Source of the DNA: a virus
IMG/VR virus record: IMGVR_UViG_3300037961_004406
Coordinates: 1-29,632 of that record
Direction: 5' to 3' (one strand)
Length of the DNA: 29,632 nucleotides
Shown: in pieces, positions 1 through 29,632 of the stretch
Numbering within the stretch: position 1 is the first letter of the stretch
Layout of the letters: each line of letters opens with the position of its first letter
Notes under the pieces: generated by a model
Told to the model about the DNA's origin: nothing
What the model saw: the letters and a program-made list of their open reading frames with translations, nothing else
Databases searched by the model: none
Made by a program: the position numbers and the translations under genes

Positions 1-521
1 CCTGACGTATTACTGCTGGATGAGGCAGAAGACATGGTAATAGTAAATTGGTTTGCATTGAGTCTTCCTGTTACTTCAAAAGTATTTGTTGTAAAGTCGG
101 CTACTGAATACCCTGATCCTGTGGGAGCAGTAACAGATGTAAAAGTAAATAAATCTCCTGCTTCTAAATTATGCCCATTTAAATTTACTGTTACTGTGGC
201 TGTTCCGTTTACAGTAAAAGTACCGCCTGTTTGAGCTGTTTCTAATGGAGTAATATCATAAAAAGCACCTTCATAATAAATTATCAAAGCTTTGTGAGTT
301 CCAATTGCAGCGTAAATTCTACCGTCTAAGTCAGTATATTGATGTTGATCTCTTGCAATACCAACTAATGTTTTATCTGTAATTTGTGCCCAACCACCAA
401 TTTTTTCAGGAAACCCGTATCTAAATCTTACAAAATCTCCGTCAACATATTGGCCTTCAGCCGCAGTATCAGTAATTTGTTTATTAAAGCCAGGTCTTAT
501 GTTTATTAAATTTAAAGGCAT
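1..521 (-). CDS. Virion structural protein, N-terminal part (runs off left edge)
   Basis: An open frame starts with ATG at 521 and runs without a stop through position 3, giving about 173 residues; the C-terminus lies outside the window. It begins MPLNLINIRPGFNKQ and continues with EGQYVDGDFVRFRYGFPEK. I associate this start with marine podophage virion proteins that lie downstream of the fibre and adaptor genes. The later part is rich in Thr, Val and Ser, as in beta-rich structural proteins (for example GTFTVNGTATVTVNLNGHN). The exact role (tail hub, DNA-stabilising or nozzle protein) cannot be fixed from the N-terminus. No Shine-Dalgarno sequence precedes the ATG; instead an extended -10-like sequence lies directly upstream (527-535). 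Confidence 0.7.
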   Translation of the reverse strand, partial: MPLNLINIRPGFNKQITDTAAEGQYVDGDFVRFRYGFPEKIGGWAQITDKTLVGIARDQHQYTDLDGRIYAAIGTHKALIIYYEGAFYDITPLETAQTGGTFTVNGTATVTVNLNGHNLEAGDLFTFTSVTAPTGSGYSVADFTTNTFEVTGRLNANQFTITMSSASSSSNTS

Positions 522-526
522 AAAGT

Positions 527-535
527 ATTATAGCA
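527..535 (-). promoter_or_regulatory. Possible extended -10 promoter element (TGCTATAAT)
   Basis: On the minus strand the 30-base gap between two genes contains TGCTATAAT, a perfect match to the extended -10 consensus TGnTATAAT. Only five bases separate it from the ATG at 521, so a transcript from here would be nearly leaderless, which fits the lack of a ribosome binding site. There is no convincing -35 box, and the region is AT-rich enough for chance matches. Confidence 0.3.
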
Positions 536-551
536 TATACCATTAAAAAAT

Positions 552-1124
552 TTAAGCATTGTTAGACAATTTAACTTTAGGTCTTGCAGGATCACCTAAG
601 TCTTTTCTTCTATCAAAAATCTCACCTTTTTCAGGCCCGTCTGCATATACCCAATGAAAAAATACTTGAGCTTGTGCATCTCCTTGAAATTCTTCTCGCC
701 AATGTTCTAATTTAGCACCATGATAAACAACTGCATCTCCTGGTTTTATATCAACAGATTTACCTTCTACAATTAATGGCCATTTAGTGCCACAACCACC
801 TAGATTAATACTAGCAGTTATTTCACAACTTGGCCTGTCTAAATGTCTATTTAACACAGAAAATTTATTATACATTCTCCAAAAAGAATATGTAGGTAAA
901 ATTTTTTTTCCTATTACTTTTTCAAAATTAGGTGTTTTTATTTTTAGTAAACTTTCCATAATTGTATCTCCATATATTGCTGTTTCACCTAATGCAGTTT
1001 GAACATCATCAAATTGTTCATAGTTCCAACTATGTTTAATTTGGCAATATATATTTAAAAGTCTTAATTCTTCTTTAGTTAAGATTTCAGGTACATACCA
1101 AAAATTATTTTTTAAGACATCCAT
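552..1124 (-). CDS. 2OG-Fe(II) oxygenase-like protein
   Basis: This 190-aa protein has the outline of the 2-oxoglutarate/Fe(II) dioxygenase double-stranded beta-helix fold. Candidate iron ligands are His94 and Asp96 in LNRHLDRPSCEITASINLGG and a distal His141 in VVYHGAKLEHWREEF. WRMYNKFSVL precedes the HxD motif on the expected strand. The usual Arg/Lys that binds 2-oxoglutarate about ten residues after the distal His is not obvious (the strand reads DAQAQVFFHW). Such enzymes usually hydroxylate proteins or small molecules. Its start overlaps the end of the preceding oxygenase gene by 13 bp, implying translational coupling. The substrate is unknown; proteins of this type are frequent in marine phages. 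Confidence 0.75.
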   Translation of the reverse strand: MDVLKNNFWYVPEILTKEELRLLNIYCQIKHSWNYEQFDDVQTALGETAIYGDTIMESLLKIKTPNFEKVIGKKILPTYSFWRMYNKFSVLNRHLDRPSCEITASINLGGCGTKWPLIVEGKSVDIKPGDAVVYHGAKLEHWREEFQGDAQAQVFFHWVYADGPEKGEIFDRRKDLGDPARPKVKLSNNA

Positions 1125-1690
1125 GATACAATTACAAACCTTGTTCCTTTCTTAACAGGTATTGCTTGATGTGGAAATAATGAACAACTTGGCCACATAA
1201 TTAATCTACCTGCTTTTTTTGTTACTTCTTTTATTTCATTTCCACTATCATAAAATTTTAAACTTCCCCCTTCGTAATCATCATTAAGCATTATTATGGC
1301 TGAAAGTTCTCTAAATGCACTTTTACAAGAATCCACATGTCTTTTATAAAAACCACCAGCTTCATATTTTAATATAGTTATCCCTTCTATATTTTTAATT
1401 GATATATCCAGTTGAAATTCATCTAAAAAATTTTGAGAAAACAAAAATAATTTTCTTTGTAAATATCTCAACCAGTGTGTTTCTGTATGATTTCTATTTT
1501 CTTGTAACCAATATTCTGCAACATTTCTGTTTGTTGTATCTACAATCCTTTCACCGTTTTCTAAAATTATTTTACTATGTTCAAATTTTTTATCTTTAAA
1601 AGTTCTTATTATTGCTGAAACTTGTCGTGGGGTAATAAAATTATCTTGAACCTTGATAAATTTTTCTAGTCCCAATGTTTTCTTTTCCAT
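1112..1690 (-). CDS. Prolyl-4-hydroxylase-like 2OG-Fe(II) oxygenase
   Basis: This 192-aa protein carries the full 2OG-Fe(II) signature: His118 and Asp120 in GGFYKRHVDSC, the strand RELSAIIMLNDDYEGGSLKF, distal His174 in SLFPHQAIPV, and Arg184 in KGTRFVIVSW to bind 2-oxoglutarate. The order and spacing match the P4Hc/PiuC-type hydroxylases. All key residues are present, so it should be active. It overlaps the upstream DUF6065-like gene by 25 bp and the next oxygenase by 13 bp, so the three genes form a coupled unit just downstream of the tail fibre. Its substrate is not indicated. The Gly/Pro-rich fibre encoded at 2855-4078 is one possible target, but that is inference. Confidence 0.85.
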   Translation of the reverse strand: MEKKTLGLEKFIKVQDNFITPRQVSAIIRTFKDKKFEHSKIILENGERIVDTTNRNVAEYWLQENRNHTETHWLRYLQRKLFLFSQNFLDEFQLDISIKNIEGITILKYEAGGFYKRHVDSCKSAFRELSAIIMLNDDYEGGSLKFYDSGNEIKEVTKKAGRLIMWPSCSLFPHQAIPVKKGTRFVIVSWMS

Positions 1691-2409
1691 ATAAAATCTC
1701 TATACCATCTCTTAATTTTTGAACCATAAGCAAACATGCTTTTTCTATGGTCATATTTTGTTTTCTTTTCAATTTTCATTTTCCATTTTTCTCTTTTAAA
1801 TGGAATTACACCAATAACAGGTTCCCCTTTTTTAAGCAACCAAGTTCCTTTTTTGTGTATAACTATTGGAAAGTTTGGAGGTAAATCATTACCATCATCT
1901 ATAATACCTGTAAGGGGCGTGAACCGTGGATCAGGTCTATTTAATAAAGGTATAAGTAAACAACTATATCCTTCAGGTAAGACAATAGAAAAAGGGTTTA
2001 ATATTTTATAAAAAGCTTTTTCTTGATTCATTGAAACAAATGGACAGCCTCCTTCTTTACCTCCTAGTTGAGATATAGGATGAGTTTCGTTTCCATGGTT
2101 AATATTTTCAAACAATTTGTCTTTTGTATTATTTTTTATTTCTTGATGAACATTTATCCAAACATCTTCAACACCTTGAAGATTTTCTTTAAGAAAATTA
2201 AATTCTTGATCAATTGGATTTTTTAAAACATAACCAGCCATCAAAGTATCTTGAAAAGGCATACATGCTCTAATAGTAAGGTCGTTTGGATTACCTAAAG
2301 TAAGTTTTAATTTACGAAACCATTCAGGTATATGAAGTTTAGCAGGTTCGGGACATATTAACTTATCCTCCGTAATTACGTCTACGGCTTTGAATATGAT
2401 ATTTGGCAT
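1666..2409 (-). CDS. DUF6065-like protein
   Basis: This 247-aa protein matches what I recall of the DUF6065 family: an N-terminal CPEPAKLHIPEWFRKLK, then CMPFQDTLMAGYVL, a central HPISQLGG, KILNPFSIVLPEGYSCLLIP, and a C-terminal GEPVIGVIPFKREKW. The family has no established biochemical role as far as I know, but such proteins often occur beside 2OG-Fe(II) oxygenases and halogenases in phages and bacteria. Here the gene overlaps the next oxygenase start by 25 bp and begins four bases after the stop of the preceding gene. The C-terminal tail is strongly basic (KIKRWYRDFIWKRKHWD). The family name is from memory and could be checked by a profile search. Confidence 0.6.
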   Translation of the reverse strand: MPNIIFKAVDVITEDKLICPEPAKLHIPEWFRKLKLTLGNPNDLTIRACMPFQDTLMAGYVLKNPIDQEFNFLKENLQGVEDVWINVHQEIKNNTKDKLFENINHGNETHPISQLGGKEGGCPFVSMNQEKAFYKILNPFSIVLPEGYSCLLIPLLNRPDPRFTPLTGIIDDGNDLPPNFPIVIHKKGTWLLKKGEPVIGVIPFKREKWKMKIEKKTKYDHRKSMFAYGSKIKRWYRDFIWKRKHWD

Positions 2410-2413
2410 TAAT

Positions 2414-2842
2414 CTATACTTCTAAAACTAGAGGTACAGATATACTATTATTCATAAGAGCGTCAACCCAATTTTTTCCTGTAATTGAGGGCATTTCGCC
2501 AGGTGTTGTTATTAATGTATCTAAATCAATTGCTTCTAAAGTTGTTAAATGAGTTGCCCAAGATGCAGGTTCATTTTCATGAAATTCAACTGAGTGTTTT
2601 ACTTTTGCAATATGTTTATCTAATTCTTCTCTTAATGTAATTAAATCGAAAGAAACATCATCTCTTATTAAATCGACCCAACTTCCATTATCATAAGATT
2701 TAGTTGATCTAATTAATCCATCATATTGATCATCAGAACAAGACTCAGCAGTTAAACCTAAAGATTCCCAAAATGCTTTTGAATCTTCACTTGTTGCTAC
2801 TTTAGAAAACCCTGATTCATTTTTCATTATATAATTTGCCAT
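2414..2842 (-). CDS. Unknown protein downstream of the tail fibre
   Basis: I do not recognise this 142-aa acidic protein (starts MANYIMKNESGFSKVAT). No transmembrane segment, signal peptide or catalytic motif is visible. A helical middle part (LREELDKHIAKVKHSVEFHE) suggests a small soluble protein. It starts 12 bases after the fibre stop codon, with a good ribosome binding site (AAGGAGAACT before ATG). The place directly after a fibre gene is typical of fibre assembly chaperones, but no sequence feature proves that role. Confidence 0.7.
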   Translation of the reverse strand: MANYIMKNESGFSKVATSEDSKAFWESLGLTAESCSDDQYDGLIRSTKSYDNGSWVDLIRDDVSFDLITLREELDKHIAKVKHSVEFHENEPASWATHLTTLEAIDLDTLITTPGEMPSITGKNWVDALMNNSISVPLVLEV

Positions 2843-2854
2843 AGTTCTCCTTTA

Positions 2855-4078
2855 TTAAGCTATGTGGTTATCTTTAATTACAAGGTAGCCATCTTCAGAT
2901 GTTCCACCATATGCAGAATCAATTAAATATCCTTCAGGTGAGTTTAAAGTTAAAGTAGCACCTGGAGCTGTTCCTGGGTTTCCTGGGTTAGCACCTGGAA
3001 ATGGAGGTGATCTTCTTGCACCGTTTCCAGCGTTTCCAGCGTTTACTGTTGCTAAGTTTTGTACGTTAGTAGCTTGTCCTGCATTACCTGGAGGGGCATT
3101 ACTAGGTACAGGTGAACCATCGCCACCAGCCGCTCCTACTGTGTAGGGATAAGCCGTTCCTCCCGAAACAGAAACCTCATAATAACCGAAGGCTCCCGAT
3201 CCGCCTGATCCGCCACCAGCGAAGCCCTGCGAACTTCCGCCATTTCCGCCTCCGCCTGAGATAGCATAAATTTGTGCTTTGTTTGCTGATGGAGAAGCTG
3301 TGTAAGTTCCTGAGCTAGGCCCAGCAGCTACAACCATTTCACCCATAGCACCACCTGCTGCTGCTCCTGATGAAGCCGCAGTTAATCTTCCTTGTGCATC
3401 AACTGTGATTGACGCTGTTGTGTATGAACCAGGTGTAACAGCTGTGTTTGAAAGTTTGTCAGGTGTTATTGAATCGTCAGCAATTTTTGCAGTAGTAACT
3501 TGTAAATCTGAAATTTTTGCACTTACGATTTGGTTATCTGAAATTTTGGCAGTTGTGATTTGGTTATCTGAAATTTTTGCAGTTGTGATTTGATTATCTG
3601 AAATCGCAGCAGTTAATACAGAATTAGCTGCTAAACCACCTGAACCAATTGTTCCCCCTAGAGTGTCTAAAGATATTTCTTTTAAATTTGTACCGTCTGA
3701 ATATGCAGCGTAAATTTTTGCAGCATCAATTGTAAATCCAGTTCCTGAAGCTGTTTTAATAGTTAGGTTTCCAGGATTTGTTAATGCTGTACAATCAAAA
3801 ATATAAAATTTTTCAATACTGTCAGGAATTGTACAAACTGTACTTGCAGCGATTGTTGCTGATGCAAATTTGATTACCATGTTTCTAGCGTTAGATATAG
3901 TTTTGTCTGTCATTACAAGTGCTAGTGTACTTCCACTATTTAAAGTAACTTGTTCAAAACCTGCGATTGCTTGTTGAATTAGATTAAGGTTATTGTTTGT
4001 ATTATCACCCCACGTACCAGCGTTTTCACCAGTAGTCATCAATTCTAATTTAAGATCAGTAGAGAAGTTTGATGCCAT
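2855..4078 (-). CDS. Tail fibre with decapeptide repeats and Gly-rich domain
   Basis: This 407-aa protein begins with a conserved fibre N-terminus containing ELMTTGENAGTWGDNTNNNL (a common phage fibre motif). Residues 159-208 are five tandem decapeptides of the type ISDNQITTAK, which probably form a trimeric fibre shaft. They are followed by PGSYTTASITVDAQGRLTAA, another recurrent fibre motif. Residues 274-372 are very rich in Gly and Pro (GGGGNGGSSQGFAGGGSGG, then YPYTVGAAGGDG), resembling the Gly-rich receptor-binding domains of phage fibres. The start has AAGGAAAATTTT before the ATG. It is most likely the receptor-binding tail fibre; a minor possibility is a baseplate or neck fibre. Confidence 0.8.
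   Translation of the reverse strand: MASNFSTDLKLELMTTGENAGTWGDNTNNNLNLIQQAIAGFEQVTLNSGSTLALVMTDKTISNARNMVIKFASATIAASTVCTIPDSIEKFYIFDCTALTNPGNLTIKTASGTGFTIDAAKIYAAYSDGTNLKEISLDTLGGTIGSGGLAANSVLTAAISDNQITTAKISDNQITTAKISDNQIVSAKISDLQVTTAKIADDSITPDKLSNTAVTPGSYTTASITVDAQGRLTAASSGAAAGGAMGEMVVAAGPSSGTYTASPSANKAQIYAISGGGGNGGSSQGFAGGGSGGSGAFGYYEVSVSGGTAYPYTVGAAGGDGSPVPSNAPPGNAGQATNVQNLATVNAGNAGNGARRSPPFPGANPGNPGTAPGATLTLNSPEGYLIDSAYGGTSEDGYLVIKDNHIA
3455..3604 (-). repeat. Five 30-nt in-frame coding repeats in the fibre gene
   Basis: Five consecutive 30-base units encode ISDNQITTAK (twice), ISDNQIVSAK, ISDLQVTTAK and IADDSITPDK. The first two or three units are nearly identical at DNA level, the last two diverged. 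Such repeats can gain or lose units by slippage and so change fibre length. Confidence 0.85.
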
Positions 4079-4108
4079 AAAATTTTCCTTTTTTTAAATT
4101 ATAAATCT

Positions 4109-5398
4109 TTATGCAGCTAAGTCAACCTCAGTCCAAGTTACAGGGGTTCCAACGTCAACCTCAGCCCATGCAATTATATTAGGGGACGCAACAGCACTTG
4201 TCAACCCTATGCCAGTTGGTTGAACTAATGCGTCACCATTTACTTCAGGTATTTGACCTGCACTTGCTGTTACTTGTGAGCCAGTAGCATCATAAGCAAA
4301 TTTTATATCTGTTTGACCAGCACTCGAAGTTAAGAAAATAGCCGTAGCATTTACGTTTGCATTTCCTGAAGTATCTTCGTTACCAATATTTGCAGTTAAT
4401 TGAATACCTGTTACAGGAACTTCTTGAAGAGTTCCTCCGACAGCATCTCCTATCGCTGTTGCGGCTGATGCTCCTGAAGGCTCTACTAGAGCATGTCCAG
4501 TTATTGATGCATCTCCAACACTTCCTTGAATTAAGAAACTATGTGCTATTTCATTATCTGAGTTTGCAGAAGTCCCAACTGGTGTGATAGATGTTTGTAA
4601 TTGTATGCCTGAAACTTCAGCAGTAAAATCTGTAAATGCATCTTCATTACCAATCGAAGATGTTAGTGCAATACCATTTACTCCACCACCAATGACAGAA
4701 TAATTTACGCCCCATCCTAAGTTTCCATAAGTATCTCTACCCCAACCTTCTCCAATTAAGAAAGTAGGATCAACTTCTGATTGACCAGCTGATGAAGTAG
4801 CTACTAAACTTGTGGCATCAATTATTGCATTTCCAATGGTATCTTCGTTTCCGATACTTGAAGTTAATAATTGACTAGCTGGTGTTACATCTGCATCAAC
4901 TCTTAAAGCACTTGATCCGATGGCAGAAGACGCAGATACAGAACCTGTTTCAACTGTTACATCTATAACATTTGTTATAGACCCAAGTGATGTATTTGCT
5001 TGTGATCCAGTTGCAAGAAGAGTACCTGTAAGTCCCCAAGAAAATTCTCCCCAATGTTTTAAACCCCAACCATTATTTAAAACTTCTGCTTCTTCATTTC
5101 CAATCGCAGAAGTTAATGACATTCCTGTTACTTCTACAATTGTTTTTGTTTCTATCTCTTCATTTCCAATTGCAAAAGTTGCAGATACAGAATCTGCTGT
5201 GAAAGTTGTATCGTTAAGATCGCCCCAGTTTGATCCTGAGTTCCAAACATGGCCACCCCAACCAATATTATTAAAAGCTAAAACTTGACCAACAGCAAAT
5301 GTTGTTGAGTCTATTTGTGAGAATTGGCCTTCGCCCCAATTGGCTCCGCCCCAAACCGAAAGACCTGGCGACTGTACTTCTACTGTTATGTTAGCCAC
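4109..5398 (-). CDS. Repeat-rich virion structural protein
   Basis: This 429-aa protein is built from degenerate repeats around SSIGNED or IGNE (residues 77-80, 99-102, 182-185, 249-252, 338-341) alternating with SSAGQ (203-206, 359-362, 379-381). Between them lie four Trp-Gly patches of the form WGxxxWG (near residues 16-22, 46-59, 111-122 and 219-230). The C-terminus repeats W(A/T)EVD. The composition (Thr, Ser, Ala, Val, Gly, few charges) fits a beta-solenoid or stacked-beta fibre. It lies between small virion genes and the tail fibre, has AAGGAGGGCCTGGTGGCTA upstream, and is therefore probably a virion appendage. I do not know a named family for it. Confidence 0.7.
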   Translation of the reverse strand: MANITVEVQSPGLSVWGGANWGEGQFSQIDSTTFAVGQVLAFNNIGWGGHVWNSGSNWGDLNDTTFTADSVSATFAIGNEEIETKTIVEVTGMSLTSAIGNEEAEVLNNGWGLKHWGEFSWGLTGTLLATGSQANTSLGSITNVIDVTVETGSVSASSAIGSSALRVDADVTPASQLLTSSIGNEDTIGNAIIDATSLVATSSAGQSEVDPTFLIGEGWGRDTYGNLGWGVNYSVIGGGVNGIALTSSIGNEDAFTDFTAEVSGIQLQTSITPVGTSANSDNEIAHSFLIQGSVGDASITGHALVEPSGASAATAIGDAVGGTLQEVPVTGIQLTANIGNEDTSGNANVNATAIFLTSSAGQTDIKFAYDATGSQVTASAGQIPEVNGDALVQPTGIGLTSAVASPNIIAWAEVDVGTPVTWTEVDLAA

Positions 5399-5416
5399 CA
5401 GGCCCTCCTTTTGTTA

Positions 5417-5860
5417 TTAAGCTATTCTGATTATAGCTTGAGTATCGTTAGCATTAGGGAACTGAATAGTAAAAGTTCCTGCTGTTGCTGTTTTATCTCC
5501 TCCAAAGTCTAATACTGCTACCGCTTTGTTTGAGTTAGATGTGTTATATATTAAAGCACCTCTTGCAGTAAGAGTAACTCCTGTGAACGATAAATCATTA
5601 AAGTCTACAAAAGCTGTATTGTTTTGTAATGAAACTAAAGCGTTAACTAAAGCTCCGCCACCTTGAGTATATTGACCTGAATTAGAAACTTGTCCACCTG
5701 TTGAGTCTCCTGGATAAGTTGTTGTGTCATTACCGATAGTTGCAGAGTTTGTGTATAAAGCTAGTTTAAATACATCACCTGATGTAGGTGTAAAGTCATG
5801 AACTGCTTCAAGAATTTCTTCTTTGAAACTGTTGCATATTGCATTTGCTGTTATTGCCAT
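5417..5860 (-). CDS. Conserved virion-associated protein
   Basis: This 147-aa protein begins MAITANAICNSFKEEILEAV, followed by TSGDVFKLALYTNSAT and a beta-rich remainder ending QFPNANDTQAIIRIA. I recognise the pattern from many marine phage structural gene clusters but know of no assigned function. The ribosome binding site is strong (AGGAGGAAAAT before ATG). Its place between the adaptor genes and the repeat-rich structural protein supports a virion role. Confidence 0.7.
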   Translation of the reverse strand: MAITANAICNSFKEEILEAVHDFTPTSGDVFKLALYTNSATIGNDTTTYPGDSTGGQVSNSGQYTQGGGALVNALVSLQNNTAFVDFNDLSFTGVTLTARGALIYNTSNSNKAVAVLDFGGDKTATAGTFTIQFPNANDTQAIIRIA

Positions 5861-5879
5861 ATTTTCCTCCTATTAAATA

Positions 5880-6533
5880 TTATGGCGATGGTGAAGATAC
5901 CTTAATTCTTGGAACTCCATCATCGTATTCTCCTCGTCTTCTTCTACCCATTTGTTGTAGAGCAAAAGCTTCAATACTTGTATCATACTTGCTTTTATAG
6001 AGGTTGTACATATCTACTGGGCCTTTTAGATAAGAAAAAGCTTGTTCTAAAACACCATATAAAAGTAAACCGTCTTGATAAGATGATAAAAAGGTAGTTG
6101 AAGTCGATGTAAAGTGAGGAGGGTCTTTTATGTAATTTAACTGTACCTGATAAGTGCTATTTGGTGTTGGGGCTACTAAAAAATTATTTTCGTCCCAGTT
6201 AGCGTAATATTGAGGTAAACCAGTTGCTCCTGTATTGTTAAATTCTGATATAAAACTTGTATCTCTTTTCTCTAAAAAATGTCTATTTCCTGACCCATCA
6301 AAAACTTGTATTGATCTTATAATTAGTTCATCACTAGGTCTACTTACATATCTTTGTCCACTAACAAAATTAGCTGTTGCATATTTTCTTAAGTCATCAT
6401 AATCAACTTTACCAGCTACATCTAATTCTGTTTGTCTAATGAACTGATCAATTAAAGTGTCAGATAAAACATTTGAATCTACTTCAGTGTAGTTTCTTAC
6501 TTGAGTTAAAAAATCTGTATACGATATAGCCAT
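5880..6533 (-). CDS. SU10-type head-to-tail adaptor-like protein
   Basis: This 217-aa protein starts MAISYTDFLTQVRNYTEVDS, continues with a helix containing DQFIRQTELDVAGKV and then YVSRPSDELIIRSIQVF, and contains a conserved GLPQYYANWDENNFLVAPTP segment. This architecture fits the SU10-like phage adaptor family, which forms rings between portal and tail. A basic patch (QMGRRRRGEYDDG) lies near the C-terminus. Its ATG overlaps the neighbouring stop at 6533. The assignment is from remembered family resemblance, so the exact place in the tail connector is inferred. Confidence 0.6.
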   Translation of the reverse strand: MAISYTDFLTQVRNYTEVDSNVLSDTLIDQFIRQTELDVAGKVDYDDLRKYATANFVSGQRYVSRPSDELIIRSIQVFDGSGNRHFLEKRDTSFISEFNNTGATGLPQYYANWDENNFLVAPTPNSTYQVQLNYIKDPPHFTSTSTTFLSSYQDGLLLYGVLEQAFSYLKGPVDMYNLYKSKYDTSIEAFALQQMGRRRRGEYDDGVPRIKVSSPSP

Positions 6534-6895
6534 TATGTTATTCCTATTGTTACTTGCCCTACACTTGTGATGGCTTGTCTTAATCTATTTTGTAAAGAAC
6601 CATCATCGGGCTGCATACCATTTGAATTAAATGCAAAGTCTCCAGGTAAAGTTAAATCAACAGTCGCTCTACCTCCTCCACCTGATTCTAAAGTAAAAGT
6701 TTGTGGTCTTGCATTTCTTAAACCTTGTGCGTCAGCACCTGGGTTTCTTGGATTAAGTTGAGGATGTTTAGGTTCAAATTCAGATATGTGTACAAAAGCT
6801 CCTGTCCATTCTTTGACCATTTCTTTATAAGGAAATGCTTGACCTGAACGATCAGAAATAGCTAATGCATATCTACCTGTTGCTTGTCTTCCCAT
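6533..6895 (-). CDS. Conserved small virion or connector protein
   Basis: This 120-aa protein begins MGRQATGRYALAISDRSGQ and contains YKEMVKEWTGAFVHISEFEPK and a Gly-rich turn (LESGGGGRATVDLTLPG). It lies between the gp4-like and SU10-like adaptors, touching both by one-base overlaps. I do not recognise a characterised family. Context suggests a small connector or structural component made together with its neighbours. Confidence 0.65.
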   Translation of the reverse strand: MGRQATGRYALAISDRSGQAFPYKEMVKEWTGAFVHISEFEPKHPQLNPRNPGADAQGLRNARPQTFTLESGGGGRATVDLTLPGDFAFNSNGMQPDDGSLQNRLRQAITSVGQVTIGIT

Positions 6896-7584
6896 TATAC
6901 ACCATCTCCATAAAATGTTTGCGGTGAAATATATACTGATGTTCTTTGACCATCTTCATTCAACGCTCTTTGTAATTCATCTTCGTAAACTAATCTCAAA
7001 CTTTGCGTTGCTTGTGGATTAGATAAAAAAGAAAGATAATAAGATAAACCTGAAACCATACAAGGTATAAATCTGTAAGCTACATCAGTTGTATTTGTGT
7101 ATGCACCAGCATCCATAATTCTATTTATAGTGTAGTATTTTAAATGCGTGTAGGTACTAGCATCAGGTGCAACATATAAATTAATTACTGGTATTGTTTG
7201 TCTATCAACAAAATATTGTGAAGGCTGACCTTGTGAGCCTTTGTTAGGTAAAGCAGCGTAAGCTGATCTATCAATTTTTGTTAAAGATATATCATTAGTT
7301 GATGCAGTTTGTCCTGATGTCGTTGAAATGTAAGCTTCTAAAACATCTGACACGTCAGCAGGAACTGCGTAATTAATTGTACCAGCAGTTAATGCTTGTG
7401 TCTGAAGTTCAACTTTCCAAAGATGAACGCCACGATTACCCCATTCTGAAAATAAAATATTTAAATTTCGTCTTGCTCTTTTTAAGTCATAACCAGTGTT
7501 AGTTCTTACACCACACCTATTATAAGCCTCTTGAATAACTTCATCTACATTTAAATCAAAATCTGTTGTGTTAGAAGTAGCCAT
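6895..7584 (-). CDS. P22 gp4-like head completion / tail adaptor protein
   Basis: This 229-aa protein has the usual gp4-like outline: an N-terminal FDLNVDEVIQEAYNRCGV, then a helix ARRNLNILFSEWGNRGVHLW, then a beta segment INYAVPADVSDVLEAYI. It ends in a helical region with a conserved RFIPCMVSGLSYYLS and SLRLVYEDELQRAL. In P22, gp4 binds under the portal and closes the filled head. Its ATG overlaps the stop of the preceding gene at 7584. Together with the P22-type portal in this window, it supports a podovirus-like head-to-tail connector. Confidence 0.75.
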   Translation of the reverse strand: MATSNTTDFDLNVDEVIQEAYNRCGVRTNTGYDLKRARRNLNILFSEWGNRGVHLWKVELQTQALTAGTINYAVPADVSDVLEAYISTTSGQTASTNDISLTKIDRSAYAALPNKGSQGQPSQYFVDRQTIPVINLYVAPDASTYTHLKYYTINRIMDAGAYTNTTDVAYRFIPCMVSGLSYYLSFLSNPQATQSLRLVYEDELQRALNEDGQRTSVYISPQTFYGDGV

Positions 7585-8189
7585 TATAATAATCCTTTGT
7601 AATATTTTTGAGTGAAACCACCTTTAGATTTGCCAGTTACTTTTACACAAACCCCATTCTGATTTACATAACCAACTGGACATACAATTTGATTGTTACC
7701 GCCAATATTAGGTGGTGGTTTATTTCTACCAATAATACCTGCATCTTTTAAATACTGTTCATCAGGTGAACCTATTTTTGTGTTTAAAGGTCTGCCTGTT
7801 TGTCTATAAAAGTCTCTTGTTGCAGGTAATGTTTTTTTTCTACTTAGTAAACGTTCTCCTTTAGCTTCTTTTGCTCTTCTTACATTTTCTAAACCCATAA
7901 GGGCTGCTGTTGTAATTCCAAAAGGAGTTATCGGTATAGGTCTAAAAGTTTTACCACCCTCTAAATTTTGTTTTACGTTATTATTTACGTTTGCTTGTAA
8001 ATTAGTTTTAGTTTGAGTTTGAGTTTTAGTTTTTGTAGGGCCTTTATTACCTGAAAAGGGGTGATTATTTGATGGGCCTGATCTTACTCCACCAGTAACT
8101 GATGTTCCTGGAGACATAGGAGATTTACCAGCTCTTGCATCAGCTTGTGCTCCTTTGAAGAATTTTTTGACCTTTATTTTTTTTCTCAT
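7584..8189 (-). CDS. Basic protein with C-terminal Tyr-Tyr tag
   Basis: I do not recognise this 201-aa basic protein. It begins MRKKIKVKKFFKGAQADARA and has a low-complexity Thr/Lys/Gln stretch (TKTKTQTQTKTNLQ). Near the C-terminus is a two-Cys loop, CPVGYVNQNGVCV, of the CPxGY-C type seen in small secreted or virion proteins. It ends GGFTQKYYKGLL, a tag shared with the next three upstream genes. A short hydrophobic stretch around GITTAALMGL may be a weak helix rather than a membrane span. A virion-associated or DNA-binding role is inferred from charge and neighbours. Confidence 0.65.
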   Translation of the reverse strand: MRKKIKVKKFFKGAQADARAGKSPMSPGTSVTGGVRSGPSNNHPFSGNKGPTKTKTQTQTKTNLQANVNNNVKQNLEGGKTFRPIPITPFGITTAALMGLENVRRAKEAKGERLLSRKKTLPATRDFYRQTGRPLNTKIGSPDEQYLKDAGIIGRNKPPPNIGGNNQIVCPVGYVNQNGVCVKVTGKSKGGFTQKYYKGLL

Positions 8190-8201
8190 GCATATTCCAA
8201 A

Positions 8202-9050
8202 TTACATCAAATCTTTATAGTAATCCATTGTTTTACCTGGAACTAAGTTTTCATCTTGTAAACCACTTCCACTTTGTCTAGCGGCTCCATAACCTCTTTT
8301 CATTTCACCGCCATCTTTCATTCCAAATTTCTTTTTCTGTGCCTCAACTGACATTAAAGCTCCAACCATAGCTTTTTTAGGTTTCATTTTACCTTTCATT
8401 TGAGCACCTGCTATTCTATCTGCTTGTGTAGGATTTGGGTTTTTATCAATACCTGCTTTTACTGATAGCATACCAAAACCACCTTTAGCTCTTCTAGCTA
8501 TTCCTCTTCTACCCATTTCTCTTTTAGAACTCATAGAAGCACCAATGCTAGATTCAACTTTTCTTATGTCTCGTTTATTATCTTCTTTTTTTGCCATTCC
8601 TCTAGTTGATGCTGGGCCTCCTTGTGCTTTTTTTGCAAGAGGTGTCATCTCTTTTCTTTTCTTTAATCTATCTCTTAAATTTTCTCCAGCAGTTTTGCCA
8701 ATTCTTTTTCCCATAACATCTTTTATTTTTTGAACTGCGTCTCTTAATTTACCTGGTGTACCACTATCGTATCCACCGCCTTTTTTATATTTTAACATGC
8801 CTCCTCCAGCTTTTTTATTTTTTCTTTTAATTAATTCTTTTATACCAGGGTAGTCTTTTGCTTTTCCTTTATAAAAAACACCTCTTGGCATCAATTGTAT
8901 TACTTTAGGTTTTTTTGGTTTGTTGCTCATTCCACCTCCCGCTTTTTGTTGTGGTCTAGGTTTAGGTTTAATCGGTTTTGGTTTTAAAGGTTTTCCACCT
9001 TTACCTGTGGGTTTAACAACAACCATATTAAACGTATATTTTTTACTCAT
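8202..9050 (-). CDS. Lys-rich protein with KAGGGM motifs and YYKDLM tag
   Basis: This 282-aa protein is extremely basic. It carries Lys/Pro repeats near the N-terminus (GKPLKPKPIKPKPRPQQ), two KAGGGM motifs (QQKAGGGMSNK and NKKAGGGMLKYKKGGG), and ends TMDYYKDLM. No enzyme motif is visible. The gene overlaps its upstream neighbour by four bases (ATGA type), so these genes are probably translated together. The charge suggests binding to DNA or to acidic virion surfaces. The family is unknown to me, though similar Gly-Gly-Met, Lys-rich proteins are familiar from marine phage genomes. Confidence 0.65.
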   Translation of the reverse strand: MSKKYTFNMVVVKPTGKGGKPLKPKPIKPKPRPQQKAGGGMSNKPKKPKVIQLMPRGVFYKGKAKDYPGIKELIKRKNKKAGGGMLKYKKGGGYDSGTPGKLRDAVQKIKDVMGKRIGKTAGENLRDRLKKRKEMTPLAKKAQGGPASTRGMAKKEDNKRDIRKVESSIGASMSSKREMGRRGIARRAKGGFGMLSVKAGIDKNPNPTQADRIAGAQMKGKMKPKKAMVGALMSVEAQKKKFGMKDGGEMKRGYGAARQSGSGLQDENLVPGKTMDYYKDLM

Positions 9051-9325
9051 AGGTCTATCATACCCCCATAGTATTTCTTTGTAAACGTACTGACATTAGT
9101 AGGTTTTCCTCCTGGATTTCCTGCTGCTCTTTTTCGTCTGACAGCACTTGCCTTTTGCCCACTTGTCATACGTGTGGCTTTTGCAAGTGGGACACACTTG
9201 GGGTATTTCCTTGAAGAGCCACTCGCAGTAGACCTTCCACAAGGTTGAAATTTTCCATTTTTTCGCTTGGCTCCAATATCTACCCATTTTTCTGAAAACC
9301 ATTTTTTTAACCCCTTTTTAGCCAT
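9047..9325 (-). CDS. Small basic DUF5872-like protein with Tyr-Tyr tag
   Basis: This 92-aa protein contains KKWFSEKWVDIGAK, GKFQPCGRSTASGSSRKYPK, CVPLAKATRMTSGQK and SAVRRKRAAGNPGGKPTNV. I associate these motifs with the DUF5872-like domain found in phages, giant viruses and plankton genomes. Two Cys (in PCGR and KCVP) and many Arg/Lys suggest a nucleic-acid or metal-binding mini-domain, but no function is established. It ends TFTKKYYGGMIDL, a variant of the tag on neighbouring proteins. It overlaps both neighbours by a few bases. Confidence 0.65.
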   Translation of the reverse strand: MAKKGLKKWFSEKWVDIGAKRKNGKFQPCGRSTASGSSRKYPKCVPLAKATRMTSGQKASAVRRKRAAGNPGGKPTNVSTFTKKYYGGMIDL

Positions 9326-10035
9326 TAGATTAAATCTTTATAATATGCCTCGTATGACTTATTAGAAACTGGTTCCCCAGCTAAATCTGATTTGATATAT
9401 GAACCTTGATACTGTTCTCTTGCCATACCACCTTGATTAAAATCTTTAGTTTTTCTTTTTCTAATTTTTTGTCTCATTTGTTTTAATTCTTCAGGTTTTG
9501 GTCTTAAAGGCTCTCTCTTAAAACCAGGTTTCTTATCCATGGGTCTAAAAGGCATTCGCTCAATTCTAGGCATTTCATCTTCTCCAGGTCTATAAGGTAA
9601 CGGTCTCATTCTAACAGGTTTATTAGGATCGAAAGGCAAAGGTTTCATTCTACGTTCATCTCCAGGTCTAGAAGGCATAGGTCTCATGCCTTTTGGTCTT
9701 GGTCTTCGTCTTTTTTGATCTTCATATTTTTGTAAACGACCCATTCCTGAACCTGCTCCTGCCATACCACCTTCAGCTTTTTTAATTGAGTCTAAAGTTT
9801 TAGCTTGTTGTTTATGTAGACCTGATGCTTTATGTAAAGCTTTAGCTACTTTTTTAATTTTTATTTGACCACCTTCTTTTTTCTTTTTAGGGCCCCAATC
9901 TTTTCTTTTTAACCCTGAAGGGTCTTTTGCTTTACCTGCACAAATTTTAGAAGCATAGGCGTTAGCATATGCTGACGGATATACTTTAAATTTTCGCTTC
10001 GCTGCCGCTTTACCTCTTGGGCATAACTTTGTCAT
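9325..10035 (-). CDS. Basic protein with Arg/Pro repeats and YYKDLI tag
   Basis: This 236-aa protein starts with CPRGKAAAKRKFKVYPSAYA and NAYASKICAG, a conserved module in marine phage proteins. Residues 117-174 consist of four imperfect repeats of about 13 to 18 residues of the type MRPLPYRPGEDE. After another Lys/Arg helix (KQMRQKIRKRKTKDF) comes a GGMAREQYQG motif, and the protein ends SYEAYYKDLI. The start codon is preceded by AAAGGAGTTTATATG. No catalytic motif is visible. A structural, DNA-condensing or scaffold-like role is inferred from composition only. Confidence 0.65.
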   Translation of the reverse strand: MTKLCPRGKAAAKRKFKVYPSAYANAYASKICAGKAKDPSGLKRKDWGPKKKKEGGQIKIKKVAKALHKASGLHKQQAKTLDSIKKAEGGMAGAGSGMGRLQKYEDQKRRRPRPKGMRPMPSRPGDERRMKPLPFDPNKPVRMRPLPYRPGEDEMPRIERMPFRPMDKKPGFKREPLRPKPEELKQMRQKIRKRKTKDFNQGGMAREQYQGSYIKSDLAGEPVSNKSYEAYYKDLI

Positions 10036-10074
10036 ATAAACTCCTTTTTTGTGGCCACAATGTAAGTTTCTAAC

Positions 10075-10224
10075 TTATCCTTTTTTGCGGTTGTACAACT
10101 TTTTAGATTGTATCACTTTTTGTTTATACTTTGAAGACCCTAAGCTTTTAGCCATGGGATTCTTTCTAGCCCCACGTAATTTACCGTCCACTTGTTGTCT
10201 CATTTGTGATCTTGATATAGCCAT
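10075..10224 (-). CDS. 49-aa basic peptide directly after the second halogenase
   Basis: An ATG at 10224 opens a 49-codon frame ending with TAA at 10075. The product begins MAISRSQMRQQVDGKLRGAR and continues with Lys-rich sequence (SSKYKQKVIQSKKLYNRKKG). The MAISR start with a nearby Gln/Arg recurs in short phage peptides and also opens the major capsid protein of this window. No good ribosome binding site is seen, so translation may depend on coupling with the halogenase, which stops only 11 bases upstream. Function unknown; a small virion or DNA-binding peptide is possible. Confidence 0.55.
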   Translation of the reverse strand: MAISRSQMRQQVDGKLRGARKNPMAKSLGSSKYKQKVIQSKKLYNRKKG

Positions 10225-10235
10225 AGTTAATTATA

Positions 10236-11669
10236 TTACGTATTTCTTATGTTTTCAATCCATCTTTTATGAGAAATATAATTACGCTTCTCATCTAAAT
10301 AATTATTGACCATATTCTCAGTTGTTTTTGTTAAAATTTTTAAAGCATTTCTATCAAATTTTAATAGGAGTTTTTTAATTTCATCAGAATTCCAAAAATC
10401 CATACCGTATAAAACTTGTGTATAATTTTCAGTGTAAAATAAACTATAAGAACATCCTAAAAAATCTTCACCAATCGGAGGTCTTGTTTTCCAAATTTTT
10501 AACTTATCTTGTAGCTCATCAGGTAAAGTAACATCTTTTTCATTTAGGTAATGTATTAAAACAAATTCTTTAAGATTATTCATAACAATAGACATTTTAT
10601 CATTATACCTTTTTCTAGAAGCAGGACTTGGATCAATAAAATATTGATTGAATAAAAAGATTTGTTGTATTGTGGTTCCGATAGAAGTAGCCTCTAAAGG
10701 TTCAATGAAACTAGCACATAAACCAACTGCTAAACAATTTTGTATCCACATTTTTTCTAATGCACCAGGATCAAATTTTACATGCTTTCCTATTTCTATT
10801 TCATGTCCTAGTATCTCCTCAGATTCTTTTTTTGCTTGATCAGCATTTTTTAAATTGTTATTATAAACATGCCCATTACCCCATCTTCCATATGTAGGTA
10901 TTCTCCATGTCCAACCATTATTAGTTTTTCTTGATTCTGTATAAGGGGTGTATTCATTTGTATCCTGAGTTGGAAAAGCTATTGCTTCGTTCATAGGAAA
11001 CTGTTTTGAATAAGATTTCCATTTACCTCCAACACTAGAAATTAACAATCTTTTAAATCCTGTACAATCAATATAAAAATCTGCTGTATAATCTTTTTCC
11101 CCTATCAGTTTGTCTATTCTTCCTAAATCATTTAATCTAACAGTTTTAATAGTGTCGTTTGTAATTTTAATTCCACGTTGTTCGCATTTTTTTAGTAAGT
11201 ATTTATTTAATTTAAAAGTATTAAAATGATATTGTTTTGAAGGTGATTTATTTAAATCATTTTTAACTAAATTTTCAATCGCTAAATAATCAGCGGTTTT
11301 AATTTGATCAACTTTATTTGCAAGTAAACAAAGATAAGAAAAATTTAATTGACCTAATTTAATATCTGAAAACCCTCTTTGAATGCTGTGATAATAATTA
11401 TGTTTGCTCCATCCACCTGTAAAGTAAATTCCTAATTTTACAGTAGCGTCTGTTTCTTTAATTAATTCTTTCCAATCTATTTCACAATAATCTAAAAAAT
11501 CCTGCCATTGTTCTGTTGATCCTTCACCTACTCCTATGATACCAATCTCTTCTGATTTTATAATTTCTATATCTACGTTATAAGTTTTTTTCAAAATTAA
11601 AGCTGAAAGTAAACCTGCTGTTCCTCCACCTACAACTATTATCTTATTGACAGATGTATCCATTATCAT
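10236..11669 (-). CDS. Flavin-dependent (tryptophan-type) halogenase, copy 2
   Basis: This 477-aa protein is a full-length FAD-dependent halogenase. The FAD-binding GGGTAG lies at residues 14-19, followed by GIIGVGEGSTEQW. The catalytic Lys that forms or places the haloamine/HOX is Lys78 in DATVKLGIYF. The family signature WxWxIP is at 253-258 (NGWTWRIP), and the catalytic Glu is Glu326 in FIEPLEATSIG; characterised enzymes usually have Ser where Ala327 stands. Such enzymes use FADH2, O2 and halide; no flavin reductase is encoded nearby, so the host would supply it. It is paralogous to the halogenase at 13825-15216. Its start (ATG or the ATG two codons later, after AAGG) overlaps the preceding oxygenase-like gene by 26 bp. 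Substrate and halide are unknown. Confidence 0.9.
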   Translation of the reverse strand: MIMDTSVNKIIVVGGGTAGLLSALILKKTYNVDIEIIKSEEIGIIGVGEGSTEQWQDFLDYCEIDWKELIKETDATVKLGIYFTGGWSKHNYYHSIQRGFSDIKLGQLNFSYLCLLANKVDQIKTADYLAIENLVKNDLNKSPSKQYHFNTFKLNKYLLKKCEQRGIKITNDTIKTVRLNDLGRIDKLIGEKDYTADFYIDCTGFKRLLISSVGGKWKSYSKQFPMNEAIAFPTQDTNEYTPYTESRKTNNGWTWRIPTYGRWGNGHVYNNNLKNADQAKKESEEILGHEIEIGKHVKFDPGALEKMWIQNCLAVGLCASFIEPLEATSIGTTIQQIFLFNQYFIDPSPASRKRYNDKMSIVMNNLKEFVLIHYLNEKDVTLPDELQDKLKIWKTRPPIGEDFLGCSYSLFYTENYTQVLYGMDFWNSDEIKKLLLKFDRNALKILTKTTENMVNNYLDEKRNYISHKRWIENIRNT

Positions 11670-12213
11670 CGTTGACCTTTTCTATTAAAGTTTTCTTTTC
11701 ATCTATATCAGTTATTAACAAATTTCCTGCATAGGTTTCAATATTTGAAGATTTTTTTACCATATGTTCTAAATAACTTGGGAAAATTACTATTTGTCCT
11801 GGCCTAAATTCAGATTGATAAGTTTGTTCAAAAAAATTTTCACCATAAAAACATTCTATTAAATGTTTATGTGGAGCAAAGAATACAGTTCTAGATGCTC
11901 CTTTGATATATATAATAAAACTAAAATGAGAGTCTGTATGTATATGGTTTTCTTGAAAATCCTCTGTAATATATTTATTCTTCCATATGTTGCATAATTT
12001 AATTTTTGAAGATGCAGGTAATAAAGGCATAATTGTTTTTGCTATAACTGTCATTAAATAATGATAAGATTCTTTAGATAATTTATTTTTTTGTCCATGA
12101 GAAGTATTAGTATTAGAATACCATTTATTTTCTGCTGTTTCAGCTTGTAAGTCAATTTTTTCCAAATCTATATTTGTCATAAAGATAGGAGTTGAAAATA
12201 TATTAAATTTCAT
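11644..12213 (-). CDS. 2OG-Fe(II) oxygenase-like protein, copy 2 of the cassette
   Basis: This 189-aa protein resembles the putative 2OG-Fe(II) oxygenases of the PF13759 type. Candidate metal ligands are in ENHIHTDSHFSFIIYIKG (His90, His92, Asp94) with a distal His150 in IVIFPSYLEHMV. The expected Arg after the distal His is not evident (NIETYAGNLLITD), so activity is less sure than for other family members. It overlaps the carbamoyltransferase end by 11 bp and the second halogenase start by 26 bp. It shares FPSYL-H and the general layout with the protein at 15206-15703, indicating that the oxygenase and halogenase were probably duplicated as a pair. Confidence 0.7.
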   Translation of the reverse strand: MKFNIFSTPIFMTNIDLEKIDLQAETAENKWYSNTNTSHGQKNKLSKESYHYLMTVIAKTIMPLLPASSKIKLCNIWKNKYITEDFQENHIHTDSHFSFIIYIKGASRTVFFAPHKHLIECFYGENFFEQTYQSEFRPGQIVIFPSYLEHMVKKSSNIETYAGNLLITDIDEKKTLIEKVNDDNGYICQ

Positions 12214-13825
12214 TTTTAATTATTAGTTTCTTTTTTTCAGGAAGGTAAGAATATACAAGATTTGTTTCTAACATCATACTCTTCAAATCTTCTAAATTTT
12301 CTACAATTGGTGATCCTGGTTTATTTAGTGATGTATTAAGTAAAAAAGGTATTTGGTAAATATCATTAAAAGCTTTTAACAAATCATGATAATTAGTATT
12401 TTTTTCACGTATTAGTTCCTGGACTCTTGAGGTTCCTTGAGGACATAACACATTAGACAAATGTTCTTTTTTTGATTCTTGAGCTCTAAATACATTCATC
12501 ATAAATTCAGCACTTCTATTCGAATCTCGAATAAAATATTTTTCAAAATATTCACTCATAATAGTACATGCAAAAGGTCTGTACCATTCCCTTTTTTTAA
12601 TAGTGTTTATTTTATCTATGCATCTTAAATTAGTTGCATTCATCAAAAGACTTCTATTACCTAAAGCTCTTTGTCCTTGTTCTGACCTGCCCTGAAATAT
12701 TGCAACAGGGTCTTCAAATAAAATTTTTGCTACTTCTCCAGGAGAAACATCTATTATTCTAAATTTGTTATTAAATATTTCTAAATTATATTCAGGCTTG
12801 AATCCTAAATAACAATGATTTGGTCTTTGTATTGTATTAAAATTATAATGATTTAAATGACCTAAAGATATACCTTGATCATTACATATGGGATCATGAA
12901 AAATATCAAAATCAAAAGATAAAGATAAATCAGTATTTATCAGAATATTTTGTGTTACACCTCCAGTTATAGTAATGGGTTTGGATATACTTAATTTTTT
13001 GAAATAATTTCTTGCAATAAATTCACATGCCTTTTGAAATGTAAATGAAAAATTCATAGCATCATTATTACCTTTCTCTGTATTGAAATTTTTATATGCA
13101 GTTACTTTTTTATTTAGAGAATAATTTGGAAAAGGAGCTATTATATTTCTGTTAAAAGTATGATTACTAGATATTATATCACTAATATATTTTTCATCAT
13201 ATTTACCAAAAGATGAAAAAGCCATAGCTTTACCTTCAGAAAAATTATCATTTTCGAAAAGACCTAACTCTCTTGTTAAGAAAGTGTAGGCTTCTCCTAT
13301 ACCAAGATTGTTAGGAGAGGTATGTAAAAAGTCTTTTTGATAATTAAAAGGATCAGGATTGTATAAATATTTACGAATTTGTTTTAAATCATTTCTATAA
13401 AAAGAAACTTGTTCAACTCCTTTGATATTTTGTTCTAAGCTTACCTCTGCTCCGTTACCATCCCAAACTAAATAATCCGTATTGTTATTAAAAGATTTTG
13501 CACAGGCTGCATGAAATAAGTGATGGTTTTTAGATATTAAAATTTTTGCTTTTGGATGTAAGCATTCTCTAAAAAATTTCAAACCGCTTCCTTTGTTAAA
13601 TAAAAAACTTCGCCAAAGGTCAGTTAAATTATCTGACATTTCTGCAAATAAAACTACATCAAATACAATTCCTAGTTCTGCAATTTTTTTAATAATTTCA
13701 TAATTAGGTAGAGGGCTATGTTTAAATTTATTAAATCTACTTATTTCACAATGTACAATTAATTCATTATCTTTTGAAACAGAAATAGCTCCATCATGTG
13801 AAGTATATATCGAGAGAACATTCAT
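12203..13825 (-). CDS. NodU/CmcH-type O-carbamoyltransferase
   Basis: This 540-aa protein is the full length expected for the NodU/CmcH/TobZ family, which transfers a carbamoyl group from carbamoyl phosphate to a hydroxyl through a carbamoyl-adenylate. Family marks in order: SHDGAIS (10-14), the metal-binding HxxxH in NHHLFHAACA (His101, His105), WDGNG (Asp122), EGKAMAFSSFG, ITGGVTQNILIN, and the C-terminal-domain QGRSEQGQRALGNRSLL with KKREWYRPFA and NTSLNKPGSP. All appear intact. ATG overlaps the preceding halogenase stop as TAATG, and the following oxygenase-like gene overlaps by 11 bp. The acceptor could be a sugar, a small hydroxylated molecule or modified DNA; related viral enzymes have been linked with carbamoylation of hydroxymethylcytosine, but no hydroxymethylation gene is in this window. 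Confidence 0.9.
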   Translation of the reverse strand: MNVLSIYTSHDGAISVSKDNELIVHCEISRFNKFKHSPLPNYEIIKKIAELGIVFDVVLFAEMSDNLTDLWRSFLFNKGSGLKFFRECLHPKAKILISKNHHLFHAACAKSFNNNTDYLVWDGNGAEVSLEQNIKGVEQVSFYRNDLKQIRKYLYNPDPFNYQKDFLHTSPNNLGIGEAYTFLTRELGLFENDNFSEGKAMAFSSFGKYDEKYISDIISSNHTFNRNIIAPFPNYSLNKKVTAYKNFNTEKGNNDAMNFSFTFQKACEFIARNYFKKLSISKPITITGGVTQNILINTDLSLSFDFDIFHDPICNDQGISLGHLNHYNFNTIQRPNHCYLGFKPEYNLEIFNNKFRIIDVSPGEVAKILFEDPVAIFQGRSEQGQRALGNRSLLMNATNLRCIDKINTIKKREWYRPFACTIMSEYFEKYFIRDSNRSAEFMMNVFRAQESKKEHLSNVLCPQGTSRVQELIREKNTNYHDLLKAFNDIYQIPFLLNTSLNKPGSPIVENLEDLKSMMLETNLVYSYLPEKKKLIIKNEI

Positions 13826-15216
13826 TAATAATATTTTAAAATTAAATCTATGGCTTCTTTGTGCCCTATCTTTGGACTTTTATCATTAAAAGCTATAAAT
13901 TCCTCTGTATCTTTTACCACTTTATTTTTTAAATTAACAGGTAAATTTTCAAATACGTTTTTAATTAAATCAACATTAAAATAATTTAATCCATATAATA
14001 CTTCAATATAATTACCCGATTCAAATAAACCATAAGGCACATTTACATCCTCATCTTTTGGTAAATTATTTTTCCACTTACGTAGTTTGTCATTAAGTTC
14101 AGAAGATATCTCTCCATTTAGTTCTGAGTTTAAATAGTGCAGCTGTATAAACTCAACTAATTGATCAAAGACTTTATTAACAGAATAATTATATATTTCT
14201 TGATTATTGTTATCATGATATAAATTTAAAAACATAAAAACTTGATTAATAGTGCTTCCAATAGATGTGGCTTCAAGAGGTTCTACAAACATAGCAGAAA
14301 GGCCTACTGATAAACAATTCTTATTCCAAATTTTTTCTAACCTGCCTGGGTAAAAATTAAATTCTCTTTTACCTTGATCAATTAATTGTTTAATATCATC
14401 ATCAATTAATAAATCATTATATACAACACCATTACCCGTTCTATCTTGAGTAGGTATACGCCATTTCCAGCCACCTTTATATTTTTTTGCTAACGTCCAA
14501 GCATTATATTGATTCATCTTTTCAGTTTGAAAAGCAACTGCTTTATTGCATATAAGTTTGTGTGAGTAACTTTTCCAATCAGATTTATTAAGTAATCTTT
14601 TAAAACCTGTGCAATCAAAATAGAAATCTGCTAAATATTTTTTTTCACCTTGAATAAAATTAATTTGTTCTGTCTCATTAATTTTTACAATATGATCATC
14701 AAAAACATGTATATCTCTTTCTCTTGCTAATTTATAAAAATAATCATTTAGTTTGAATGTATCGAAATGATATTGGTTTACAGGAGATTGATTTGGTCTT
14801 TCTAAAAAATTAGGGTAAAATTTATTTTCAAAATAACATTGATCACTCAAAGGTAATTGAGAAAAAGAATCAGAAAGGTCATTACCAATATGAAAAAGAT
14901 AATAAGGTTTTGTTCTCAACCAATTTTGATCATGAAACACTGACCTAGTATGTAAAAATTCTTTATCTGACCAACCATTAAAAAATATTCCTGATTTAAA
15001 AGTAGCTCCAGTATGTTTTAAAATATCGTAGGGCTTAACACCGATAAAATTAATAAAACTTGTAAATTCTTTAGTAGAACCTTCTCCTACTCCAATTATT
15101 CCAATTTTGTCTGATTTTATAATGGCTACACTTTTTTCAGGGTATGCAGCTTTTACCATTAAAGCTGTAATATATCCTGCTGTGCCTCCACCTAGTATTA
15201 AGAAGTTATATTTCAT
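13825..15216 (-). CDS. Flavin-dependent (tryptophan-type) halogenase, copy 1
   Basis: This 463-aa protein contains all main halogenase landmarks: GGGTAG (9-14), GIIGVGEGSTKEF, catalytic Lys74 in GATFKSGIFF, CTGFKRLL after the second FAD strand, W250-x-W252-x-I-P255 (GGWKWRIP), and Glu315 in FVEPLEATSIG. As in copy 2, Ala replaces the Ser that usually follows the catalytic Glu. Characterised relatives halogenate indoles, pyrroles or phenols, and a cyanophage member of the family (VirX1) prefers iodide. The substrate-binding middle region differs strongly from copy 2, so the two probably act on different substrates or positions. It overlaps the upstream oxygenase by 11 bp and the carbamoyltransferase start by one base. 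Confidence 0.9.
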   Translation of the reverse strand: MKYNFLILGGGTAGYITALMVKAAYPEKSVAIIKSDKIGIIGVGEGSTKEFTSFINFIGVKPYDILKHTGATFKSGIFFNGWSDKEFLHTRSVFHDQNWLRTKPYYLFHIGNDLSDSFSQLPLSDQCYFENKFYPNFLERPNQSPVNQYHFDTFKLNDYFYKLARERDIHVFDDHIVKINETEQINFIQGEKKYLADFYFDCTGFKRLLNKSDWKSYSHKLICNKAVAFQTEKMNQYNAWTLAKKYKGGWKWRIPTQDRTGNGVVYNDLLIDDDIKQLIDQGKREFNFYPGRLEKIWNKNCLSVGLSAMFVEPLEATSIGSTINQVFMFLNLYHDNNNQEIYNYSVNKVFDQLVEFIQLHYLNSELNGEISSELNDKLRKWKNNLPKDEDVNVPYGLFESGNYIEVLYGLNYFNVDLIKNVFENLPVNLKNKVVKDTEEFIAFNDKSPKIGHKEAIDLILKYY

Positions 15217-15703
15217 TAAACAAGTCTTTTGTAGACTGTTTTGTTAATAATTCAAGATTTAAAGATATCCTTTTCTCATCAGTTATTGATACATTAGGGT
15301 GATGCCATAAATAGCTAGGAAATATAATTAATTCATTTTCACAAGGTATGTAATTAACCACTTTATCATTTATTTTAAAATCTATACCTTTTTCATCACT
15401 ACAAAGTTTAAGATAAATAACTCCGTTTATATTTGCAGTGTCTTGATGATTATGCCAATTTGTTAATGTATAATTTTTATCTGAAACAGAACACCAAACA
15501 TTAAACTCTTCTTCTAAAATATCTATATTTTTAAAAAGTTCTTTGCACTTTGAAATAAAGATATCATATAAATCTGCTCTGTATTTTGTATGTAGTAAAA
15601 AATTAAAACCTTCTGTTTTATAGTCTCTTTGTTTTATTGCTTCTTCTATAATTTCATCTTTAAAAGGTAAATCAACTTTATAGCTAAAGATGTCCTTAAA
15701 CAT
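15206..15703 (-). CDS. 2OG-Fe(II) oxygenase-like protein, copy 1 of the cassette
   Basis: This 165-aa protein has a PF13759-like outline. Candidate metal ligands lie in LTNWHNHQDTANINGVIYL (His84, His86, Asp88) and IIFPSYLWHHPNVS (His134 or His135), with Arg145 in DEKRISLNLEL in the place of the 2-oxoglutarate-binding residue. It is the first gene of the halogenase cassette, starting five bases after the M15 peptidase stop, with no strong Shine-Dalgarno sequence, so it is probably read as part of the same late transcript. Its 3' end overlaps the halogenase start by 11 bp. Presumably it hydroxylates the same substrate or scaffold that the halogenase and carbamoyltransferase act on; this is inference. 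Confidence 0.75.
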   Translation of the reverse strand: MFKDIFSYKVDLPFKDEIIEEAIKQRDYKTEGFNFLLHTKYRADLYDIFISKCKELFKNIDILEEEFNVWCSVSDKNYTLTNWHNHQDTANINGVIYLKLCSDEKGIDFKINDKVVNYIPCENELIIFPSYLWHHPNVSITDEKRISLNLELLTKQSTKDLFNEI

Positions 15704-15708
15704 GAATC

Positions 15709-16185
15709 TTAGACTAAGGTTTTAGCACTTCCTATAATCGGTTTATATTTTGTTTTGCCTTCAGAACGATAAGCCCATAAATAAGAAGCTCTTGGTTGAT
15801 TAGGAATCCAGCTACAATGTATCCAACCGCTGTTAGGTTCACCTGGAGTGTAGAACTCAAGGATAAGCTGATCATAGGGAAGGTTCTTATGAATCCAATC
15901 AGCTAGTTCAGCATTATCTACGCCTGGACATTCGAAATCTGCCGCCTCGGCTTTGGCATGTTGGCTGTTCTGACTCGATCCTATGGCTAGGCACAGGTCT
16001 ACGCTACGGAACCCGCTAGTGACCTTAACCCTGCCGAAGTGATCACGCACTGGCTGTAAGATATTCTCACATAATGCTTTTAGTTTTTCTATCTGCTCTG
16101 CGTTAGGGTTATTATTTATACCCTTACGTATTGCAGTATCTGATTTAGTTAATTCTGATAAAGTGAAATTACGACTTAGATTCAT
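15709..16185 (-). CDS. M15-type peptidase (probable endolysin)
   Basis: This 158-aa protein is a D-Ala-D-Ala carboxypeptidase-like peptidase of the M15_3 type. It begins with FTLSELTKSDTAIRKGI, the usual N-terminal marker. The zinc ligands are His76 and Asp83 in SQHAKAEAADFE and His123 in SGWIHCSW. There is no signal peptide, so release would depend on a holin. Such proteins cut peptidoglycan cross-links for lysis. The ribosome binding site is good (TTGGAGTAAATATG). Base composition is unusual: 64 of 120 bases in 15901-16020 are G or C, against 31 of 120 in 10561-10680 of the nearby halogenase, suggesting a separate origin. Three small genes immediately upstream form a likely lysis group with it. 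Confidence 0.85.
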   Translation of the reverse strand: MNLSRNFTLSELTKSDTAIRKGINNNPNAEQIEKLKALCENILQPVRDHFGRVKVTSGFRSVDLCLAIGSSQNSQHAKAEAADFECPGVDNAELADWIHKNLPYDQLILEFYTPGEPNSGWIHCSWIPNQPRASYLWAYRSEGKTKYKPIIGSAKTLV

Positions 16186-16187
16186 AT

Positions 16188-16397
16188 TTACTCCAATATT
16201 AAAGATTTAATTCCCTTTCTACCTTTGTATATCTCTGTTTCTGCCTTACCTTTATAGCATTTATAAGAAACTGATTCCGAATATTCTCTTTCAGCATGAC
16301 GCTTACCTCGGAGACACGCAGCCATGTTCTCTTGAATCAAGTGTTCCTTAATTTCTCCGTTTACAAACATCAAAAGGGCTACAATAGACTCTATCAT
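16188..16397 (-). CDS. Small protein of the lysis group, unknown
   Basis: This 69-aa protein starts with a short hydrophobic stretch (MIESIVALLMFVNGEIKEH) and continues with Cys- and Lys-rich sequence (AACLRGKRHAEREYSE, VSYKCYKGKAETEIY). I associate the pattern with a small conserved protein found beside M15 endolysins in marine phages. The hydrophobic N-terminus is too short for a clear membrane anchor; it may be a weak signal sequence. A spanin-like or lysis-accessory role is possible from position only. It starts within the end of the preceding gene (4 bp overlap) and stops two bases before the peptidase gene. Confidence 0.6.
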   Translation of the reverse strand: MIESIVALLMFVNGEIKEHLIQENMAACLRGKRHAEREYSESVSYKCYKGKAETEIYKGRKGIKSLILE

Positions 16398-16816
16398 TGT
16401 CCGTTACCATTCTTGTAGTGCATATCTCTAGCTTCGTCTTTTAACGATTCAATATCCTCTAACACTTTATCCATTTGTTTTCTTAAAAATTCTATATTAA
16501 CTTTATTCAAAGCCATTGACTCAATATGTGCATTTAATTTATCGGTAGTCTTATAAAGGTCTTCGATCATCATGTATTGCTCAGAATCTGCGGGAAGCGA
16601 CCCAAGTTGGCCCCGTGGCCATTTTATTCTAAACTCAGTGTTTTCTTCTAAGTCTTTTTCCATTATCTGTATACGTGTGTCTGCAACATTAAGACGTTCT
16701 ATAATTTGAAAATAGCCCATTGTGCCGAGTGCAACGATGACTATCAATGAAGCAACCGTCTTCATCGGCATCTGCACGGCTGCCTCTTCAGATATGTTAA
16801 GTGGTTTTTTATTCAT
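16394..16816 (-). CDS. Membrane-anchored coiled-coil protein
   Basis: This 140-aa protein has one transmembrane segment at about residues 20-38 (VASLIVIVALGTMGYF) preceded by a short cytoplasmic tail. It is followed by coiled-coil-prone helices (RIQIMEKDLEENTEF; LRKQMDKVLEDIESLKDEAR). A conserved IKWPRGQLGSLPADSEQYM sits between the helices. I know this type as a conserved unknown protein next to endolysin genes in marine phages. The single N-terminal anchor and periplasmic coiled coil resemble an inner-membrane spanin or a holin partner, but no lipoprotein partner is identified. It follows the 32-codon membrane peptide gene almost directly. Confidence 0.65.
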   Translation of the reverse strand: MNKKPLNISEEAAVQMPMKTVASLIVIVALGTMGYFQIIERLNVADTRIQIMEKDLEENTEFRIKWPRGQLGSLPADSEQYMMIEDLYKTTDKLNAHIESMALNKVNIEFLRKQMDKVLEDIESLKDEARDMHYKNGNGQ

Positions 16817-16817
16817 A

Positions 16818-16916
16818 TTATAGAATAATAGCTATAACAATAATAGCTGCTACAACTACAACTACTGTTTTATGTTCTTTCCAATAATGTTTTGCCTGTG
16901 ATATTACTTTTTCCAT
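16818..16916 (-). CDS. 32-aa single-span membrane peptide
   Basis: ATG at 16916 is preceded by a near-perfect Shine-Dalgarno sequence (AAGGAGGAATA), and the frame ends at TAA 16818. The product has a charged amphipathic start (MEKVISQAKHYWKEHK) and a single very hydrophobic helix (TVVVVVAAIIVIAIIL) that forms the whole C-terminus. This is typical of small phage membrane peptides. As the first gene of the lysis-like group it may help holin function, but the sequence shows only membrane insertion. It is too short for ordinary gene finders. Confidence 0.65.
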   Translation of the reverse strand: MEKVISQAKHYWKEHKTVVVVVAAIIVIAIIL

Positions 16917-16925
16917 TATTCCTCC

Positions 16926-17429
16926 TTAAAAATAATTAAGATTTATGTAGTATCTTACATCACAATTATTATGTTTTACAGACCTATGCAATATATTGGC
17001 ATCAAAAATAAGCATTCTATTTTCAACACTTTCTATAAAAATTTCCTTATTTTCAATCATTAAATGGGTTCCCCCGTCACAAGTAGTCAAATTTAATATA
17101 GCTGTTTTGTTATTTGTAAAGGTATCTGTATGATAATTAGAAAAATCACTTAAAAATAATTGTTTTATATTCATATTTGCTCTAGCTTGTATTACTGCTT
17201 TAGCATTCAATTTTATAAGTATTGGTATAATTATTTTTTCATAAAGATCACTTTGGTTGTTTAAATAATTATAGAAACAATATGTAAAATACCCATGATC
17301 ACACTCTTCTCCCTTTCCTGTTGTCATTCTTGATCTTCTTCTCCAAGGAAAGTCTTCATTTGAAATAGTATTTTTTATTTTTTGAAAAAATTCTTTTTCT
17401 AAAAAATTATCTATGATTTGATAACTCAT
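16926..17429 (-). CDS. 2OG-Fe(II) oxygenase
   Basis: This 167-aa protein has the canonical set of residues: His100 and Asp102 in DFSNYHTDTFTNNKTAILNL, distal His148 in FDANILHRSVKH and Arg159 in CDVRYYINLNYF. IDNFLEKEFFQKIK at the N-terminus is the usual start of the P4Hc-like domain, and QARANMNIKQ precedes the core. It should be catalytically complete. It begins four bases inside the preceding unknown gene (ATGA-type overlap) and precedes the lysis-like group. Substrate unknown. Confidence 0.85.
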   Translation of the reverse strand: MSYQIIDNFLEKEFFQKIKNTISNEDFPWRRRSRMTTGKGEECDHGYFTYCFYNYLNNQSDLYEKIIIPILIKLNAKAVIQARANMNIKQLFLSDFSNYHTDTFTNNKTAILNLTTCDGGTHLMIENKEIFIESVENRMLIFDANILHRSVKHNNCDVRYYINLNYF

Positions 17430-18091
17430 TCGTATGTATCGTCTTCGGCTCTTTTTTTCTCTTCCATTTCATAAAACATTTTATCAGAATCTTCTGTTAC
17501 TAAACCTGATCCCTCTGCATCCCAGTAAGTAGTTTGGACTTTATAGTCAGGCCAACTGTTATCAGTAGTGTAACTATTAACATGCCACAAAATACGATTA
17601 TTAGGCTGAGCTGCAAAGTTACCATTAGTAAGCTCGATAATATGTGCACACTTATGTTCTTGAGGAATTTCAGAATGTTCCACATCCAAGATATTAGTTT
17701 CAGGATGCCCCCAATCAATAGTGAATAAATAACGTCCATGATAAAATTTTTTATCAATGCCCAAAAATTTACCATCTAGACCAGCCAACCAATCAAACTT
17801 ATGAACACTAGGCCAATAACTAAAACTATTCCACAATTGTAATTCGTGTATTTGCATATCGGGCACATTTTCTCTTTCAAATTGTTTTTGAAAAAACGCT
17901 GATATAGGCAGTCTCCAAAAACACGCACCATTTGGAAGCATAATGTTAAATAATAATGCACGACCTGAAATAGAGCTAAGACCAAAGATAACACAGTCAA
18001 GACTTTCTCCATGATGTGTTTTAAGATCATATAGATATTCTTTTCTTACCTTACAATAAATAGGGGGTACGTTAGCGTTTAAATAAGACAT
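17426..18091 (-). CDS. Conserved marine-phage protein of unknown function
   Basis: This 221-aa protein starts MSYLNANVPPIYCKVRKEYL and has GESLDCVIFGLSSISGRALL, GACFWRLPISAFF and HELQLWNSFSYWPSVHKF. I recognise this as a conserved protein in marine phage late regions without an assigned function. It is rich in aromatic residues (many Trp, Tyr and His), with no transmembrane segment. The C-terminus is acidic (KMFYEMEEKKRAEDDTYE). It is translationally coupled with the following oxygenase gene. Frames antisense or offset inside it are shadows. Confidence 0.7.
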   Translation of the reverse strand: MSYLNANVPPIYCKVRKEYLYDLKTHHGESLDCVIFGLSSISGRALLFNIMLPNGACFWRLPISAFFQKQFERENVPDMQIHELQLWNSFSYWPSVHKFDWLAGLDGKFLGIDKKFYHGRYLFTIDWGHPETNILDVEHSEIPQEHKCAHIIELTNGNFAAQPNNRILWHVNSYTTDNSWPDYKVQTTYWDAEGSGLVTEDSDKMFYEMEEKKRAEDDTYE

Positions 18092-18094
18092 AGT

Positions 18095-18595
18095 TTAACA
18101 TTTCCATCTACGTCTCGCTTGTCTAATTCTTGAATTTGGATCATTTCTTGTTTTTGCACTAGCTCTTTTTAACTGACCTAAGCTTCTAGCACAATAACTT
18201 TTTCGTCTCTTTGCATCTTTTGACCCAGGTTTTACTTTACCTGTCACTGCTGTTTTTAATTTTGATCCAGGATTTAGTCTTCTGTAAGCTTTAACTCCAG
18301 CTTCTGTCATACCAGCACCTGATTTAGTAGGTCTAAAATTTTTTTTATTTCTAGAGGGCATTCCACCTTTGCTATATTTAGTTTTACCCTCGTCTCTTGC
18401 TCGTTCTTTTTTTATATTTTGTCTATGCTTATATTTTCTATATTGAGTAACTGGCGATAAGCCTATCAATAAAAAACTTGTTTTTGGATTTTCTTTTTTT
18501 AATCTATCTTTGACTTCTTTCTTAATACTATACTTTGGGCTAGATGAACCACCCTTTTTCATACCTAAAATATCTTTATAATAACTATCAATCAT
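18095..18595 (-). CDS. Basic DUF6321-like protein with N-terminal YYKDI motif
   Basis: This 166-aa Arg/Lys-rich protein begins MIDSYYKDILGMKKGG, so the Tyr-Tyr-Lys-Asp element that ends several proteins at 7584-10035 is here at the N-terminus. A KGGMPSRNKK motif follows. The C-terminal 75 residues (GMTEAGVKAYRRLNPGSKLK, KPGSKDAKRRKSYCARS, RIRQARRRWKC) match the DUF6321-like domain I recall from phages and some plankton genomes. The Cys residues in YCARS and WKC could bind metal. Function unknown; a nucleic-acid-binding virion protein is the simplest guess. Confidence 0.65.
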   Translation of the reverse strand: MIDSYYKDILGMKKGGSSSPKYSIKKEVKDRLKKENPKTSFLLIGLSPVTQYRKYKHRQNIKKERARDEGKTKYSKGGMPSRNKKNFRPTKSGAGMTEAGVKAYRRLNPGSKLKTAVTGKVKPGSKDAKRRKSYCARSLGQLKRASAKTRNDPNSRIRQARRRWKC

Positions 18596-18864
18596 TTATC
18601 TAAAATAACAGTTACAGTAGCTTTCGTAAGAGTTGAAACAGTCATACCACCTTCAAATAAAATTCCATCTTCTGCTAAATTATAAGCGAATACATCTCCA
18701 TTTGGTACATCAACTTGAAATTGTGTAACTGAGTTTCCGTCTTGTAATATAACTGTACCTGCTCCTGATCCATCTGAAGCAAGAATAATTCCTCTTAATC
18801 TAGTTCTTCCTGCAAATACAGAACCTGTTGTTGATTTTCTTACTGCTTTAACATCACCCTTCAT
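18592..18864 (-). CDS. Small beta-rich virion-like protein, paralogue B
   Basis: This 90-aa protein (starts MKGDVKAVRKSTTGSVFAGR) is beta-rich and aligns by eye with the next upstream gene product: TRLRGIILASDGSGAGTVIL against ARLTSVQAKGGTNCSIIF, and EDGILFEGG against GNGILFQDG. Two small paralogues in tandem are typical of minor capsid or decoration proteins. The gene overlaps the next one by four bases and has no recognisable enzyme motif. Confidence 0.65.
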   Translation of the reverse strand: MKGDVKAVRKSTTGSVFAGRTRLRGIILASDGSGAGTVILQDGNSVTQFQVDVPNGDVFAYNLAEDGILFEGGMTVSTLTKATVTVILDK

Positions 18865-18873
18865 AATGAACTC

Positions 18874-19164
18874 TTACGTAAATGTTATTGTTACACCACC
18901 AGTATTAGCAATAGTGGCATGAATACCGTCTTGAAATAAAATTCCATTACCAGGAAAGTACATGTCTAAACCTTCTGAATCAAATAAAAATGTAGCGATT
19001 GTAGTTCCTGAACCTCCGCCACTTTTAAAAATAATAGAACAGTTAGTTCCACCTTTTGCTTGTACAGAAGTTAGTCTCGCTCTTTTAGTGGTAGCAACCA
19101 TTTGTGCAGTAGATGTTGCATGGGCTACCGATTGATCACTTGAAAAACTTGATCCGCCTGACAT
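18874..19164 (-). CDS. Small beta-rich virion-like protein, paralogue A
   Basis: This 96-aa protein (starts MSGGSSFSSDQSVAHATSTA) has a Ser-rich N-terminus followed by the same beta-rich core as the gene directly downstream (GNGILFQDGIHATI). It has a good ribosome binding site (AGGAGAATAAAATG), and its leader contains the perfect UUCG hairpin at 19182-19203. A capsid decoration or minor virion role is inferred from size, composition and position shortly after the capsid gene. Confidence 0.65.
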   Translation of the reverse strand: MSGGSSFSSDQSVAHATSTAQMVATTKRARLTSVQAKGGTNCSIIFKSGGGSGTTIATFLFDSEGLDMYFPGNGILFQDGIHATIANTGGVTITFT

Positions 19165-19181
19165 TTTATTCTCCTATGTTA

Positions 19182-19203
19182 AGTGGCTCCCGAAGGAGCC
19201 ACT
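19182..19203 (-). terminator. Perfect 9-bp hairpin with UUCG loop
   Basis: The minus strand reads AGTGGCTCC, TTCG, GGAGCCACT: a perfect nine-base-pair stem with an extra-stable UUCG tetraloop. It lies between two virion genes. The following bases are TTAACAT, not a long U tract, so it may be a weak terminator or an RNA-stabilising and processing element that sets the ratio of the flanking transcripts. Confidence 0.6.
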
Positions 19204-19212
19204 AATTATTTA

Positions 19213-19758
19213 TTATTGTGAATCGAAAGGTGTTGCAATTGAACCTGAACCAATAAGTTCACCTTCAACAGCATATAAATTTGCTGCAACCGCAGTAAAT
19301 TTAATTCTTGAACCTTTAAGACCACCTGTTGTAGCAACAGATGCTCCTGCTTCACCATTTAAATTAACTTCATTGTTTGCCGTAGCTGGAACGAATTGTT
19401 TTCCAGCAACTGAAGCATCAATCCCAATTGTTACACCACCAACAAATTTGTCAGCTGTGTTTGCAGTTTGGATTGTACCAGTGAAATCATCAATAAAAAG
19501 AATTTCAAAAGTTGTACCAATTGTGCTTGGGTTGTTTGGATCACTTCCAGGCCCTGCCGTTGCTGCATCAGCTTGAGCGACAATCGCTGGAATTGTAATT
19601 GCAGTTGGAGTTCCTTGTGGATCCATTGTTACTAATCTTCCTGCGTGATCTGCAACAGTCAAATCAGTAGCTAAAGTTTCTGCTTTTACTGCACCTGGGC
19701 CAATAGATTGAAAACCATTTTTCGATCTTACTGGGCCGTCAAATGTTGTGTTTGCCAT
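19213..19758 (-). CDS. Probable virion structural protein
   Basis: This 181-aa protein (starts MANTTFDGPVRSKNGFQSIG) is rich in Ala, Thr, Gly and Val, with short beta-type segments (PTAITIPAIV, TFEILFIDDFTG) and no catalytic motif. FDGPVRSKNGF near the N-terminus is a familiar opening of phage head decoration-like proteins. Strong ribosome binding site: AAGGAGAAAATTATG. It lies between an upstream gap with a possible promoter and the UUCG hairpin, so it may be expressed as its own highly translated unit. Confidence 0.65.
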   Translation of the reverse strand: MANTTFDGPVRSKNGFQSIGPGAVKAETLATDLTVADHAGRLVTMDPQGTPTAITIPAIVAQADAATAGPGSDPNNPSTIGTTFEILFIDDFTGTIQTANTADKFVGGVTIGIDASVAGKQFVPATANNEVNLNGEAGASVATTGGLKGSRIKFTAVAANLYAVEGELIGSGSIATPFDSQ

Positions 19759-19862
19759 AATTTTCTCCTTGTATAGCTTTGCGTTATGTAATCTCTATAC
19801 CGTCTGCCTAGCCAGTTTACATAACAATTTTTCTAGGTTTATTTATTATACACAATAAATTC
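19759..19862 (-). other. Gap with inverted repeat and possible -10 box
   Basis: No gene is seen here. On the minus strand a TATAAT lies at 19845-19850 without a clear -35 box. Downstream, GTTATGTAA (19817-19825) and TTACATAAC (19783-19791) form a perfect nine-base inverted repeat enclosing 25 bases, just before the ribosome binding site of the next gene. This could be the leader of a separate transcript with a folded 5' end, possibly a regulator site; neither is proved. Confidence 0.35.
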
Positions 19863-20408
19863 TCAAGAATCTAGTTGTTCATAAAAGTTAAATGAAATTC
19901 CATACTTAATTTTATTGTCTAGAATTCTCGATTTTGTTTGGTGGTATAAAAAACTTGAAAATAGAGCAAAGTTACCCGCTTCAGGGACAACGGACTCATT
20001 GATTTCATCAAATATGAGAGGCTGATCTACATTTGATAGATATATCAAACCTGATAATACACCTGGATGATGGCTATGTCGTTTTGTATAATTTGAAAAA
20101 GTTTCCTTATAGCCCCAAGCATTAGCAAGATAAACTTTTTTATCTAATAAATTATGTGCTTCACAATAGTCTAAAATTTTTGAAGCTATTTTAGCAAATT
20201 CGTAATCTTGACAAAAATATCTCCATTCTGTCATTTCTCCTTGAACATTTGATTGAAAATTTTTATTATCAGGTGCTTTTATACCCTCTTCTATTTTTTG
20301 AATAAAATATTGACAATTTAAATCTAGATTGCCTTTAATAAAAAAATAATTTTGTGAGATTTTTGATTCTTTGTGTTTAAGAATTTTCATTCTGTATTGA
20401 CTTAACAT
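19863..20408 (-). CDS. 2OG-Fe(II) oxygenase-like protein after the capsid gene
   Basis: This 181-aa protein has the PF13759-like pattern: candidate ligands in NYTKRHSHHPGVLSGLIYLS (His111, His113 or His114), distal His156 in FALFSSFLYHQTKSRI, and a final strand NKIKYGISFNFY with Lys as possible 2-oxoglutarate anchor. The first ATG at 20408 lies within the U tract of the capsid terminator; a second ATG at 20390 (residue 7) is an alternative start. Neither has a Shine-Dalgarno sequence. Expression would thus depend on read-through and is likely low. Substrate unknown. Confidence 0.7.
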   Translation of the reverse strand: MLSQYRMKILKHKESKISQNYFFIKGNLDLNCQYFIQKIEEGIKAPDNKNFQSNVQGEMTEWRYFCQDYEFAKIASKILDYCEAHNLLDKKVYLANAWGYKETFSNYTKRHSHHPGVLSGLIYLSNVDQPLIFDEINESVVPEAGNFALFSSFLYHQTKSRILDNKIKYGISFNFYEQLDS

Positions 20409-20443
20409 AAAAAAAGGGACGATGCAAATGCACCGCCCCTTTT
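20408..20443 (-). terminator. Rho-independent terminator after the capsid gene
   Basis: On the minus strand GGGGCGGTGCA and TGCATCGTCCC form an 11-bp stem with two G-U pairs around a very small loop, followed by a run of seven T. A-rich bases before the stem can extend the pairing. It begins about 30 bases after the capsid stop codon. A smaller hairpin (ACCCG...CGGGT near 20447-20462) lies between them. This is the clearest terminator in the window. Confidence 0.85.
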
Positions 20444-20474
20444 AAGTACCCGTTGTCGGGTTAACTGTTAACTA

Positions 20475-21392
20475 TTAGCTAGTTGGTAAGTTTCCGTTAC
20501 CAAATACACATCTTGGATCAGAAAATCCAAAAGAGTATCTTTCTCTAGCTTTAAATCTAACATTACCTGTATCGAAGTCACCTTCTAATGCAGTTTTAAT
20601 CGGGCTTCTTTCGAAGTGTTTAAAACCATTAGGCACATCAGTTAACAAGAAGTATGAGTCTGTGTCAGTTAAAAAGTTATTAACTCTGTAACCTTCAGGA
20701 ACCATACCCATGTTGTTGATAGCGTTAATGTCATTGTCAGCAGTACCTGTTCTAAGAGTTGATTTCATCAATCTTTCAGCAGTGAATTGTAATTCTTTTG
20801 GAATTATCATTTTTCTGCCGTTAAGAGCGATTTTTAATCCTCTCTCATCAACGAAACCTTGGATATCAATTAGAGATTGCTCTAATGATGTTTCGTTAAG
20901 GTCAGCCGCAGTTGCCAATACATTTGAGAACGTACCACCATTTGATAATGGGTGATTGTTCGCAATTAAAGGCACACCGTCACCACCTGTTACAGCAGTG
21001 AATTGTGCTTGGTTGAGCACTTGTGCAGCTTTTACTTGCTTCGTGTTTGACATTGATCTTGCTAAAGCTCTTGTGTATCTTTGAGCAAGTCTGTCGTATA
21101 GGTTATCTTCGATTGCTTCTTCAGTGATAGCAAATGCTAAAGCAATAGTTTCGTGTGTGTATCTAGCTGTATAAGCTTCATTAGCTTGATCGAACACAAC
21201 TGAAGCACCCTCTTGTTTAGTTGGTGCACCAGCGAAACCGCTTAACATTACTTCTTCTTCAAAAGCTCTGTCAGATGATTCAGTATTGTAGATTTCCGCA
21301 TGTTGGTTATCATACCTACTGTATTCCAGGCCGAATAAGGCATTCAGTCCTGGCTCTAACTCTTTAGTTAGCTGTTGTCTTGATATAGCCAT
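20475..21392 (-). CDS. Major capsid protein (Mu gpT-like fold family)
   Basis: This 305-aa protein starts MAISRQQLTKELEPGLNALF, followed by SDRAFEEEVMLSGFAGAP, YTARYTHETIALAFAITEEA and SNTKQVKAAQVLNQA, the usual landmarks of Mu gpT-like major head proteins. The C-terminal half has KMIIPKELQFTAERLMKS and the beta-rich end FKARERYSFGFSDPRCVFGN. About 300 residues is the normal size. It is preceded by scaffold and minor head genes and followed by a strong terminator, as expected for the most abundant late protein. AAGGAGAATAGACAATG provides a strong ribosome binding site. Confidence 0.88.
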   Translation of the reverse strand: MAISRQQLTKELEPGLNALFGLEYSRYDNQHAEIYNTESSDRAFEEEVMLSGFAGAPTKQEGASVVFDQANEAYTARYTHETIALAFAITEEAIEDNLYDRLAQRYTRALARSMSNTKQVKAAQVLNQAQFTAVTGGDGVPLIANNHPLSNGGTFSNVLATAADLNETSLEQSLIDIQGFVDERGLKIALNGRKMIIPKELQFTAERLMKSTLRTGTADNDINAINNMGMVPEGYRVNNFLTDTDSYFLLTDVPNGFKHFERSPIKTALEGDFDTGNVRFKARERYSFGFSDPRCVFGNGNLPTS

Positions 21393-21407
21393 TGTCTATT
21401 CTCCTTA

Positions 21408-21983
21408 TTAGATACCTGTACCATCACGGTAAAAGTGTTTGTTTATTCTTACAAGAATATTTGCATTAGCAGAACCAGTATCACTGTTATTAGGGTCTTG
21501 AGAAATATCAATTGCCTGAATTACAAATGATGCGTTAGTTCCACTCTCGGAAACATCTAATTGAGTTTTCGAGATTCCTGTTTTAGTATTCCCTGTTGTG
21601 TTAGTAACAGAGTAGTTCTTAAAAATATCCGCTCTTGCAAAAGTCGCATCAGCGTCCATTAAAAAGACCGCATCAGGATCATCCACTACAAATGCTGTAA
21701 TGTCCGAAGCCACAATGCTGCCTGGATAATAGTTGCTAAAAGTCGGCTTTTGAGTTGTCGGATCAGTGTAAAAACATCCGTTAAAAACCCCAATGACAGA
21801 CGAACTATTGTTGTAAACATGTCTTTCAATGTTTCCAGCAGTTACTGGTACAACCAGGTCACCTTGGAAAATTGCAGTTCCATAGTTACTTGCAATTGTG
21901 TATCTGTTTTGAGCACCAACTAGGGGAGTACCGTCAAGTTTTCTGTACGGTCTTAGACCGAACTGTTCACTTACGTTTGACAT
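21408..21983 (-). CDS. Head-associated structural protein
   Basis: This 191-aa beta-rich protein (starts MSNVSEQFGLRPYRKLDGTP) contains QNRYTIASNYGTAIFQGDLV and GVFNGCFYTDPTTQKPTFSN. The type is common directly upstream of Mu gpT-like capsid genes in marine phages; I recognise it as structural but cannot name a characterised family. Position suggests a capsid decoration or minor head component. A leader of about 70 bases separates it from the upstream gene. Ribosome binding site AGGAGATATAATACTATG. Confidence 0.7.
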   Translation of the reverse strand: MSNVSEQFGLRPYRKLDGTPLVGAQNRYTIASNYGTAIFQGDLVVPVTAGNIERHVYNNSSSVIGVFNGCFYTDPTTQKPTFSNYYPGSIVASDITAFVVDDPDAVFLMDADATFARADIFKNYSVTNTTGNTKTGISKTQLDVSESGTNASFVIQAIDISQDPNNSDTGSANANILVRINKHFYRDGTGI

Positions 21984-22052
21984 AGTATTATATCTCCTAT
22001 TTAGTTTTTGTTTTTATTTTAGCCAACCTTTAGAGTAGGAATAACAAAAAGA

Positions 22053-22526
22053 TTAATTTTTGCGTCCACCACCAAAGGTAACTCTTTTCTGCCTATCAAT
22101 ATTGATCGGCATACTTGGATGTTGTTCCTTCATAAGATCGTTGTCGACACCTTTAAGTTGATCTTGAGTAAGTCTTTTGAAATACTCGGATCGCTGTCTT
22201 AGAATCTCTGTCGGTATCCTTGCCAACACAAGGCCTCCAATTCCAATGCATCCACTATATTTCCCTTCGGTTATTTTAGGATACTTGTGAATATCAGGGT
22301 CATTTTTAATTTCCTCTGCTTTCACAAATTCCCATCCTTCTCTAAGTTTTTTAGTCACGTTAGACGTGTCTTCAAAACCTTGCACATTTGTTCTTATCCA
22401 TCTGTGCTCGAAACCGTTAGGTGCTTTTGGAGCATCTAAACTAGATGGTAACTGCCAAGTCTTTGTTCTTTCGTTAACTTCTCTCGACTCAGCGTTGCGT
22501 GAAGTTCTTTTTATAGTATCGTTCAT
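22053..22526 (-). CDS. Conserved phage protein between scaffold and head genes
   Basis: This 157-aa protein begins MNDTIKRTSRNAESREVNER and has PNGFEHRWIRTNVQGFED, LREGWEFVKAEEI, GCIGIGGLVLARIPTEILRQ and a basic Gly-rich end (VTFGGGRKN). I know this arrangement from marine phages but no function has been assigned to it as far as I know. It lies directly after the scaffold gene (start one base from its stop) and before the head protein, so a head assembly role is likely. Confidence 0.7.
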   Translation of the reverse strand: MNDTIKRTSRNAESREVNERTKTWQLPSSLDAPKAPNGFEHRWIRTNVQGFEDTSNVTKKLREGWEFVKAEEIKNDPDIHKYPKITEGKYSGCIGIGGLVLARIPTEILRQRSEYFKRLTQDQLKGVDNDLMKEQHPSMPINIDRQKRVTFGGGRKN

Positions 22527-22527
22527 A

Positions 22528-23646
22528 TTATTGAGCCTCCTTCACATATTTAACGTACTCTTCAAGTGGCACACCTAATCTTTTAGCTATTGCTACCTGT
22601 GATTTGGTGAGTGTCACAGTTTTGCGTCCAACTTCTTTTCTTCCAGCAGAAGCAACAGTTTGGACAGGTTTTGCTTTCTGCTTAGCTTCAACAGCTTCAG
22701 CTGGTTCTTTCAAACCTTTAGCTGTTAAAATAGGGTCTAACCTTTTTTCTATTTCATTATAATAGTCATCTGAGTCAACTTCAATACCCTCCTGTCTTAC
22801 TTGTCCATCTAAGGCTACTGCATAAGCAGTTAAGGCTGGGTCTTTATCATAACCAAACCAAGCTTTATGTTTTTCCCTAAAAGACATAGCTTTTTCTGAA
22901 GGAGTAGGTTGTTCTTCAGTTTTAGGTTGTTCTTTTGCTCTTTTTTCTTCTTCTTTTTTAAGAGCTTCTGCTTGTTCTAGAGCTACTTTTCTTTCTTCTG
23001 CTCTTATTTTAGCTTTTTCTTTTTGAACAGCTAATTGAGTTAATTGATCATTAGCTTCCATTATAGCTTTTGAATCATTGTTTTCGATAGCAAGTTGTAA
23101 ATTATTTTTTACTTGCTCTCTTTGTGAGTCAACTCTAGCTTCAAACTCTTTTAAATAATTATCAGATTCAACATTATATTTTTTTTCTATTTCATCTAAT
23201 TTTTTCTTCATGCCACTTGCTAATTCTTCAGCAGCAGCTTTTTGCCTTTCAGCTTCTTTTGATTTAAAAGTTAGTTTGTCAATTCTTCTATTTTGTTGTT
23301 TATATTTTTTATATAAACTCTTGAAATCTTTTTCATCTTCGGCAAGTTCTTCTTTCTCACCTTCGATTTCTTTTCCTTCTGTTTTTAATTCTTCTTTGAT
23401 TTCATCGACCTTATCTTCTTCAACTTTTATTTCAGGTTTGTCATCTTTTTTTTCTTCAGTCTCTTCAGGAGTTCCGTGATCCGTGTACCCTAAATCTACT
23501 TCACCGAAATTTAGTTTTGGTTTCTCTTTTGATTCGACATTGTTAGCTGATTCTTTAACTTCAACTGTTAAGTCTTCTTGCTTCACGTCATCTGTATCTA
23601 TTTCGATATCTTTTTTTGATTGTTTTACTTCTTCTTGTGCCATCAT
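22528..23646 (-). CDS. Capsid scaffolding protein
   Basis: This 372-aa protein is very rich in Glu and Lys. An acidic N-terminal third (EEKKDDKPEIKVEEDKVDE) is followed by a long predicted coiled coil at about residues 105-245 (KKYKQQNRRIDKLTFKSKE, AEERKVALEQAEALKKEEEK) and a basic C-terminal helix (KSQVAIAKRLGVPLEEYVKY) suited to bind the capsid protein. Composition, length and position between portal and capsid genes fit an internal scaffold. No protease is seen nearby. Start at tandem ATGs after AAGGAGAATAA. Confidence 0.8.
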   Translation of the reverse strand: MMAQEEVKQSKKDIEIDTDDVKQEDLTVEVKESANNVESKEKPKLNFGEVDLGYTDHGTPEETEEKKDDKPEIKVEEDKVDEIKEELKTEGKEIEGEKEELAEDEKDFKSLYKKYKQQNRRIDKLTFKSKEAERQKAAAEELASGMKKKLDEIEKKYNVESDNYLKEFEARVDSQREQVKNNLQLAIENNDSKAIMEANDQLTQLAVQKEKAKIRAEERKVALEQAEALKKEEEKRAKEQPKTEEQPTPSEKAMSFREKHKAWFGYDKDPALTAYAVALDGQVRQEGIEVDSDDYYNEIEKRLDPILTAKGLKEPAEAVEAKQKAKPVQTVASAGRKEVGRKTVTLTKSQVAIAKRLGVPLEEYVKYVKEAQ

Positions 23647-23655
23647 TTATTCTCC

Positions 23656-24078
23656 TTAGTATAGTGTAGCGATGTCTTCAGGTTTTTGTATAACACCAAT
23701 AATTTCATCATCATTCAAAATTCTATGCTCACCCCATTTGTTTTTAAAACGGGAACCTGCATATCTACCGTACATCACGAACTGACCTTCTTTGCACCAC
23801 GCACCAAGGGGAAATTTTTCTTTATCACGATAGCAAAGATTACCCATCTTAATTACTAATCCAACAACAGTTGTTGCTTGAATAGTTTCGATAGTAGTAT
23901 CTGCTAACAGGATTCCACCTTTAGTTTTTTGTTTTCCTGCAAATGGTCTGATTAATAAACGATAACCTGTGGGATTTGGTAAAGAACTAATATATTCTTC
24001 TTTTTCCTCTTTGGTTTTTGGTACGATGAAATTATCTTCATCACTAGCTATGTTTTTTTCAGTCTTTGTCATTTTCAT
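23656..24078 (-). CDS. GroES-like co-chaperonin
   Basis: This 140-aa protein contains the GroES fold outline: the first strand GYRLLIRPF, a mobile loop AGKQKTKGGILLADTTIE with the Gly-Gly-Ile-Leu that binds GroEL, TTVVGLVIKMGNL, and a closing strand HRILNDDEIIGVIQ. The insertion around LCYRDKEKFPLGAWCKEGQF is longer than in bacterial GroES, as in other phage versions. As with T4 gp31, it may replace host GroES so that GroEL folds the capsid protein encoded four genes downstream. Start may be either of two close ATGs; it overlaps the preceding gene by 20 bp. Confidence 0.85.
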   Translation of the reverse strand: MKMTKTEKNIASDEDNFIVPKTKEEKEEYISSLPNPTGYRLLIRPFAGKQKTKGGILLADTTIETIQATTVVGLVIKMGNLCYRDKEKFPLGAWCKEGQFVMYGRYAGSRFKNKWGEHRILNDDEIIGVIQKPEDIATLY

Positions 24079-24259
24079 CTCTGAGCAGTTCGCTCAAATC
24101 CTCCTTTAGCGAATTTAACGAACTAATTTGTCCCCTAGAATACTGTAATTTCTCATAATTGTCTATACTCCCGTAGATTATTTGTTCGCTGATATTTTCT
24201 ATTTTTTTATCGCACAATCTTTTGATTGCACGTAATGTTTCTATGTCTAATGACTCCAT
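24059..24259 (-). CDS. Small helical protein of unknown function
   Basis: This 66-aa protein starts MESLDIETLRAIKRLCDKKI and is predicted to be two long helices (SRGQISSLNSLKEDLSELLR). Similar short helical proteins lie between holin and co-chaperonin or scaffold genes in marine phages. No catalytic or membrane feature is visible. It overlaps the GroES-like gene by 20 bp, which supports that it is translated. Confidence 0.6.
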   Translation of the reverse strand: MESLDIETLRAIKRLCDKKIENISEQIIYGSIDNYEKLQYSRGQISSLNSLKEDLSELLRDENDKD

Positions 24260-24293
24260 ATCAGCGTTATAAGTGAAATTATAAGAAATGCAA

Positions 24294-24674
24294 TTATTTT
24301 CTTTTTATCAAATCAGTAGCCTTAAGGCCATAAACACTCGCTATGACACCTACGAAAATTGTTTGGTACCAAAATGGGAGGTTCGAGAAATACTCGAAGA
24401 AAAGTTGCATCTTTTCCATGTGCTCAGGATTATCTGACCAAACTGCAAATCCTAGCATCACGATTGGCACCGAGAGCAAAAGCAAAATGAATTCGTCTTT
24501 CCAGTCTGATTGACGGGCTTCAAGAAGTTTGCCCTGGTATTCAATCTGTCCGTTGGCCATACGCTCTGCTGTTCTCATTTGAGCATCTGACATTAATTTC
24601 TTCGTTTCTTGTTTGTTTTTGTAGATATGAGCCCCAGTCTTCACAGCCATACCCAGCAGGTTTAACCAAGCCAT
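24294..24674 (-). CDS. GTA-type (3TM) holin-like membrane protein
   Basis: This 126-aa protein begins with a hydrophobic MAWLNLLGMAVKTG, continues with a polar helix, and has two clear membrane helices at about residues 62-79 (ILLLLSVPIVMLGFAVW) and 101-118 (FWYQTIFVGVIASVYGLK), with DWKDEF before the first and NLPFWYQ before the second. This is the pattern of the phage/gene-transfer-agent holin family of three membrane segments. It would form lesions for the endolysin. It has a strong ribosome binding site (AAGGAGAAAATACAATG). Its first 134 bases are also read, in another frame, by the end of the homing endonuclease. Confidence 0.7.
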   Translation of the reverse strand: MAWLNLLGMAVKTGAHIYKNKQETKKLMSDAQMRTAERMANGQIEYQGKLLEARQSDWKDEFILLLLSVPIVMLGFAVWSDNPEHMEKMQLFFEYFSNLPFWYQTIFVGVIASVYGLKATDLIKRK

Positions 24675-25050
24675 TGTATTTTCTCCTTCTTCTTAAACAC
24701 ATATATGGTATCATTTCTTGAAGAACAATCCAAGCCCTTTCTCCAACCAGTTTCCAACGAAATAAATTTTTGTGATGTGCTTTTCTTGAGCCAGTAGTGT
24801 GAAATATTCCACCAAACATTTCATGAAAACGAGCTACCATGTCTGAATCACATGTTTCTACCTTAATTTGTAGTTGTTTTGGTCTATTTTTACCACGACT
24901 CCATACTCCAAAACTGCCTTCCCCGTCAAAAATACCTGAAAGAAAAATTATTTTCTCATTTTTTGTTAGGTTGTCGTATGCTGAAAGATTTTTTTTGAAG
25001 TTTGACCTTAATTCCTTGAGGATTTGGCCCTCTTTTTGGGGGTGGCCCAT
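24541..25050 (-). CDS. LAGLIDADG-type homing endonuclease
   Basis: A single LAGLIDADG-like motif, LSGIFDGEGSF (residues 37-47 from the chosen start), with acidic Asp and Glu, is followed by a beta-rich DNA-contact region (QLQIKVETCDSDMVARFHEM, GIFHTTGSRKAHHKNLFRW) and helix WIVLQEMIPYM. One motif implies a homodimer. I chose ATG at 25050 because GGAGGT lies seven bases upstream; an in-frame GTG start at 25065 would add five residues. Both ends of the frame run through neighbouring genes in other frames: about the first 25 codons overlap a small conserved gene, and the last 134 bases overlap the holin. This suggests recent insertion. Confidence 0.75.
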   Translation of the reverse strand: MGHPQKEGQILKELRSNFKKNLSAYDNLTKNEKIIFLSGIFDGEGSFGVWSRGKNRPKQLQIKVETCDSDMVARFHEMFGGIFHTTGSRKAHHKNLFRWKLVGERAWIVLQEMIPYMCLRRRRKYNGLVKPAGYGCEDWGSYLQKQTRNEEINVRCSNENSRAYGQRTD

Positions 25051-25093
25051 ATTTTTTACCTCCACTTAGTCCTTTTCTTTTTTCTCTAGACAT
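24956..25093 (-). pseudogene. Small Gly/Pro-rich gene, probably cut by the homing endonuclease
   Basis: ATG at 25093 opens a 45-codon frame reading MSREKRKGLSGGKKYGPPPK then RGPNPQGIKVKL, a motif I know as the start of a small conserved marine phage protein. After that the frame continues only as KKSFSIRQPNKK and stops at 24956, inside the homing endonuclease gene. The usual C-terminal part is missing, so the gene looks interrupted, and the surviving N-terminal part is read in a second frame as the endonuclease N-terminus. It starts five bases after the stop of the preceding small gene. The family memory is not precise. Confidence 0.5.
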
Positions 25094-25098
25094 TTTTT

Positions 25099-25254
25099 TT
25101 AAGGTTTTAATTTATCAGCTGTAATTTTACCTTGTGCATACAACTTTTTTAAATCTCCTTTAGTCATTTTTGACAAATCTAGAGTTTCTTCAACTTCTTT
25201 TTTAGTTTCTTCCTGTTTTTTAGGAGAAAATATTTTTTTAATCCAGTTCCACAT
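25099..25254 (-). CDS. 51-aa Trp-rich small protein, complete copy
   Basis: ATG at 25254 overlaps the stop codon of the preceding gene (TAATG), with AGGAAAAAC as ribosome binding site. The product starts MWNWIKKIFSPKKQEETKKE, an amphipathic helix with two Trp that may touch the membrane, and ends in a short helical domain (LSKMTKGDLKKLYAQGKITA). Its first 19 codons and ribosome binding site are repeated exactly at 25592-25655. Function unknown. Confidence 0.6.
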   Translation of the reverse strand: MWNWIKKIFSPKKQEETKKEVEETLDLSKMTKGDLKKLYAQGKITADKLKP

Positions 25255-25265
25255 TAGTTTTTCCT
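25202..25265 (-). repeat. 64-bp exact direct repeat, copy 1 (second at 25592-25655)
   Basis: The 64 bases here match those at 25592-25655 without any difference. The segment covers AGGAAAAACTAATG (ribosome binding site plus start-stop overlap) and the first codons of the Trp-rich small gene. The two copies lie 390 bp apart in the same orientation. Confidence 0.9.
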
Positions 25266-25523
25266 TTTTTTTAAATATTCTTTAAAACTTTTATTAGATT
25301 TATTGATATCTTTTTTTAAAGTTGGTGTTCCTTTTTTAGAATATATTTTTTTCATACCTTCTGAAATTTGTTTTCCTATTTTACCGATGATTTCTTTTCT
25401 GTTTTTTACAGTTTTTGGAACTTGTTTAACTGCTTTAGAAATAATTGTTCTTGAAACAGGGTTCATTAAAAATCCTCCTGCTAACATTTTCTTTGGTTTC
25501 ATCTTCATATCTTTTTTGTACAT
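25254..25523 (-). CDS. Basic protein of unknown function (89 aa)
   Basis: This Lys-rich protein begins MYKKDMKMKPKKMLAGGFLM, continues SRTIISKAVKQVPKTVKNRK and ends FKEYLKKRKN. It shares the short basic-plus-GG style of other proteins in the window. Its ATG overlaps the stop of a portal 3'-end copy (TAATG), and its own stop overlaps the next small gene start in the same manner. It lies between the two copies of a duplicated segment. No domain is recognised. Confidence 0.6.
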   Translation of the reverse strand: MYKKDMKMKPKKMLAGGFLMNPVSRTIISKAVKQVPKTVKNRKEIIGKIGKQISEGMKKIYSKKGTPTLKKDINKSNKSFKEYLKKRKN

Positions 25524-25592
25524 TAATTATTCCTATTCATTTCTTTCATTCTTGCAATATCAAGCTTTTCTTCTGCAACTCTAATTCTTTCT
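25521..25592 (-). repeat. 72-bp near-exact copy of the portal 3' end
   Basis: The segment matches 25642-25713 with only two differences in 72 bases. It encodes the last about 23 codons of the portal (ERIRVAEEKLDIARMKEMN) and ends with its own stop overlapping the next ATG (TAATTAATG). Copies are 121 bp apart in the same orientation. Confidence 0.9.
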
Positions 25593-25644
25593 TAGTTTCT
25601 TCCTGTTTTTTAGGAGAAAATATTTTTTTAATCCAGTTCCACAT
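25546..25644 (-). pseudogene. Truncated copy of the Trp-rich small gene
   Basis: Starting at ATG 25644 (TAATG overlap with the portal stop), the frame reads the same first 19 codons as the complete gene at 25099-25254 (MWNWIKKIFSPKKQEETKK). It then runs out of frame into the portal 3'-end copy (ELELQKKSLILQE) and stops at 25546, giving 32 residues. It is a remnant of recombination, but it keeps a full ribosome binding site and could still be translated. Confidence 0.7.
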
Positions 25645-27977
25645 TAGTTTTTCCTATTCATTTCTTTCATTCTTGCAATATCAAGCTTTTCTTCTGCAAC
25701 TCTAATTCTTTCTGCTTGTCCTTGTGCAGCCTGATCTAATCTTGCTTGTTCAATTGAAGTATCAATCATAGTTTCATTTTGTTTTCTTTGTTCTTCCATA
25801 GAAAACTCATTTGATTTACGTTGCATATCCATAGCTTTTAAATCAAGTTCTCTCGATTTAAGAGCAACTAGAGGGTCTTGTTGACCACCTTCCATTTGAA
25901 CTAGGTTTGTAGTTAACTCGACAACTCTTTGTGCCACCATAGCATTATATTGAACTGTCCAAGCTTCAGGATTTGTTTCAGCAAGTTGTACAAGTTGAGG
26001 ATCAGCACCCATAGCTTCAACAACTTCTTGATTTGCTTTCATAGAAATATGTTCTGAAATGTGTGATTGTAAAACTGCATATACTTGTGGATTTACTTGA
26101 ACCATTCTTGATTTCATAAAAGCCATATGAGCTTGTATATGTGCTTCGTGATCTTGTGTTGCAAAAACTTTTAAAGGTTTTAAATTCATAGCATCAGTAT
26201 TTTCTAATGCAGGGTCTTTTGGAATTGGTTGTTCAACAGGTTTTAATAAACTATCAATAGCCTGTGTTCCTAACGCTTCATAAACTCTTCTGTAAGCTTC
26301 TCTTACGTCATGCAGTTGAGGATTACTCATAGCAATTTTTAATTGTTCATTTGCTAAGGTTACTCTTTGTGCAACTGAAAAAGTATTTGGATCAGCTATT
26401 GGTAAAACATCAACTCTTCCATCAAAGTCTGCTGCTTTAATCATTTGGTCTGCTCCATAAACTTGATACGGATAGATAGGGGGTAAGAACGTAGCAAAAA
26501 TTTTATGGAGCATTCTGAACTCTTGTCTCATAGAGTAGTAACATCTTTTGTGAATAGCACTCATCACACGAGAGCCTCTTTCTAAAAGAGCAAGGGTTGA
26601 TCCCACAGCTCTGTTTTGTGCATCCTCTCCTACTGCCATGTCAGCAATATTTGCAAAACGTTGACCTGCGTTAACAACAAAACCTAATAAACTATATAAT
26701 GTTTGCGATGGTTCTTTAAAAGGTAATATTTGAAACTGATCTCTAATATTACCGCCAGGTGCATCTACATCTCTAAACTCTCCTGGCTGAAAAGGTTGAT
26801 CATCATCTCTAATTCTAATACCTCTAGATTTAAAACCAGCAGGTAAGTTTGCTAATGTACCTGCATCTAATAATTGTCTTAATGCTTGTGTAGCTGTTCT
26901 TGTTAAGCCACCAATCATGTGAACTAAACCAAATCCATAAAAGCCTAGACCTGGTAAAAACTTGTAATGAACGAAGTAATCTTTTCTTTTAAAAAGTCTA
27001 TCACCTTCTTCGTAGTTTCTATATATGCTTAAAATTTTACCTGAGCCTTCATCAATAGTAACTATATATGGAACTTTAATTTTCTTTTCTTTATCTTCAG
27101 GGTTTTCGAATTTTTCTAAATTTAAATCAACATGCATTTCTAATATTTGATAATTATATGCTTGTTGAGTTGGTGATTTACCTTCTAACTCATCATACTT
27201 TTTTTGAATAGATGTTTGAGAATTTGTAGATGGTTTAATATCTACATCTCTATAAAAACCTGAGTCCATTTTTTTATATAAATCATTTTCTGACATTCGT
27301 AGACAATGAGTTATTCTCTCACAATCTTGTAGATTTGATGAATAGTAAGGAACAATAATATCTTCAGCAGGAACAAACTTTGCAACAGGTCTATCCATGA
27401 TTTCATCATAGTAGATTTTTTTGAAAGCTGATCCTGCAAGAGGAAGATAAAAAAGAAGTTGATCCATTTCAGGAGTGTACTCTTCCATTTTTTCTGTGAT
27501 TTGATAATTCATAAAGTTCTTGACCCGTGAAGCTTGATCCTCTGTTTTTTCATTTTGAACACCAACGATTGCTGTTTTTACTGGGCCTGATGATGGTAAT
27601 AATTCTTTATAAGCCTGTGCTTGAAATTGCGTAATAGCCTCGGATAAAAGTGGATGAGTCACGCCTGACGCTCCTCTAAAAGGTTTAGATGGTTGTGTGT
27701 ATTTAAAACCTAAAAGATCAAGTCCTGATGTATATCCGTCTTCCCATTCTTTTCTTGATGACTTGTCTCTTTCATACTCACCTTTTAACTGTGATGAAAT
27801 TTTTTGTAGAATATTATCGTCTAGTTCTTCTGCAAGATTTGAGTAAAAATTATTTTCAGCTACAACAACTTCTTCTTCTATTTCTTCGCCTTCGATTCTA
27901 AATTCTTTGGATTTAGGTTCTTCAGTATTCTCTTCAACTTTTAATGTATCGTCTTCTTCAAATATTTCTGAACTCAT
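25644..27977 (-). CDS. Portal protein (P22-like, large type)
   Basis: This protein of about 777 aa has the usual landmarks of large portals of marine podophages: acidic N-terminus, KEWEDGYTSGLDLLGFKYT, PFRGASGVTHPLLSEAITQF, LLFYLPLAGSAFKKIYYDE, FVPAEDIIVPYYSSNLQDCE, GLGFYGFGLVHMIGGLTRTA and LLDAGTLANLPAGFKSRG, then a long helical C-terminus rich in Gln and Glu. The portal is the DNA gate at one capsid vertex and docks the terminase. I chose ATG at 27977 because AAAGGGGTAAG lies just upstream; an in-frame TTG at 28001 would add eight residues. The last about 23 codons are duplicated downstream. Confidence 0.85.
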   Translation of the reverse strand: MSSEIFEEDDTLKVEENTEEPKSKEFRIEGEEIEEEVVVAENNFYSNLAEELDDNILQKISSQLKGEYERDKSSRKEWEDGYTSGLDLLGFKYTQPSKPFRGASGVTHPLLSEAITQFQAQAYKELLPSSGPVKTAIVGVQNEKTEDQASRVKNFMNYQITEKMEEYTPEMDQLLFYLPLAGSAFKKIYYDEIMDRPVAKFVPAEDIIVPYYSSNLQDCERITHCLRMSENDLYKKMDSGFYRDVDIKPSTNSQTSIQKKYDELEGKSPTQQAYNYQILEMHVDLNLEKFENPEDKEKKIKVPYIVTIDEGSGKILSIYRNYEEGDRLFKRKDYFVHYKFLPGLGFYGFGLVHMIGGLTRTATQALRQLLDAGTLANLPAGFKSRGIRIRDDDQPFQPGEFRDVDAPGGNIRDQFQILPFKEPSQTLYSLLGFVVNAGQRFANIADMAVGEDAQNRAVGSTLALLERGSRVMSAIHKRCYYSMRQEFRMLHKIFATFLPPIYPYQVYGADQMIKAADFDGRVDVLPIADPNTFSVAQRVTLANEQLKIAMSNPQLHDVREAYRRVYEALGTQAIDSLLKPVEQPIPKDPALENTDAMNLKPLKVFATQDHEAHIQAHMAFMKSRMVQVNPQVYAVLQSHISEHISMKANQEVVEAMGADPQLVQLAETNPEAWTVQYNAMVAQRVVELTTNLVQMEGGQQDPLVALKSRELDLKAMDMQRKSNEFSMEEQRKQNETMIDTSIEQARLDQAAQGQAERIRVAEEKLDIARMKEMNRKN

Positions 27978-28021
27978 CTTACCCCTTTTTATCTGAATCA
28001 AAAACTAATGCAACCATTACA

Positions 28022-28933
28022 TTAGTAGATTTTCGTTGCTTTTTTTCTACCCATCTTACAGCCACGAGCCATGACGCTTCCGCCAGTTTTCATTCTGTTA
28101 ATTACTCTTCTATTACCAACTGCTTCTCTAGGATCAACTGTGCTTTTTCTTCTGTCCATGTATTTTCCTTCAAGAGTATTTTTTACAAAAGTTCTGATAG
28201 GTGTTTTTCTATTTTTTCTAAATTCTTTTGCTTTATCTACATCAACTCCGCCACCTCTTTTTAGCTGACCTCTATTTCTGTCTGTAATTTGACCAGGAGC
28301 TTTTGCAAGTTTAGTATCTTTTCTTTTAGCTGCATTTAAAAATTCTTTTAAATTTGTTTTACCTGCTCTAGAGATATCATCTTTAGTTACAGCTGAATAC
28401 ATTTTATCATTGTATGCAAATTTAGTTCCAACACCTTTAGCTCTAGCAGCTTTAAATGCTTCACCAAAACTTGATAATGCACCTTTTACATCAGGAGATT
28501 TTGCAATCGGTTTTGGTTTATCCTTACCTTGAATTGTTTTTGCTTTTGCTGCAAGTAATGGGCCAGTAGCTCCAACTGTTGCTCCAGTTGTTATTTTTGA
28601 TTTTGGTAAATCTTTTTCTACATCTGCCTCTGCTTTTTTAGCAGCGATTCTTTTTCCTTTAGGTGAATCAGGTTTTACCGCATTTACTTTTGCTAATCTT
28701 TTTTGTCTTCTGTCTTCAGCAGCTCTAAATTTTTTTACTGATTCTTGATTAACATTTTTTTTATTTATGGCAGCAACTTTTTTATTAAATTCTTCTCTCT
28801 TTTTTTTAACTCTTTCGGGAAGTTTGCTTCCAGCTTTTCCAAACAATGAGCCTCTCTTCGAAGCTATTCTATCTTGTCTTCTTTTTTCTGAAGCTTTAAA
28901 TGCTTCTACTGATCCTCTTTTTGGCTCTGCCAT
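28022..28933 (-). CDS. Basic protein between terminase and portal
   Basis: This 303-aa Lys/Arg-rich protein begins MAEPKRGSVEAFKASEKRRQ and repeats a similar helix later (VNQESVKKFRAAEDRRQKRL). It has a Gly/Thr linker (TTGATVGATGPLLA) and ends RMKTGGSVMARGCKMGRKKA followed by TKIY. I associate the MARGCKMGRKK ending with short basic marine phage proteins. No catalytic motif; high charge suggests DNA or RNA binding. Strong ribosome binding site (AGGAGATTATTATG). Its position between TerL and portal could suit a packaging-associated or virion-internal protein, but this is inference. Confidence 0.6.
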   Translation of the reverse strand: MAEPKRGSVEAFKASEKRRQDRIASKRGSLFGKAGSKLPERVKKKREEFNKKVAAINKKNVNQESVKKFRAAEDRRQKRLAKVNAVKPDSPKGKRIAAKKAEADVEKDLPKSKITTGATVGATGPLLAAKAKTIQGKDKPKPIAKSPDVKGALSSFGEAFKAARAKGVGTKFAYNDKMYSAVTKDDISRAGKTNLKEFLNAAKRKDTKLAKAPGQITDRNRGQLKRGGGVDVDKAKEFRKNRKTPIRTFVKNTLEGKYMDRRKSTVDPREAVGNRRVINRMKTGGSVMARGCKMGRKKATKIY

Positions 28934-28942
28934 AATAATCTC

Positions 28943-29632
28943 CTATCCGTAATAGACGTAATCTTTTTGTGGTGAATCTTCGTCTTTTTGATCTGAGTCT
29001 AAAAGTAAAAATCCTCCTTGTCGGTATCTTAACACCGCCTGTGTTGTGCTGTCAACGTAGTCGTCATATTCACCATTTGGAAAAGCTGCACATTCTTCAA
29101 TTACCTCTTCTGCAAATTTCTCACCTTCAGGGTAAAATACTGATCCAGCCTCAAATACAGCAGCACAAGTATTTACCCTAGTATATTTATCTTTTCCTTT
29201 ATTTGGTGAATAATCAATAGCTGGAATACCTGCTCTTCTAAATTCTTGTAACAATGGTTGACCTGATGCTTTAGCTTCTACGATGCACATGTCAGGCTCC
29301 CAATATTTGTAAGTATCAAATGCTTTTTGTTTTAACTCAGGAAAATCATATTTTCCCTTTTCAGCGTCTAATAATATTAAAGCTTTTTCATAACCCTCAT
29401 ATGGTCTGAATACTCCCCAAGTTGTAATTGCAGAATAGTCAGCAGTTTCTTTTTTACTAAAAGCTGTATCGTAACTTTGAATTACGTATTCAAGTTCAGG
29501 TATTGAGCCTTCCCAAGGAACCCACCATTCTCGTTTTAAAAGTGCACCTTCTTCTGAAGTTGGGTTTTGTTGATATTGAGCTGACCAACCTCTTATTGAA
29601 ATTGAAGCTTTAGTTCTTTCTAAATCTTCTTT
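28943..29632 (-). CDS. terL: Terminase large subunit, C-terminal part (cut by window edge)
   Basis: The frame is open from the right edge to a stop at 28943, giving 229 residues. It carries the RNase H-like nuclease domain of TerL: QYQQNPTSEEGALLKREWW at the ATPase-nuclease junction, first acidic motif in QSYDTAFSKKETADYSAITT (Asp at 29468-29470), second acidic motif in MCIVEAKASGQPLLQEFRR, and third in GEYDDYVDSTTQAVL. The ATPase half with the Walker motifs lies outside the window. The nuclease cuts concatemeric DNA during headful packaging. The ATG at 29290 is internal, not the gene start. Confidence 0.92.
   Translation of the reverse strand, partial: KEDLERTKASISIRGWSAQYQQNPTSEEGALLKREWWVPWEGSIPELEYVIQSYDTAFSKKETADYSAITTWGVFRPYEGYEKALILLDAEKGKYDFPELKQKAFDTYKYWEPDMCIVEAKASGQPLLQEFRRAGIPAIDYSPNKGKDKYTRVNTCAAVFEAGSVFYPEGEKFAEEVIEECAAFPNGEYDDYVDSTTQAVLRYRQGGFLLLDSDQKDEDSPQKDYVYYG

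Follow-up and report, generated by a model that had tools for sequence, protein, structure and literature searches.

Tagged genes and their place in the head module

The window analysed here is a 29,632-nucleotide stretch of viral DNA (positions 1 to 29,632 of IMG/VR record IMGVR_UViG_3300037961_004406). By sequence, its phage is an HTVC023P-type pelagiphage, a member of the group that is the most abundant known to infect SAR11. The major capsid protein (MCP), which marks the phage group, is 88% and 74% identical to those of HTVC023P and HTVC027P, respectively, and both phages also have counterparts of its GroES, scaffold, portal and adaptor genes. The genes that concern us are the following.

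6895..7584, minus strand: SU10-type adaptor homologue, adjoining the tagged cluster
7584..8189, minus strand: basic protein, 201 aa, net charge +28, C-terminal tag A ...SKGGFTQKYYKGLL, ending FTQKYYKGLL
8202..9050, minus strand: basic protein, 282 aa, net charge +52, C-terminal tag A ...GLQDENLVPGKTMDYYKDLM, ending KTMDYYKDLM
9047..9325, minus strand: basic protein, 92 aa, WVDIG/YPKC domain (phrog_23735), tag A with G at position 4, terminus FTKKYYGGMIDL (...TKKYYGGMIDL)
9325..10035, minus strand: basic protein, 236 aa, N-terminal YPSAYAN domain (phrog_27331), C-terminal tag A, terminus ...SNKSYEAYYKDLI, ending YEAYYKDLI
18095..18595, minus strand: basic DUF6321 protein, 166 aa, mirror-image N-terminal tag MIDSYYKDILGMKKGG
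20475..21392, minus strand: MCP, candidate tag receptor
22528..23646, minus strand: scaffold-like protein, acidic, net charge -16, candidate tag receptor
25644..28001, minus strand: portal protein, candidate tag receptor
28022..28933, minus strand: basic protein, 303 aa, net charge +54, between TerL and portal, C-terminal tag C ...GGSVMARGCKMGRKKATKIY

The four adjacent proteins end in YY[KG][DG] followed by two hydrophobic residues. The full C-terminal form of tag A, [GG]Phi-x-D-Y-Y-[KR]-[DG]-Phi-Phi (Phi, hydrophobic), spans about 6-9 residues; a Gly-Gly linker frequently connects it to the body. The N-terminal form, found on the DUF6321 protein (47.2 bits, above the Pfam gathering score of 28.5), reads M-x-[DS]-Y-[YT]-x-[DE]-Phi-Phi...K-x-GG. 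All five proteins are basic, with pI values of 10.4-10.9, and their bodies, once the tag is removed, share no significant pairwise similarity (best E 0.56, composition statistics). The original prediction of four adjacent, otherwise unrelated basic proteins with a common C-terminal Tyr-Tyr tag, and of a fifth that begins with the motif, is thus confirmed. For the 8202-9050 protein, approximately the last 36 residues alone match in most of 68 IMG/VR loci, while the body diverges. In predicted models of low to moderate confidence, residues 3-9 of the DUF6321 protein form a short helix followed by a low-confidence linker, and the C-terminal tag lies in a low-confidence region; Foldseek searches with both models returned nothing useful.

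The tagged genes belong to the head module and are found beside adaptor, portal, GroES or scaffold genes. The 7584-8189 gene and the adaptor gene overlap at the start of the latter, which is also present in most tagged loci of related phages. No prohead protease family was matched among the head proteins scanned, and no PDB sequence match was found for the MCP, adaptor, WVDIG or DUF6321 families. The MCP weakly matches protease-plus-capsid PHROGs, over their capsid part.

Register, abundance and lineage of tag A

The pattern GGPhi.DYY[KR][GDE]Phi, searched with no stop codon in the pattern, is followed by a stop exactly one residue later in 112/112 ORFs. A set of 16 genomes gives 1,422 open frames; it is not unbiased, because tag or MCP scans led to 12 of the genomes. 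In this set, 27 C-termini match the strict form YY[KRG][DG]PhiPhi against 0.006 expected from within-protein shuffling, and tag A is carried by 30 of the 202 basic but only 3 of the 1,220 other ORFs (p=2e-23). HTVC023P, whose isolation was independent of the tag, carries tag A at two C-termini and once in the N-terminal form (gp43, gp52 and gp53). A sampled pattern scan of IMG/VR gave, among the matches listed, a tag-ending ORF in 84 of 119 loci; of these 84 listed tag-ending ORFs, 76 are basic, and 34 of the loci have more than one tagged ORF. The codon-permuted control gave, among the matches listed, a tag-ending ORF in 13 of 120 loci, one of these ORFs being basic and no locus having multiple tags. 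A chance origin is ruled out by the shuffles and this control.

The next start codon is overlapped by 20 of 33 tag-A genes, compared with 17% of other frames in the 16 genomes, so translational coupling may add constraint. Together with the AAAGGA inside YYKG, which resembles a Shine-Dalgarno site, this overlap could suggest that the 3' ends conserve a nucleic-acid feature, such as a ribosome-binding site or a coupling signal for the next gene. We regard this as very improbable. Third codon positions vary synonymously (TAT/TAC 132/44, AAA/AAG 123/44), D (GAT/GAC) is commoner than G, the last two positions stay hydrophobic as amino acids, and an N-terminus can carry the motif too. YY near the end is found in 4 of 185 overlapping non-basic genes versus 20 of 81 overlapping basic genes. 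A DNA or RNA element, Shine-Dalgarno or other, is largely refuted by the codon variation and the non-basic overlapping controls. Since synonymous codons vary, it is the peptide that is selected.

HTVC023P-type structural genes were found in 76/79 and 101/105 tagged loci. Approximately 85,000 cellular genomes contained just four matching loci, every one of them HTVC023P-type phage, which rules out a cellular motif. The C-terminal YY tag is absent from HTVC027P and the related genome G006 and is therefore not essential across the group. No published account of such a tag was found in the full text of openly licensed PMC papers. The restriction of the tag to phages of one host-associated lineage would be expected if the tag bound a host protein (a chaperone, protease adaptor, RNA polymerase or membrane site) and acted in the infected cell rather than in the virion, and host adaptors commonly recognize a free C-terminus. 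Such a role is nevertheless quite unlikely. The genes sit between portal and adaptor, within the head module, homologues of their domains are virion proteins, and the DUF6321 protein bears the motif N-terminally, which means that the tag probably has no need of a free carboxylate.

Tag classes, exchange between bodies and residue 4

Two further C-terminal tags behave as tag A does, on sibling proteins. Tag B, RGxGxAI[RK]GxxFxGV-x, is in C-terminal register in 107/107 cases and tag C, K[LI]GR[NK]KxTK-[IML]-x, in 85/93, the remaining eight being internal and judged chance matches. In HTVC023P, gp51 and gp32 carry tag B and gp30 carries tag C. The existence of at least two C-terminal classes besides tag A, and the residue 4 pattern described below, are observations beyond the original prediction.

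The same body may carry different tags. Among unique proteins with the YPSAYAN body, 97 have tag A, 42 tag B and 40 another tag or none; the corresponding numbers for the WVDIG body are 116, 3 and 60. HTVC023P gp51 ends in RGGGAAVRGMGFKGVF, whereas its homologue in the window ends in AYYKDLI. Different bodies with the same tag are also seen. Retention of the tag in homologues is partial: most keep a tag, some, such as gp51, have a different one, and the C-terminal YY form has been lost from the HTVC027P branch. Residue 4 of tag A is G in 108 of 113 WVDIG proteins and D in 64 of 64 GLQDE-tailed proteins. Within the shared GG-Phi tail form, it is G in all 32 WVDIG and D in all 32 YPSAYAN proteins. 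At the level of sequence, then, bodies swap tags, but the identity of residue 4 goes with the body.

Some tails on different bodies have longer cassettes in common (GSYI.S..GG..V.N.S....YYKG). Such cassettes are what would be seen if the tag were left over from an ancestral C-terminal domain that was duplicated, with common descent as its sole explanation and no present role. This reading is highly improbable, given that the tag stays at the extreme end in every frame of the register test while bodies diverge, that it swaps with other classes, and that residue 4 goes with body type across different tail forms.

Proposed docking at the head and comparison with known targeting peptides

The original suggestion of a common sorting or docking signal is strongly supported by the register, swapping, codon variation, single lineage and head-module location. 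A destination in the head is suggested indirectly by homologues in T4-like cyanophages. S-CREM2 gp137, a DUF6321 protein, was found in a virion proteome (PMC10665884 Table 3), and S-SCSM1_29, annotated as 'virion protein', combines WVDIG-type, CWxGY-like and DUF6321 domains. S-SM2_109, S-SCSM1_29 and S-CREM2 gp137 all contain DUF6321, as does the window protein, and S-SM2_109, S-SCSM1_29 and S-B43 also have a WVDIG-type domain. These domains are encoded by separate genes in pelagiphages, whereas in the T4-like cyanophages they are fused in a single protein encoded close to the gene for the terminase large subunit, with no YY tag seen. The virion proteomic links concern these domain homologues, which are without the tag. 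S-SZBM1_190, detected by mass spectrometry and encoded near terminase genes, is not a DUF6321 protein. The proposal of packaging into the head has indirect support, from the cyanophage virion homologues and from a likeness to T4 IPII/IPIII described below; for the tagged proteins themselves, packaging is what we infer.

Fusion of the same domains in one cyanomyovirus polypeptide, as expected of partners, together with several tagged proteins per genome and strongly basic bodies, might also indicate that the tags join basic proteins to each other in a nucleoid-like, DNA-condensing complex that enters the head via DNA binding. We consider this unlikely: at least three unrelated tag classes, used only at termini, suit receptor peptides better, and some genomes, such as psg01, have a single C-terminal tag-A protein.

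We favor as the probable explanation that the tags are terminal docking peptides, similar to the T4 capsid targeting sequence (CTS), that would bring basic proteins to the forming head. Tag A would recruit several different Lys-rich proteins, which probably bind nucleic acids, in the way that the T4 CTS recruits basic internal proteins. It would dock them at one receptor site or several on the head as it forms, and the docked proteins would then be built into the virion. The putative receptor may be the portal/adaptor, the capsid, the scaffold or a host protein. Tags B and C, as at least two further C-terminal classes, may work in parallel as different addresses, and residue 4 of tag A (G or D) may tell apart which body docks. 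A more tentative extension, possible but somewhat doubtful, is a multi-class terminal address code, in which class and residue 4 together would choose prohead docking sites, each basic DNA-binding protein would be directed to its own place, and tag swaps would re-address proteins. If lineage-wide transferable head-address peptides exist, they would give a function to many 'hypothetical' genes of the group and constitute a second, C-terminal answer to the packaging problem that T4 solves by its CTS. The choice of head proteins by the phage would be testable by moving a tag of 6-9 residues. Such peptides would also suggest a route to load proteins into a podovirus head.

Like tag A, the T4 CTS is a short terminal peptide common to different basic head or head-module proteins. 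The N-terminus of T4 IPII/IPIII is MKTYQEFIAE. Its YQEFI fits the pattern Y-x-[DE]-Phi-Phi, as do the pelagiphage YKDLM and YKDIL, and may be a counterpart of the tag A core, Y-[KR]-[DG]-Phi-Phi. Residues 4 and 7 of the CTS, which are critical for targeting (PMC9026906), coincide with the Y and the first Phi of this pattern. The motif is short and has background matches: among 38 N-termini in the T4 stretch examined, one other fits it, as do 6 of 1,220 non-basic pelagiphage frames. The T4 CTS is N-terminal, whereas tag A is C-terminal in four of five window proteins and N-terminal in the DUF6321 protein only; the C-terminus of T4 Alt is also processed. The pelagiphage tags differ from the CTS in their several coexisting classes and body-specific residue 4, and they are probably not removed, because the scan of head genes found no prohead protease. 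In phage P1, an N-terminal capsid targeting signal of <30 aa of DarB is sufficient to deliver a protein to the capsid (PMC9024508). It resembles the pelagiphage tags in being a terminal peptide, located in DarB at the N-terminus. Finally, the cargo-loading peptides of encapsulins are C-terminal and load unrelated cargo into an HK97-fold shell; unlike the pelagiphage tags, they belong to bacterial compartments and have a different sequence.

Tyr-Tyr tags and the phage that carries them

The original prediction of a Tyr-Tyr tag on four adjacent, unrelated proteins, with an N-terminal copy on a fifth, holds: the termini are present as described, four of the genes lie in a row, and no significant similarity was observed among the bodies of the tagged proteins.

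Tagged genes of the window
7584-8189, minus strand: C-terminus KYYKGLL; no family match
8202-9050, minus strand: C-terminus DYYKDLM; no family match
9047-9325, minus strand: C-terminus KYYGGMIDL; phrog_23735 match
9325-10035, minus strand: C-terminus AYYKDLI; phrog_27331 match
18095-18595: N-terminally tagged, starts MIDSYYKDILGMKKGG; DUF6321

In AlphaFold models, residues 3-9 of the 18095 protein form a short helix; the stretch after it is of low confidence, as is the C-terminal tag of the 9047 protein.

The window, one part of a 53,951-bp IMG/VR record, belongs to an HTVC023P-type pelagiphage. The major capsid protein shares 88% identity with that of Pelagibacter phage HTVC023P and 74% with that of HTVC027P, and the head module encodes a portal, a scaffold-like protein, GroES and two consecutive SU10_adaptor-type proteins (6895-7584 and 5880-6533). 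The second of these begins with MAISYTDFL, also compatible with Y-x-[DE]-Phi-Phi (Phi, hydrophobic). A small ORF between portal and GroES (24541-25065, overlapping 24294-24674) contains a DGEGSF sequence reminiscent of homing endonucleases and has no Pfam match. Two tryptophan halogenase genes inside the structural region (10236-11669 and 13825-15216) flank a 2OG-Fe(II) oxygenase gene (11644-12213) and a carbamoyltransferase gene (12203-13825), together a candidate modification cluster.

Distribution and nature of the YY tag

HTVC023P, an isolate independent of our tag scans, carries the YY tag (tag A) at the ends of gp52 (KYYGGMIEI) and gp53 (DYYKDIM) and at the N-terminus of gp43 (SYYDDILGFKRGG). 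Among the matches listed in an IMG/VR scan for the motif plus stop, an ORF ended in the tag at 84 of 119 loci, the protein was basic at 76, and at least two tagged ORFs occurred at 34; the matches listed for a codon-permuted control gave 13 of 120, 1 and 0. When no stop was required, all 112 ORFs listed ended exactly one residue past the core, on many unrelated bodies. Across 16 genomes (1,422 ORFs), most of them reached via tag or capsid scans so that frequencies are not unbiased, the strict tag occurred 27 times, where 0.006 would be expected, and 30 of 202 basic ORFs carried tag A versus 3 of 1,220 others; the C-terminal form was absent from HTVC027P and one further genome (G006). A variant extending past the core, YYGP[LM]LKGFKNG, was seen in four genomes (G008 9739, G010 17694, G012 51611, G009 5306), often on proteins with a CWxGY signature.

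HTVC023P-type structural proteins are encoded at 76/79 and 101/105 tagged loci listed in two scans, the remainder including several very short contigs and two apparently spurious frames. Contig L166, also in this remainder, holds mostly DNA-metabolism genes and encodes the same tagged YPSAYAN-signature protein. A search of 84,980 bacterial and archaeal genomes for the C-terminal pattern yielded four loci; each lies on an HTVC023P-type phage contig, and two are in one Pelagibacteraceae assembly.

Judged from codon usage, the conserved feature is the peptide and not the nucleotide sequence: among the 176 unique tails listed, the first Tyr is TAT or TAC (132/44) and the Lys AAA or AAG (123/44), D is more frequent than G, and the two final positions remain hydrophobic. 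Many tagged genes do overlap the following start codon, which might itself conserve their ends, but YY near the end is rare in overlapping non-basic genes, and DUF6321 proteins carry the tag at their N-terminus (Y[YT]x[DE][IL]L, then K.GG). This N-terminal form argues that the peptide tag requires neither a free carboxylate nor gene overlap.

Further tags and their exchange between bodies

Listing basic proteins genome by genome revealed other recurrent C-termini. Tag B (G.AI[KR]G..F.GV plus one residue) is terminal in 107/107 frames listed; of the 99 unique proteins carrying it, 96 are basic, and 88 of its 89 loci are HTVC023P-type. Tag C (K[LI]GR[NK]K.TK-[IML]-x, rarely with a third extra residue), carried by the window protein at 28022-28933 and often encoded between TerL and portal, is terminal in 85 of 93 frames listed; the 8 internal matches look like chance. 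Both are almost as strictly confined to the terminus as the YY tag. YPSAYAN or WVDIG proteins at L103 720- and L590 3605-4000 end in GG[LI]I[DN]xTKMxYxV, a possible fourth tag. In some DUF6321 proteins (L404 6732-7064, L395 3969-4610), an N-terminal KGTGKAV, the tag B core, replaces the YY-type tag.

Tags are exchanged between bodies, with counts inflated by shared ancestry: among unique proteins listed, YPSAYAN bodies carry tag A in 97 cases and tag B in 42, with 40 lacking both, and the corresponding counts for WVDIG bodies are 116, 3 and 60. The YPSAYAN protein has tag B in HTVC023P (gp51) and tag A in the window, and a cassette ending KKYYKGML or KKYYKGLV follows a WVDIG body in 023Pt_psg01 and a KKAIQKLI body in L150. 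The counts for the fourth residue of tag A are subject to the same inflation. Among the matches listed, 108/113 WVDIG proteins have G there, 64/64 proteins with a GLQDE tail have D, and D also predominates in the others; this contrast holds across different tail forms, and within the GG-Phi form the residue is G in 32/32 WVDIG and D in 32/32 YPSAYAN proteins listed.

Possible connection to virions and comparison with phage T4

A total of 435 phage records, most of them cyanophages, contain DUF6321 relatives. In S-SM2 and S-B43, WVDIG-type and DUF6321 domains are joined in one protein, which also has a short WPSAYAS element and is encoded close to the gene for the terminase large subunit. S-SCSM1_29 is organised in the same way; the record of its phage, for which a virion proteome has been measured (PMC9602691), labels it 'virion protein'. 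S-CREM2 gp137, with a C-terminal DUF6321, was identified by four unique peptides in CsCl-purified virions (PMC10665884 Table 3). P-SCSP2 has untagged versions of tagged-family genes between its scaffold and capsid genes. The families thus belong to heads or virions elsewhere, and by analogy we infer that the tagged proteins may do so too. The C-termini of two untagged P-SCSP2 homologues (L317 5001-5689) read SLRVA and SLKIA, which may represent a further tag shared by proteins of T7-like cyanophages.

The very basic bodies probably bind nucleic acid, and the short terminal tags would dock them onto sites of the assembling head. T4 internal proteins IPII and IPIII share MKTYQEFIAE, a capsid targeting sequence (CTS) in which targeting depends critically on residues 4 (Y) and 7 (F) (PMC9026906). 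Tag A and its N-terminal mirror likewise contain Y-x-[DE/G]-Phi-Phi, a suggestive likeness in a short motif for which background matches exist. Unlike the T4 sequence, the pelagiphage tags are mostly C-terminal and of several classes, and no protease was recognised among the window head genes scanned; tag A is therefore not classed as a CTS, although it probably works like one. As an analogy, the T4 CTS is the closest working model for these tags.

Follow-up and report, generated by a model that had tools for sequence, protein, structure and literature searches.

The five-gene enzyme cassette of a pelagiphage described here is, by its gene content across related phages, best described as exchangeable modular cargo at one fixed genomic junction rather than one fixed pathway. 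We tentatively read it as surface- or virion-tailoring cargo, with a receptor-binding or tail protein, or its glycan, as the likeliest acceptor, and give this reading a probability of about 0.4. The window, that is, the whole 29,632-nucleotide stretch that was analysed (positions 1 to 29,632 of IMGVR_UViG_3300037961_004406), belongs to a virus record of 53,951 bases. Within it, five minus-strand open reading frames follow each other in the order OG1, Hal-A, CT, OG2 and Hal-B with successive overlaps of 11, 1, 11 and 26 nt, exactly where and as the original prediction, made from the letters alone, had placed them. The cassette and its two bordering genes are as follows.

15709..16185, minus strand: M15 peptidase endolysin, upstream slot border (PF08291 4e-17; phrog_894 endolysin 3.5e-44)
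15206..15703, minus strand: OG1, 2OG-Fe(II)-oxygenase-fold protein (PF13759 3e-7; phrog_81 1e-13)
13825..15216, minus strand: Hal-A, predicted flavin-dependent halogenase (PF04820 Trp_halogenase 4e-71)
12203..13825, minus strand: CT, predicted NodU/TobZ-type O-carbamoyltransferase (PF16861 5e-43; PF02543 9e-12)
11644..12213, minus strand: OG2, 2OG-Fe(II)-oxygenase-fold protein (PF13759 2OG-FeII_Oxy_5 4e-9)
10236..11669, minus strand: Hal-B, second predicted flavin-dependent halogenase (PF04820 6e-86)
10075..10224, minus strand: small basic protein (49 aa), downstream slot border (homologue of HTVC023P gp50)

Both OG1 and OG2 exceed the Pfam gathering cut-off for PF13759, and the PHROGs assignments of the cassette genes are consistent with Pfam, so that the enzyme families first proposed for all five genes are borne out by both collections. 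Their location between lysis and virion genes is borne out too. The cassette has a GC content of 26.6%, compared to 34.8% elsewhere in the window, and a GC3 of 0.13-0.15, against 0.34 for the endolysin gene and 0.28 for the capsid gene; these low values would fit a recent arrival, though the portal gene is low too. A promoter and terminator scan gave signal no higher than in shuffled sequences. A RiPP-type precursor within the cassette was considered and rejected, as the reading frames overlap throughout.

The phage origin of the window is supported by a capsid with 88% identity to that of Pelagibacter phage HTVC023P and by synteny with that phage at the endolysin, the gp50-like gene and the adaptors. 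Capsid and gene order together identify an HTVC023P-type pelagiphage, whose probable host, by kinship to HTVC023P, is SAR11, the commonest bacterium of the ocean. Two further contigs (L003 and L004) carry the same DNA at 99.96-100% identity, and L006, a separate sister phage of 62 kb, has the first four genes arranged as in the window, with identities of 64% for OG1, 75% for Hal-A, 62% for CT and 59% for OG2. The gene group thus extends beyond a single contig, a point that had been left to be checked, and because the same genes occur in independent contigs, the near-identical pair and the independent sister, we reject assembly error as the source of the cassette. The phage of the window also encodes an ArdC-like antirestriction protein with a zincin metallopeptidase domain (L007 2139-3119; record 31138-32118). 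Elsewhere in the window, a three-gene module at 552-2409 comprises phrog_2954 'ferrochelatase', a PF13640 oxygenase and phrog_7084, and members of the phrog_2954 family recur at 24 of the 90 viral halogenase loci surveyed. A weak LAGLIDADG match at 24541-25065, in an ORF that overlaps the gene at 24294-24674, is possibly a homing endonuclease.

The junction itself was surveyed in 80 loci gathered by their endolysin, 34 of which show both borders; these are the nearest 80 contigs, some rows of which may be near-copies, and the counts are not population frequencies. The slot is empty in 24 of the 34, namely the cultured HTVC023P and 23 others, with a border distance of -3 to +2 bp; in HTVC023P, gp50 comes immediately after the endolysin gene, at a distance of 0 bp. 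Other loci hold one oxygenase (5/34), a CT alone (L099), OG-CT-Hal-OG (L016, present as two rows, L016 and L251, of one contig), an unknown gene (one locus) or, in the window, the five-gene set. L099 and L016 have an M15 endolysin with 85% identity. The sister phage L006 has the arrangement OG-OG-Hal-CT-OG, with an extra oxygenase ahead of the four shared genes, and L098 carries CT and OG2 elsewhere in its genome without a halogenase. The border ORF at 10075-10224, the one small ORF there, was also considered as a RiPP precursor and rejected, being a conserved gene that is present at empty slots too.

Given that slot content varies gene by gene and that the halogenases come from different subclades, the cassette members come and go separately, and such turnover makes a strict pathway unlikely. 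The original prediction of one dedicated pathway, for which all five genes would be required, is therefore not supported, since the slot of relatives is empty, partial or reordered, and its single shared target becomes an assumption once the members are seen to move independently. A slot that is empty in most relatives, and whose contents differ gene by gene, would also be compatible with loosely selected cargo, that is, auxiliary genes of minor or transient benefit gathered with no common biochemical logic. We regard this as very improbable, as the catalytic motifs are intact and the reading frames overlap, the window and L006 share their gene order at protein identities of 59-75%, OG2 has CT or Hal as its neighbour in each of four phages, and a similar trio occurs in the distant phage S-SSM7.

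By profile and motifs, Hal-A and Hal-B are PF04820 flavin-dependent halogenases with predicted halogenation activity; enzymes of this family halogenate electron-rich aromatics. Hal-A contains GGGTAG, K74, W250-K-W-R-I-P255 and E315 within FVEPLEAT, and Hal-B contains GGGTAG, the K of ATVKLG, WTWRIP and FIEPLEAT. All of the elements originally noted (GGGTAG, the catalytic Lys, WxWxIP and the catalytic Glu) are intact and align with those of solved halogenases, and K74 and E315 of Hal-A are invariant across an alignment of 40 viral halogenase sequences. An AlphaFold model of Hal-A (pLDDT 93) finds halogenases as its best PDB matches, with a TM of about 0.85. Hal-A is 75% identical to its L006 orthologue and 66-68% identical to that of L016. 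Hal-B is only 41-44% identical to Hal-A, has its closest relative in L054 (58% identity) and is absent from L006 and L016. When 122 halogenases are placed on one tree, Hal-A clusters exclusively with the L006 and L016 sequences (support 100), and Hal-B falls within a 46-row viral clade from which Hal-A is excluded (support 99). Because the two lie in separate, well-supported viral clades, we reject Hal-B as a tandem duplicate of Hal-A; it was acquired separately.

Hal-A and Hal-B are 463-477 aa long, compared to 496-538 aa for free-tryptophan halogenases of the PrnA/RebH/PyrH type, and in the alignment the C-terminal aromatic position of PyrH is I/T in both. We take the C-terminal region of PyrH-type halogenases to be a substrate lid, of which the aligned aromatic residue is a part. 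These features bear on the possibility that the cassette alters a host metabolite (tryptophan, indole, quinone or another), yielding a signal, a toxin or metabolic tuning, a proposal that gains from free-tryptophan halogenases being the closest solved structures and from VirX1, the characterised halogenase of cyanophage Syn10, which accepts many small aromatics (PMC8407142). However, the lid region of Hal-A and Hal-B is shortened and its aromatic replaced, and tryptophan is not halogenated by BrvH, a bacterial enzyme whose gene neighbours that of another halogenase (PMC5945002). No scaffold enzymes, NRPS and PKS enzymes included, were found in the record, and one metabolite poorly explains the five conserved halogenases found in one phage lineage (see below). 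On balance, tailoring of a small molecule seems doubtful to us.

A Kae1-like N-terminal half and a YrdC-like C-terminal half, both with their motifs, place CT among the NodU/TobZ O-carbamoyltransferases, which carbamoylate hydroxyls; this assignment is by domains and motifs. The HxxxH and C-terminal motifs reported earlier are indeed intact: CT contains H101xxxH105, D122, GRSEQGQRALGNRS, KKREWYRPFA, TSRVQ and LLNTSLN, and its key residues are invariant or near-invariant in an alignment of 13 relatives. Its profile matches PDB carbamoyltransferases at 1e-78 and TobZ at 8e-60, and its relatives include those of L006 (62% identity), L098 (50%) and L099 (48%). CT shares the PF02543 and PF16861 family with a phage-borne 5-hydroxymethylcytosine carbamoyltransferase whose activity is biochemically proven (PMC8670742), and thymine hypermodification genes occur in some HTVC023P-type pelagiphages (PMC9599517). 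By analogy, the oxygenases could hydroxylate a DNA base that CT then carbamoylates. We consider such base hypermodification improbable, as the proven enzyme is partnered with a thymidylate-synthase-type hydroxymethylase (PMC8670742) and none was found for CT: PF00303 thymidylate synthase is absent from 10 records (that of the window, which is possibly incomplete, that of the sister and eight cassette records), with positive controls. Moreover, OG1 and OG2 belong to PF13759, not to TET/JBP, and in other pelagiphages the genes for hypermodification are found close to PolA, outside this slot.

The earlier label '2OG-oxygenase-like' is secure for OG1 and OG2 in fold and family and insecure for the co-substrate of OG2. 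OG1 has the motif HNH...H and keeps the 2OG-binding Arg; OG2 has HIH...H and lacks the conserved Arg after the distal His, and its three orthologues likewise lack this Arg, common to most relatives. HxH...H, not the classic HxD...H, is invariant in the family of OG1, OG2 and the window gene at 19863-20408, and the solved PF13759 members 2rg4 and 3bvc align at the same positions (profile match 1e-18). The same two structures are the top PDB folds for an AlphaFold model of OG2 (pLDDT 82; TM 0.5). OG1 has an orthologue in L006 and none in L016 or L099. On the oxygenase tree, OG2 forms a clade with its counterparts from L006, L098 and L016 (support 99), which always sit beside CT or Hal (four of four phages), and the trait 'downstream of CT' is clustered, with 6 changes compared to 12.1 in shuffles (0/500 shuffles). 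Oxygenase profiles drifted into one superfamily on iteration, and 'OG' outside the window denotes the broad 2OG fold. As 2OG oxygenases create hydroxyls and NodU/TobZ enzymes carbamoylate them, OG2 and CT form a coherent pair.

Two more 2OG-fold genes (16926-17429 and 19863-20408) lie outside the cassette among virion genes, one of them directly downstream of the major capsid gene. PHROG family 274 'DNA endonuclease V', to which the gene at 16926-17429 and one in L288 (4435-4989) belong, carries the HxD...H...R typical of 2OG oxygenases, and its name is used in many cyanophage records; phrog_1644 'minor coat protein' likewise touches the 2OG-oxygenase fold. Judged by these motifs and matches, both names look like misannotations.

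Islands that combine halogenase and 2OG genes are widespread among marine phages. Of the 90 viral loci with a halogenase, at least one 2OG-fold gene is present in 71 and two or more halogenases in 19; a CT is found in 23, so the neighbourhood of halogenase and CT that the original prediction had put forward for a search recurs. Direct halogenase-CT overlap was confined, among the loci seen, to the window, L006 and L016, and halogenase-oxygenase adjacency is in mild excess (59/135, compared to 45.9, sd 4.8, in within-locus shuffles), too slight to serve as the main argument. One family of larger phages packs up to five halogenases together with about nine or more 2OG genes. Arrays with four or five halogenases and between six and twelve genes of the 2OG fold are seen in L029, L283 and L284 (one 76.6-kb IMG/VR contig), L035, L036, L055, L061 and L079. 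Each array halogenase is orthologous across several contigs and falls in its own clade of the 122-halogenase tree, and these five conserved enzymes suggest several target sites.

The 76.6-kb contig was examined and has its array between tail-fibre and baseplate genes. Among cultured phages, the halogenase of S-SRM01 (L289 4992-6449) is flanked by a tail fibre gene on one side and the gp37-gp38 adhesin tip gene on the other, in Syn9 and P-TIM40 the halogenases come after tail-fibre assembly genes, and in P-SSM2 the halogenase adjoins such genes; in S-H38, S-SCSM2R and S-RIM44 it is not near tail genes. Because islands occur in the tail-fibre loci of several phages, receptor-binding proteins of the virion are our first choice of target, and several conserved halogenases per phage would imply a large target that is modified at several positions. 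Chemistry permits this target to be a protein, as SrpI, a RiPP brominase, is a flavin-dependent halogenase that acts on peptides (PMC10858898). Counting against a virion target, the slot of the window is flanked by the endolysin and small basic proteins, with no obvious tail fibre adjoining.

The T4-like phages point to a different acceptor, as their CT is accompanied by a heptosyltransferase-like (GT9-like) gene and a HAD phosphatase. With related loci counted apart, the GT9-like gene is found in 13/23 halogenase loci with CT versus 0/67 without, and the HAD phosphatase in 14/23 versus 1/67. CT might accordingly carbamoylate a sugar, e.g. heptose, of the host LPS or of a virion glycan, with the other enzymes acting on the same envelope; a precedent is WapO, a putative heptose carbamoyltransferase proposed for the LPS core of Pseudomonas (PMC8005017). 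For the CT of T4-like phages this is the best rival. As an account of the cassette we find it rather unlikely, given that no GT9, GT2 or phosphoheptose isomerase match was found in the record of the window or its sister, that sugar-linked CTs are long (about 606 aa) and 26% identical to the short CT of the window, and that flavin halogenases require an aromatic ring, which sugars lack.

Each enzyme class of the cassette was already known from marine phages (PMC3037559; PMC10452541), in line with what the original prediction stated for halogenases and carbamoyltransferases. The closest composition is that of the cultured T4-like Synechococcus phage S-SSM7 (NC_015287.1 102.5-113.7 kb; L288), in which a CT, a 2OG oxygenase, a second CT, a 2OG-fold 'denV' and a halogenase form one overlapping operon. 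It differs from the window in its enzyme lineages, its one halogenase and its continuation into heptose biosynthesis genes (a heptose kinase/adenylyltransferase-like gene and a phosphoheptose isomerase, which favour the sugar acceptor) and a cysteine dioxygenase. Syn9 and P-TIM40 resemble the window in having a pair of overlapping flavin-dependent halogenases alongside several 2OG genes, but have no CT in the stretch seen, directly follow tail-fibre assembly genes, and encode halogenases of a type about 26% identical to Hal-A. HTVC023P-type pelagiphages are themselves reported to carry several 2OG oxygenases, ferrochelatase partners, co-located 'partner' genes and DNA hypermodification, in a survey whose text does not mention 'carbamoyl', 'tryptophan' or 'halogenase' (PMC9599517).

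In bacteria, the nearest chromosomal halogenases (L125-L202) mostly occur two or more per locus. Like the window they can stand side by side with a cupin-fold partner (Cupin_8), at about 30% identity to Hal-A; they differ in being chromosomal, in their TonB receptor and SapC neighbours, in lying outside the main viral clade, and in having no CT (0/80 loci). Two halogenases filed under bacterial genomes (L123 and L124) take a basal position in the viral clade, and by this placement may be from viral contigs.

No description of a combined halogenase-CT-2OG cassette was found in open-access papers, and the S-SSM7 operon, annotated gene by gene, is not described as a cassette in those searched. 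The original supposition that no such phage system had been described thus holds for the literature searched and fails for composition, which S-SSM7, Syn9 and P-TIM40 show not to be unique; since the deposited S-SSM7 genome already holds CT, 2OG and halogenase genes, the trio of the window is a variant rather than unprecedented.

The families, motifs, slot, modularity and halogenase origins are read from the sequence, and the scheme that follows, with its late expression, catalysis, step order and target, is what we infer. The slot lies next to the endolysin, a position from which late transcription is probable, in keeping with the late-infection timing first suggested. Each enzyme would then act alone and site-specifically. 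OG2 may hydroxylate the acceptor and CT carbamoylate a hydroxyl, these two being the tightest pair, and Hal-A and Hal-B may each halogenate a different aromatic site with FADH2 from the host and chloride or bromide from seawater. Swapping of cargo would thereby vary the surface chemistry of the phage.

Extended to marine phages in general, tailoring of the virion would mean that these phages modify the tail fibres or adhesins of their own particles after translation, adding halogen, hydroxyl and carbamoyl groups at a number of sites by means of enzyme sets that can be exchanged for one another. This generalisation is speculative, and we hold it possible rather than probable; on the same uncertain footing, the pelagiphage slot could be one compact, clear-cut example of a switch in viral surface chemistry. 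VirX1 is a phage halogenase characterised in vitro without a natural substrate. The arrays in the tail-fibre loci of culturable cyanophages make the question of the natural substrate accessible to mass spectrometry, and the slot, which among close relatives is empty or occupied by one, four or five genes, amounts to a natural deletion series.
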